A stretch of 47,596 nucleotides of DNA from the NCBI GenBank assembly GCA_020050835.1, contig JAGVKB010000019.1, forward strand, positions 1-47,596, written 5' to 3'. A program made the position numbers and the translations under genes. Numbering within the stretch: the stretch's first letter is position 1; every line of letters starts with the position of its first letter. The stretch comes from Candidatus Obscuribacterales bacterium. GTDB taxonomy: Bacteria; Cyanobacteriota; Vampirovibrionia; Obscuribacterales; Obscuribacteraceae. Below the pieces are notes generated by a model. The model did not search any database, was not told where the DNA came from, and was given only the letters and a program-made list of their open reading frames with translations. Below are positions 1 through 47,596 of the stretch, in pieces.

Positions 1-354
1 CAGTCTGTTGTCTTGGTAAACACAGATTCTGAGCCAACTGGCAGGGCTTTTGTACTGTTTCGAAAATTACTTTGGTATCACTTCCGTGAATAATCCGGGC
101 AACTTACTTATACTATATGCATTAAGAGCATTTTGAAAACAAAAACATTGTTAGTTGGACTCTTTGAAAACCGGTCGTTGGCGGAGCCGGGGTCAGAAGA
201 CCACACGGCTCCGCCAACTTGAAACTGCAGACTGCAGCTTCAGACCGGACCGCCTCTGCTTAAACGAAAGCCCCTGCCAGGAAGCATTTCATCGAAGCAG
301 AGCGGTCTTTGTCAGCGATACGCAGACGACACCGAGCGGCTAGAGAGCAGCCGC
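1..354. other. Non-coding DNA downstream of the serpin gene
   Basis: I see no convincing gene here. The first 170 bases are AT-rich. A perfect 13-bp inverted repeat (177-189 with 206-218, 16-nt loop) lies downstream of the minus-strand serpin gene and may end its transcript, although no clear T-run follows on that strand. A smaller repeat of GAGCGGCT type (about 334-355) overlaps the serpin stop codon. Confidence 0.5.
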
Positions 355-1485
355 TTAGGGATTGACGACGACGCCGTTGAACAGGACGGCGCCGGTCGTT
401 TCGTCGGCCAGGACGGCCACGAACGGCTTGTCCACCCGCATCGTCCAGCTCATCGACAGGCATTCCAGTACCATCGTGACGGCGGTCACCGCTGCGGCTT
501 CGCCGCCTTCCTCGTCGAACTTGGCGAAGGTCTTGTGCTTCACCTCGCCGATGTGGAGCGACTTGTCCGCGTTGCTCATGCCAGTGAAGTCCGCGGCGCC
601 GCTGTCGAACGCGTCGCTCATGCCGAGGGACTTCAGCGTCTCGTTGAGACTCGCGTCGTAGTCGAGCTCGAAGCGGGGCAGCCACAGGTGGCCTTCCGAT
701 TCGCGGAGCCGGCCGCAGGCGGACAGGAACTTGGCGCCGTCGAGCTTGGACAGCACGTCGTTGACGGTCTTGCCCTCCTCCGGCAGGATGACGTAGAGGC
801 TGATCCGCTTGGCCTGGCCGAACGGCAGGGCGACCATCTGGAAGCCGGCCTCGCGATCGACGGTGTAGCGCATGTCGGCGTTGCGGTACATGAGCGGGTG
901 GCTCTTGCTGCCGCCGGCCGCCGCGAACGGCTGGTCGGAGGTCTGGTCCTTGTCGAACTTGTTGGTCCATTCACCCTTGAAGTAGACGGCGTTGAGCAGG
1001 AACATCACCGCCAGCGGGTCGATCTCGTCCAGGATCTTGTCGATCTTGCCGTTGGTGTTGTCGCTGCACCACTTGTTGATCTCTTCGAGCGTCTCGGGCG
1101 CGGCGAAGTCGGAGACATTGACGGCCGACTTGAAGTACTTCCAGTTGGTGGTCAGGAAGTCCGGCTCGAACTCGAAGCCTTCCTTCGCCCAGAGCGCGTT
1201 GGCGATCGCCAGCTTCACGCCGAGCTTGCTGCCCTTGAGCTCGGCCAGCAGGTTGGCGTAGGCCTGATTGTTGGCCGCGTTCTTGTCGCCGCCGTCGCTC
1301 AGACCGAGCGACGACAGCATGCCGGCCAGCGTCTGGCCACGGGCGCCGTTGGCGGTCATGGCCAGGGCCACCGAAAGCGAAATCGGCGAAACGAGCACGT
1401 TTTCGCCCGGGTGCGCGGCGACTTCCTTCTTGAGGACATTGAAGCCGAACTGGGCCGTCGGAGCGGAGTTGTTCTTGTTGCTCAT
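355..1485 (-). CDS. Serpin family protein (cytoplasmic)
   Basis: Serpin of 376 residues, the normal length of the serpin core. Serpins trap serine or cysteine proteases by a suicide conformational change. The N-terminal half shows the family pattern (NVLVSPISLSVALAMTANGARG, then LLNAVYFKGEWTNKFD), and the C-terminus has the usual strand ending VLFNGVVVNP. The reactive-loop hinge EEGGEAAAVT lies at about residues 325-334, so small P12-P9 residues allow loop insertion and an inhibitory role is likely. P14 is Gly rather than Thr or Ser. Counting from the hinge gives P1 = Glu341; counting back from the VDKPF strand suggests Leu343-Ser344, because the loop is about two residues longer than in alpha-1-antitrypsin. 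There is no signal peptide, so the target should be an intracellular protease. The start is supported by an AAAGGAAG site. It is the last gene of a minus-strand group with the zinc-ribbon and DUF4139 genes. Confidence 0.93.
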   Translation of the reverse strand: MSNKNNSAPTAQFGFNVLKKEVAAHPGENVLVSPISLSVALAMTANGARGQTLAGMLSSLGLSDGGDKNAANNQAYANLLAELKGSKLGVKLAIANALWAKEGFEFEPDFLTTNWKYFKSAVNVSDFAAPETLEEINKWCSDNTNGKIDKILDEIDPLAVMFLLNAVYFKGEWTNKFDKDQTSDQPFAAAGGSKSHPLMYRNADMRYTVDREAGFQMVALPFGQAKRISLYVILPEEGKTVNDVLSKLDGAKFLSACGRLRESEGHLWLPRFELDYDASLNETLKSLGMSDAFDSGAADFTGMSNADKSLHIGEVKHKTFAKFDEEGGEAAAVTAVTMVLECLSMSWTMRVDKPFVAVLADETTGAVLFNGVVVNP

Positions 1486-1522
1486 GATAGGTTCTTCCTT
1501 TCGTGGGTGGACACGTTCGCTA

Positions 1523-1551
1523 TTAGCCGGCTCTAAATAGAGGCCGGCTAA
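1523..1551 (-). other. Hairpin in the serpin leader
   Basis: A perfect 9-bp inverted repeat (TTAGCCGGC at 1523-1531 with its complement at 1543-1551) lies 37 nt upstream of the serpin start codon. It could be a leader structure or the end of the upstream zinc-ribbon transcript. Confidence 0.5.
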
Positions 1552-1618
1552 ATAACTCGGGGCTGGGTAGCACCGCCCATGGTGTTGGACGCATGCCTTG
1601 AGAGAGAGGAAAGGCCGA

Positions 1619-1651
1619 CGCGAGCAGCACGCTGTTACGCGGCTGCTCGCG
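1619..1651 (-). terminator. Terminator-like hairpin after the zinc-ribbon gene
   Basis: A 10-bp perfect stem (CGCGAGCAGC at 1619-1628 with 1642-1651) and a 13-nt loop sit about 20 nt beyond the stop codon of the zinc-ribbon gene. On the minus strand it is followed by a pyrimidine-rich stretch (CCTTTCCTCTCTC) rather than a pure T-run, so terminator function is only probable. Confidence 0.45.
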
Positions 1652-1671
1652 CGGCGCCGGTTTCGGCCGGA

Positions 1672-1887
1672 CTAGGTTGCCGGCAAAAGGCCTTTGGCCA
1701 CGAGCTCCGCTTTGACCTGAGTCACCAGCGGCCGGTCGGGCAGGGCGGTCGGCAGCGCTTGCCCGCAGCTGGTGCAGGGCTTGAGCTGTTGCAGGAGCGC
1801 CAGCCTGACTCCCTCGCGCGGGGAGTTGTGCGGGCGATTGCGGTGACCGCAATGACAGTAAATGTAGAACGGTTTCCAGACAGCCAT
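1672..1887 (-). CDS. Small zinc-ribbon-like protein
   Basis: Protein of 71 residues. Three cysteines and nearby histidines (CHCGHRNRPH at about residues 11-20, then CTSCG at about 38-42) could bind one metal as a small zinc ribbon or rubredoxin-like knuckle. A strong AAAGGAG site lies 7 nt before the ATG, which supports a real gene despite its size. It sits between the DUF4139 and serpin genes on the same strand with 140-190 nt spacers, each carrying a hairpin. I do not recognise the family. It may bind nucleic acid or act as a regulatory adaptor, but that is inference. Confidence 0.7.
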   Translation of the reverse strand: MAVWKPFYIYCHCGHRNRPHNSPREGVRLALLQQLKPCTSCGQALPTALPDRPLVTQVKAELVAKGLLPAT

Positions 1888-1924
1888 CGGTAAGCTCCTT
1901 TCAAATGGGTTCGTTGGATCGCCA

Positions 1925-1972
1925 ATGCGAAAAACACCGTTGGGAGCTCGAATCGCTCCGAGCTCCCAACGG
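1925..1972 (-). terminator. Intrinsic terminator of the DUF4139 gene
   Basis: A perfect 14-bp stem (CCGTTGGGAGCTCG at 1937-1950 with 1959-1972, 8-nt loop) is followed on the minus strand by TGTTTTTCG. This is a textbook rho-independent terminator, located 53 nt beyond the stop codon at 2026. It also lies 49 nt upstream of the zinc-ribbon start. Confidence 0.85.
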
Positions 1973-2025
1973 CTCGACTTGCAGTTAGCGATCGCGCACG
2001 CCCACCGGTGGCGCCTGCGGACCGC

Positions 2026-3567
2026 TTAGTTGACCGGCACCTTCACGACGTAGGTGACCGTCTCTTCGGCACCGGCCGCCAGCGCGACCGTGGTCTCGTG
2101 CGCAGCGCCCGAGACGAGCTGGAACTTCGAGCCCTTCTGGAGCTCGCCGTACTGGTCGAACATCTCCTCGACGATCAGCTTGGCGTCCCGCCGGGAGCGG
2201 TTGGTCAGCTTCACTTCGCAGGTGCGCAGCTCGAACTTCTGCTCCTCCTCCTCGCTGTAGCCGGGGTTGCCGGGCTTCGCCCTGGCCTTGCCCCCCTTGC
2301 CCTTCTCGGTCACCTTCTCGACCTTGGTGACGGTGACCTCGGCCAGCACGTCGATGGCGTTGGTGAAGTAGACCGAAGCCTCCTCGCCGACCGGCAGGTC
2401 GCCGAGGCTGCCCTGACCGGTCTGCAGCGAGCGGCTGGCGTTGTCCCCCTTCTCCCGCACCGACAGCACGGCCGCCGGCAGCGTCTGGTTGATCGGACCG
2501 CCCTCTTCGTTCTTGAACTTCAGGTAGGCGGCGACGGCGCGCTTGCCATTGGCCTGACCGGCGTTGTACCACCACCGATTGCGCAGGTTGAGCCGGTACT
2601 CCTGCTCCACCGGCACGTCGTCGGCCCGGAAGAAGGTGACGGTCTTCTGGCTCTTGTCCTTCAGGTTGTACTCGCCGGGCAGCACGTACAGCTTGACGTC
2701 ACCGGCGTTGACCTGGGCGGCGTTGACGGAGCGAGCCCGCTTCGGCATCGGAGCAGCGGCCAGCCCCAGGCTCTCGTAGCCGCCGCCGGCCTCACCAATG
2801 TCGTCCTGCGGCGAACCGGTCTGGCCCTGGACCAGGATGATGCGGGCGCCCCACCAGTCGACACTCGAGTTGTTGGGCAGGTTGACGACGCCCTTGATGC
2901 TGGCCATGCCGGTCTGCCGGTCGAGCTCGACCTCGTAGGCGCGGTTCCAGCTGAGCCCGCGCGTCGACAGGCGCAGATCGGCCAGGTACTCGCCCGCCTT
3001 GTCGGCCGCGGCCGTCAGCAGCACCGCCGGACTGGTCCGGAAGTTGCTCGGCATGCACGGGTACTTGATGCGCACGACGTCGTTGATCTTCTCCGGCTTG
3101 GCGTTGTCGTTGTTGCCGACCTGCAGCTCGACGGTCGAGCCATTGTCAGCCAGCAGCCGCCCGCGAGCGGTGGCCAGCTTGTTGTTGCCGGCGCGGTACT
3201 CGACCTCGACCTCCAGATTCTGCAAGTGGTGCGACATCCCGCCCGACTGGCAGGTGGGCGGCTCGTAGTTGACCTCGACTTCGGTCACGTCGCCGGGACC
3301 GCCGTTGATGCCGTCGAGGCGCAGGCTGCCGGCCACGAAGTTGTTCTCGTCCGGGAGCCCGAGGATCTCGATCTCCTTGGCGCCGGCGGGCAGGTTGAGC
3401 TTGGCGTCGCCGAGCACTTCGGCCCAACCGCCGTTGTGGATGACGAGCGTGACGTTGGACAGGTACGGGCGGTCGTCCAGCCTCGGGCTGGTGCGACTCG
3501 GCTGGCCCACGAGCTTCTTGGCGGAAGACTTGGCGGACGGCTTGGCGGAACGAGACTTGTTCGGCAT
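2026..3567 (-). CDS. DUF4139 domain-containing protein
   Basis: Protein of 513 residues. I chose the start MPNKSRSAK at 3567 because AGGAGAGG precedes it; an in-frame upstream ATG at 3615 has no such site. After a Lys/Ser-rich basic N-terminus (residues 1-30), an N-terminal beta domain matches the region that precedes DUF4139. The DUF4139 core carries the typical GLSWNRAYEVELDR and NNSSVDWWGARIILVQG signatures at about residues 210-260. The C-terminus has a beta-rich ending typical of the family (LTNRSRRDAKLIVEEMFD, then EETVTYVVKVPVN). Family members are predicted beta-sandwich proteins, some called mucoidy inhibitor A-like, and none has a well-established enzymatic role. This copy lacks a signal peptide and the usual coiled coil. 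An intrinsic terminator follows. Confidence 0.85.
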   Translation of the reverse strand: MPNKSRSAKPSAKSSAKKLVGQPSRTSPRLDDRPYLSNVTLVIHNGGWAEVLGDAKLNLPAGAKEIEILGLPDENNFVAGSLRLDGINGGPGDVTEVEVNYEPPTCQSGGMSHHLQNLEVEVEYRAGNNKLATARGRLLADNGSTVELQVGNNDNAKPEKINDVVRIKYPCMPSNFRTSPAVLLTAAADKAGEYLADLRLSTRGLSWNRAYEVELDRQTGMASIKGVVNLPNNSSVDWWGARIILVQGQTGSPQDDIGEAGGGYESLGLAAAPMPKRARSVNAAQVNAGDVKLYVLPGEYNLKDKSQKTVTFFRADDVPVEQEYRLNLRNRWWYNAGQANGKRAVAAYLKFKNEEGGPINQTLPAAVLSVREKGDNASRSLQTGQGSLGDLPVGEEASVYFTNAIDVLAEVTVTKVEKVTEKGKGGKARAKPGNPGYSEEEEQKFELRTCEVKLTNRSRRDAKLIVEEMFDQYGELQKGSKFQLVSGAAHETTVALAAGAEETVTYVVKVPVN

Positions 3568-4637
3568 GATTCTACCTCTCCTACTGGGAGTTTGCCTCCG
3601 CCGGCGGTGACACAATTGCCACGGGCGGAGGGACGCGGACTGGCAAGACGACAGGTTGTCCTGCCGTTGTTAATCTGTTTCAGCACGCTGCCTCGACTAA
3701 GTAGATTCGCTCGCGCAAGCTTGGGAAACCAGCACACTTGTCCTGTTCGTCTAGAAGCAGCGCACAGTTGCACCGATGCCAGCCGGAAAGGGAGATGGAG
3801 TGTGGGTTGATACCAGAGCTTAGAGAGAGCGTTTCTTCCTAGTAAATGCGAGTGAAACAGATATACAGACAACCTAACGATCGTTGCCGTGCCCGTTCAA
3901 TGAAACGAATCCTATTGTTTCAGACCTCTTTACGGTCGCTTCGGCGACGCTCCTCCAATCTAAAGACGGTTTGCCGGTTGCCTTGCAACAGCACTATGGA
4001 AGCAGCAAAACTCGGCGGGAAGAGCGTGCTTGGCCAGCAATTACAAATCGAAATCCTTCCTAAATTTGAGCGCTTTGGGTTAGCGCAGCTGACCCACCGT
4101 CTAATCAACTGCATCACGTTATGCACAACGTCCGGCCAGTAGCTGCTTGAGCAATACCGCTGCTGGCTTGTCTAACTGGTGTAACTCGCTTAACTTACTT
4201 AGGTTCTTGCCGAAATTCTCGACTCTCTGCGGCGAGTCGATTAGTCGAAACAATCCAACCCTTTGCTGTGTAATCTCCCACCATCGAAATCACCGCTTCG
4301 ATCATTATTCGGTCTGCCATATTTCTACAATTTTTATTGAATTAGCAGACCACTATGATTTAGCCTCCGATCACACAAGTCAAGAAAATGCGAATCCCAG
4401 GAAACCCAATCCCGATCTAGCGCCGCCTTAACAGTAACCATCCAGCCAGAGTCAATCAGCCCTCGCGACAGCCTGCGCGGTGGTATTGAATTCACCGCCC
4501 GGGGCGACACTCTCAATTTTCAAGATGATCACCACCGGTCCTGGACGCGCCGATCGGACCCAACTGCTCTCGCTCGACCAGCTCTTCAAATCCGGCCAGA
4601 TCAAACACAACCGAAGGAGTAGAAAAGGAGGTGCATC
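3568..4637. other. Long non-coding interval between divergent genes
   Basis: About 1.07 kb separates the minus-strand DUF4139 gene from the plus-strand sugar transferase. Open frames of up to 98 codons exist but lack ribosome binding sites and coding-like composition. The composition is visibly more AT-rich than in neighbouring genes. Promoters for both flanking genes must lie here, but I could not pick out convincing -35/-10 pairs. Confidence 0.5.
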
Positions 4638-5381
4638 ATGCACCACTGCCTGCCTGTAACGGACTCGACTGCATCGAGCCAGCCGAACCTCCAAGTGCTC
4701 GAACTGTTCCACCTCATTCCCGAACCGCTGCCGACTAAGCAAGCTCTGATCTGGGCCTTTTCCGCCAAACGCTGGTTCGATCTACTATTCTCAACGGGCG
4801 CGCTCGCGCTCTTACTGCCGGTAATGGCTGTCGTTATCCTCCTGGTTCGACTGAGCGGACCGGGACCAATCTTTTACACGCAAACGCGCGTCGGGCGCAG
4901 AGGAAAGCTCTTTACGATTTTCAAGTTTCGCACGATGCGAAATAGAGTAGACCATCTAGGCTGCACATCCACGGAAGGCGATCCGCGCGTCACGACGATT
5001 GGAAGAATCCTTCGCCGCACAAAGATAGACGAGCTTCCCCAGCTCTGGAATGTCATTCGCGGCGAGATGTCGTTGATCGGCCCACGACCGCTTTCACTGG
5101 ACGAGACACATCAGATTCTAGAAAGCGGAATGCCCGCTCTTTATCCGGGCTTGATTCCCCAAACATTGCCTGGACTGACCGGGCTCGAGCAAGTGCACAG
5201 GAGAAGCAGCCTAACCTATCGAGACCGTTTTCTGCTCAATCACCAGTACGAGCGTGATGTGTGCTGCCGCAACGACGCCTTAATCCTACTCTGGACAATC
5301 CTAATGTACAAATCAGTGCCACTGGCCACCGGACTGACTTTTATGGCCACGGTAGCAGGCACACTCTGGTTTTTAACCTGA
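4638..5381 (+). CDS. Undecaprenyl-phosphate sugar phosphotransferase (bacterial sugar transferase family)
   Basis: Monotopic initiating glycosyltransferase (Pfam bacterial sugar transferase, WbaP/RfbP C-terminal type), 247 residues. It transfers a sugar-1-phosphate from a nucleotide sugar to undecaprenyl phosphate, the first step of exopolysaccharide, capsule or O-antigen building. The sequence shows KRWFDLLFS followed by the re-entrant hydrophobic segment (about residues 43-75), GPGPIFYTQTRVGRRGKLF, FKFRTM, and the catalytic Asp-Glu pair in KIDELPQLWNV with MSLIGPRP. It is the short form, without the N-terminal multi-span region of full WbaP. AAGGAGG lies 6 nt before the ATG. No other polysaccharide gene is adjacent, so it is an orphan initiating enzyme. 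Composition is lower in GC than the flanking clusters, which may reflect transfer. Confidence 0.93.
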   Translation: MHHCLPVTDSTASSQPNLQVLELFHLIPEPLPTKQALIWAFSAKRWFDLLFSTGALALLLPVMAVVILLVRLSGPGPIFYTQTRVGRRGKLFTIFKFRTMRNRVDHLGCTSTEGDPRVTTIGRILRRTKIDELPQLWNVIRGEMSLIGPRPLSLDETHQILESGMPALYPGLIPQTLPGLTGLEQVHRRSSLTYRDRFLLNHQYERDVCCRNDALILLWTILMYKSVPLATGLTFMATVAGTLWFLT

Positions 5382-5448
5382 GCATAATTCGCCCAACACT
5401 AACCACACCAACCGCTGGCCATCGCTCATTAGCAGGAGTACCTGAGAT

Positions 5449-6138
5449 ATGCTCAATACCTTCATGCAGAAGATGCTCTGCTTACTTCCACCCGGTCGAA
5501 AGCAATACGCGCCTGTTCCAGCAAGCTTTTGTCCACCGACAGTACAAGAGATTAACTTGCCCACCGAAGATCTCGGAATACAAATGCATGAACGCATGCT
5601 GTCAGCTCGAGATCGTATTAACGAGGTGCGCCGGCAGCAAGCCTGGCACACGGCCGCAAGAACGCTAACGGAATTTTTGAGGCTGCTTCCCCAGGCAGCC
5701 GATCATGGATTTGGTAAACTCGCCGCCCTGAAGTGGTGCAGCTACGAGCTTACCGAAAGTGGGGATGTCGTACTCAAGGACGCGGCAGCGATGGTCTATC
5801 GGTGGCTCCAACTGGCTGGGCTCAATCCATCCGTCGAGCTTCGCCCACACCGCAACTCGGCCGAGCTCAAAAACTGCGTGGTAGTCGCTCACTGGGAGAC
5901 GACTTTCGACCCAACCGATCCGGCCGTCCCTGATCTGGATGAGACCGTACGGCGAAGTAACACTCCGATTATTGTGCTCATGCCGCTGATCATTAACGTT
6001 GAGATCGCCAATCGGCCAGAAGTAATAGAAGTCGGCAAGAACCAGCCGATGGAGAGCGTCGAGCCATCCGCCGGTCTGATTGAAATCGACAACCAAACAG
6101 ATACTCCGGCACGGCACAACAGCGACGCCGGCAGGTAG
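5449..6138 (+). CDS. Hypothetical protein paired with the sugar transferase
   Basis: Protein of 229 residues of unknown function. AGGAG lies 10 nt before the ATG, and the gene starts 67 nt after the sugar transferase stop on the same strand, so co-transcription is likely. It has no signal peptide or clear membrane span. The central part (residues 50-130) is predicted mostly helical (HTAARTLTEFLRLLPQAADHG). A hydrophobic beta-like stretch, PIIVLMPLIINVEIAN, lies near residue 175, and the C-terminal 40 residues are polar and probably disordered. I recognise no catalytic motif. It could be an accessory factor for the transferase, but only proximity suggests that. Confidence 0.65.
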   Translation: MLNTFMQKMLCLLPPGRKQYAPVPASFCPPTVQEINLPTEDLGIQMHERMLSARDRINEVRRQQAWHTAARTLTEFLRLLPQAADHGFGKLAALKWCSYELTESGDVVLKDAAAMVYRWLQLAGLNPSVELRPHRNSAELKNCVVVAHWETTFDPTDPAVPDLDETVRRSNTPIIVLMPLIINVEIANRPEVIEVGKNQPMESVEPSAGLIEIDNQTDTPARHNSDAGR

Positions 6139-6153
6139 GCTGCCAGATCAGGC

Positions 6154-6195
6154 GGGCAGGGAGCGAGTTCGCCAGCAATAACTGGCTCCCTGCCC
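6154..6195 (+). other. Hairpin after the orphan gene
   Basis: A perfect 11-bp repeat (GGGCAGGGAGC at 6154-6164 with 6185-6195) begins 15 nt after the stop codon at 6138. It is followed by AGCTTTG and has no long T-run. It may protect the 3' end or help termination together with the true terminator downstream. Confidence 0.5.
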
Positions 6196-6284
6196 AGCTT
6201 TGACCAGCCGCCGCGAACTCGAATTCTTAACTGGCGAACCGGCGTATGCAGTAAGTTCGCAGCGCTTTTAGTCAACTGGTCCCA

Positions 6285-6351
6285 GGGAGGCCTTTCCAGC
6301 CTTCCTTTTTTCACGCAAACTACTACTGCGTTCTATAGTTCTTTTTTTTTT
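6285..6351 (+). terminator. Plus-strand intrinsic terminator with a second T-tract
   Basis: The stem GGGAGGC (6285-6291) pairs with GCCTTCC (6299-6305), including one G-U pair, and runs straight into six T residues (6306-6311). A further run of ten T residues lies at 6342-6351. This should end the sugar transferase/orphan transcript before the convergent TerC gene. Confidence 0.7.
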
Positions 6352-6384
6352 CTACAAGAAATGGAGACCTGTTGTGGCGAGATA

Positions 6385-6440
6385 GAAAAAACAGCGCAGG
6401 CGGCGCGGCGATCCGGTCGGGGATCGCACACACCGCCTGC
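6385..6440 (-). terminator. Intrinsic terminator of the TerC gene
   Basis: The outer stem GCAGGCGG (6396-6403) pairs with CCGCCTGC (6433-6440), and an inner GCGATCC/GGATCGC pair extends it. On the minus strand the structure is followed within a few bases by TTTTTT (6386-6391). It lies just beyond the TerC stop codon at 6451. Confidence 0.8.
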
Positions 6441-6450
6441 ACCAATCAGC

Positions 6451-7173
<723 letters not shown>

Positions 7174-7222
7174 GGCTCACTCCTCTGAAACAGTTCAGTT
7201 CTGATTGACTTACGCTTCTGAC

Positions 7223-7308
7223 AAAAAAAACACCTGGCCTGACAAGCCAACCGTAACGCTGCATTCGCGAGAGCTGTTCGCCCCCGGTCAGGCAGCGTTA
7301 CGGCCAGC
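7223..7308 (-). terminator. Strong terminator between the SDR and TerC genes
   Basis: On the minus strand a perfect 12-bp repeat (7251-7262 with 7292-7303) is nested inside a CTGG/CCAG closing helix (7304-7307 with 7234-7237), followed by TGTTTTTTTT (eight T residues, 7223-7230). The structure begins six bases after the SDR stop codon. It could terminate SDR transcription or act as an attenuator in the TerC leader. I see no yybP-ykoY manganese riboswitch consensus. Confidence 0.75.
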
Positions 7309-7313
7309 TACTT

Positions 7314-8246
7314 TCAGTCCTGAAGCTCCATCAATCCCCTGGACAGCCCAGCGCCACCATCGGCGGTGAGGCAATGTCCCTGGATGTATTCGGCATCCTT
7401 CGAACAGAGGAAGACGACCAGCTGGGCCATCTCCTCAGGCGAGGTCAGGCGCCCGAGCGGCACGCGCGAGCGGATTTTCTCCTGCATTTCGGGCGTGTTG
7501 TACATCAGGTTCTTGGAGGCGTTCTCGGTGACCATGGCGCCCGGAGCCATTGCATTGACCCGGATGCCATAGCGTCCCCACTCGCCAGCCAGGGTCTTGG
7601 TCATCACCAACACGCCCGCCTTGGCGGAAGCGGAGTGCACCACTCCCGGTGCGCCGCTTTCGGCATAGTTGGCGACGATGTTGACCACACTGCCGCGCCG
7701 CTGCTTGATCATCTCGGCAGCGACAGCCCTGGTGCAGTAGAAAGTGCCGTTGAGCACGATACCGACAACGGCATTCCAGCCATTGGGGGTCAACTTTTCC
7801 GCCGGAACAAAGAAGTTGCCGGCTGCGTTGTTGACCAGGATATCGATGCGCCCGAAGCGTTCGACCGCCTGACGCACCATCGCGTCGACCTGGGCGGTAT
7901 CACGAACATCGGTCGAGATGGCAAGAGCGGTGCCGCCGGCCGCTTCGATCTCGGTGACGACCTTCTTCAGCTTTTCGAGATCGCGACTGGTGATCACGAC
8001 AGAAGCGCCGCGAGCAGCGAGATTCTTGGCGATCTCCCTGCCGAGCCCACTGCCACCACCGGTGATGATCGCCACCTGACCGGCAAAATCCTTGCCGGCT
8101 GCGGCGCCGGAGCTGGGCGGGCTGGGGGCCGGAGGCGGTGCGGACGGAAGCGCCTTACGGGCTCCGCGTCCCATGCTCCAGACCCAGATGAGAAACAAGG
8201 CATTGAAAACGACCAGGGCGATCAGGAGGATAGCGATGAAATTCAT
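7314..8246 (-). CDS. SDR family oxidoreductase, 2,4-dienoyl-CoA reductase-like, membrane-anchored
   Basis: Short-chain dehydrogenase of 310 residues, with the start at MNFIAILLIA (8246) preceded by GGGAGAG. Residues 3-24 form one hydrophobic helix with positive charges just after it (MGRGARK), so the enzyme domain should face the cytosol. A Pro/Ser-rich linker follows. The Rossmann motif TGGGSGLG (about residues 61-68), the NNAAGN motif and C-terminal LTADGG are clear. The active-site region reads VANYAESGAPGVVHSASAKAG: it has Ser-x-Ser-Ala-Lys where classical SDRs have Tyr-x-x-x-Lys. Loss of that Tyr is typical of 2,4-dienoyl-CoA reductases, which also match the rest of the sequence (VPLGRLTSPEEMAQLVVFL). 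A role in unsaturated fatty-acid metabolism using NADPH is inferred. It lies 102 nt downstream of the HNH gene. Confidence 0.85.
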   Translation of the reverse strand: MNFIAILLIALVVFNALFLIWVWSMGRGARKALPSAPPPAPSPPSSGAAAGKDFAGQVAIITGGGSGLGREIAKNLAARGASVVITSRDLEKLKKVVTEIEAAGGTALAISTDVRDTAQVDAMVRQAVERFGRIDILVNNAAGNFFVPAEKLTPNGWNAVVGIVLNGTFYCTRAVAAEMIKQRRGSVVNIVANYAESGAPGVVHSASAKAGVLVMTKTLAGEWGRYGIRVNAMAPGAMVTENASKNLMYNTPEMQEKIRSRVPLGRLTSPEEMAQLVVFLCSKDAEYIQGHCLTADGGAGLSRGLMELQD

Positions 8247-8348
8247 TTGTTCTCTCCCTTCGGAGTGAGTGTTGTTTGTGGGATCTGCCGGCCGCTCAGT
8301 GAAAGCAGACCAGCGGAGAGAGCCAGGTTGAATCCCAGCTCGAGACAA

Positions 8349-8843
8349 CTAGAGGTAACGCGACCAACAAGCAGAAACTCCATCCATGCAGCTGGCTCGA
8401 CTGAGTTCGAAGCTGACCCAATCGACCGGTCTGAGCGGCGTCGAGCGAAGCTCCATGCCAGCCTCGGATGGGGTGCAGCTGCCCTTGGCGGAGTTGCACT
8501 CGGGGCACGCGGCAACCAGGTTTTCCCAGGTCGACCCGCCGCCGCGGCAACGAGGCAGAACATGATCGAGCGTCAGCTTGCAGTGGCGGGTACCACAGTA
8601 CTGGCAGGTGAAGCGGTCCCTGAGCAAAATGTTGCGACGAGTGGGCGCCAAAGGACGCTCTCGCCTCAAGTCCACATACCGCCTGAGGCGGATTACGAGC
8701 GGCAAAGGAAAGTCCTTCGCCAGCATCTTGCCGTTGTGCTCCACCATCTGCGCCTTGCCGCGCATCAAAAGAGAGATTGCGCGACGCATACCGCAAACCT
8801 GTATGGGCTTTCTGGATGCGTCCAGAACTAGAACTCTGGACAT
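8349..8843 (-). CDS. HNH endonuclease
   Basis: HNH nuclease of 164 residues. The start MSRVLVLDAS (8843) has a perfect AGGAGG site, while the longer in-frame start at 8912 has none. The N-terminal 70 residues match the domain common to this family in cyanobacteria and actinobacteria (VLDASRKPIQVCGMRRAISLLMRGKAQ). The ββα-metal finger then shows CQYCG (80-84), LTLDHVLPRCRGG (90-102), WENLVAACPECNSAKG (106-121): a zinc-binding Cys4 cage around the HNH core with Asp93/His94, Asn108 and Asn117. The natural substrate of these stand-alone genes is generally unknown. It lies between the M1 peptidase and SDR genes on the same strand. The C-terminal 40 residues are not typical of the family. Confidence 0.9.
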   Translation of the reverse strand: MSRVLVLDASRKPIQVCGMRRAISLLMRGKAQMVEHNGKMLAKDFPLPLVIRLRRYVDLRRERPLAPTRRNILLRDRFTCQYCGTRHCKLTLDHVLPRCRGGGSTWENLVAACPECNSAKGSCTPSEAGMELRSTPLRPVDWVSFELSRASCMDGVSACWSRYL

Positions 8844-8870
8844 AGAGAAACCTCCTCTTCTCCATTTGCA

Positions 8871-8903
8871 AGTGAAGGAGCGCTCCTGCCGTCGGCAGGA
8901 ACG
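8871..8903 (-). other. Hairpin between the M1 peptidase and HNH genes
   Basis: A long imperfect hairpin, with about 16 of 20 positions paired around a three-base loop (GGCAGGA/TCCTGCC at the top), lies 27 nt upstream of the HNH start codon and 60 nt after the M1 stop. No T-run follows. Confidence 0.5.
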
Positions 8904-8964
8904 CCCTTCCACTGCCGCGTGTTCAAAACGTCTTACGTTCTTAAGTTCAGACCACGCCAGCGCC

Positions 8965-11583
8965 TCAGCGAGCCCGGCGTTTGCGCGCCTTGCTCAACTC
9001 CTGGCGCTCCAGCCTCTCGGTCAGGTCCTTGACCTTGCCCTCGAGCGACTGCACCTGCGACTTCAGCTCGTCCGCCGAGGAAGAGTTGCCATCGCCGTTC
9101 GAATTGAGCTTGGCCATCGTCTCGGCAGCCGCTCGCTTGATCCGCCCGTCGGTCGCGGTCCGCTCGATGCGAGCTAGATACGGCTTCGATTCCGGACTCT
9201 TCGCCTCGCCCAGCGCGCCGATCACAGACATGCAGAGATGGAACTGCTCGGACTCCTGCGAGTCAGCCAGGTCGTGCAGCGCCTTGAGCGCATGCGGAGC
9301 CTTGGCGGCCAGCTTGCCGGCCGTCAGGATCGCCGCCGGACGGGACTGCCAGGGTTTGCCGGCAGAAGCGTACTCGACGGCCAGCGCTGCACCGCGCTCG
9401 TCTCCCAGCTCGGCCAGCCCGTTCAAGACGCCAATGCGCACGCTTTCCTGCCAGGAGTCAAACTTGAGCGCATCCTGAAGCGCGGCGAACGCCTTGTCTG
9501 TGCCGGTCTTGCCGAGTGCAACAGCGGCATCGGCCCGCACGAAGCGGCTCTTTTCGCTGTCGCCGGCGAGAATGCCGGCGAGCAGGTCGGAGACCGACTC
9601 GTCCTTGAACGAGCCCAAAGAGGTGACGACAGCGCGCCGAATCTTCGGGTGACTGACCGTCACGGCTCGCTTGAGAGCCGCCAGCGCAGCCGGAGTGCCG
9701 AGCGTGCCGAGCGCCCTGGCTGCTTCGGCCTGCACGCCCCAGAAGAACTGGTTGTTGAGCTCCTTCTCCAGCGCTTCGACCGCATCCAGCCCACCGAGGG
9801 CCGCCAGCGTCTGGGCAGCATAGACGCGTCCCATCACGCTAGTGTCATTGTGAAGCTGGTGAACGAGCATGCTCTTCGGCACGCCGGTCAGGTCAAGCTT
9901 CTTCAGCACCCAGTTGTCCGGGTCGAAACGGAACATCGCCGGCTTGCAGTCGAGCGGAAACGGGATGGTGGTCTCTTTGTCGGAGACCACGACAGTGCGG
10001 TCGACCTTCTGCCCGTTGGTGAGCGTGAAGCTGAATTGAATCGGCATCGTGAAAAGACCGGTGCCTTCTTCCAGCTTTTGAGTCTGCGCCACTTTGACGG
10101 TCGCCACCTTGTTGCGCTCGTCCCAGGCAACCGTCACTTTGTACTCCGGAAAGCCGGCACCGAACACCCACTGATCGAAGAATTCTCGCAGGTTCTGTCC
10201 GGTCGCCTTCTCGATCGCTTTGATCAAGTCCAGCGTCTCGACACACTGGTAGGCGTTGTCGGTCAAGAAGGTGCGCACCGACTCGTAGTAGCCGTCGTCG
10301 CCGAGCAGGTAGCGGATCATATGCCGAACGAGGCCACCCTTCTGGTACAGGTGGCGGTCGAACAGGTCGATCGGCTCCTTGTACTGGTTGGTGACGATCG
10401 GGCGTCGATAGCGGGCGTCCTCGGCAAAGTAGAGATCAGCCAGACCTTTGAGGTAATAAGCCCGTTCTTTCAGACCGAAGACGTGCTCGACCGCCTCCAC
10501 TTCGCCGTAAGTGGCCGCTCCCTCGTTGAGCCAGGCGTGGGACCAGTCGCGGCAGGTGATCAGGTCGCCGTTCCACTGGTGGTTCAGCTCGTGAGCGTTG
10601 AGACGGAGCGCAGCCAGCCGAAACTCATCGAAAGACTCGGAGTCCGAGAGGATCTGGTCGGTCATGATGGTCATGCCGGTGTTTTCCATGCCGCCGAAGA
10701 TGAATTTCTGCACCATGGCCTGGGCATACTTGCCCGGCCAGGGGTACTCGTAGCCATAAAGGCGCGAGTAAAGCGCAACCAGATCGGCCGTGCCTTTAAA
10801 GTACAGCTTGGCCTCTTTGCTGAACTTCTTGTCGAAGTACATCTCCACCGGCAGGTCCTTGTACGACTCGGTGAGCTTGTCGAACTTGCCCACAACGAGC
10901 GCGACGAGATAGGTGACGTGCGGCTTGTCGAGGAGCCAGTGGAAAGTGCTCGTGCCGTCTTCGGCAGCCAGCCTCTCCGAGACGAGTTTGCCATTGGACA
11001 GCGCGACATAACCGCTGGGCACAGTGGCGACGACCTCAGTGGTCAGCTTGTGGTTGGGATAGTCGGCAGCCAGCACCGGATACCAGAAATGGGCATCTTC
11101 GTCCTGACCCTGAGTCCAGACCTGATACGGGCTGCCCGGCTCGAAGACGCTCGGACCGGTGAAGTAGACGCCGGCTCTGGCATTATCGACCCGGTACTTG
11201 AGCGCGACCTCGAGCGTTTTGCCGCGCTTGAGCGGCTTGGGCAACTTGACCGTGACGCCTTGCTCGGAGCGCTCAAACTGCAGTTGGTCTGCCGCACCTG
11301 CGACCGATGCGCTCTCGACGATCAGGCCTTCGGCCTGGAAGAAAACCTCGGTCAGTTCGCGCCTGACCGGCTCGAAGGTGGTGTGGCAAACGCCCGAGAG
11401 CAGGCGCCGCTCTGGTTCCACGGAGAGAACAAGTTTCATGTGATGCGGGCGAACCAGCAGATCCGGGGCGTAATGCTTCTTGGTGCCCGGCAGAGCAAAT
11501 GGCTTGCGTTCAGTCAGAAGAGAGCCATACCACCACTGCTGGTGGCAGCAACATGTCGCATGTTCGGAAAGATGACCTTTCAT
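8965..11583 (-). CDS. M1 family aminopeptidase with C-terminal HEAT repeats and coiled coil
   Basis: Zinc aminopeptidase of 872 residues (gluzincin, aminopeptidase N/ERAP/LTA4H family) that removes N-terminal residues from peptides. An N-terminal beta-saddle (residues 40-240) precedes the substrate-binding GGMEN (about 297-301; GAMEN consensus), the zinc motif HELNHQW (about 331-337) with the downstream WLNEG carrying the third ligand, and the transition-state Tyr region YQKGGLVRHMIRYLLGD. Instead of the usual helical domain, residues about 580-800 form HEAT-type repeats (VMGRVYAAQTLAALGGLDAVEALEKEL and similar), like the M1-HEAT architecture seen in several bacteria. The last 35 residues are a coiled coil (LKSQVQSLEGKVKDLTERLERQ) with a basic tail. 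The N-terminus is odd (ATCCCHQQWW) and is not a signal peptide, so the enzyme is probably cytosolic. AAGGAG supports the start. Confidence 0.95.
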   Translation of the reverse strand: MKGHLSEHATCCCHQQWWYGSLLTERKPFALPGTKKHYAPDLLVRPHHMKLVLSVEPERRLLSGVCHTTFEPVRRELTEVFFQAEGLIVESASVAGAADQLQFERSEQGVTVKLPKPLKRGKTLEVALKYRVDNARAGVYFTGPSVFEPGSPYQVWTQGQDEDAHFWYPVLAADYPNHKLTTEVVATVPSGYVALSNGKLVSERLAAEDGTSTFHWLLDKPHVTYLVALVVGKFDKLTESYKDLPVEMYFDKKFSKEAKLYFKGTADLVALYSRLYGYEYPWPGKYAQAMVQKFIFGGMENTGMTIMTDQILSDSESFDEFRLAALRLNAHELNHQWNGDLITCRDWSHAWLNEGAATYGEVEAVEHVFGLKERAYYLKGLADLYFAEDARYRRPIVTNQYKEPIDLFDRHLYQKGGLVRHMIRYLLGDDGYYESVRTFLTDNAYQCVETLDLIKAIEKATGQNLREFFDQWVFGAGFPEYKVTVAWDERNKVATVKVAQTQKLEEGTGLFTMPIQFSFTLTNGQKVDRTVVVSDKETTIPFPLDCKPAMFRFDPDNWVLKKLDLTGVPKSMLVHQLHNDTSVMGRVYAAQTLAALGGLDAVEALEKELNNQFFWGVQAEAARALGTLGTPAALAALKRAVTVSHPKIRRAVVTSLGSFKDESVSDLLAGILAGDSEKSRFVRADAAVALGKTGTDKAFAALQDALKFDSWQESVRIGVLNGLAELGDERGAALAVEYASAGKPWQSRPAAILTAGKLAAKAPHALKALHDLADSQESEQFHLCMSVIGALGEAKSPESKPYLARIERTATDGRIKRAAAETMAKLNSNGDGNSSSADELKSQVQSLEGKVKDLTERLERQELSKARKRRAR

Positions 11584-12499
11584 GCTTGACTCCTTGGTGT
11601 GTGTGATGAGCGGCAGTCAACGTCAAGAACGTTCGCGCAAAAGAGCGCGCCGTCATGGCGTCGTTGCCTAGTGGATTTCGCTTGAGCTGGTCGTTACGCG
11701 CGAGCCACAACGGCTCGATTGAAGAATCGAGTCAGAAGGCAGCAAGGCAACTAGTACTCAGGCTTCGGGAAGTAAGCTGTTCGTGAGCGGTTTTTCTCAA
11801 AGAGAAACAGTTAGAAACATGCCTTAAACGTATGAAGCAGACAGGTTCTATAGCAACGTATTTAGCCGTTGAATTACCAGTTGATAATGCAAGCGGGCGA
11901 TTGACACGTTGCACCGCTGCGCTACCGTGTCGTGATTTTGAGAGGGCGCTCATCGAGGCCAGTACTGCGCTAACTGTGAAAGCTAAGAAGCAAGGGCCTA
12001 CCGGCTGAAAATCGGAGCTGAAAGGTTCGGTTCCAGCCTAGATCGCCTGACTAATTTTGGGCTGTCTGAGCGGGTTCGAGCGTGTCAGGCATTGTAGCCG
12101 GTAGATTCATACAGCCTTTTTCATTTTTAAAATCACAGCTTGGCAACATTGTTAAGGAACGATGAATTTGGTTAATGTACGGCTAAGTACTTTCTCCCCC
12201 AAATCAAAGCCAAGCTATCCCAAGCTCTAAAAGCCAGCAGCAGGCTAAACACAAGAAATTCACTACCAGACTCAGGTCTGGCCGGGGAGTTTTGTCTTCG
12301 TAAGACGAAACGGCTGTTCGCAACTGGCAACAGCTGAGAAACATCGCGGCTTGGCAGCCGCTTCTCCGACTGCAGGCACAGCCTGTGTCTATCGGATAAG
12401 CGTCCACCAAGCCAATCTCCAGTGTCACAGGACGTCCGAACTTCAGCTCCAGCGGAGCTGATTCGGCTCAGTCCGACTTTTTTGCAGGAGGAACAGCAG
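11584..12499. other. Long non-coding interval between divergent genes
   Basis: About 0.9 kb between the M1 peptidase and the first CPBP protease. It is AT-richer than the genes and contains small inverted repeats (GAGCC/GGCTC at 11702-11716, CTCGATT/AATCGAG at 11714-11731). Open frames here have no ribosome binding sites. Promoters for both flanking genes are expected, but none is clear. Confidence 0.5.
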
Positions 12500-13369
12500 A
12501 TGTTCAATACCATTGGGCGTTTCTGCTCGAAAGCCGTCGCCGCAGTCATCAACCCGACCGTGCGCCTGAAGGCCGACTTCCCTTGGACGTTCACGAAGAT
12601 GGCGAAGCATTACGCAGTCACCTTCGCCCTCTACCTGGCCGGAACCTTCGTGCCGATGCTGCTCTTCCTGGCAATCATGATCGGGCTGTCCTTCGCAGCT
12701 CCGCACGTGCTCGTCGAGCTCATGGGTCCGCAGATGGAAAACATGACGGCGATTACCGTCGGCATGACCGTGATCACCTTCCTCTGCGGCTTCGGGCTGC
12801 AAGTCTGGTACATCGCCAAAGTGTTGCGGGCCGACGGCATCTCCTTCCGGCAGATGCTGGCGCTCAACCTCGACGCATTGCAGGGCAGCTGGTGGGCTGC
12901 TACCTGGCGAGCAGCGCTGACGGTGGCGCTCGGTGTGGCCTGCGGTCAGTTGATCCAGCTGCTGCCGTTTCTGCCGGCACCCAACCAGTCGATTGCCAAG
13001 TTCATGGGCTCCTTGAACGGGCCCAGCTTGTTGGCGATGGGCTTGCTGGCGGCTGTCGCCGCTCCGGTGCTGGAGGAGGTGGTCTTTCGGGGCTTCCTGT
13101 TCAGCATGTTGCGCGCGCAGTTCACCCGCGGTCGTCTGGGAAGCTTTCTGGGCAGCCAGAACGCCGCGGATTGGACGGCGTCTGTCGTCAGCGGAGCCAT
13201 CTTCGCCGTGGCGCACATGGAGCCGTCCGCCATGCCGGCACTGTTCATCTTCGGCGTACTGATGGCCGAGCTCTACCGGCGCTCCGGCAGCCTGGTCTGC
13301 CCGATGCTGGCTCATGGCATCAACAACGGCATGGGAGTGCTCCTGATCGTTCTCAGCCAGGCGCACTAG
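12500..13369 (+). CDS. CPBP family intramembrane glutamic protease (first copy)
   Basis: CAAX-protease/bacteriocin-processing (Abi, Rce1-like) membrane protein of 289 residues. The start MFNTIGRFCS follows AGGAGGAAC, 9 nt upstream. It has about eight hydrophobic segments. The catalytic motifs are complete: EEVVFRG (about residues 192-198), FAVAHMEPSAMPALFIFGVLMAELYRRSG (His about 236) and PMLAHGINN (His about 272). Family members cleave prenylated proteins or peptide precursors within the membrane. A second, divergent copy follows 220 nt downstream, and both share a W-S/T-F membrane entry and the same C-terminal order. Substrates are unknown; tandem CPBP genes can be involved in peptide maturation or immunity, but no precursor peptide is obvious except the small ORF at 17448. 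Confidence 0.92.
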   Translation: MFNTIGRFCSKAVAAVINPTVRLKADFPWTFTKMAKHYAVTFALYLAGTFVPMLLFLAIMIGLSFAAPHVLVELMGPQMENMTAITVGMTVITFLCGFGLQVWYIAKVLRADGISFRQMLALNLDALQGSWWAATWRAALTVALGVACGQLIQLLPFLPAPNQSIAKFMGSLNGPSLLAMGLLAAVAAPVLEEVVFRGFLFSMLRAQFTRGRLGSFLGSQNAADWTASVVSGAIFAVAHMEPSAMPALFIFGVLMAELYRRSGSLVCPMLAHGINNGMGVLLIVLSQAH

Positions 13370-13420
13370 CCGGTCAGTTCGCCTGAGTGCGAACCGGCAG
13401 CTCGCATTCTCGATCGACAG

Positions 13421-13454
13421 CGAGCGCCCAGCCGGCAAACCGGCAGGCGCTCGC
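13421..13454 (+). other. Hairpin after the first CPBP gene
   Basis: A perfect 9-bp stem (GCGAGCGCC at 13421-13429 with 13446-13454), extended inwards by a CCGG/CCGG pair, lies 50 nt after the stop codon. No T-run follows. Confidence 0.5.
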
Positions 13455-13540
13455 GCTTACTCCCGGAAGACTGAGCGGGCGACTCTGGCAGAACGCCAGC
13501 CGGCCGCCCATCACCAATTCAACGCAAGAGAAGCCAGCAA

Positions 13541-13559
13541 GGCGGACGGGTAGTCCGCC
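13541..13559 (+). other. Leader hairpin of the second CPBP gene
   Basis: GGCGGAC (13541-13547) pairs with GTCCGCC (13553-13559) across a five-base loop, 31 nt upstream of the ATG at 13591 and just before the ribosome binding site AAAGGA. Confidence 0.5.
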
Positions 13560-13590
13560 GGCTCTCTGCCTTTAAGTAAAGGACCACATC

Positions 13591-14412
13591 ATGTCAGAAC
13601 ATCCGATGCAAGACGGTGGCGAACACAACGTCACCGCACGCTTCCCCTGGAGCTTCGCCTCCACGATCGGACAGTGGGTCTTAGCGTTTTTGATCGCCAA
13701 TATCGGCATGGCCGTGCTCCAAGTCGGTCTCATGCTCGGCGTCGGCGCCCTCACGCAGTCGATGTCGCTGTCGCTCGGAACCAAGCAGATCCTCATGTCC
13801 GGCATCCTGCTGGTGTCATGGGTCGGCGGCTTCGGCGGCGCCGCGCTGTTCCTGTCCAGCCAGTTCCGCAAGCGCGGGCTGTCGATGGGCGATGAGATGG
13901 CGATCAATCTCAAGGCCCAAGCAGGAAGCCTCGGGCGGGCCTTCGGTCAGGCTGGACTCGGGCTGTTCGCGGTCTTCGGACTGAACATCCTGATCTCGCT
14001 TCTGCCGCTGCCGGCGCCGGAAAGCCCGGCCGGTGACATCGCCGTCCAGTTCAGCGGACTGTCATTCCTGATCTTCGCGCTCTCCGGCATCATCGCGGCG
14101 CCGATCTTCGAGGAGATCCTCTTCCGGGGCTATCTGCTCAACGCGCTTAGAATCGGCTTCCGGGGCGGCTTCTGGGTCAAGCTGTTCGGCGGCAGCGGGA
14201 AGTTCGCCGACTACGCGGCAATCGCCATCAGCGCGGCCATCTTCGCGGGCGCACACGGCACGCTCACCGGGTTTCCGCAGCTGTTTGCGGCCGGCGTGGT
14301 GTTTGCGGCGCTCTACCGCAAGACCGGCAGCCTGATCCCGTCGATGCTGCTGCACTTCCTGATGAACTCGCTGGCCTTCATCGCTCTCTACATGCAGACG
14401 CTCGGCCACTAA
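13591..14412 (+). CDS. CPBP family intramembrane glutamic protease (second copy)
   Basis: Second CPBP/Abi-type membrane protease, 273 residues. Motifs: EEILFRGYLLNALR (about residues 173-186), IFAGAHGTLTGFPQLFAAGVVFAALYRKTGSL (His about 217) and PSMLLHFLMNS (His about 254). All glutamate and histidine catalytic positions are present, so it should be active. The N-terminus is polar (MSEHPMQDGGEHNV), followed by RFPWSFASTIGQWVLAFLI, comparable to the DFPWTFTKMAKHYAVTF stretch of the first copy. The copies are otherwise clearly diverged, so the duplication is old. The stop lies only 11 bases from the stop of the convergent cupin gene. Confidence 0.92.
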   Translation: MSEHPMQDGGEHNVTARFPWSFASTIGQWVLAFLIANIGMAVLQVGLMLGVGALTQSMSLSLGTKQILMSGILLVSWVGGFGGAALFLSSQFRKRGLSMGDEMAINLKAQAGSLGRAFGQAGLGLFAVFGLNILISLLPLPAPESPAGDIAVQFSGLSFLIFALSGIIAAPIFEEILFRGYLLNALRIGFRGGFWVKLFGGSGKFADYAAIAISAAIFAGAHGTLTGFPQLFAAGVVFAALYRKTGSLIPSMLLHFLMNSLAFIALYMQTLGH

Positions 14413-14423
14413 GCGGAGCGCTT

Positions 14424-14780
14424 CTACACGCGGCTGTAGTCATCGGAGTAACGAACGATGTCTTCTTCCGTAAATGAGTCGCCTGTTTGGATTTCGATGA
14501 TCTCCACCGGCTCGGAGCCGGTACAGGCGATACGGTGACGCGTTCCGCGCCTGACAAAGACGTGGTCGCCGTAGCGATACTCGGTAGTTACTTCATCCAG
14601 CGTCACGCGAGCCACACCGGCGACGATCACCCAGTGCTCGTCCCGGTGTTCATGGCTCTGCAGGCTCAACCTGTGACCTGGATTGACTACCAGCCTTTTG
14701 ACCTTGGTGTTGGAAGCGTCTTCGAGAATGAAGAAGCTGCCCCAGGGTCTGTCTGTTCTGTTATTGGGCAGGTCGGACAT
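14424..14780 (-). CDS. Stand-alone cupin, mannose-6-phosphate isomerase type II domain
   Basis: Cupin of 118 residues. I prefer the start MSDLPNNRTD (14780) because CAGGAG precedes it by 10 nt. The sequence follows the C-terminal isomerase domain of bifunctional mannose-1-phosphate guanylyltransferase/phosphomannose isomerases: DRPWGSFFIL, VNPGHRLSLQSHEHRDEHWVIVAGVARV (metal-binding Gln, His, His, Glu), GTRHRIACTGSEPVEIIEIQTG and EDIVRYSDDYSR. It lacks the nucleotidyltransferase half, as many free-standing copies do. The likely reaction is mannose-6-phosphate/fructose-6-phosphate interconversion for polysaccharide precursors, and metal dependence is expected. It is convergent with the CPBP gene. 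Confidence 0.9.
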   Translation of the reverse strand: MSDLPNNRTDRPWGSFFILEDASNTKVKRLVVNPGHRLSLQSHEHRDEHWVIVAGVARVTLDEVTTEYRYGDHVFVRRGTRHRIACTGSEPVEIIEIQTGDSFTEEDIVRYSDDYSRV

Positions 14781-14823
14781 CTGCGCTGCACTCCTGAGCC
14801 GGTTAAACAAGGGCACAAGTCAT

Positions 14824-14871
14824 AGATCGTACCACCCACGCATAGCCACCAGGGCTGCGCCGGTACGATCT
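14824..14871. other. Inverted repeat between cupin and GH15-like genes
   Basis: A perfect 10-bp repeat (AGATCGTACC at 14824-14833 with GGTACGATCT at 14862-14871) lies in the divergent interval, immediately beside a TTGACA box. It could be an operator or a transcript hairpin. Confidence 0.4.
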
Positions 14872-14872
14872 G

Positions 14873-14901
14873 TTGACATGCCCGGTTTTTCCCGCTAAGA
14901 G
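14873..14901 (+). promoter_or_regulatory. Possible promoter for the GH15-like gene
   Basis: A perfect TTGACA (14873-14878) is followed after 17 bases by TAAGAG (14896-14901), which matches the -10 consensus at only three of six positions. It points towards the gene at 15042, 140 bases away. Weak evidence. Confidence 0.25.
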
Positions 14902-15041
14902 TGCCGCCGCACCGACTCTGCCTTACACCTGGACGTAAGACAGGCAAGGCTCGGCCACTTTGGCTGAAGCGGCCATGTCCGCTCGTCCCATTCCAACTTT
15001 CCAGCCACAGCGGCCGGAATTGGAAAAGGGGGAGTTAACCC

Positions 15042-16511
15042 ATGTTCCAACCAAACTCTGGATCCGGGTGGCCGGCACCGGTGTTCCACAACCCGGAGGT
15101 ATCCAAGCTTTCTTTCGAGCGATACACGCGAACCGGCCTCGAGTCGGTTCGCCAGGCGCTCGTCGATCATGGCACCATGTCGCTGCACACCTACCAGGAC
15201 GGTGGCGTGTCTGCCGTTACCCCACTTGTGTCGCTGCTCAAGCTGGAGTCAACCGCCAAGGCACTCGCCAAATTCAAAGGCGACCAGGCGGCCATTGCCG
15301 CTTATCTGGCTGAACTCCATCAGCGAATCAATCGCTCGCTCGAGTCCGGCATCGACGGCGAGCTGAATCTCGAGTGGGATCGCGATGCCATTTTGATTGG
15401 ACTTGCTCTGCTGCAAGCCGAGCTCGACCCGGCTCTGTCGGCCGGGCTCAGCCTGACCGCCGGCACCTGGAAGCACGTGCTGAAATGCGTGCTTCAGCAC
15501 CACTTTCAGCACCAAGAAGACTTCCTGCGCGTGATCAAGGGCGACGACTCCGGCATGGACATGGGCAAGGGCCCAAACATCCGCTGGAATCCGGTCTCCA
15601 AGGCGGACATCCAGGGCAAGAAGTGGGGGCACCGCCAGAACGACGCGCTCGGCTTCAACCAGTGGCTGTTGTTCTACGCCATCAACCGCGGTTGGCTGTC
15701 CTGGGACGACCAGGAGTTTCAGCAGCCGGCGCACGTCTACACCTGCCTGCTGCACGCCTTCTGGTGGACCGTCCACGTCTGGGAGGACCAGGAACTCGGC
15801 GCCTGGGAGGACAAAAAGGCGCTGCATGCTTCCTCGTTGATCGTCGCTGCCGTCAGCCTGTGGGAACAGCTCCAGTTCATGAAGACGCATGGACCGATGA
15901 CTTACCACTTCGGCGGCAAGAAATACGACGTACACGAAAACGGCGTCAAGGAGCTGTACGAGCGCTGCGCGGCCAAGCTCGCTGAAATTCTGCCCAACGA
16001 ATTCGTGCAGTCCGACAACGGCGACCAGCGCTCGGTGGATGCGGCACTCGTCAATGGTCTGATGCTGGCGCAGCTATCCGGCTGCCCGGTGGTTAACGAT
16101 GCCATGACTTTGCTGATCATCGCCAACATCGAGCGCGACCTGATGGGTCCGCATGGCATCAGCCGCTACCCGAAGGACATGTGGGACGGGCGCGACAACC
16201 GGCATGACTTTCCAGCTGGACAGGAGGCGAAGTGGTGCCATGTTTCACCGATGATCTCGGTGATCCTTGGCTTCATGTATCGGCGCACCAGAAACCAGAA
16301 TTTCCTGGTGCACCAGACTCACCACTTCAACCGCGGTCTGGCTGCAGTCGACGCTGACTGGGATGTGCCGGAGGCTTACATCATCGACCGGCTCACTCGC
16401 CAGTGGGTGGCCGACAAAAACAAGCCGCTGGCTTGGGCGCAGGCGATGGTGCTCCTCTCCTTTGCCGGCATGGATGCCAGCTTGCGCCACGAAGAGCAGC
16501 TGACCAAGTAA
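15042..16511 (+). CDS. Glycoside hydrolase family 15 / phosphorylase kinase alpha-like protein
   Basis: Protein of 489 residues, probably an (alpha/alpha)6-barrel of the glucoamylase/phosphorylase-kinase-alpha superfamily. Recognisable elements: WDRDAILIGLALL (about residues 111-123; compare the W-x-R-D entry), IRWNPVSKADIQGKKWGHRQNDALGFNQWLL (about 180-210; W-G-H-x-Q-N-D-A-x-G is the family signature), VHVWEDQELGAWEDKKALHASSLIVAAVSL (about 247-276; compare WE-x-x-x-G-x-WE and HxSS), and GPHGISRYPKDMWDGRD. The Trp/His/Glu richness of an aromatic substrate cleft is clear. No signal peptide is present, so it acts in the cytoplasm, perhaps on glycogen-like or other alpha-glucans or as a regulatory subunit. 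GGGGGAG lies just upstream of the ATG. Function beyond the superfamily is uncertain. Confidence 0.65.
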   Translation: MFQPNSGSGWPAPVFHNPEVSKLSFERYTRTGLESVRQALVDHGTMSLHTYQDGGVSAVTPLVSLLKLESTAKALAKFKGDQAAIAAYLAELHQRINRSLESGIDGELNLEWDRDAILIGLALLQAELDPALSAGLSLTAGTWKHVLKCVLQHHFQHQEDFLRVIKGDDSGMDMGKGPNIRWNPVSKADIQGKKWGHRQNDALGFNQWLLFYAINRGWLSWDDQEFQQPAHVYTCLLHAFWWTVHVWEDQELGAWEDKKALHASSLIVAAVSLWEQLQFMKTHGPMTYHFGGKKYDVHENGVKELYERCAAKLAEILPNEFVQSDNGDQRSVDAALVNGLMLAQLSGCPVVNDAMTLLIIANIERDLMGPHGISRYPKDMWDGRDNRHDFPAGQEAKWCHVSPMISVILGFMYRRTRNQNFLVHQTHHFNRGLAAVDADWDVPEAYIIDRLTRQWVADKNKPLAWAQAMVLLSFAGMDASLRHEEQLTK

Positions 16512-16556
16512 GACAGCAGCTTTTCCGCAATCAAGCTCAGTTTTGTGAACGGCTCC

Positions 16557-16585
16557 TGAGAAGCGCCGAAGGTCGGCGCTTCTCA
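16557..16585 (+). terminator. Very stable hairpin after the GH15-like gene
   Basis: A perfect 13-bp stem (TGAGAAGCGCCGA at 16557-16569 with 16573-16585) and a three-base loop lie 46 nt after the stop codon. Only ATCCGTCTCCC follows, with no T-run, so termination is uncertain. Confidence 0.5.
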
Positions 16586-16602
16586 ATCCGTCTCCCTATG
16601 TA

Positions 16603-16626
16603 CAGCCGCTTGCAACAAAGCGGCTG
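16603..16626 (+). other. Leader hairpin of the M50 gene
   Basis: CAGCCGCTT (16603-16611) pairs with AAGCGGCTG (16618-16626), a perfect 9-bp stem that ends 33 nt before the M50 start codon. Confidence 0.5.
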
Positions 16627-16659
16627 CTCAGCTCGAACTTCCTGGAAGGAAACTCGACT

Positions 16660-17346
16660 ATGAACAAGTCAAATACCACCATCATTTCGTTTGCTCTCAG
16701 CATTCTCGTCTGGTGGATGCTGCTCGGCTCGGTCGAGATGGCTCTCGGCTTTCTCGTGCTGATCTTCGTGCACGAGATGGGCCACTACCTGGCCGCCAAA
16801 CACCTGGGGCTGGGGGTCATGCCTCCGGTCTTCACCCCGATGGGCGCCTATGTCGCCCACTCACAGCCGGACTCGGCCGCCGACGAGGCTTTCGTCTCTT
16901 ATGCCGGCCCGCTGTTTGGCACCATCGGCGGCATCATCTGCCTGGCGCTCGGGCTGGTGCTCGGCGTCCAGCAACTGCTGACGCTCGCCACCTACGCCTT
17001 CTTCCTAAACCTGCTGAACATGATTCCGATGAAGCCGCTCGACGGCGGCGGGATTACCATGGCGGTTCATCGCCACGCCTGGGTCCTGGGCGTCCCGATG
17101 CTGCTCTGGCTGTTCATGTCCGGTGGGCTGACGAGCATGTTCAACATGATCATCTTGATCATGATCGTCATGGGGTTCATGCAGGACCAGCAGTATCGCA
17201 AGATGCTGCCCGAGTCGTACTTCAACGTGAGCTTCGGCACGCGCATCGGCTACGGAGTAGCCTACCTCGCCCTGGGCGGTCTGCTGCTCTTCCTGCTCCT
17301 GCAGCCGCAGGCGCTCGTTCACGTGCTGACCAGCCTCGGTCTCTAA
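16660..17346 (+). CDS. Site-2 protease family (M50) intramembrane metalloprotease
   Basis: M50 zinc protease of 228 residues with about six hydrophobic segments. The zinc motif HEMGH is at residues 38-42 within the second membrane helix (VLIFVHEMGHYLAAKHLGLG). The third zinc ligand is in the NLLNMIPMKPLDGGG motif (about residues 119-133). The FTPMGAYVA beta segment and SYAGPLFGTIGG are also typical. It is the compact form without PDZ or CBS domains. Such enzymes release membrane-tethered transcription factors or clear signal-peptide remnants. It sits between the GH15-like protein and a 32-residue membrane peptide. GGAAGGAA supports the start. Confidence 0.94.
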   Translation: MNKSNTTIISFALSILVWWMLLGSVEMALGFLVLIFVHEMGHYLAAKHLGLGVMPPVFTPMGAYVAHSQPDSAADEAFVSYAGPLFGTIGGIICLALGLVLGVQQLLTLATYAFFLNLLNMIPMKPLDGGGITMAVHRHAWVLGVPMLLWLFMSGGLTSMFNMIILIMIVMGFMQDQQYRKMLPESYFNVSFGTRIGYGVAYLALGGLLLFLLLQPQALVHVLTSLGL

Positions 17347-17386
17347 GCGAACCAGCTGCCAGGCTGATCCTCGAATCACCCTACGC

Positions 17387-17426
17387 GCAGGCGGTAGACG
17401 GGCCTCGACGCTCATCTACCGCCTGC
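17387..17426 (+). other. Hairpin before the 32-residue ORF
   Basis: A perfect 12-bp stem (GCAGGCGGTAGA at 17387-17398 with 17415-17426) lies 40 nt after the M50 stop codon and 21 nt before the small ORF start. A-rich sequence carrying the AAGGAG site follows. Confidence 0.55.
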
Positions 17427-17447
17427 ACAAACACAAGGAGAACAATC

Positions 17448-17546
17448 ATGCCTCTCGCTCTGGCCTTCTTAAGCATCGCCGCTCTCCTGAGCGGTCAGCT
17501 CTGGCTGGCTGCCGGCATCGGCTTTCTGGTTGCGATGAGCAAGTAG
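17448..17546 (+). CDS. Small hydrophobic membrane peptide (32 residues)
   Basis: A 32-residue ORF that begins MPLALAFLSIAALL and ends VAMSK. Almost its whole length is one hydrophobic helix, with a single Lys at the C-terminus. CAAGGAG lies 7 nt before the ATG, a better site than many large genes here have, and the stop is TAG. It lies 100 nt downstream of an M50 intramembrane protease, with a leader hairpin before it. It could be a regulatory or accessory membrane peptide, or even a substrate of the neighbouring intramembrane proteases; this is inference from location. No family is recognised. Confidence 0.6.
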   Translation: MPLALAFLSIAALLSGQLWLAAGIGFLVAMSK

Positions 17547-17583
17547 AAATCTGGTTATCCGGATGGCCATCTGCCGCACCAAA

Positions 17584-17606
17584 GGCTGCGCCGTTCCGGC
17601 GCAGCC
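17584..17606 (+). other. Hairpin between the small ORF and the next gene
   Basis: A perfect 10-bp stem (GGCTGCGCCG at 17584-17593 with 17597-17606) with a three-base loop lies 54 nt upstream of the GTG at 17661. Confidence 0.5.
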
Positions 17607-17660
17607 CTTACCTGTCCAAGTGTTGATCGGTAGCCGATACCGTTCAAGAAAGGAACCTGC

Positions 17661-18044
17661 GTGATCACAACGTACGATCCCGATTATGTCGACCTGACCG
17701 ACCGCGGCCGCGGTTTTGGTCCGATCGACCCCCCACCAGGGTTTCCCGGTGGCGCCAAGACCGAACTGCTGATGGCTGTCGAGCAGCTGTTCAAGCCGCG
17801 CGTCAATCCGAAGCGCGATAACAGCTACATTGCGGCCGTCCGCAAACTTGCCCTCTACGGCTGCGGCAAGGAGACTCTGTCGAAAGCTGAGTTTCAGGCC
17901 AACTACGCACTGGCCGACGAATACGAAGGCATCATGCGCGCACCAGTGCACGGGCACGCCAGCAACGCCGCCATGGCCCGCTTCGTCCTGGCTTGCGCGC
18001 AGGAACGTCTCGAAAAGGAATCCTCCGGTTCGATCACCGGATAA
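17661..18044 (+). CDS. Hypothetical protein with GTG start
   Basis: Protein of 127 residues, unknown function. It starts with GTG, preceded by AAGGAACC. The N-terminus is acidic and Gly/Pro-rich (DPDYVDLTDRGRGFGPIDPPPGFPGG), followed by a helical part (residues 35-120) that includes KRDNSYIAAVRKLALYGCGKETLSKAEFQ and AAMARFVLACAQERLEK. It has no signal peptide or membrane span. An intrinsic terminator follows, so it closes the plus-strand group that begins at the CPBP genes. Confidence 0.65.
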   Translation: MITTYDPDYVDLTDRGRGFGPIDPPPGFPGGAKTELLMAVEQLFKPRVNPKRDNSYIAAVRKLALYGCGKETLSKAEFQANYALADEYEGIMRAPVHGHASNAAMARFVLACAQERLEKESSGSITG

Positions 18045-18110
18045 GACCTTGGAACAGCGTTCCCGGCGATGTTAACAGCCGCAGACTATAGATTAGATTG
18101 CGGCTCCGAG

Positions 18111-18158
18111 AACAGGGATTGGGCGGACGTACCAACGTGGCTCAATCCCTGTTTTTTT
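18111..18158 (+). terminator. Intrinsic terminator
   Basis: AACAGGGATTG (18111-18121) pairs perfectly with CAATCCCTGTT (18143-18153), and the right arm runs into a run of seven T residues. The loop is 21 nt. It ends the transcript of the 127-residue gene. Confidence 0.85.
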
Positions 18159-18740
18159 GGTTCGCTCCTCACTACAACCACTAGTACTGCCATATTCTCA
18201 ATCAAGACTCGGTCAGCGAGACCCTTTCAAATGATCGGACCCAAAAGTGGATCGACAGATTCGCAAGAGTGCGGATACTCCTGTTACATTAACTGCACCA
18301 TCATAGATTTGGTGATTCCCCCTCTCCGACCGTTCTGGCTGTATCACCACTAAGCACTTAAAGAAGTCTCCCTCTTGTCGATTGAGAGCATGCACAATTG
18401 CGGCGCTACCTGGCAACTAAACTAATAAAACGAATGTGAGTTGGGATGGGCAGCGACGCTTTCTCTTTGTAATCACGATCGAGCAGAATACCGGAGTATT
18501 CGACTAACCACCACGACTGAGAAGCGGTCACCAGAGTCTAACTAAGCTTAGCGATCGATCGTTGTTTTCCTTGGACTGCCTGCAGGCGTTGCAGCAAGTT
18601 AAGACCCTGCTCTGCTTCTGGCTGTCCAGCCGGGAAAACGTACAGCGGCAGGCACAACCTCTCCGTGTTTTGGCCCGCTAGCCGAAGCTAACGGGCGCAG
18701 CTCTCCTTGACCTTATCTAGAGAAGGGAAACGAAGCGACT
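18159..18740. other. Non-coding interval with a leader hairpin
   Basis: About 580 bases without a gene. Near its end GCCCG...CGGGC with an inner TAGC/GCTA pair forms a hairpin (18673-18696) 44 nt upstream of the ATG at 18741. A promoter for that gene should lie here, but I could not place it. Confidence 0.45.
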
Positions 18741-19184
18741 ATGACAACGAAGAAAAGCGATGAAGTGGCAGTCTTCTATGCGATCGGCGCTGACATGATG
18801 GAAGCGAGGCTTCTGCAGAGAGCGGAGCTACCTTCCGTCGGAGCTGTCATTGAGCTGAAGGAGCGCAGCATTCACACCCGTACCAGCGAGCATTGCACAC
18901 GTCCTTGCTGCGCGGTCGAGCCAACTCGTAAATTCAAAGTGGTGAACCAAACTTTCTACTTCAATGACAAATTTGACAGAACTGGAGCAACAGTTCCGAA
19001 GGCTGAGCACGAACCATGTCCGCTGCAAGAGGTGGTAGATGCGCGGCCATGGGTCGAGTCCCTCTGCTTGAGACACGATTGGTGCCGGCTGTTCGATGTC
19101 TACACCCTTCTGTCTTACCTCCGCATCGAATCCAAGCAGCCGGCAGTAGCGGCAATCATTGATGTTGAGGTAGCAGACGGGTAG
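18741..19184 (+). CDS. Hypothetical protein, cysteine-containing
   Basis: Protein of 147 residues, unknown function, preceded by AGAAGGGAAAC. It has six cysteines in the middle (EHCTRPCCAVE at about residues 50-60, then CPLQ, CLRHDWC), which may bind metal or form disulfides. There is no signal peptide. The opening segment (VAVFYAIGADMMEARLLQRAELPSVGAVIELK) alternates strand and helix. It stands alone between two long non-coding stretches. Composition is less GC-biased than in neighbouring genes. Confidence 0.55.
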   Translation: MTTKKSDEVAVFYAIGADMMEARLLQRAELPSVGAVIELKERSIHTRTSEHCTRPCCAVEPTRKFKVVNQTFYFNDKFDRTGATVPKAEHEPCPLQEVVDARPWVESLCLRHDWCRLFDVYTLLSYLRIESKQPAVAAIIDVEVADG

Positions 19185-19222
19185 CAACGGAGCCAAAACT
19201 TAGCGCCCGAAGTAGAGTAAGC

Positions 19223-19265
19223 CGAAAGGCAGCGATCGATCGAAACTACCGATCGCTGCCTTTCG
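19223..19265. terminator. 16-bp perfect hairpin after the 147-residue gene
   Basis: CGAAAGGCAGCGATCG (19223-19238) pairs perfectly with 19250-19265 across an 11-nt loop. It begins 39 nt after the stop codon. No T-run follows on either strand. Confidence 0.55.
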
Positions 19266-19279
19266 CTGACAGAACAGCA

Positions 19280-19328
19280 AATTGTGGAGAATGCATAGAC
19301 ATGACAAATTTCTTGCATTCTCAATTTT
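19280..19328 (+). terminator. AT-rich hairpin followed by T-runs
   Basis: GAGAATGCA (19287-19295) pairs with TGCATTCTC (19314-19322), extended by AATT/AATT. TTTTGCACTTTTT follows on the plus strand. It may be the real terminator of the 147-residue gene. Just beyond is a palindromic A7T7 tract (about 19364-19377). Confidence 0.5.
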
Positions 19329-19449
19329 GCACTTTTTGCTACACGTACTAGTATTAACAGTCAAAAAAATTTTTTTAGCAATTTCGGAAGTTTCTAATCA
19401 CCGGAGTTTCAATCATGTCATAAACATCTCCACTTCAAAATTTGCCAAG

Positions 19450-19495
19450 CAAGCACCCGAGCAAGGGCTGTTAGCCAGTCCTGCTCGGGCGCTTG
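19450..19495. other. 14-bp hairpin in the convergent interval
   Basis: CAAGCACCCGAGCA (19450-19463) pairs with TGCTCGGGCGCTTG (19482-19495) with one A-C mismatch. No T-run follows on either strand. Confidence 0.5.
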
Positions 19496-19517
19496 TCGGT
19501 GGTTGAAAGCCGGCTGA

Positions 19518-19552
19518 GCCCGTAGCGGTTGCTAGAGAACACCGCTACGGGC
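19518..19552 (-). terminator. 12-bp hairpin after the aldehyde dehydrogenase gene
   Basis: GCCCGTAGCGGT (19518-19529) pairs perfectly with 19541-19552 across 11 nt, starting 15 nt beyond the aldehyde dehydrogenase stop codon. No T-run follows on the minus strand. Confidence 0.5.
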
Positions 19553-19566
19553 CCGCGCTTTTCGCC

Positions 19567-21132
19567 TTAGCGGAAGCGCAGTTTCAGCCAGTTGGGGACG
19601 ATCTTGGCCAGCGTCCTGACCTTTGCCACCAGGCCGGAGCCGTGGCAGAGATTCATCGATTCCTTGATCAGCTCGAGGCGCTCTGGCCCGTACGGATACT
19701 GCCAGTCCTGGCTGCGCTGGGGATCGACGCTGACATGCTTGATGTTGACAAAGTCGAGAAAGGCGTGAGCCGAATGACTGCGGCCGAAGCCGCTTTCCTT
19801 GACGCCGCCCCAGGGCACGTTAGGACAGGAGTGCGAGTAGATCGAGTCATTGATCCACACCAATCCGGCTTGGAGCTCTCCGGCCAGCGCTTGCCCATGC
19901 TGCAGATCGGCGGTCCAGATCGAAGCGCCCAGACCAACGTTGGACTGGTTGGCTCGGCGAATCGCCTCCGCTTCATCGGCGACCACCACCACCGGCAACA
20001 CCGGTCCAAACGTCTCCTCGGAGATCACTTTCATCTCGTCGGTGACATCGGTCAACACGGTCGGCTCGTAGAAATAGCCGCCGAGCTCAGGGCGAGCGCG
20101 GCCGCCGCAGACCAGCTTGGCTCCGCGCGTCAGCGCATCGGCCACTTGCTCGATCACCCGCTTGAGCTGGTCTTTGTCGATCATCGGGCCGACATCCGTC
20201 TGCGGATCCAACCCGTTGCCCAGACGCAAAGTGGCGGTCAACTCCTTGACCTTGGCCAACAGCTTGGCGGCCACCGGTTTGACGACGTAAAGCCGCTCGA
20301 TCGACACACAGGCCTGGCCGGCATTGGTAAAAGCCGCCCAGACGATCGACCGAGCCAGCTTGTCGACGTCGGCGTCGGCCAAAACGATCGCCGGATGCTT
20401 GCCGCCGAGCTCGAGCGTGACGGCATGCAGCTTCCTGGCGGCCAGTCCCATGATCGCCTTGCCACCACCGACACTACCGGTGAAGATCACTTTGTTGATC
20501 TCGGCGGTGATGATCGCCTCCGCTTCCACTTTGTCACCCTGCACCAGGTTAACCACTCCGTCCGGCAATCCTGACTCCTTGCAGATGTCGGCGATGAGCT
20601 TGCCGACCAGCGGCGTTTTCGGAGACGGCTTGAGCACCACCGTGTTGCCGTTGGCGACAGCCATCAGGATGGACGAGAAAGGAATGGCGAACGGAAAGTT
20701 CCAGGGGGAGATGACGGCGATTACGCCGACCGGCTCGAAGACGTTGTAGGCTTTCTTGCCGTGGAAGAGCACCGGATTGAGCGGCACCGGCTGCGGCACC
20801 CAGAGCGCCGGCAGATTGTTGCAAAGCCAGCGGCAAGTCTCAAGCACTCCGAACAGCTCGGCCGAATAGCACTCGATCTGCGGTTTGCCGGTCTCGAGCG
20901 TGATCAGCCGGGCGATCTCATCGCGGCGGCGGTAGACGGTCTCCCGAATGCGCTCGACGTACGCCAACCGGGTGGCAAGCGTCAATTTGCTCCAGTGACC
21001 AAACGACCGGCGGGCCAGATCAACCGTGGCCAGAATCGCCGGGCGATGGGGAATTTCGACCTCGCCCAGAAGCTCCTTACTGGCAGGATTTCTGGACTGC
21101 AAGGTCTGTTTTTCAGATCTGTCTTCAGACAT
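19567..21132 (-). CDS. Aldehyde dehydrogenase family protein
   Basis: NAD(P)-dependent aldehyde dehydrogenase of 521 residues that oxidises an aldehyde to a carboxylic acid. The sequence shows the N-terminal NPASKELLGEV, the cofactor region ISPWNFPFAIPFSSILMAVANGNTVVLKPSPKTP (about residues 142-175), FTGSVGGG, LELGGKHPAIV with the general-base Glu (about 241), and NAGQACVSIERLYV with catalytic Cys275. The C-terminal EESGFGRSHS-type motif reads KESGFGRSHSAHAFLDFVNIKHV. The last 50 residues are an extension that ends in a basic, amphipathic stretch (VRTLAKIVPNWLKLRFR), which could bind membrane as fatty-aldehyde dehydrogenases do. An AAGGAG site overlaps the end of the upstream gene, 15 nt away, so it is the last gene of the minus-strand operon. 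Substrate is not certain; fatty aldehydes fit the lipid context. Confidence 0.92.
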   Translation of the reverse strand: MSEDRSEKQTLQSRNPASKELLGEVEIPHRPAILATVDLARRSFGHWSKLTLATRLAYVERIRETVYRRRDEIARLITLETGKPQIECYSAELFGVLETCRWLCNNLPALWVPQPVPLNPVLFHGKKAYNVFEPVGVIAVISPWNFPFAIPFSSILMAVANGNTVVLKPSPKTPLVGKLIADICKESGLPDGVVNLVQGDKVEAEAIITAEINKVIFTGSVGGGKAIMGLAARKLHAVTLELGGKHPAIVLADADVDKLARSIVWAAFTNAGQACVSIERLYVVKPVAAKLLAKVKELTATLRLGNGLDPQTDVGPMIDKDQLKRVIEQVADALTRGAKLVCGGRARPELGGYFYEPTVLTDVTDEMKVISEETFGPVLPVVVVADEAEAIRRANQSNVGLGASIWTADLQHGQALAGELQAGLVWINDSIYSHSCPNVPWGGVKESGFGRSHSAHAFLDFVNIKHVSVDPQRSQDWQYPYGPERLELIKESMNLCHGSGLVAKVRTLAKIVPNWLKLRFR

Positions 21133-21147
21133 CTGTTACTCCTTCGT

Positions 21148-21570
21148 TCAATCTTCGGTGTTGTCGCGGTAGCGCGCCTTTCGGGCGTCGCTATTGAGCG
21201 GAAACTGCGCCCAGAAAACTTCATCCTGCAAGTCGTTTACTTTCTTGATCGCACCGAATGTCACCTGATTGCACTCCGTCACGAAAGACGAAGTCAGCTT
21301 CTCAGACAGCGGCCGGGCAACCAGATTGGCGAGCTTCCCTTGCAAGTGCGCCAGCATCGCGTCGCTGACGGACAGCTCGTCTTCATAGTCCTTTCGCCCC
21401 GGCAAAGGCACCCGATAGCGCTCCGCCGACCGGCTGTGAGCAGCGGCGAGCTCCTCGGTCAACTTGGCGATCGCGCTGCGCGCGCGGGAGACAGCGCTCG
21501 CCGCTAGAACCAGGCGCACAATCGGGTAGAGCGCCAGGCAGACAACCATCAATCCAAGAGCAACGGTCAT
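21148..21570 (-). CDS. Small membrane-anchored protein of unknown function
   Basis: Protein of 140 residues, with the start MTVALGLM (21570) preceded by GGAG at 6 nt. A single N-terminal hydrophobic helix (residues 1-25) is followed by basic residues (SRARSAIAK), so the rest should be cytosolic. Residues 28-80 look like a coiled coil (AIAKLTEELAAAHSRSAERY), and a helical C-terminal part follows. It lies within the ndh - M20 - aldehyde dehydrogenase run with gaps of 33 and 15 nt, so co-transcription is very likely. It may tether a partner enzyme at the membrane, but this is only inferred from position. Confidence 0.7.
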   Translation of the reverse strand: MTVALGLMVVCLALYPIVRLVLAASAVSRARSAIAKLTEELAAAHSRSAERYRVPLPGRKDYEDELSVSDAMLAHLQGKLANLVARPLSEKLTSSFVTECNQVTFGAIKKVNDLQDEVFWAQFPLNSDARKARYRDNTED

Positions 21571-21603
21571 GTTCGACTCCATTGGCAGTAAGGGACAGTG
21601 GCA

Positions 21604-22995
21604 TCAGGAGCGCATCTTGCCGACGTTGGCGAAATACGCTCCGATTGTTTCGATGCCGGCGTAAAAGTTCGCCAGATCGAGGTTTTCGTTCGGCGCGTGC
21701 AGGTTGCAATCAGGCAGGGTGAAGCCGGTGATCAACACCGGCGCACCGAGCACCGCTTGAAAGTCGGCGGCGATCGGAATGGAGCCGCCGACGCGCACGT
21801 AGACGGTCTCGGCGTTGAAGATCTGCTTGAATGCATCAGCTGCGGCCTGGATGTAAGGATTGGCGGTATCCACCACCATTGCCGGTGCCTGGGAGATGAT
21901 CTCCACCTCCGAACGAACATGCGGTGGCGTCACCCTCTTGACGAAAGCGACGAAGTCGGCAGCGACCTTTTCCGGGTCCATTCCGGGCACGAGACGCATG
22001 CTGACATTGGCGCTGGCCGACGCGGGAATCACCGTTTTGAATCCCTCGCCGGCATAGCCGCCAGCGATGCCATTGACCTCGAGCGTGGGAAGCGCCCATC
22101 GTCTCCGCGCCACCGAATAGCGCTTGTCGCCGATCAGGGCGGGAGCGCCGAGCTCCTGCCGGCAGTACTGCTCCTCATCGAACGGGAGCTTGGCCCAGGA
22201 GGCCAGCTCAAGCTTCGTCGGCGCGATCACCTGTTTGTAGAACCCCGGAATGCGCACGCGTCCGGTGGGAGTCTTCAAGGCGGTCAAGATCTCAGCCAAC
22301 CCTTGGGCGGCATTGGGAGCGGCACCACCGTGCTCGCCCGAGTGCAGATCGCCGGCAGCGCCCTGCACATTGACTTTGGCGCAGATCAACCCGCGCAGAC
22401 CGGTGGCGATTGTCGGCATGCCGGGCGCGTACATACCGGAATCAAGTACGAGTACGGCATCAGCCTTGAGCGCCGCGCTGTTGGCCTTCAGGTAGCGCGC
22501 GATATGCTCGCCACCTGATTCCTCTTCGCCTTCGAAGAGTACCTTGATGTTGACCGGCAATTTGCCGCTGGTCTTGAGAAACCCTTCCAGCGCTTTGAGC
22601 AGGATGAACAGCTGGCCCTTGTCGTCGGCGGCGCCGCGCGCGAAGAGCTTGCCGTCGCGGACTTCCGGTCGGAAGGGTCCTGACTTCCACAGATGGACCG
22701 GATCGACAGGCTGCACGTCGAAGTGAGCGTACAGCAAGACGGTGGGCTTGTCGCTGCCTGCATGCAGCCAGTCGGCGGTGACGAGCGGATGCTCGAGCAG
22801 GCTGGCGGTATGCAGTTTGACGTTTTGCATACCGATCTCGTTGAGCTGCTTGACCACGAACTGGGCCGCCTGCATCACCGAGATGTCGTCGAGCTCGCGG
22901 TTGGCGCTGATGCTGGGAATCTGGAGGAATTTCATGAGATCGGCAAGAAACTTGTCCTTGCCGCTCTGCCAATAGGCACGTGCGTTTGCGAACAT
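21604..22995 (-). CDS. M20 family dipeptidase
   Basis: Zinc-dependent M20 peptidase of 463 residues, closest in pattern to the CNDP/carnosinase-like dipeptidases that use two metal ions. Metal motifs: YAHFDVQPVDP (His91, Asp93), ARGAADDKGQ (bridging Asp124) and FEGEEESGGEH (catalytic Glu157, ligand Glu158). The dimerisation-domain motif DLHSGEHGGAAPNAAQGL (typically DLHSGxxGG) contains the His that reaches the neighbouring active site. I chose the start MFANARAYWQ (22995), with AAAGG upstream, over an upstream ATG at 23061 that lacks a site. It is the third gene of the minus-strand operon. Confidence 0.92.
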   Translation of the reverse strand: MFANARAYWQSGKDKFLADLMKFLQIPSISANRELDDISVMQAAQFVVKQLNEIGMQNVKLHTASLLEHPLVTADWLHAGSDKPTVLLYAHFDVQPVDPVHLWKSGPFRPEVRDGKLFARGAADDKGQLFILLKALEGFLKTSGKLPVNIKVLFEGEEESGGEHIARYLKANSAALKADAVLVLDSGMYAPGMPTIATGLRGLICAKVNVQGAAGDLHSGEHGGAAPNAAQGLAEILTALKTPTGRVRIPGFYKQVIAPTKLELASWAKLPFDEEQYCRQELGAPALIGDKRYSVARRRWALPTLEVNGIAGGYAGEGFKTVIPASASANVSMRLVPGMDPEKVAADFVAFVKRVTPPHVRSEVEIISQAPAMVVDTANPYIQAAADAFKQIFNAETVYVRVGGSIPIAADFQAVLGAPVLITGFTLPDCNLHAPNENLDLANFYAGIETIGAYFANVGKMRS

Positions 22996-23089
22996 AGGTC
23001 GGTACCTTTCTTGGAGGGAAGCCACAGCAAGAGTTGCCATTCGCAGTCGTGCGAACGGCAACCTTGAATGAACTCAGCCAGGGCAGCTG

Positions 23090-24490
23090 CTAGGAAGAAG
23101 CTTTTGGAGGCGGTGTTTCCGCCGCTTGGCTGACTTGACCGGGCGTTGATTGCGCCGACGGACTGACGGCGCAATCGGCCGCCTGCGCTGGCTGGCCGGC
23201 GGTTGGTGCCGACGGCTCGGGGATGCCAGCATTCAGTCGCTGACCGGTAATCAGCCGGGCGCCACGCTGGAAGCTGACGTAAGACCAGAACCAGTTGAAC
23301 AGCACCACAAACCGGTTGCGGAAGCCGATCAAGAAAAAGACGTGCACGAACAACCAGGTCAGCCAGGCTACCGAGCCGCTCAAGCGAATCCTTCCGAAAT
23401 CGGCGATCGCGGCGCGCCGGCCAATAGTAGCCAGCGACCCTTGATGCCGGTAGCAAAACGTCTTGCGCTGGCGCCCGGACAGATCGTCGGCGATGGACCG
23501 GGCCGCTGCCTGACCCTGTTGCTTGGCGACCGGAGCCAGCCCGGGCAGCGGCTTGCCGTCCTGGTGCAGGAAGACGCAGGCGTCGCCGATCACGAAGACC
23601 TCCCGGTGTCCGGGCAGCGACAAGTCCTTGTCGACTTCCACCCGACCGGCGCGATCGACCTTGGCGCCCAGCGTCTCGGTCAGCGGCGTGGCCTTGACAC
23701 CGCCGCACCAGATCACGGTGGCCGACGGGATGAACTCGGAGCCGAGCACGACACCATCGGCGGTGATCTTTGTCACCCTGGTCTGGCTGCGCACTTGCAC
23801 ACCCAGCTTCTCGAGCTGCTTTTGAGCCTTGCCGGCCTGACTGTCGTCATAGGCGCTGAGGATCCGTTTACCGCCGTCAAGCAAGATAATCTCGGCAGAG
23901 GACGACTTGATGTTGCGAAAGTCGCAAGCCAGCACGCTTCGGGCCAGCTCCGCCAGAGAGCCGGCGAGTTCGACTCCGGTCGGCCCGCCGCCGATCAGCA
24001 GAAAGGTGAGCAGACGCTTGCGCTCGTTGGGACAAGTCTCCCGCTCGGCCGCCTCGAAAGCCAGCAGCACTCGCCGGCGAATCTCGACCGCGTCATCGAG
24101 ATCTTTCAGACCGATGGCGAATTTCATCCACTCGTCGTGACCGAAGTAGCTGTTCTGCGAGCCGGTGGCCAGGATCAGGTAATCATATGACAGTGTGCTG
24201 TCGATCAGCTGAATCGTCCGATTTTTCACGTCGACAGAGCGCACCTCGTCGAGCAGGACCTTGGCGTTCTGCTGGTGACGCAGGATGGAGCGAATCGGAT
24301 ACGCGATGTCCGAAGGCGACAGACCGGCCATCGCCACCTGATACAGCAACGGCTGAAAGAGGTGATGATTTCGCCGGTCGATCAAAGTGATGTTAACGGG
24401 AGCTTTGCTGAGCTGCGTGGCAGCGCGAATACCGCCAAAGCCGCCGCCGACAATCACCACATGCGGTGCCTTGGCTGAATCATTGTTCAT
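23090..24490 (-). CDS. ndh: Type II NADH dehydrogenase (NDH-2)
   Basis: FAD-dependent NADH:quinone oxidoreductase of 466 residues that feeds electrons into the quinone pool without pumping protons. The start MNNDSAKAPH follows AAGGAG. The FAD motif VVIVGGGFGG (residues 10-19), HLFQPLLYQVAMAGLSPSDIAYPIR (family-specific), ILATGS, the NADH motif FLLIGGGPTGVELAGSLAEL (about 162-181), and FVIGDACVF (FAD binding) are all present. The C-terminal membrane-binding region is hydrophobic (WLTWLFVHVFFLIGFRNRFVVLFNWFWSYV, about 375-405). A 55-residue Pro/Ala/Ser-rich tail is unusual. It is the second gene of the run that begins with plsC. It may accept electrons from the aldehyde dehydrogenase via NADH. 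Confidence 0.94.
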   Translation of the reverse strand: MNNDSAKAPHVVIVGGGFGGIRAATQLSKAPVNITLIDRRNHHLFQPLLYQVAMAGLSPSDIAYPIRSILRHQQNAKVLLDEVRSVDVKNRTIQLIDSTLSYDYLILATGSQNSYFGHDEWMKFAIGLKDLDDAVEIRRRVLLAFEAAERETCPNERKRLLTFLLIGGGPTGVELAGSLAELARSVLACDFRNIKSSSAEIILLDGGKRILSAYDDSQAGKAQKQLEKLGVQVRSQTRVTKITADGVVLGSEFIPSATVIWCGGVKATPLTETLGAKVDRAGRVEVDKDLSLPGHREVFVIGDACVFLHQDGKPLPGLAPVAKQQGQAAARSIADDLSGRQRKTFCYRHQGSLATIGRRAAIADFGRIRLSGSVAWLTWLFVHVFFLIGFRNRFVVLFNWFWSYVSFQRGARLITGQRLNAGIPEPSAPTAGQPAQAADCAVSPSAQSTPGQVSQAAETPPPKASS

Positions 24491-24522
24491 GGTAAGTACT
24501 CCTTGTAATGAACGCAGAGGAA

Positions 24523-24567
24523 CAGCCGCAAGGCGCTCGACCAGCTCAGTCGAACGCGTTGCGGCTG
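24523..24567 (-). other. Leader hairpin of ndh
   Basis: CAGCCGCAA (24523-24531) pairs with TTGCGGCTG (24559-24567), with a further CG-rich pairing inside. It lies 32 nt upstream of the ndh start codon and 48 nt after the plsC stop. No T-run follows. Confidence 0.5.
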
Positions 24568-24615
24568 CTGACGAGATGCAGAAGCGCTGAAACGTCCCCG
24601 GCCAGCAAGCCGCGA

Positions 24616-25491
24616 TTAAGTAGTCGCCTTCGAGCCGGTCAGCTTGCTTTTGGACCAGCCGTTGTCGTTTAGATCTTTGGCTTGAGCGGCAAGCTGGCAA
24701 ATCTTGCCGAAGACGATGTCCATGCCCAGGTCCAGATTGGCGGGCAGTTTCTCCATCGGAATCGGCTCGCCGAGCACGACCGTCGCCCGGTAAGTCTGCT
24801 CATTCCACCAGCGGCGGAACGCCTGCCAACCGATGGCATGCAGCGCCTTGTGCAGGAGCGAGGCGTGCGCCGGATTGCGGTCATAATCGATCGCCGCCGG
24901 TAGCACGAAAAAAGGCAACTCGCTCTTCTTGTGAGCATGTTTGCCGATCATCAGCACGCCCGCAGCAAACTCCTTGCGAGTCAAGACATTTCTGCGAACC
25001 AGCGTGCCTTGCGGAAAGACAACCAGCGAACTGTCAGGCTCGGAAGCGAGCGCGCGGATGGCCGAGCGAACGGACGCGCCCGGGTTGTTGGCGTGGTCGA
25101 CGACAAGAGCGCCGGTCATCGCGGCCAGCGGAATGCGCGTGCCGAGCACCTGATTGGAGGCGATCAGATAGCGATAGTTGTGCAGTCCAAGCACATGCAT
25201 CACTAACAGCGCGTCCTTTTCAATCTGGTGGTTCAACACAATCAGGTACCGGCCCGGACGGCTGAGATATTCACCGTTCACCACCAACACCGGGCCGACA
25301 TGACGAAAGGTCGAATAGCGTCCGAAACACCTTCGGAGCAGGCGAGCCTTGGCTGTTACCGGCGGCGGCACATAGCCAATATTGAGGAGCTTGGCGCCTT
25401 CGTTTTGCCAGTAACAGGCTTTGCGAAAGACGTACACCGCAGCGACATCCAGAAGCAGGATGGTCGCCGCGCAGAGGATGAACCAGATCAT
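24616..25491 (-). CDS. 1-acyl-sn-glycerol-3-phosphate acyltransferase-like (PlsC family)
   Basis: Membrane acyltransferase of 291 residues. An N-terminal hydrophobic helix (residues 2-22) anchors it. The catalytic block NHQIEKD gives the required His-x4-Asp (about residue 88). Block III, normally F-P-E-G-T-R-S, reads FPQGTLVRR, so the Glu is replaced by Gln and the Arg by Leu. PlsC-type enzymes esterify the sn-2 position of lysophosphatidic acid or lysophospholipids. The gene is divergent from the acyl-ACP-synthetase-like gene 567 bases away; in E. coli these two activities are fused in one protein, Aas. GGAG lies 6 nt before the ATG. It is probably the first gene of the plsC - ndh - M20 - membrane protein - aldehyde dehydrogenase run. 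Confidence 0.85.
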   Translation of the reverse strand: MIWFILCAATILLLDVAAVYVFRKACYWQNEGAKLLNIGYVPPPVTAKARLLRRCFGRYSTFRHVGPVLVVNGEYLSRPGRYLIVLNHQIEKDALLVMHVLGLHNYRYLIASNQVLGTRIPLAAMTGALVVDHANNPGASVRSAIRALASEPDSSLVVFPQGTLVRRNVLTRKEFAAGVLMIGKHAHKKSELPFFVLPAAIDYDRNPAHASLLHKALHAIGWQAFRRWWNEQTYRATVVLGEPIPMEKLPANLDLGMDIVFGKICQLAAQAKDLNDNGWSKSKLTGSKATT

Positions 25492-26058
25492 CGCATTCTC
25501 CGGGGTTCCATTTGGTTACGTCCGAGAGCCCGGCCAAAACCTCAGCTGAGAATTCTGGGGCAGCTCTTCGGAAACCTGAGAGAGATTAGTTACTACGCGT
25601 TTGAACGGTGTGGGGGAATTTCTAAGGAATGTGATGTAAACAGGCTAAGAAACTAACTAAGTGTCACCATTTTTTGCAACAAAAGAAGTGTTACAGCTCT
25701 TTAAGCTTGGAGCCTATAACTGCACCGGACTGTAGCTTAAGCTGACTCGGCTCGGGTGGAACCGGCAGAGATTGCCGCCGCTTCGCCGGCATCAGGCCGC
25801 TTCGCTAGCGCCGTGAGCCTTAGAAATGTTTTCAGTAGCTCTTAACTGTTCACAGTTATTGATAACCCATGCGGCTTTCACTTAGGTTTCTCGTTGCATA
25901 CGCAAGTACTCTCTCGTAGGACTGGTCGCAAGACTCAAATAAGTTAGCCTGGCTACGAAATTTTGAAAGGACAACACTTCACGCAGAAGTGCTGTTGAAA
26001 CTGTTTGTGGCTTGAGGCTCCAGGCGCTTCAAACCGTAACTGTGCGAGGTACCAAAGA
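25492..26058. other. Divergent promoter region between plsC and the acyl ligase
   Basis: 567 non-coding bases that must hold the promoters of both divergent genes. An imperfect hairpin CACTTC/GAAGTG (25975-25991) lies 68 bases before the ligase start. AT-rich stretches (25640-25700, 25830-25880) are candidate promoter zones. I found no clear operator. Confidence 0.45.
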
Positions 26059-27774
26059 ATGACGCAACTCAGATTGACCGACGCCGGTGTCGCCAGCGAT
26101 CTCAAAGATCGCCTGCCGGACCGCATTTTGCCATCGCTCCCGGCGCACTGGACCTCCCTTGGGCGTGTCTTCGTCCACAACGCCAAGCGCTATCCCGACC
26201 GGCAAGCGATCTCCGACAGCTCCGGCCAGTCGCTTTCCTACGGCGAGACGCTGCTGCAAGCGACGGTACTGGCGCGCGTGCTGTCCCGCAAGCTCTCCGA
26301 CGCTCCTTACGTCGGTCTCATGATGCCGCCGACGGTGCCGGCTGTTCTCGCCAACATCGCACTCACTCTGCTCGGCAAGATTCCGGTCAACTTGAACTTC
26401 CAGAGCAACACCGAGGTCGTCAACTCGGCGGTCCGGCGCTGTGGAATCAAACAGGTGATCACGGTCGGTCCGATCGCCAAAGGCAAGGTCCAGCCGGCTG
26501 CTGAGCTCGTCTTGGCCGAAGCGCTCAAGAGCGAGATCACCGCCGACGACCTGGCCTGGGCAGTGACAGCCATCAACACGCCGGAAGAATCGATCGGACA
26601 GTACCTGCCCGGCGTCAACGCCGCCCCCGAGGACACGGCCACCGTAATGTTCACCTCCGGGTCGACCGGCGAGCCGAAGGGGGTCGTTCTCACGCAGAAG
26701 AACGTGCTTTCCAACATCTTCGGCGTCAGCGAGCATGCCAACTTGAAACCGGACAATCAGCCGCTCGACGTCATCCTGGGCAAACTGCCGCTCTATCACG
26801 CGCTCGGCTTCACGATCACCGTCTGGTGCGTACTCAGCCTCGGTCAGTCGGCCGTCTACCACCCCAATCCTGTCGACTCCCGAACGATCGGACCGTTGAT
26901 GCAGAAGCTCGGCGTCACTATCATGGCCAGCACGCCAACGCTGATGCGCTTCTTTCTGAGCCGCTGCAGCCCGGAGCAGTTCAAGAGCGTGCGCTGGCTC
27001 CTGCTCGGGTCCGAAAAGCTGAAACCCGAGCTCTGCAAGGACATCAAGTCAGTGCTCGGGATCGAGCCGGTCGAAGGCTTCGGCTGCACGCAGCTATCGC
27101 CGGTGGTGGCTGCCAACGTACCGTTTTCGGTCAAATCGCCGGACGGACGCGAAGTCTACGGCAACAAGCTGGGTTCGGTCGGTCAACCGATTCCCGGCAC
27201 CACGGTCGTCATCCGCGCGATCGACACCGACGAGATCATCGAGCCGGGTTCGATCGCTGCCGACGGCAAGTACCGCGAAGGCGTGATCTGGGTCAACGGA
27301 CCGCAGGTCATGAAAGAGTACCTGGGCAATCCCGAGGCCACAGCCAAGGTGCTCTTCGACGGCTGGTTCAACACCGAAGACGTCGGCTATGTCGACGCGG
27401 ACGGTTTCCTGTGGATTACCGACCGGCTGAGCCGCTTCGCCAAGGTCGGCGGCGAGATGGTGCCGCTCGGCAACATCGAAACTGCCATCAGGCAGCTGAC
27501 CGGTGTCAACGAGCTGGCCGTCGCCGTCACGCGGCTGCCCGATGCCAAGCGCGGTGAAAAGCCGGTGGTCGTCTACACCAGCTTCACAAAGGACCCGGCG
27601 CAGCCTGTGACGCCGGAGCAGGTCTGCGAGCTGCTCAAGCAGTCAGGCATGCCGGCTCTCTGGCTGCCCGATGTCCGCGACTTCGTGCAGGTAGATGAAC
27701 TGCCGGTCGGCACCACGCAAAAGCTCGACCTGAAAGAGATCGAAAAGATCGCCCGGGAAAAGCTGGGCACCTGA
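26059..27774 (+). CDS. AMP-binding acyl ligase resembling the acyl-ACP synthetase half of Aas
   Basis: Adenylate-forming ligase of 571 residues. It activates a carboxylic acid with ATP, releasing pyrophosphate, and passes it to ACP or CoA. Motifs: VMFTSGSTGEPKGVV (P-loop, about residues 196-210), KLPLYHALGFT, IEPVEGFGCTQLSPVVAANVP (about 335-357), WFNTEDVGYVDADGFLWITDR (about 436-456), and RFAKVGGEMVPLG (about 458-470), which closely follows the RFAKIAGEM segment of E. coli Aas rather than typical fatty acyl-CoA ligases. The lysine of motif A10 is kept (VGTTQKLDL). The usual Glu of the GYG-x-TE motif is Gln. The start MTQLRLTD follows GAGGT. The divergent neighbour is a PlsC, which completes an Aas-like pair. 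Pyrophosphatase follows downstream. Confidence 0.88.
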   Translation: MTQLRLTDAGVASDLKDRLPDRILPSLPAHWTSLGRVFVHNAKRYPDRQAISDSSGQSLSYGETLLQATVLARVLSRKLSDAPYVGLMMPPTVPAVLANIALTLLGKIPVNLNFQSNTEVVNSAVRRCGIKQVITVGPIAKGKVQPAAELVLAEALKSEITADDLAWAVTAINTPEESIGQYLPGVNAAPEDTATVMFTSGSTGEPKGVVLTQKNVLSNIFGVSEHANLKPDNQPLDVILGKLPLYHALGFTITVWCVLSLGQSAVYHPNPVDSRTIGPLMQKLGVTIMASTPTLMRFFLSRCSPEQFKSVRWLLLGSEKLKPELCKDIKSVLGIEPVEGFGCTQLSPVVAANVPFSVKSPDGREVYGNKLGSVGQPIPGTTVVIRAIDTDEIIEPGSIAADGKYREGVIWVNGPQVMKEYLGNPEATAKVLFDGWFNTEDVGYVDADGFLWITDRLSRFAKVGGEMVPLGNIETAIRQLTGVNELAVAVTRLPDAKRGEKPVVVYTSFTKDPAQPVTPEQVCELLKQSGMPALWLPDVRDFVQVDELPVGTTQKLDLKEIEKIAREKLGT

Positions 27775-27803
27775 CAAATCCTCCCTTTGTGAGGAGCCTC
27801 CAG

Positions 27804-27852
27804 CGGCGCCGGATTTAAGCCGGGTTTTTCAAAACCTGCTTAACCGGCGCCG
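27804..27852 (+). other. Long hairpin between the acyl ligase and pyrophosphatase
   Basis: CGGCGCCGG (27804-27812) pairs with CCGGCGCCG (27844-27852), and TTAAGC/GCTTAA plus GGTTTT/AAAACC extend it into an imperfect stem of about 22 bp. It lies 61 nt upstream of the pyrophosphatase start. No T-run follows. Confidence 0.6.
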
Positions 27853-27913
27853 AACTGGCGGTATCATCGTTGCTGAGGCAAACAAAACATTTCAAGGCTC
27901 AGGAGTGAATGAA

Positions 27914-28774
27914 ATGATCCCGATTCTGATTGCAGCAGTGGTGCTGCTTGGTTGTGCTTTCGCTTATCAAGAGCTGCGCCTGCGCCGGCTGGCGGCCTCC
28001 ATCAAACCGGCCGAAAAGCCGGCTGTCGAAGGGAAGGACGCTGCCGCTTGCGCTGCACATGTACCAGCAGTCGCCACGCCAAGTGAAGAAGCGGCACGCG
28101 CTCGCAAGCTGGTCGAACTTCTCTTCCCTGTTCACGCCTGGCACGGCATTCCACCCGGCGAAAAGGCGCCGAAGACGGTAAACGCCGTAATCGAGATCGT
28201 GCCGACCGATACGGTCAAGTACGAGCTCGACAAACATTCCGGACTGCTCTGTATCGACCGTCCGCAACGCTACTCGTCTATTTGCCCAACGCTTTACGGC
28301 TTCATTCCGCGCACGCTTTGCGCCGAAGAGGTCGGCAAGGCCTGTGAAGCCCGCACCGGACTCCAGGGCATCTATGGCGACGGCGATCCGATCGACATCT
28401 GCGTGCTGACCGAAAAGAACATCTCGCACGGCGGCATTCTCGTGCGGGCCAGGCCAATCGGCGGTCTGCGCATGATCGACGGCAACAAGGCAGACGACAA
28501 GATCATCGCCGTCCTGGAAGATGATCTCGAGTACGGCGACATCAAGGAACTGTCCGAGCTGAAAAAGACCCTACTCGACCGGCTTCGGCACTACTTCCTC
28601 TCTTACAAGCAGCTGCCCGGCGAAGAGAAGCGGCAGGTGGAGATCACTCACGTCTACGGACGCGAGGAAGCCGAAGCGATCATCGGCTGCAGCATCAACG
28701 ACTACCGCGCGCACTACGGTGCGCCGGAAAGTCGACTGGAACAGCTGCGCCAGCTAATCGCCTCCGGTCACTAA
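27914..28774 (+). CDS. ppa: Inorganic pyrophosphatase, family I, with N-terminal membrane anchor
   Basis: Family I soluble-type pyrophosphatase domain in a 286-residue protein. It hydrolyses pyrophosphate to phosphate with Mg2+. The core shows NAVIEIVPTDTVKYELDK, YGFIPRTL, the metal signature GDGDPIDICVL (D-G-D-P-x-D), IGGLRMIDGNKADDKIIAV and LRHYFLSYKQLPG. I chose the ATG at 27914, because AGGAG (27901-27905) is 8 nt upstream and overlaps the alternative GTG at 27905. Residues 1-18 are hydrophobic (MIPILIAAVVLLGCAFAY) and are followed by RLRRLAASIK, so the positive-inside rule puts the enzyme on the cytosolic face. The LLGC could be a lipobox, but the n-region lacks a positive charge. A charged, low-complexity linker (residues 30-65) separates anchor and enzyme. 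Bacterial family I enzymes are normally soluble and about 175 residues long. Confidence 0.93.
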   Translation: MIPILIAAVVLLGCAFAYQELRLRRLAASIKPAEKPAVEGKDAAACAAHVPAVATPSEEAARARKLVELLFPVHAWHGIPPGEKAPKTVNAVIEIVPTDTVKYELDKHSGLLCIDRPQRYSSICPTLYGFIPRTLCAEEVGKACEARTGLQGIYGDGDPIDICVLTEKNISHGGILVRARPIGGLRMIDGNKADDKIIAVLEDDLEYGDIKELSELKKTLLDRLRHYFLSYKQLPGEEKRQVEITHVYGREEAEAIIGCSINDYRAHYGAPESRLEQLRQLIASGH

Positions 28775-28828
28775 GAACGAGACGGTTGCCTGCTCGGAGA
28801 ATCCAGCAGCTCCAATAAAGCATTCGAC

Positions 28829-28864
28829 AGAGAGAACCCGCCATCAAAATGACGGGTTCTCTCT
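28829..28864 (+). terminator. 12-bp hairpin after the pyrophosphatase gene
   Basis: AGAGAGAACCCG (28829-28840) pairs perfectly with CGGGTTCTCTCT (28853-28864) around a 12-nt loop, 55 nt after the stop codon. Pyrimidine-rich CCCCCTTC follows instead of a T-run. Confidence 0.55.
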
Positions 28865-29034
28865 CCCCCTTCAGGCTGCCCGAAGGCAGCCCACCTTTTG
28901 TCGGAGCCGAGTACCACATTTAAACAAGAGCAACTCTTCTGTTCCATTGCGAGCGCTCAAGCAAGCAGCAGCACGACCAGCTGCCGTTGAGCACTCGCAA
29001 CGGAGCTTCGCGATAGATCTCAGGAGTACGACCA

Positions 29035-29706
29035 ATGTCAGAAAAAGACCGACCGATCGACCCGGAAGTTCAGCAAATGCTCGACTCAATCGATGCAGAA
29101 CTTTCCAAACTCACTCCGGAAGAGCGCCGCGCCCGGCTGCTTACCAAACTGGAGCTGCCGGCCGACGCCAGCGACGAAGATCTCGACGCGGCGATGCAAG
29201 CCTTCGTGATGAGCTACGTCACCAGAATGTCGCCGGAGCAGCTGGCTGTCTGGGAAGGCGAGATGAAAGAGAGTCCGCTGTTCTTGCACGCTCTGACCGC
29301 CAGGGACGAGGACGGCGAGATTCCGACCGACGAGGAGCTCGACCAGGCTCTTGCGGAGCTGGACGGGCTCGGGTGCTTCGGCCCATCGCGTATGACAGTC
29401 GAGGTGCTTGTCGACCGGCTAGTGGAGAACAACGGCAGTTTGAACTTCCAGGCGGTAATCCCAGCGATCGCTGATACCCACAAGGACTCGGCTCCGTTCG
29501 AGATCTCCAGCTCCGTTCTGGCCGATCAGGACATCGTCGCGCTCAAGCAACGGGCCGGCCAGGACGGCAGCATCAACCCGCCGGCGATCTTCATCGGCGC
29601 GGCCAACCAGACCGACCGCGCGCTGTTTGCGACCTGGACTCAGAAGGATTTCGACAGCTTCGACTTGCGAGACCTGCTCATGATGCCGCGCACCATCAAG
29701 CTGTGA
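29035..29706 (+). CDS. Acidic hypothetical protein
   Basis: Protein of 223 residues of unknown function, rich in Asp and Glu. CAGGAG lies upstream of the ATG. The N-terminal half is helical and charged (PEVQQMLDSIDAELSKLTPEERRARLL; ASDEDLDAAMQAFVMSYVTRMSPEQLAVW). The second half is more mixed (FEISSSVLADQDIVALKQRAGQDGSINPPAIFIGAAN). It has no signal peptide, membrane span or cysteine cluster apart from a single Cys. It is flanked by hairpins and lies between the pyrophosphatase and a small membrane protein. Confidence 0.65.
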   Translation: MSEKDRPIDPEVQQMLDSIDAELSKLTPEERRARLLTKLELPADASDEDLDAAMQAFVMSYVTRMSPEQLAVWEGEMKESPLFLHALTARDEDGEIPTDEELDQALAELDGLGCFGPSRMTVEVLVDRLVENNGSLNFQAVIPAIADTHKDSAPFEISSSVLADQDIVALKQRAGQDGSINPPAIFIGAANQTDRALFATWTQKDFDSFDLRDLLMMPRTIKL

Positions 29707-29737
29707 CAAGACGGATCGACGTCGTCTCAATCAAACG

Positions 29738-29761
29738 GAGCGGGTACTCGCCCACCCGCTC
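29738..29761 (+). other. Leader hairpin of the small membrane protein gene
   Basis: GAGCGGGT (29738-29745) pairs with ACCCGCTC (29754-29761) across an 8-nt loop. It lies 31 nt after the previous stop codon and 45 nt before the next start. Confidence 0.5.
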
Positions 29762-29806
29762 TGGCTCCACCGGCAGTATCACCCAGATTTTCAAAAAGGA
29801 GTCATG

Positions 29807-30220
29807 ATGAATCCTGAACTCGAGTCAATTCTCTTGCTTGTCGCCGCAACTCTAGCCTTTTTCGGGCTGGTCTGGTGGGTGATGGACGGTGGACCGGCGC
29901 AGCTCCTGGCTGCCGCCAAAAGGTTCTACCGATACCTTCGCCTCTGGCGGCGGCTGCAGGACATGAACTGGTACGCCATCGCCGGCCGTCAAGACAGCGA
30001 AGTAAGCCCCGCCCCCCCGTTCAAAGCCTTCGAGGCCTGGATCGAGGACGGGTGGAGCCTACATAAAGCCGGCGATTTCGACGGGACAGAACACGCTCTT
30101 CAGCAGGCGCAAGCAATGTTCCTTCGCCTGACCGAGCAGCAGCAACAACGACTTCATCTGGGCGCCGCCCGCGTTCGCGAAGAGGAGCTTCGCATGATGG
30201 TCGCCGACAAGTGCCAGTAA
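29807..30220 (+). CDS. Small membrane-anchored protein of unknown function
   Basis: Protein of 137 residues. The second of two adjacent ATG codons fits the AAAAGGAG site better (5 nt rather than 2). One hydrophobic helix (about residues 7-25, SILLLVAATLAFFGLVWWVM) is followed by a strongly basic, aromatic stretch (KRFYRYLRLWRRLQ), so the remainder should be cytosolic. The C-terminal part resembles a single TPR-like helical pair (AFEAWIEDGWSLHKAGDFDGTEHALQQAQAMFLRL, about residues 68-105). I do not recognise the family. It is convergent with the large solenoid gene. Confidence 0.65.
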   Translation: MNPELESILLLVAATLAFFGLVWWVMDGGPAQLLAAAKRFYRYLRLWRRLQDMNWYAIAGRQDSEVSPAPPFKAFEAWIEDGWSLHKAGDFDGTEHALQQAQAMFLRLTEQQQQRLHLGAARVREEELRMMVADKCQ

Positions 30221-30233
30221 ACCAACTCCCGAC

Positions 30234-30294
30234 GCCCTACGGAGCCCAGCCAGACAACTGGACTTCGTAGGGTGCCCCCCAAAACAAATTTTTT
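30234..30294. terminator. Hairpin between convergent genes
   Basis: CCCTACG (30235-30241) pairs with CGTAGGG (30266-30272), with an inner CCAG/CTGG pair. A T-run (30289-30294) follows on the plus strand after about 16 bases. It could end the small membrane protein transcript. The fit is imperfect. Confidence 0.4.
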
Positions 30295-30308
30295 GCCGGC
30301 ATCCTACG

Positions 30309-33300
30309 TTAGCGTCTAGTATTTAAAATTCTTACCGCTGCAGCTTTGTTGCGATCGTCTTTCAGCATTTGCAGTAGACGATTTCCAATCGATCTTTCTT
30401 TTGCATCGGTGCTGGCAAGCAGCGTCATCAGGTTGTTAGCAGCACTGACAGAACGGAAATCCTCCGAGCTGAATAGCTCGAGCAGGTTGTCGCCGGCAGC
30501 GCCCAAATCTTTATTTTCTGTGATTGCCAGTAGCCGGCTAGCATGCCGCGAAGCATTGAAATTGAACAAGATTATCTCAGCCGTAGAACGCCGTTCGGTG
30601 CTCTCACTTGAGAGCATTGCCAATAGTGTCAGCGCTGAAGACCGTTCACGTTCGTCGGACGACCTCAGTGCGCTGGCCACCGCTCCTCCGGCAAATTGCC
30701 TTTTAATATCCGATGATGTCACCAGGCTCATCAACTCCCTGGATTCGGAAGCCTTCTGCGAATTGGCAGCCAGATCCAACACGCCTCTGAGCTGATCGCC
30801 AGTAAGCTCCGCTGCGATCAACTGTTTGGTGCCTGCCTTATCTTCTGCAAGCATCTTCAGGAGTTGCTCAAAGTGTTTTTGACCATCAGGGTCGGTTGCC
30901 AGACCTGTTAACCCGTTCTGCTCCTGTCCCGTGCGTGTTATTGCCAGGATCCCTCGTCCAACATCCAGCGTCTCCGGCTTGTTCAACAAAGACAAGAGAT
31001 CTTCTACCCGAAAGTTTCTGCGCAAAATATCTTCTTCCGCAGAGAAAGATCCGTGCCGATTCAGAGAGAAGGACTCCAGCAACATATTTGCACCTTCGCG
31101 CCGTTCGGGATCGGACGAAAGAATATCCATCAGCTGCCGAGTGGCTTCGGGATACTTTCCTTGCTCTCTAAGCAGCATGAGACCAACCAGCGCCGGTACT
31201 GAGCGGCAGCCCCGCAAGATCTTCTCGGCGGTATCATGCTCCGGAGTTTTTAGCATATCGAGCAACTTTTCGCCCATCTCCTTTAAATTCTCTTTCTGGA
31301 TTGAATTACGCCTGTGCGTAAGAAGGCTAATCATCGTCTTCTTGGCAGTTGCATCGGCCGGATCAGTCGAAGAGAGCAATCGAGCAAGCTGACCTGCCCG
31401 CGTGACTTTTCCCTTGTCGGTCTCGTCCGGCTTCAGCACTAGCTCTTTTGCCATTAGCAGAGCGTTGTACTTATCATCGACCGAAGTCAAAATAGCGCCT
31501 GCAGCAAGTCTTGTTTTGTCATTGCCAAGCATCTTAATGAGTTCACGAGCAACCGCCGCATCGGATCCAGCTCGAGGCTGGCCATCAGCTCCAGCAGCCT
31601 CTTCCAGAATATCTGACGCCAAGCCGGATATGGCTCTCAAGTCATTTTGATCGTCGCGCGGAGTTGCCAGCAGCTTGAGCAATTCGCGCGTACCAGCTAC
31701 TTCAGCTGGATTTGAGCTTGCCAGCAGCCGGGCGGTCTTTGCAGCTTGATAGTCCGACCGTGCAGTGGAAAGTAGCGTGTATGCAGCTTCCTTATCGGCA
31801 GCGGAAGAACCGAACAGCATACCAAGCAGAAGGCCCGCAGCCGGCTTGTTGGAGTCGTAGCCCATCATTTCAAGCAAGTTTGTTGCACAAACTCGATCGC
31901 TTTGAGAGTGCGAACTCAGCATCGTAACTAGAGCCTTGCCTTGCCTTGCTTCCTGCGATGCTGGATCGGCCTTTGTTAGAGCCTGCTGCAAAGTAGCATA
32001 AGCAGCCGGCGAAAGCTTACTTTCAAGAATGGCAGGCACGAATGAACCGTAAGGACGAGCTCGCAATGTAGCGAGAAGCTCTTCACCTTCATTTCGTCTT
32101 TGGGATCCTTCGGGCGCGTCAAGCAACCGCATCAATTGTGTGGCAGCGCCAGTTTCGACCATCTTCAAGAGTACTTTGCGAGCCGCTCTGTCATCCGTGT
32201 TTTCTGAGTTGAGCTCGACTGAGAGTTTCAAAAACCTTTCGATCAGATGCGGTTCGACCATTTTCGTTAATAGCGGCTTCGCCAAGTCAGGATACTGCTT
32301 GTACAGATGATCGACCAGCTCCGGAACTCGTAGCTTGCCATCGGCTCGCTGGGGATAATTTTTATACATTTCAAGCAGGCGTTCGGCGTCATTGATATTG
32401 TCGAAGGATTTCATCACCTGCTTTGCCAGAGTCTGTGTTTCTGGCTGATTGAGCAAACCAACAATCTGTTCGGCTACTCTCCTTTCCTGATACGAGCGAA
32501 TATTCCGGAATCTGCCTTCCGCTGTCAGAGCGGTATCTTGCGAAGATTTTATGACTTCCACGAACTGCTCGACATTGCTTCGGTCTCCCGCCAGCAGCAT
32601 TTTCTCGAGCTCTTTTGCTGCCACTTTTTGTTTTGGATCCTCTGCGATCTTCATAAATGCTTTTAAGTCTTCTGAGTCCGGAAGCGCCTTCAGCAGCCCA
32701 GACGCCAACTCTTTGTTGGTGCCAAGCAGCTTCAGCATCATTTCATAGACGCTTACGCTCTCGCCCTTCAGTGTAAGAAGGTTTACTGCCACCACTCTGT
32801 CCTGTCCTGATGCTGCAATCATCTTCAACAGTTTGTCGGCATCCTCCCCGTCCTTCGGCACGATCGAATCCATAATGGTGATCAGCTGAATAACGGCTTT
32901 GCGTTCGGACTGGTCTTGCCCGCAAGCAAATATCATCCACCCTTTAGCCTGTGATTGTTCGTCACCGCAAATCAAGCTAAGCACCTTCTCGGCAGTTTTA
33001 TTTTCGCTCCCGTCGGAACTGGCAAGCATGGCTAATAAAGCCCGTCCCGACTTGACTTCGGATGAGCGTGCCGGTGAAGACAACAGATCGAGAATCTTTT
33101 CTACCTGCCTTTTCCCTTCATCCCCGTTGCGCCAGCGAAGAAGAAGTTGATGAGTGTGTTCACGATCGGCCGTGTCCAGCATCTTGCCAGCGGTCGCTCT
33201 TACAGCAGGATCATTGTCATTGAGCAAGTCCATCAACTCCTTCGCATCGGCTTTGTCTTGCAGGTCGGGGCTTTTTTTCAAGTCCAGCAGCTCTCGAACG

Positions 33301-34241
33301 TTACTCCTGCCGCGCGGGCTGTCGGCAGCAGTTACGAGCTGATCATAAAGATTGGGAAGGGCCGGATTACGCTTGATTTTGAGCATCTCGGCAATGTACT
33401 GGGGCTCAAGCGAACTGTCCAACAGCGCACACGCATCTGCCCTTTGCGAGCTCGCCACCATTTGCAGTAAGTCCCTAGCAACGGCTTTTGCGATCCCCTC
33501 TGAGCTCGCCATCAATGCGAACAGTTGAGTGCCGGACCGCCTTTCCTGTCCATCCTCGCTTGCGATGAGGCTCCGGACAGCTTGGAATTCCGGTTGGCGA
33601 GAGGAATCCTTGCGAAGTTCCAGCACTGAATGTAAAAGCTCTGGATCGCTACCGAATGCATTTAACATCGCTGCGGCGTCGGCTTGAGAATCCCGCTTAT
33701 TGACCATTTCAAGCAAGACAGCAGCATCTTTATGTTGTTGTCCCGGATCGCCAAGCATACTTAAGATGCGCTGGACAAAGTACATGTTGACACTTGACTC
33801 CCGGGAATCGGGCTGGCAGCCAGCCTTCAATACTGCGGACATAAATTCAACCGCTGTCTTATTGCCTGGCTGGCCGGACAGTTCGAGGAATTTCTTTGCT
33901 GCGCGCGGATCGGAAAGATAATCAGCCACGGCGAGCGCCAGCGTCTTATCTTGCCGTTGGAGTTGCAACAGCTTCTCGCTAGCTGCCTTGTCATCACCGT
34001 CTTCCAGCGTACGGACAAGGTTCTCCAAAGCCTTCTCTCGTTGGTCGGTGGATTCAAGCGGGCGTGTTTCTTCCAGAAGATCCTTCGACACCTTCGCAGT
34101 AGACTTGCTGGCATCGCTCATTTGGACCGTCTCACTTTCAATGTCCAACCAGCACAAAGGCGACTCAGCCGACAATTCGCCGGCACCGCCAGCCAATTGG
34201 TCACACGTCGTCTCCCAGCGGCTGTCCCAATGATTCACCAT
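30309..34241 (-). CDS. Giant HEAT-like alpha-solenoid repeat protein
   Basis: Protein of 1310 residues with no recognised enzymatic domain. I chose MVNHWDSRW (34241) because CGGAG lies 10 nt upstream; MSDASKSTAK (34121) is an alternative start. From about residue 60 to the end it is built of helix-pair repeats of roughly 35-40 residues with the pattern A-x-x-L-L-x-M-L-x-S-x-D-x-x-x-R-x-x-A, for example SGRALLAMLASSDGSENKTAEKVLSL, ARLLASSNPAEVAGTRELLKLL and NNLMTLLASTDAKERSIGNRLLQML. I estimate 30 or more units, giving a long solenoid for protein binding. There is no signal peptide or membrane span, so it should be cytosolic. Base composition is clearly lower in GC and codon choice more relaxed than in flanking genes, which suggests transfer or a different selective history. 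Its partner is unknown. Confidence 0.85.
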   Translation of the reverse strand: MVNHWDSRWETTCDQLAGGAGELSAESPLCWLDIESETVQMSDASKSTAKVSKDLLEETRPLESTDQREKALENLVRTLEDGDDKAASEKLLQLQRQDKTLALAVADYLSDPRAAKKFLELSGQPGNKTAVEFMSAVLKAGCQPDSRESSVNMYFVQRILSMLGDPGQQHKDAAVLLEMVNKRDSQADAAAMLNAFGSDPELLHSVLELRKDSSRQPEFQAVRSLIASEDGQERRSGTQLFALMASSEGIAKAVARDLLQMVASSQRADACALLDSSLEPQYIAEMLKIKRNPALPNLYDQLVTAADSPRGRSNVRELLDLKKSPDLQDKADAKELMDLLNDNDPAVRATAGKMLDTADREHTHQLLLRWRNGDEGKRQVEKILDLLSSPARSSEVKSGRALLAMLASSDGSENKTAEKVLSLICGDEQSQAKGWMIFACGQDQSERKAVIQLITIMDSIVPKDGEDADKLLKMIAASGQDRVVAVNLLTLKGESVSVYEMMLKLLGTNKELASGLLKALPDSEDLKAFMKIAEDPKQKVAAKELEKMLLAGDRSNVEQFVEVIKSSQDTALTAEGRFRNIRSYQERRVAEQIVGLLNQPETQTLAKQVMKSFDNINDAERLLEMYKNYPQRADGKLRVPELVDHLYKQYPDLAKPLLTKMVEPHLIERFLKLSVELNSENTDDRAARKVLLKMVETGAATQLMRLLDAPEGSQRRNEGEELLATLRARPYGSFVPAILESKLSPAAYATLQQALTKADPASQEARQGKALVTMLSSHSQSDRVCATNLLEMMGYDSNKPAAGLLLGMLFGSSAADKEAAYTLLSTARSDYQAAKTARLLASSNPAEVAGTRELLKLLATPRDDQNDLRAISGLASDILEEAAGADGQPRAGSDAAVARELIKMLGNDKTRLAAGAILTSVDDKYNALLMAKELVLKPDETDKGKVTRAGQLARLLSSTDPADATAKKTMISLLTHRRNSIQKENLKEMGEKLLDMLKTPEHDTAEKILRGCRSVPALVGLMLLREQGKYPEATRQLMDILSSDPERREGANMLLESFSLNRHGSFSAEEDILRRNFRVEDLLSLLNKPETLDVGRGILAITRTGQEQNGLTGLATDPDGQKHFEQLLKMLAEDKAGTKQLIAAELTGDQLRGVLDLAANSQKASESRELMSLVTSSDIKRQFAGGAVASALRSSDERERSSALTLLAMLSSESTERRSTAEIILFNFNASRHASRLLAITENKDLGAAGDNLLELFSSEDFRSVSAANNLMTLLASTDAKERSIGNRLLQMLKDDRNKAAAVRILNTRR

Positions 34242-34475
34242 TTCAAGTAATCTCCGTAATGCACATACGATCAACCAACCGGCTCAATTTAGCCAGCAAG
34301 TGTTACAAGGGTGCTAAGGCTCATGGACGAGTTGTCCACGCGCAATCTCTCTCCAAATGCAGGCGGCGAGATTGGTTACTTGTCGGTGAGAATAACTGTC
34401 CTTTGGGAGCTGTTGCCTACACCCGGTCGATGTCAAAGGAAGCATTTCTTACTACAGATGACAATAGCTTCAAGC
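34242..34475. other. Short interval upstream of the solenoid gene
   Basis: No gene seen. It contains the ribosome binding site of the solenoid gene at its left end (CGGAG on the minus strand) and is bounded on the right by the NUDIX terminator. A promoter for the solenoid gene is expected here but is not clear. Confidence 0.4.
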
Positions 34476-34510
34476 AAAAAAGCTGGGGAGCTCGACGAAT
34501 TGAGCTCCCC
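34476..34510 (-). terminator. Intrinsic terminator of the NUDIX gene
   Basis: On the minus strand GGGGAGCTC pairs perfectly with GAGCTCCCC (34485-34493 with 34502-34510), followed by AGCTTTTTT. It lies about 210 nt beyond the NUDIX stop codon, so the transcript has a long 3' tail. Confidence 0.85.
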
Positions 34511-34717
34511 ACTGCCAGTCTGTGAGACGGCCAGCTTTCCACTGTCTGTTGGCCAGCGAGCGCTCGGCTCCCTGACCGGCGCAGAACGCTTTGCAGAACC
34601 AGTCCTTGTCGCAGCGTTCGGGCAGCCCGATGCGCTTGGGGTCATCCTTCGTCATGCAGGCCCGCTTCCAGAGCTCTTCGATCGCCTGCCGCAACACCTT
34701 CAGTCGAATGCTTCCGT

Positions 34718-35464
34718 TTAGACGCCAGGAGCCGCTGCGGCACCCGGAACGTGGTCCCGGAATCGCATGAACAGCGCGTAGGCGACGATCGTCTTGGCGT
34801 CGTTGACCGAGAGAAGCTGTTCGAGCGGAACGACCCGCAAGATAATCTGCTCTCCCTCTTCCAACGCACCGGTGCAGCGTCCCTGCAGCTGGTCGAGTTG
34901 CTCGCGCGACATTTCCCGGAAGAAAGCGAAGATCCGGATAGTCTCTTCGCAGGCGCCCGGCGATAGGTAGATGCCGTCCTTGAATCCTGCCAGTGCACCA
35001 AGGTCGGTGAGATCGTCGGCGGAAAGCTCGATCTCGGCCTCTTCCTTGAGCTCCTTGGCCGCAACGCCGGCGAAGTGACCGGAGCCGTCGAGCATGCCGG
35101 CCATCACTTCGCAGAACTCGAAGCTGCCGGTAGCCAGCCGCGGCTGAACGGTCATCACTGCGTACTCCTTGCCCTCGCAGCGCACCACCGCCAGAATCGC
35201 CACCGCTCCTCCGCGCGCGAAGATGACGCCGGGGATGAAGCGGCCGGTCGAGTCGACGACGTCGCATTTGAACTTGATGAAGCCGACGCGCGGCCCGAAC
35301 ATGTCGACCGACTGGAAACAAACCGAGCGCAGATTGAAACGCGTGCGGTCCACCTGCGCCAGCCAGTCGGTGAAAGGCTTGGCCTTGACGGCGACAGCGA
35401 TGTCGATGCCGGCTTCGGCCGTCACCGGGATGCCGCTGACCATTTGATTCTGAGATACGGACAT
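34718..35464 (-). CDS. NUDIX hydrolase, ADP-sugar pyrophosphatase-like, with non-canonical Nudix box
   Basis: NUDIX protein of 248 residues, most like the NUDT14/plant ADP-glucose pyrophosphatase group in its layout (PGVIFARGGAVAILAVVRCEGKEYAVMTVQPRLATGSFEFCEVMAGMLDGSG). The expected reaction splits a nucleotide-sugar into sugar-1-phosphate and nucleoside monophosphate. The Nudix box (residues 123-145) reads G-x5-G-x7-K-E-L-x-E-E-A-E-I. The first Glu of the consensus is Gly and the Arg is Lys, while the metal-binding E-x-x-E-E is kept. GAAGGAGG just before the ATG strongly supports the start. A 210-nt 3' region with a terminator follows. Confidence 0.88.
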   Translation of the reverse strand: MSVSQNQMVSGIPVTAEAGIDIAVAVKAKPFTDWLAQVDRTRFNLRSVCFQSVDMFGPRVGFIKFKCDVVDSTGRFIPGVIFARGGAVAILAVVRCEGKEYAVMTVQPRLATGSFEFCEVMAGMLDGSGHFAGVAAKELKEEAEIELSADDLTDLGALAGFKDGIYLSPGACEETIRIFAFFREMSREQLDQLQGRCTGALEEGEQIILRVVPLEQLLSVNDAKTIVAYALFMRFRDHVPGAAAAPGV

Positions 35465-35892
35465 TTGTCCTCCTTCTCTCTTGGGAATTGGATCTCCGCA
35501 AGCGCGACAGCAGCCTACAGTTTATACGTAAGTTAGCTCCGAGCAGTACTTTGCCAGTAACGTTACTTCGGGTGACTCGGTCGTCTTTGCTTTTCAGTAC
35601 TTTTGCTCGGGTAATTTTGAACTCATCGGAAATACGCTTGTTACTAGCGTCATGATGCTGCTACTTACAAGGAACAGTTACAAAATATTGGCAAGAAAAA
35701 TCGAGCAAATGCCCGTAAACAACTGGCAGATCGACCTGCAGATGTTGAATTCGGTCGTTGCCAACCCTGATTAAAATTCGGCCGAACCTTCGTATTAGCC
35801 CCCACCCGATCGCTTAGCGAAGCTGTCAGATCAGTTTAAGATAGACAGAACAGCAGCTTTAACTAGTAGCAGTATCATCGCTCAGATAAAAA

Positions 35893-36003
35893 ATGACACC
35901 GGCATCCAATCCCATTCAGCAAGAGATTACCAGCGCTAGCCGCGCCATCTGCCACCAACGCGGCGATTGGGAGATCTACGAAATCAGCCTCGGCGAGATT
36001 TGA
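35893..36003 (+). CDS. Doubtful 36-codon ORF
   Basis: An ORF of 36 codons beginning MTPASNPIQQEITSASRAIC and ending in TGA. Its codon use looks coding-like, but there is no ribosome binding site. It might be a remnant of a longer gene or chance. Confidence 0.2.
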   Translation: MTPASNPIQQEITSASRAICHQRGDWEIYEISLGEI

Positions 36004-36124
36004 CTCCCAATTCTCGAGCACAGCCGGCTCAACTTACCTGAAATTAGCCAACATTGATGCTCTTCCTGCGATCACTCGTTGCAGGGTGCGGTTAAACCGG
36101 CCTGGCTCTTTTAATAATAAATGT

Positions 36125-36154
36125 TTGATTAACCCAACCACTTAGAACTATGGT
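36125..36154 (+). promoter_or_regulatory. Possible promoter of the VWA/MoxR cluster
   Basis: TTGATT (36125-36130) and TATGGT (36149-36154), 18 bases apart, each match the sigma-70 consensus at four of six positions. They lie 150 bases before the first gene of the cluster. Weak evidence. Confidence 0.25.
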
Positions 36155-36301
36155 GGTAGTCAATCTCAGTACATTTCATTTTCTCAAACAGGTTCAACCA
36201 CAGCAGACTGAAAGGAACAACCAGCGAAGCAGTCAAGGCGTATTTCTTCTAAGTTCTCTTAGCCGGTCCAGGTCGGACTTATTACAGAAAGGCGATCTCC
36301 T

Positions 36302-37453
36302 ATGCGTGAGCGTTACCCGACGCCCTTCGTGCAGCTAGCAACGGTAACCTTGCTGTTGAGCGCGAACGGATGTTGGCAAAGCGAGAAAGTACACAAGGCC
36401 GGTTCACTTCCGGACACACTCTATGTCACGCCGTTCGGCGCCGAAAACCACAAGTACGGCGGCATCGAGGGCAAGGTGCTGATCGACAAAACCGTCCCTT
36501 ATCTGGACGGAGCGCTGGGCAAGTTTCACTACCGAGACGACGGCAAGTTGCTTTCGACCAGTGAGACTTACGAACCGGATAGCACCGGAGTTCGCAAACC
36601 AAAGAGCGAGGCCAGCTTCACGCCCGCCGGCAAGGTGTTGAAAGGGTTCCTGCGGCGCCCGGATGGCACTACTCGCTTAAGCACCGAGCTTTTGCCGGAC
36701 GGCAGTCGCGTGCGCCAATACTACTGGCCCGAAAGCAATCGGCTGTTCATGCGACAGCTGACCAGCGCCGCCGGCAGTACACGGCAAGAGTACCTGCTGC
36801 GCGACAACGGCAACACCTGGGCCAAGATCGACTCCGTCAAGAGCCACTGGTGGAGAGAGCACAGCTGCGAGCTGTTCCGCGATGACCAAACCAGGCAATA
36901 TCGGCTCGATGAGGTGGACGGTTTCAAACGAGTGAGTGTTTATCGCGGCTGCGGAGAGAAGCTCGACCACGTCTCGTACTGGAAATACTCCCACGACCAG
37001 CTGATCGGTGGCTACAACCATCTGCACGGTTTGGACGAATACGACACCGAAGGCAAGATCGCTCGCTGCATAGTCTTTACCGACTTCGAGGGGCGCATCT
37101 CACCGAAAGCCTGCCAGCTGCCCTGCGACGATGGCTGGATGATCATGCAGTTTTCCGACGACAATCGCAGCGGGCAGAGCGTTGAGCTGCTGAGCTGGCG
37201 AGACGGCAAAGGCGAGCTGAAGCAGCGCCTGCTCATGCCGTTCGGTCCGATCGCATCAGTGACGCTGCCGAAAGGTAGCCAGACTCCTCTCAGCCGGCCG
37301 CCGCGGCTGGACGCTATCGACATCTGGCGAGTCAGAGAGCTCGATTTGAGCGCCTTCGAACAGTACAAGCAGCAGTTTCGCAACGAAAAGCTAGATTACT
37401 GCGGGATGCGCATCGCCAACGATCCGCTCCGCTGGTACCTGCAAGACGACTGA
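36302..37453 (+). CDS. Hypothetical lipoprotein-like protein at the head of the VWA/MoxR cluster
   Basis: Protein of 383 residues. The N-terminus looks like a signal peptide (MRERYPTPFVQLATVTLLLSANGC) with a possible lipobox (A-N-G-Cys24), so it may be a lipoprotein or secreted protein. The body is beta-rich with repeated Tyr/Asp/Gly motifs (YRDDGKLLSTSETYEPDSTG; KGFLRRPDGTTRLSTELLPDGSRVRQYYW; YDTEGKIARCIVFTDFEGR), reminiscent of short antiparallel repeat units of the MORN or YD kind. This is a resemblance only. AAAGGCGATC lies upstream. It is followed by the first VWA gene after 150 bases. Its function is unknown. Confidence 0.65.
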   Translation: MRERYPTPFVQLATVTLLLSANGCWQSEKVHKAGSLPDTLYVTPFGAENHKYGGIEGKVLIDKTVPYLDGALGKFHYRDDGKLLSTSETYEPDSTGVRKPKSEASFTPAGKVLKGFLRRPDGTTRLSTELLPDGSRVRQYYWPESNRLFMRQLTSAAGSTRQEYLLRDNGNTWAKIDSVKSHWWREHSCELFRDDQTRQYRLDEVDGFKRVSVYRGCGEKLDHVSYWKYSHDQLIGGYNHLHGLDEYDTEGKIARCIVFTDFEGRISPKACQLPCDDGWMIMQFSDDNRSGQSVELLSWRDGKGELKQRLLMPFGPIASVTLPKGSQTPLSRPPRLDAIDIWRVRELDLSAFEQYKQQFRNEKLDYCGMRIANDPLRWYLQDD

Positions 37454-37474
37454 GCGGCTGAGTGCGCTCGGTCA

Positions 37475-37501
37475 ACCGGCAACCCGAAGCGACCTGCCGG
37501 T
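37475..37501 (+). other. Hairpin between the lipoprotein and first VWA gene
   Basis: ACCGGCA (37475-37481) pairs with TGCCGGT (37495-37501). A competing pairing, CCCGAAG with CTTCGGG, overlaps it, so two alternative structures are possible. Confidence 0.4.
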
Positions 37502-37603
37502 CCCTTCGGGCGTTGCCATCTTCTGCCCGCCGAATCAAGCGGACGCCATTCGGCGGACCGCTCCGACCGGCAGCACTTTCAACCCCAAAAGGAGGAATCA
37601 ACG

Positions 37604-38770
37604 ATGCCACAGTGGATTACCGATCTGTGGGAGTTCGCCTCCAGCGTGCATTTCACCGACTGGAAGGTGGGTTGCGCCCTGGCTGTGGTGGCACTCTTGC
37701 TGGTGTGGTTGTGGAAGGGTCTTCAGCACGCGGTGGCACACACCGCCGTGCACAAGCACAAAGCGCGGTCATTCGCCTTGTTCGGCTTGATCTGTTCGCT
37801 CTTGCTCGTCGGCAGCTGGTCGATGTTCGCCATGGCCCAGGCGGACCCGAAATCGACCGAAATCGTCAGCACCGAGTCTTACATGGCGCGCGAGTTCATC
37901 CTGATGGAGGATCGCTCGGGCTCCATGTTCAGCTGGGACATCGAGGCGCCCGAGCTGGCGCCGCTGGTGGACCGGTGGGAGAAGGAGCAGCTCGAGGCCT
38001 ACGAAGCGGAGCGCCGGCAGTATCCGTTGCTTTACCCGAACCCGCCCCGGGAGCTGGTGAAGCGCCCGGAGAGGACTTCCGCCGCGATGATTCAGCGCTT
38101 TCAGGCCGCGCTTTATGTGGCCGAGAAGTTCCTGAAAAGCCGGCCCGACGACGACCGCTTCGCGATGTTCACGTTCGACGACTCCTGCTACATGGTCGAG
38201 CCGCTCGGCCGAGACCGCAAGCTCCTGCTGGAGGCGCTGCGCGAGATCAGCCGCAAGAGCGGCGGCGGCACCAACTTCGACGGTCCCCACCCGGGTTCGC
38301 CGCAGGTAGGCGCCGTCCAAAAGTCGATCGACCACCTCAACCGGTACGGCAAGGCCAAAGTGCGCTGCATGATTCTGATCAGCGACGGTGACGCCGGCAT
38401 CTCCCCTGAGCGGCACCAGCAACTGGTCGAGCAGATGAAGAAGCCGGGGCAGGAGATTCACATCTATGCCCTGGTAGCCGGACCGAAGGCCAACATGACC
38501 AACTCGGTGACCGAGTCGCTCCGGCGCCTGGTCAAGGAAGTCAACCCGAACGACCCGAACCGCCCGGAGCTGGCAAAGACGGTGATCTGGGCGGGAGACG
38601 GCAAGGCGATGGAGGAGGCGTTCGAGCTGATCAACCGGCTCGAGACCTCGTCCGTCGAGTCCAACCCGGTTCCGAAGGACCGTGATGTGCGTCACGAGTT
38701 CATTCTGGCCGGCTGCGTACTGCTCGCTCTCTTCATGGGCGCCTGCAGCGTATTCCGAGAAGAATTCTAA
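37604..38770 (+). CDS. VWA domain-containing membrane protein (first)
   Basis: Protein of 388 residues with a von Willebrand factor A domain. Two hydrophobic helices near the N-terminus (about residues 23-40 and 59-80) and one at the C-terminus (EFILAGCVLLALFMGACSVF) resemble the BatA/BatB layout. The MIDAS metal site is complete: DRSGSM (Asp103, x-Ser-x-Ser), GGGTNF (Thr) and ISDGDAG (Asp). VWA proteins of this kind bind metal and protein ligands and are remodelled by MoxR ATPases. AAGGAGG precedes the ATG. The next gene starts 14 bases after the stop. A long charged insertion (EKEQLEAYEAERRQYPLLYPNPPRE-type region) sits after the MIDAS loop. Confidence 0.9.
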   Translation: MPQWITDLWEFASSVHFTDWKVGCALAVVALLLVWLWKGLQHAVAHTAVHKHKARSFALFGLICSLLLVGSWSMFAMAQADPKSTEIVSTESYMAREFILMEDRSGSMFSWDIEAPELAPLVDRWEKEQLEAYEAERRQYPLLYPNPPRELVKRPERTSAAMIQRFQAALYVAEKFLKSRPDDDRFAMFTFDDSCYMVEPLGRDRKLLLEALREISRKSGGGTNFDGPHPGSPQVGAVQKSIDHLNRYGKAKVRCMILISDGDAGISPERHQQLVEQMKKPGQEIHIYALVAGPKANMTNSVTESLRRLVKEVNPNDPNRPELAKTVIWAGDGKAMEEAFELINRLETSSVESNPVPKDRDVRHEFILAGCVLLALFMGACSVFREEF

Positions 38771-38784
38771 CTGGAGGACCAACC

Positions 38785-39807
38785 ATGAACGTTCGCGTCA
38801 ACGCGATGCTCGACCGGTTTCGCTCGCCGCCGTCCTGGCTGACCACGGCCCTGGCCGCGGTCGCAGCGGTGGTGGCAGCCGGCGAATCGGTGTTCTACGG
38901 AATGAAAGTTTTCACCGCCGACGGCGACGCCTTCGACCGGCTGATCCTGGGCAGCTCGCTGGCTGTTCTGGCCACCGGCCTGGTCTACCTGACGCGGCAA
39001 CCGCTCCTGGCGGTCGGCCGGCGCCTGGGAGCGGCGATGGCCGGGGGTCTGGAGTTTCGGATGCTGTACGTGCCCGAGCACGTCTGGTGGCTGCTGCTGG
39101 CGCTCGCCGTCAGCGGCTCCGCCTTCGGACTGTACAAGCTTTCGCTCGGCGAGGCCGCCAACTGGCACCTCTACCTGACGGCAGCTTCGCTGACAGTCCT
39201 GGCGGCCGGCGCGGTCGTGCAGCTGGTGCAACACCGCTGGGCGGGCATCATCTCGCTGGCGGTCGGTGTCGTCCTGATGGCGGCGGGGGCGCTCTTGCTG
39301 ACGGCGAAGTCCGCGCAGATCGACTCTTACAATCAAGCGATGCAGACGCACAAGAGCGAAAAGCGCGAGCTGGCCGTCGAGCAGAAGCTGCTGGAGCAGT
39401 CGCTCCAGAACTATCTGAGCAATCAGCAGCGCTCACAGCTGAGCCGGCTCGTCTTCCCCGACGCGCCCTCCTTCCTGACCGCCAGAACCTTCTTCCACAG
39501 AAGCAATCTCTTCGCTCAGACGCCGGGCAAGGGGAAGCAGGCTTACGAAGAGATCTGCCGGTCGCTCATGTTCAACTCGGGCAATCGCTACTTCGGTCTC
39601 ACAGTCGAGCAGCAGGACGTCTACGAGCTTGACGCTCGGCGGGCGCAACGCAATCTGGAGAAGCTGATTCGCTCCGGACAAGCAGGCGGTGCCGGCATGC
39701 CGAACGGCAAACAAGGTCAAGGTCAGGGTCAGCAACCAGGCGAACCGCGCGATCCCGGTCGGGAGCCGAACCCCGGTTCCGGCCGTATGCCGCGCAACAC
39801 TCTCTAG
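38785..39807 (+). CDS. Polytopic membrane protein between two VWA genes
   Basis: Protein of 340 residues, unknown function. It has about five hydrophobic helices in the first 175 residues. A predicted cytosolic or periplasmic coiled coil follows (TAKSAQIDSYNQAMQTHKSEKRELAVEQKLLEQSLQ). Next comes a globular part (residues 215-295), and then a Gly/Gln/Pro-rich tail (GKQGQGQGQQPGEPRDPGREPNPGSG). TGGAGG lies before the ATG. The 14-17 base gaps to both neighbours indicate tight co-transcription and probably a complex with the two VWA proteins. I do not recognise the family. Confidence 0.75.
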   Translation: MNVRVNAMLDRFRSPPSWLTTALAAVAAVVAAGESVFYGMKVFTADGDAFDRLILGSSLAVLATGLVYLTRQPLLAVGRRLGAAMAGGLEFRMLYVPEHVWWLLLALAVSGSAFGLYKLSLGEAANWHLYLTAASLTVLAAGAVVQLVQHRWAGIISLAVGVVLMAAGALLLTAKSAQIDSYNQAMQTHKSEKRELAVEQKLLEQSLQNYLSNQQRSQLSRLVFPDAPSFLTARTFFHRSNLFAQTPGKGKQAYEEICRSLMFNSGNRYFGLTVEQQDVYELDARRAQRNLEKLIRSGQAGGAGMPNGKQGQGQGQQPGEPRDPGREPNPGSGRMPRNTL

Positions 39808-39824
39808 AAAGGAGGGCAGCAAGC

Positions 39825-41060
39825 ATGCAGATTCAAATTGGCGAGCACCTGATCGAGTTCGACTACGAGGTGTACCTCCGTTACTTCTGGGTGGGCGTCC
39901 TGTTCGTGGTCGCCTGCCGCGTGCTTGGCTACTTCGCTCTCAAGAGCCTGCGCGAAGACTACAGCAAGCGGCAGAACCTGGAGCGGACCACCCGCGCACT
40001 GAAGTGGACCGGCGTCGCGGTTTCCACCTGCTTGTGGTCGGTAGCAGCTACGCTCCTGGCAGTCGCTGCCGCCGAGCCGTTCGAGCCCAACCAGCCGATT
40101 GTGGTGCCAGCGGGCACGATCAGCTACGTGATGGCCTTCGACGTCAGCCCGAGCGCTGAAGCCGAGGACTATCGAGACAGCCTGCCTCCCCCTCGCCTTC
40201 CGGATGGGTCTGCCAATCAACCGATCGGACCCTGGGGCAGTCGGCTGCAAGTGGCTCGTTGGCTGGCTTTCAACAAGATCATGAAAGCGATGCCTGGCAA
40301 CAAGAAGGGCATCGTCGCTTATACCGCCGATGCCCGAGTCGTTTCGCTCCTGCGCGACGACGACCAAGTCATCAACGACCTGCTCAACAACGACGAGGCA
40401 CTGACTGCCCCAGGCGGCGGCTCGGATCCCAGCGACGCTTTGCGAGCGGCGATTCAAATCCTCCGGAAGCAGTACGACGAAAGCAAGCAGCAGATGATCT
40501 TCGTCTTCACGGACGGAGGCGTTAGCGATCTGGAGGAGAAGACCTCGCAGGACGACAAGGACGTCTGGGAGCGTGACTTTCAGCGCACCCTGAAAGAGCT
40601 GGCGGCCCTCAAGGAGCAGGCGCTTCGATCCGGCGTGAAGCCACCGAAGGTGGTGCTGATCGGAGTGGGCGGCGACCAAGAGGTGATGGTGCCGCTGTAC
40701 TACACCGACGGCGAGCGCGTTCGCAACGAGAAAGGGGAGCCCGACTTCTTCCCGTTCGGAGCGCCGGCAGACAAGAAGGAGAAGACCAAGCTGGTCGAAG
40801 CCAACATCGTCATGCTCAAAGACCGAATCGGTGCGGTCGTCGACTGCCAGTACCTGCGCGTCAGCCAGAACTGGCAGGAGAACGAGCAGTTGAGCTGGGT
40901 GAAGGACGTGATCGGCGGGCAGAAGAGCGCGGTCGGCAAACGCTATCTGACAGCCTACCCGCTCTACGCCGCGATGGCTCTGATCCTCCTGCTGTTCGCC
41001 CGCGGGCTGTTCCGCAGCAGCGACGCGATCGCGCGGAGGCGCATGCTTCCGAGCAACTGA
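39825..41060 (+). CDS. VWA domain-containing membrane protein (second)
   Basis: Second VWA protein, 411 residues. Two N-terminal hydrophobic segments (about residues 20-40 and 63-82) and a C-terminal helix (YAAMALILLLFARGLF) flank the VWA domain. The MIDAS motif is DVSPS (Asp106, then Ser-x-Ser), with VFTDGGVSD supplying the later Asp. The Thr of the usual G-G-G-T loop is Ser (PGGGSDPSD), which can still coordinate metal. A long insertion follows (ADKKEKTKLVEANIVMLKD). The site AAAGGAGGG is strong. The pair of VWA proteins with an intervening membrane protein resembles BatA/BatB pairs, but the intervening protein is unfamiliar. Confidence 0.88.
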   Translation: MQIQIGEHLIEFDYEVYLRYFWVGVLFVVACRVLGYFALKSLREDYSKRQNLERTTRALKWTGVAVSTCLWSVAATLLAVAAAEPFEPNQPIVVPAGTISYVMAFDVSPSAEAEDYRDSLPPPRLPDGSANQPIGPWGSRLQVARWLAFNKIMKAMPGNKKGIVAYTADARVVSLLRDDDQVINDLLNNDEALTAPGGGSDPSDALRAAIQILRKQYDESKQQMIFVFTDGGVSDLEEKTSQDDKDVWERDFQRTLKELAALKEQALRSGVKPPKVVLIGVGGDQEVMVPLYYTDGERVRNEKGEPDFFPFGAPADKKEKTKLVEANIVMLKDRIGAVVDCQYLRVSQNWQENEQLSWVKDVIGGQKSAVGKRYLTAYPLYAAMALILLLFARGLFRSSDAIARRRMLPSN

Positions 41061-41110
41061 CGTGGCAGGGCCGAGTGCGTACCGCCATTGGTAAAGCGCA
41101 TTCGGCACGC

Positions 41111-41174
41111 CGCAGCAGCTCATGGCTTGCTGCGGAGATTCACTGGTGCGAAGCGCTCATCTGTCGAGCGCTTC
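41111..41174 (+). other. Tandem hairpins in the moxR leader
   Basis: CCGCAGCA (41111-41118) pairs with TGCTGCGG (41129-41136), and GAAGCGCTC (41151-41159) with GAGCGCTTC (41166-41174). The second ends 37 nt before the moxR start. An imperfect GCCGAGTGCG/CGCATTCGGC pair lies just upstream. No T-run follows. Confidence 0.55.
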
Positions 41175-41211
41175 TTCTTACCTGAACAAGAACTCTGGAA
41201 AGAGGTGAACA

Positions 41212-42267
41212 ATGTCTACGCAAGTGACCCCCGCCCTGATCGCCAAGCGCATGGGCATGTTGAAGCACGAGATCGGCAAGGTGCTCCGCGGCTGCAACGG
41301 CGCGCTGGAGGTGGTCGTCCGCGCTCTGCTGGCCGGTGGCCACGCCGAGCTGGTCGGCGTGCCCGGCACCGGCAAGAGCTTGCTGGCCAAGGCGATGGCC
41401 AAGTCGCTCGGGATGAAGGCCTCGGTCTTCACCTTCCTGCCCGACATGATGCCGGGCGACATCGTCGGCACGGAGATCTTCAATCCGGCCAACCGGCAGA
41501 TGGAGCCGCTGCCCGGCAAGATCGACCCGGAGTCGCAGATCATCGTCGGCGACGAGTACAACCGGGCTCCGCCCAAGACCGTCAACGCCGCGATCGAAGT
41601 GATGCAAGACGGCATCCTGCACATCGGCCGGCAGCGCATCGCGATGAAGCGGCCGTTCTTCGTGCTGGTCCGCAACCCGATCTAGCAGAGCGGCACCTAC
41701 GCCACCCCGGAAGCGGTGCTCGACCGTCTGGCGGCCTCCGCGACGCTCAACTACCCGCCGTTCGAGGAGGCGGTCAAGCTGGCGGCCGACCGCAACGTCA
41801 TCCAGCAGGACCCGATCGAAGCGGCCAAGGTGTGCGAGGTGCTGAAGGCCGGCGAAGTGCACGCCTACCAGGACTTCGTGCGCGACACGGTGGAGGTGCC
41901 GCTGGCGATCGCCCGTTACATCGTGCGCCTGGTCTACGCCACCCGGCCGCCCGAGGACAAGGAGGTCGGCGACGACGAGGTGGACTTCAGCCTGTACGAG
42001 AAGTACATGCCGGAGGAGTACAAGAAGGACAATCTGATCTATGTCGGCGACTCCAACCGCGGCATCATCTGGCTGTCCTCGCTGGCGCGCGCGAATGCGG
42101 TGCTGGCCGGGCGGACGGTGGTGACCGATCAGGACGTCAAAGACGTGGCGGTGAGCGTGCTTGCCCACCGGCTGACGCTCAACGACCAGAAGTCCCACAA
42201 GTACCCGCGACACATCGGCCGGGTGATCATCAAGAAGCTGCTCGAGAAGGTCGAAACCACCGACTGA
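41212..42267 (+). pseudogene. MoxR-family AAA+ ATPase interrupted by an in-frame TAG
   Basis: MoxR ATPase reading frame of 351 codons before the final stop. The Walker A GVPGTGKS lies at about residues 49-56, FLPDMMPGDIVGTEIF follows, then Walker B IIVGDEYNRAPPKT, and sensor 1 reads FFVLVRNPI. There the frame meets TAG (41683-41685), then continues without any shift as QSGTYATPEAVLDRL and an intact MoxR lid domain to 42267. Family members read N-P-I-E-Q-x-G-T-Y here, so the TAG replaces the conserved Glu and differs from GAG by one base. No ribosome binding site suggests restart. Both halves keep coding-like composition, so the change is recent, a sequencing error, or read through. MoxR ATPases remodel VWA proteins; the VWA genes are immediately upstream and the DUF58 gene follows. 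GAAAGAGGTG supports the start. Confidence 0.9.
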
Positions 42268-42302
42268 ACGGAGCACGACGCCGCTGCGACGCGCAGACGG
42301 AT

Positions 42303-42350
42303 GCGGTCAGGTCTGCCGTCGATTCGGTATCGCCGGCAGCGCTTGACCGC
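42303..42350 (+). other. Leader hairpin of the DUF58 gene
   Basis: GCGGTCA (42303-42309) pairs with TGACCGC (42344-42350), and CTGCCG/CGGCAG pair inside (42313-42318 with 42334-42339). It lies 54 nt before the start codon. Confidence 0.5.
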
Positions 42351-42403
42351 CTTTCTCTCCGACCTGCGCAGCCGCGCCGGTCTTAGCCATGAGGAGAACA
42401 ATC

Positions 42404-43426
42404 ATGCAATTCTTTGGAAGAGCACCGGCCCTGTCCGCCGAGCAGAAGCTCGAGCAGGACGTCGACCGCGTCCTCGATGAGGTCGCCGAAGGGATGCACA
42501 ACGTGCGCTGGGACGTGCTGCGCTCTTTGCGCGCCGGCGAAAAGCTTTTGCAGACCGGCGGCTCCGGCATCGAGTTTCGCCAGCTGCGCTCCTTCGTCCA
42601 GGGGCAGGACGAGATCAAGATGCTCCACGCCCGCCAGACCGCCAAGCGCGGCGGCGAGCATGGAGACTGGGTGGTGCGCGAAAACCGTCCGGAAGTGATC
42701 AGCATCGACTACCTGCTGATGGACGTCGCACCCACCCACGACTTCGGCAACCTGCGCGAGTCCAAGCTCTGGCTCTGCGCTCGCGCCGGCGCCACCGCAG
42801 CGTTGTCCACGGAGGCTGCCGGCGACCTGCTCGGCTTCGTCGCCTACGCCGACAACGAGATCGTCCGCCACATCCAGCCGCGGTCGCCGCGACGCATCCT
42901 TAGGGATATCATCGGCAACATCATCGAGCCGCCCTACGCTTCCGGAGATGTCGCCAGCGGGCTCGAGGATGCGTTCTCCAAGCTGCCCCGCCAGCGCACG
43001 AGCGTCGTCTGGATCACCGACTGCCTCAATCTGACGGACAAGCAAAAGGACCTGGTGGCCGAAGCGGCCGGGCGGCATCGCCTGCTGGCAGTGGTTCCGC
43101 AAGACTTGCGCGAATGGAAGCTGCCGGAGCCCCGCTGGTGGTGGCCGTTCCCCTACCGGCTGAAGGTGTTCGACTTGACCACCCACCGGCGCTACAGCTT
43201 CTACTGCAACAAGCGAAACCGGGACCTGTACACGCAGGAGTTCCAGCGCCACACCGAAGAGCTCGTGCGCTTCTTCGACCAGGTCGGCGTCAGACACGCG
43301 ATCGTCCACACCGAACACGAGGTGGAGGTCCGCGACTACAACACCCAGGCCGAGCTGGAAAAGGCGATCACCGAGCATCGCATGGAGCAGGTGCTCAAAG
43401 TTCAACAACTGATCTGGATGCCCTGA
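42404..43426 (+). CDS. DUF58 domain-containing protein
   Basis: DUF58 protein of 340 residues, with the start MQFFGRAPAL preceded by GAGGAG at 7 nt. The DUF58 core is clear: GSGIEFRQLRSFVQGQDEIKMLHARQTAKRGG (about residues 51-82), then VVRENRPEVISIDYLLMD, where the strand leads into a VWA-like fold. DUF58 proteins almost always accompany MoxR ATPases and VWA proteins and are thought to act in the same chaperone-like or assembly system. There is no membrane span, unlike many DUF58 members that carry two N-terminal helices. The next gene starts 23 bases after the stop. Confidence 0.85.
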   Translation: MQFFGRAPALSAEQKLEQDVDRVLDEVAEGMHNVRWDVLRSLRAGEKLLQTGGSGIEFRQLRSFVQGQDEIKMLHARQTAKRGGEHGDWVVRENRPEVISIDYLLMDVAPTHDFGNLRESKLWLCARAGATAALSTEAAGDLLGFVAYADNEIVRHIQPRSPRRILRDIIGNIIEPPYASGDVASGLEDAFSKLPRQRTSVVWITDCLNLTDKQKDLVAEAAGRHRLLAVVPQDLREWKLPEPRWWWPFPYRLKVFDLTTHRRYSFYCNKRNRDLYTQEFQRHTEELVRFFDQVGVRHAIVHTEHEVEVRDYNTQAELEKAITEHRMEQVLKVQQLIWMP

Positions 43427-43449
43427 CACCCAGAAAGGAGATGATTTGT

Positions 43450-44628
43450 ATGGCAACGATGAAACTTGCTTTCTGCGCCTGCGCCGCTCTGGCCGCCCTG
43501 ACCTTGAGTGGTGCCTCCGCATTCGCGCAGCAGCCGCGCCAGCCGGGAGCCGTGCCGGTGGCCGACAAGGTCTTCGACTGGTTCCCCAAGGAAGCGCCTT
43601 TGAAAGACCGGCGCATCTACGTGGAAGTCGAGATTCTGACCGAGTCGACCGCCCACGACCAGTACGACCGCCTGACCGGGCAGAACTTCCGGTACGGCGA
43701 GCGCTTCGGCAACAAGGTCGGCAACCTGATTCCGGTCCGGTTCCGCATCTTTCTGGTCAAACCGCCAGCCGGCGGTGAGGAGACGACCGTCCAGTTCGCC
43801 GCCCTGTCCGCCAACCCGCCCCGCTTGACGCTCCTGCCGGTGCCCAACCAGGACTGGCATGTGGCCAACCAAGCGGTGCTGCCAGCCGGCGAGCAGCCGG
43901 TGTCAATCGTGTCGGTACCGAATGTGGTGCTGGACTGGGGCGGCAAGGAGTACCAGTGCTCGCAGATGATCCAGGTGACCGCCCTGGTGCAAACCTTCAA
44001 GGACCCTCGCTTCCGGCTCAACCTCTGGCTCGAGTTTACCTACGCCATGAGCCGCCTGCCCGGCGGCGGTCCGGATTGGCGCCCGCTCGAAACTCCGGAT
44101 TTCTGGGTCGACCTGTCGAGCGTGGCAGACCCCGGCCCGCAGCTGTCCACCGGCAACACGGATGAAGTCGAACAACTTCGCCCGGTCATGCCGGCCTTCG
44201 TGCTGATCGGCGTGGGAGCACTCTTTGCGCTCACACCGCTGATTTACTGGGTGACGAGGTTTGCCCGTCGCAACCTGGCAAGCGTGCAGGCGCTCGATCC
44301 GGCCGAGCAGCTCTGGCGCACGCTCAAGCCGATCCTGTCCCGCTCTATCGTGGACAACAACCCGCGGCTGTACAGAATCAGCAACCAGGACGTGGCCGCG
44401 ATTGTCACCGCCATCGGTGTCTACGTCTTCCGCACGGACGGAGTCCCAATCAATGCCTGGACGGTCGAAGAGCTGCTCGAGCGGCAGGACGAGATCGCCG
44501 ACGGCGAACAGTGGTACGCCCTGCTCAAGCCGCTCAAACGCCGGGTCGTCCAGCTCGGCAAGCGACTGACTCCGGAGGCCTACGGGCGGATCATCGCTCA
44601 GATTCGCCAGGTTTGCCCCGAGGTCTAA
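43450..44628 (+). CDS. Secreted/anchored protein of the MoxR cluster (BatD-like position)
   Basis: Protein of 392 residues. I prefer the ATG at 43450, because AAGGAG directly abuts the earlier ATG at 43441. It has a signal peptide (LAFCACAALAALTLSGASAFAQQ), so residues about 29-245 should be periplasmic. This part looks like a beta-sandwich (YVEVEILTESTAHDQYDRLTGQNFRYGERFGNKVGNLIPVRFRIFL). One transmembrane helix (AFVLIGVGALFALTPLIYWV, about residues 250-270) is followed by a cytosolic helical domain of about 120 residues. The layout and its place beside DUF58, MoxR and VWA genes recall BatD (beta-sandwich plus C-terminal anchor), but I cannot confirm homology. Confidence 0.75.
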   Translation: MATMKLAFCACAALAALTLSGASAFAQQPRQPGAVPVADKVFDWFPKEAPLKDRRIYVEVEILTESTAHDQYDRLTGQNFRYGERFGNKVGNLIPVRFRIFLVKPPAGGEETTVQFAALSANPPRLTLLPVPNQDWHVANQAVLPAGEQPVSIVSVPNVVLDWGGKEYQCSQMIQVTALVQTFKDPRFRLNLWLEFTYAMSRLPGGGPDWRPLETPDFWVDLSSVADPGPQLSTGNTDEVEQLRPVMPAFVLIGVGALFALTPLIYWVTRFARRNLASVQALDPAEQLWRTLKPILSRSIVDNNPRLYRISNQDVAAIVTAIGVYVFRTDGVPINAWTVEELLERQDEIADGEQWYALLKPLKRRVVQLGKRLTPEAYGRIIAQIRQVCPEV

Positions 44629-44705
44629 GTAGTGTCAGTTCACAGCGGACTGCCTGTCAGTGTTTCACAGCAGCGCAGCCACGGTTCTACTGACTTCCTC
44701 AACAC

Positions 44706-44727
44706 GGGGCGGCAATCCAGCCGCCCC
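44706..44727 (+). other. GC-rich hairpin
   Basis: GGGGCGGC (44706-44713) pairs with GCCGCCCC (44720-44727) around a six-base loop, 78 nt after the preceding stop codon. Confidence 0.5.
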
Positions 44728-44735
44728 CTTCATCA

Positions 44736-44785
44736 GCCGGAGATCGGCAAGCTGCCAGGCAACTGGCGCCTTGCCGATCTCCGGC
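44736..44785 (+). other. Exceptionally stable GNRA-capped hairpin in the S41 protease leader
   Basis: A 50-nt element with 23 stem positions: 44736-44758 pair with 44763-44785, with one C-C mismatch (44752/44769) and one G-U pair (44753/44768). The loop is GCAA, a GNRA tetraloop, at 44759-44762. It ends 20 nt before the S41 protease ATG, just upstream of the GAAAGGAACC site. The symmetry is too good to be chance. There is no T-run, so it is not a usual terminator. Confidence 0.8.
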
Positions 44786-44805
44786 CCATTTGAAAGGAAC
44801 CTGTC

Positions 44806-46626
44806 ATGGCAAAGTACTGGCGTTCGACCGCTGCCTTCTTGCTGTTGGCCACGGTCGCCACCGTCGCTCTCGCTCAGCAACCGGAGCAAATTCCGGCACC
44901 GCAGCCGGTGTCACAGTCCCAGGGCGGTGCTGCCGCCCAACCGGCGCCGCCCGCAGTGCCTGGCTTCGAGCAGCTGCGGAAATTCCTCTTCCCGCAGCCG
45001 GCCAACGTGACCGTCGACAGCAACCTCAAGGGAGCGCACGCGCTCTACAAGAAGACGCTGACGCTGTGGAAGGAGAACGCGCTCGTCTTCATGGACCTGA
45101 AGGCCGGCAACCTCGACTGGAGCCGCAGCAACTCGTGGTACGAGAAGTGGGAGAAACGCTCGGCCGAAATCAAGGACGAAAAGGACTTCGCCACCGCCGA
45201 CCTGCTCATCCTGATGGCGCTGGACGATCTGGGCGAGCGCTTCAATTACTACCTCACGCCCGACGACGTGGAATCCGAAAACAAACAGACCGACCCGACC
45301 GCGGTCGGCATCGGGGCTCGCTTCCAGATGGAGAACATGGAGGAGCTCCTCAATGCACTGGCGAAAAACGCCACCGAAGAGGATGCCGAAAAGGCCCTGA
45401 TCGTCAGCCCGAAGCATCGCATCGTGCTGACGCCGATCAAAGGATCCCCCTCGGAGTCCGCTGGTTTGAAGGCCGGCGACATTTTGAAGAAGGTCGACGG
45501 CGAAGACGTCAACGGCAAGACTCTGCGCTCGGCGTTGAAGCTGATCAAGGGGCGGGCCGGCACCCAGATCGAGCTCGAAGTGGAACGAACGGGCCCGGAT
45601 AGCAAGCCGGCGACAGTAAAGCTCTTCATCCGCCGGCAGCCGTTCACGCATCCGGTCGTCCACGAGACCGACCTCGACAACGACATCGTGCTGATCAAGC
45701 TCGACCACTTCTCCGCCGAGCAGACTCAAGCTGAGATGGAAGCAGCTTTGAGGCGGGTGGCCCAACTGAAGCTCGAGAAGAAGAAGCCGGTCAAGCTGAT
45801 TCTGGACCTGCGCGATAATCCTGGCGGCCGCCTGGACTTCGCGGTGAACATCGTTTCTTACATGCTTCCGGAAGGTAACATCGTCACCCTCAAGGAGCGG
45901 AAAGGCGACGATATTCAGATTACCCGCTGGACGGCGACCCGCGATGCGTTGATCTACAGCTATCCGGCTCCGGTCAATCCCCGCAACATGCTGGCAATCA
46001 GCCCGCAGAAGCGGACTCTGCTCCTGCCGGAAGATGTGCCGCTGGTGATCCTGATCAATCACCGCAGCGCCTCTGCTTCCGAACTCACCAGCCGCACGCT
46101 GCAATTCTACAAACGCGCAGTGGTGGTTGGTGAATCGACCTACGGCAAGGGTGTCGGCCAGCAGGTTTACGACCTGCCCGACAAGCGCCGCGGCAAGGTC
46201 ATCAAGTTCATCTTCTATCCGGGCGACCAGGACATCGACTGGCAGGGCGTGCATCCCAACCCGGGTTACGAGGTGAAGTGGCAGAAGCCGGCCCACGGCG
46301 TCGCGGACAACCAGCTCGAAGCGGCCAAGAAGGCCGTGCTGGCGGAGTACGAGCGGATCGAGAAGGAGAAGGAGCACGCCAGGCAGAAGCGGGACGCCGC
46401 CATCCAGCTGAACAAGGAGGAGTTCGAGAAGCGCAAACAGCAACGGGCCGAAGAGCTGGAGCGGCAAGCGAAGGAGCGGGCCGACGAGCAGTTGAAGAAG
46501 AAGGGCGGAAACAACCCGGCCGAGCCGAAGCCGGGCGCCAAGCCCGACTCCAAGCAAGCCGAGCCGGGCAAGCTGCCGGCCGGTGCTCCCGGCACGATGC
46601 CGCCCGCCAACGACAATGACGACTAG
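44806..46626 (+). CDS. S41 family C-terminal processing peptidase with PDZ domain
   Basis: Secreted or periplasmic serine protease of 606 residues (CtpA/Prc family). It has a signal peptide (WRSTAAFLLLATVATVALAQ, residues 4-23), a Pro/Gln-rich linker, and an N-terminal helical domain (residues 60-165). The PDZ domain (about 200-290) contains GSPSESAGLKAGDILKKVDGEDV. The S41 domain (about 290-480) has the nucleophile in RSASASELTS (predicted Ser423) and the general-base Lys in GESTYGKGVGQ (Lys448). DLRDNPGGRL is another family signature. The C-terminal 100 residues are a charged coiled coil followed by a Pro/Gly/Ala-rich tail. These enzymes cut proteins from their C-terminus and are active in envelope turnover. 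The strand and spacing place it in the MoxR/VWA cluster. Confidence 0.94.
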   Translation: MAKYWRSTAAFLLLATVATVALAQQPEQIPAPQPVSQSQGGAAAQPAPPAVPGFEQLRKFLFPQPANVTVDSNLKGAHALYKKTLTLWKENALVFMDLKAGNLDWSRSNSWYEKWEKRSAEIKDEKDFATADLLILMALDDLGERFNYYLTPDDVESENKQTDPTAVGIGARFQMENMEELLNALAKNATEEDAEKALIVSPKHRIVLTPIKGSPSESAGLKAGDILKKVDGEDVNGKTLRSALKLIKGRAGTQIELEVERTGPDSKPATVKLFIRRQPFTHPVVHETDLDNDIVLIKLDHFSAEQTQAEMEAALRRVAQLKLEKKKPVKLILDLRDNPGGRLDFAVNIVSYMLPEGNIVTLKERKGDDIQITRWTATRDALIYSYPAPVNPRNMLAISPQKRTLLLPEDVPLVILINHRSASASELTSRTLQFYKRAVVVGESTYGKGVGQQVYDLPDKRRGKVIKFIFYPGDQDIDWQGVHPNPGYEVKWQKPAHGVADNQLEAAKKAVLAEYERIEKEKEHARQKRDAAIQLNKEEFEKRKQQRAEELERQAKERADEQLKKKGGNNPAEPKPGAKPDSKQAEPGKLPAGAPGTMPPANDNDD

Positions 46627-46653
46627 GGGCCGTAACGGTCCGATTGCTCTTAC

Positions 46654-46688
46654 GTGACGGTGCCGGCTCGCTCGAGCCGCACCGTCAC
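46654..46688 (+). other. Hairpin between the S41 protease and the next gene
   Basis: GTGACGGTGC (46654-46663) pairs perfectly with GCACCGTCAC (46679-46688), with an inner GGCT/AGCC pair. It lies 28 nt after the protease stop codon and 29 nt before the next start. No T-run follows. Confidence 0.55.
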
Positions 46689-46717
46689 TTTCACAACTAC
46701 AATGCGGAGGTCAAACC

Positions 46718-47596
46718 ATGATTCGCTTTGCTTACCGCACCAACAAACCCGGAGCGAAGGCGCGACAACTTCAGTCTGCCTGGGCACTGCGCGCCTTGTT
46801 CCTGGCGGTCTTGGTGTCACTGCTGGCGGTGCTGGCTCTCCGGCCGCTTCTGCCGGAGGACAAGCCGGCGCCGTCCGTGCCGACAGCGCGGACCTCGCGC
46901 GACTTCTCGACAACGATGAACCGCAAACAGCTGCTCGAAGCCATCAAGGCCAGCGAAGCGGCTTTCGCCGTCTACCTCAAGCGCGACCGAATGACCGGCG
47001 ACTTCGAGGCTATCGCCAAGGAGTTCGAAAGCATCGAATCCGACGCCGATCTCGTGCGCTTCCTGGGCATGCTCGGCTCGGCCGCCGGAGACGACTACTA
47101 CGCCGTGCTGAGCAATCAGCAGTACGAGCACATCTCCGCGCTCGGCACCGGCGCCAAGATCGGGGTCGACTTCGAGTTCGGCTACGACTGGGGCAAACGG
47201 TCCTGGCTCGTGACGAAAGTCGGTCCGGCATCCGAAGCGGCCGGGCTGAAGAAGGATGACCGGCTGCTGGTGGTCAACAGCTATCAGGCTATCTCGACGG
47301 ACGACTCGAGCACGCGCGACCTGCTCGAAAGGCAGATGAAGGCCAAGCTGGCCGGTTTGATCAACACGCCGATCGAGCTGGTGGTCGAAAGGGACGGCAA
47401 GACAACTACCGTCAACCTCAAGGTGCAGGTGCTTTCGCGCCTGGATGCCTTCAGCGTCGACGATATGGAGCACCCGTTGGAAGGCGGGAAGGTCAAGGAC
47501 CTGAAGACCATCAAGTTCAACCACCTGCGCTCCGCTACCGTTCTGACCGACCTGCACCAGGTGCTGCGCAGCTGGCAGGCAAACGAAGTGCGGGGA
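46718..47596 (+). CDS. PDZ-domain protein, probably a second S41-type protease (partial)
   Basis: An open reading frame of 293 codons that runs off the window end. GCGGAGG lies 7 nt before the ATG. A basic N-terminus with a hydrophobic helix (about residues 28-47, LRALFLAVLVSLLAVLALRPLL) acts as a signal anchor. A helical domain (residues 65-130) resembles the pre-PDZ region of the upstream S41 protease (LVRFLGMLGSAAGDDYYAVLSNQQYEHI; compare LNALAKN-type and DLGERFNYYLTPDD). The PDZ domain lies at about 150-235 (VTKVGPASEAAGLKKDDRLLVVNSYQAI). The following 50 residues (LKTIKFNHLRSATVLTDLHQVLRSWQAN) fit the start of an S41 core, but the catalytic residues would lie beyond the window. It is a divergent paralogue of the upstream gene. 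Confidence 0.85.
   Translation, partial: MIRFAYRTNKPGAKARQLQSAWALRALFLAVLVSLLAVLALRPLLPEDKPAPSVPTARTSRDFSTTMNRKQLLEAIKASEAAFAVYLKRDRMTGDFEAIAKEFESIESDADLVRFLGMLGSAAGDDYYAVLSNQQYEHISALGTGAKIGVDFEFGYDWGKRSWLVTKVGPASEAAGLKKDDRLLVVNSYQAISTDDSSTRDLLERQMKAKLAGLINTPIELVVERDGKTTTVNLKVQVLSRLDAFSVDDMEHPLEGGKVKDLKTIKFNHLRSATVLTDLHQVLRSWQANEVRG

Follow-up and report, generated by a model that had tools for sequence, protein, structure and literature searches.

An in-frame TAG codon in a moxR-type ATPase gene of a conserved operon in an Obscuribacterales genome

MoxR-family AAA+ ATPases (PF07726/PF17863) encoded together with vWA-domain and DUF58 partners are the closest described counterparts of the gene analyzed here, PDB 2r44 being the solved MoxR nearest to it by sequence. 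The window, i.e., the whole analyzed stretch of 47,596 nucleotides of a Candidatus Obscuribacterales bacterium (contig JAGVKB010000019.1), carries a gene with the same domain order and the same operon partners but, unlike in those MoxR proteins, its reading frame is interrupted, and the Thr and the Glu of a conserved motif are missing. In-frame TAG codons within conserved genes are also a feature of UAG recoding and amber suppression in bacteria and phages. In this case, the TAG is probably a recent nonsense (loss-of-function) allele lying in one of the genes of a conserved MoxR/vWA/DUF58 operon, as represented in one draft assembly.

The interrupted gene and its operon

Translation of the frame at 41212-42267 (351 residues) gives exactly one stop, the TAG at 41683-41685 (codon 158), as the sequence-only reading had stated. 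When read through this codon, the product can be aligned from residue 1 to residue 349 with a relative's MoxR homologue, and the alignment shows no further interruption. The AAA_3 core (PF07726) is recognized with 88 bits on the fragment 5' of the TAG alone, and both the Walker A sequence GVPGTGKS and the Walker B region GDE are present there; AAA_lid_2 (PF17863, 51.5 bits) is encoded only 3' of the TAG, and the lid would share a polypeptide with the core only if the codon were read through. The MoxR TAG shows the strongest two-sided coding signal among all internal stops in the 2.28 Mb of the genome that were surveyed, and the two halves are therefore not a chance adjacency of ORFs. The features of the gene and of the operon are as follows (all on the + strand; the basis of each assignment in brackets).

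41199..41206, +, plausible ribosome-binding site (AAAGAGGTG...) upstream of the moxR start (sequence reads GGAAAGAGGTGAACAATG; consensus match only)
41212..42267, +, moxR-type AAA+ ATPase gene with one TAG interruption (translation, homologue match, Pfam, alignment)
41212..41682, +, open 5' part of 157 residues with Walker A, Walker B region and sensor-1 Asn (PF07726 positions 1-113 of 131; alignment)
41668..41673, +, GTC CGC before the sensor-1 AAC; near-invariant Thr codon absent, in-frame one-codon gap (alignments with 42 homologues and with 2r44)
41683..41685, +, in-frame TAG, codon 158, at a conserved Glu/Asp position (translation; alignment)
41686..42264, +, open 3' part with arginine-finger region and lid domain PF17863, GC3 0.93 (Pfam, hexamer score, GC3)
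36302..37453, +, conserved neighbour of unknown family, intact (tblastn to L085/L086; ORF check)
37604..38770, +, vWA-domain protein, intact (Pfam, tblastn, ORF check)
38785..39807, +, conserved operon protein, intact, TAG end (tblastn, ORF check)
39825..41060, +, vWA-domain protein, intact (Pfam, tblastn, ORF check)
42389..43426, +, DUF58 protein, intact (Pfam, tblastn, ORF check)
43342..44628, +, conserved operon protein of unknown family, intact, start approximate (tblastn, ORF check)
44806..46626, +, PDZ-S41 peptidase, intact, TAG end (Pfam, tblastn, ORF check)
46718..47596, +, second S41a-like gene, open as far as the window edge, where it runs off the window (ORF list, tblastn)

The operon spans 36302-47596, with moxR as the fifth of nine genes and the DUF58 gene next to it. 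Among the gene calls of the window an internal stop occurs in moxR only, and the eight neighbours are open (the last one up to the window edge), in agreement with the earlier statement that the surrounding genes are intact. The comparison of the same locus in related genomes, which the sequence-only reading had recommended, revealed an identical gene order in G007:C167 and G023:C236, which represent two further genera within the family, and in both MoxR is uninterrupted (tblastn); moreover, no internal stop was found in any other MoxR among the matches listed for 60 related genomes. The stop is thus absent from orthologues at a conserved locus, as in a nonsense pseudogene. A scan of genome contigs found no close relatives of the lid part, and the DNA pattern around the MoxR site, with the variable base left open, had no match in other genomes.

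It is also worth mentioning that the gene order of this MoxR/vWA/DUF58/S41-peptidase operon, which includes two vWA genes and genes of unknown family, is kept in three genera (window 36302-47596; L085; L086). Elsewhere in the window, this bacterial genome encodes a full-length serpin at 355-1485 on the minus strand (PF00079, 341 bits), as well as a repetitive protein of 1321 residues (30309-34274, minus strand) that contains many short leucine-rich, helical-looking repeats and gives no Pfam match.

The motif at the stop and the age of the lesion

When the window MoxR is aligned with 42 homologues, taken both from related genomes and from its own, the column occupied by the stop holds Glu in 41 sequences, which bears out the earlier placement of the TAG at a conserved Glu, and Asp in a single one, the best-scoring homologue, encoded in the matching operon of G007. 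The description of the gene as otherwise intact was overstated, since a codon for a near-invariant Thr, located two codons before the sensor-1 Asn (Thr in 41/42 homologues, Cys in 1/42), is missing as well. Where the homologues have A/S/G-T/C-x-N-P-I-E, the window MoxR reads V-R-N-P-I-stop, one residue shorter, and its alignment with PDB 2r44 places an identical one-residue gap. Within the sensor-1 motif T-x-N-P-x-E, the Asn and Pro are kept, and both conserved side chains are gone, because the Thr is missing and the Glu is replaced by the stop. The Thr codon appears, from these alignments, to have been deleted in frame; this loss may be older than the stop, and a second missing near-invariant residue so close to it fits loosened constraint.

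The identity to the G007 orthologue amounts to 35% for the part 5' of the stop and 38% for the part 3' of it, the corresponding GC3 values are 0.95 and 0.93, and the hexamer coding score remains high across the stop. Such similar values on both sides indicate that the stop is of recent origin and that the 3' half was still being translated not long ago; together with the PF17863 match, the GC3 value also upholds the claim that the downstream half retains coding composition and the lid domain. In 59 near-invariant columns, 17 departures were counted in the window MoxR and 17 in the intact G007 orthologue and, by this measure, the former is overall no more degraded than the latter.

If the TAG is a nonsense allele, with the base real in the organism as we infer, translation would start at 41212 and release factor 1 would terminate it at codon 158. 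In the resulting 157-residue product, Walker A, Walker B and the sensor-1 Asn would still be present, but the segment with the arginine finger and the entire lid would be missing; considering what is established about AAA+ ATPases, a MoxR truncated in this way should not form a working AAA+ ring and is presumably inactive. The sampled lineage would then probably have lost MoxR function, with the partner genes intact.

The main rival explanation is that the gene of the organism is whole and that the TAG is a sequence or consensus error of a metagenome-style draft, or else a minority strain variant that entered the consensus. We regard this as unlikely, although it deserves serious weight, since the genome is a draft of 154 contigs (95.7% complete, 4.1% contaminated) with two single-codon lesions in otherwise open genes, moxR and sbcC, and since both halves of each of these genes look normally constrained. 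Against an error speak the neighbouring genes, which are free of internal stops, and the missing Thr codon, which would call for another error no more than about 15 bases away.

TAG in the rest of the genome

Release factor 1 is encoded in full length and above the cut-off (prfA, 500 bits), and TAG closes 279 of 839 long ORFs, compared with 298 closed by TAA and 262 by TGA. Within the window, TAG ends the genes at 44806-46626, 38785-39807 (in the operon of MoxR), 23090-24700, and 12422-13369. Of the two TAG-ended genes named in the sequence-only reading, the one ending at 46626 stands, whereas position 17546 is probably not a real gene end, as its ORF overlaps the ORF 16660-17346 in another frame. 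A further in-frame stop within 10 codons follows 35.7% of TAG-ended, 28.3% of TAA-ended and 40.2% of TGA-ended ORFs, and no excess of backup stops after TAG-ended genes was found. A CUA anticodon occurs in none of the genome's 47 tRNA-model hits; the assembly is about 96% complete and tRNA-His and tRNA-Ser(UGA) are also not among the hits, and it is possible but not likely that a CUA tRNA was missed through incompleteness. It should be stressed that rplB ends in TAG and that rpsS, in frame with it, starts nine bases further on, so that efficient suppression would fuse L2 to S19. The absence of CUA among the tRNA hits, the intact release factor 1 and the terminator counts are in line with the earlier opinion that wholesale reassignment is unlikely. 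The main text of a genetic-code screen of 250,000 genomes (PMC8629427) makes no mention of Cyanobacteria or Melainabacteria and provided no lead.

A tRNA of another kind was noticed in the same genome, namely one shaped like tRNA-Sec but with the cysteine anticodon GCA (L114:14709-14808, minus strand, equivalent to G000:C17:124709-124808; RF01852, 54.9 bits), accompanied by a canonical tRNA-Sec(UCA) on G000:C100 (70.2 bits). In shape and anticodon, the former resembles selC* tRNA-Cys, which was reported (PMC7609411) from anaerobic Firmicutes, Thermodesulfobacteria, Nitrospirae, and Proteobacteria; the lineage in which it occurs here is apparently a different one.

The survey for internal stops with a strong coding signal on both sides covered 2.28 of 7.01 Mb, i.e., about a third of the genome, and was based on a hexamer model, as a codon-usage scan was too weak to recover even the MoxR case. 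Clean internal stops in recognisable conserved genes numbered two, those of moxR and sbcC/rad50, and both are TAG. The otherwise full-length SbcC/Rad50 gene (G000:C3:46782-49823) has its in-frame TAG at C3:47616 (L174:7616), and no internal stop was found in SbcC of the other family genomes with a match. The sequence-only reading had treated an absence of other internal TAG codons as the mark of a simple error or an isolated mutation, and sbcC has one too. A second TAG counts against the nonsense reading, as a suppression model would predict it; however, with three stops equally likely, two TAG codons out of two have a chance of about 1 in 9, which is not significant. Most of the remaining candidates were, in our reading, antisense shadows or the ends of genes with a start codon behind them. 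A path model intended to detect frameshifts picked up mainly antisense shadows and overlapping genes, and yielded no baseline that could be used.

Two further damaged genes were recorded, a remnant resembling a phage integrase, whose N-terminal part is disrupted and which contains an internal TAA (L194:18698, minus strand), and a SAM-methyltransferase-like gene that looks frameshifted according to the path model (L131:11853, minus strand; KVLEVGCGDALAH and LVLQEVKELTAVDFDQ). They indicate that the genome is not free of ordinary decay or error.

The proposal that this organism decodes UAG in part as an amino acid, through a near-cognate or an undetected suppressor tRNA, with some full-length MoxR and SbcC being made, is very improbable. 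It draws on two conserved genes with one isolated TAG each and otherwise of full length, on the lack of an equally clean TAA or TGA case in the surveyed 2.28 Mb, and on the C that follows both stops; it is opposed by the tRNA set and the intact release factor 1, by the use of TAG at a third of long ORF ends with no extra backup stops, and by the rplB-rpsS pair. Moreover, the SbcC stop lies in a coiled coil at a variable, non-conserved position, and thus gives no clue to an amino acid. Hardly more credible would be an ambiguity of UAG in this lineage, in which low natural readthrough with no dedicated tRNA lets moxR and sbcC, counted in that reading as non-essential conserved genes, still yield some full-length protein; if readthrough were true for both, it would represent a rare, tolerated natural ambiguity with release factor 1 kept. 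Least probable of all is programmed readthrough or a split gene, with a regulated short fragment or a lid part made separately from the in-frame GTG at 41716, which lies 31 bases 3' of the stop: TAG-CAG is similar to contexts known to be leaky, but the RNA after the stop is no more structured than shuffles (z = -0.06), the orthologues have no stop there, and no properly spaced ribosome-binding site precedes 41716.

Comparison with known systems

Of the four options listed in the sequence-only reading, the nonsense mutation and the sequence error stay in play, while the amber suppressor tRNA and programmed readthrough found no support. As the genome uses TAG normally and no means of readthrough was seen, an ordinary, recent disabling mutation or a sequence error is the most likely origin of the stop. 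The case illustrates how an isolated nonsense allele may be told from a code change in a draft genome, the criteria being the release factor, the tRNA set, the use of terminators, in-frame gene pairs, and intact relatives.

Unlike the systems of UAG recoding and amber suppression, this genome keeps release factor 1, employs TAG as a normal terminator and has no CUA tRNA among its hits. With bacterial single-nonsense pseudogenes, the locus shares one internal stop, intact flanks, intact orthologues in relatives and a normal code; nothing essential differs, apart from the second conserved residue that is also missing here and the fact that the case is known from one assembly.
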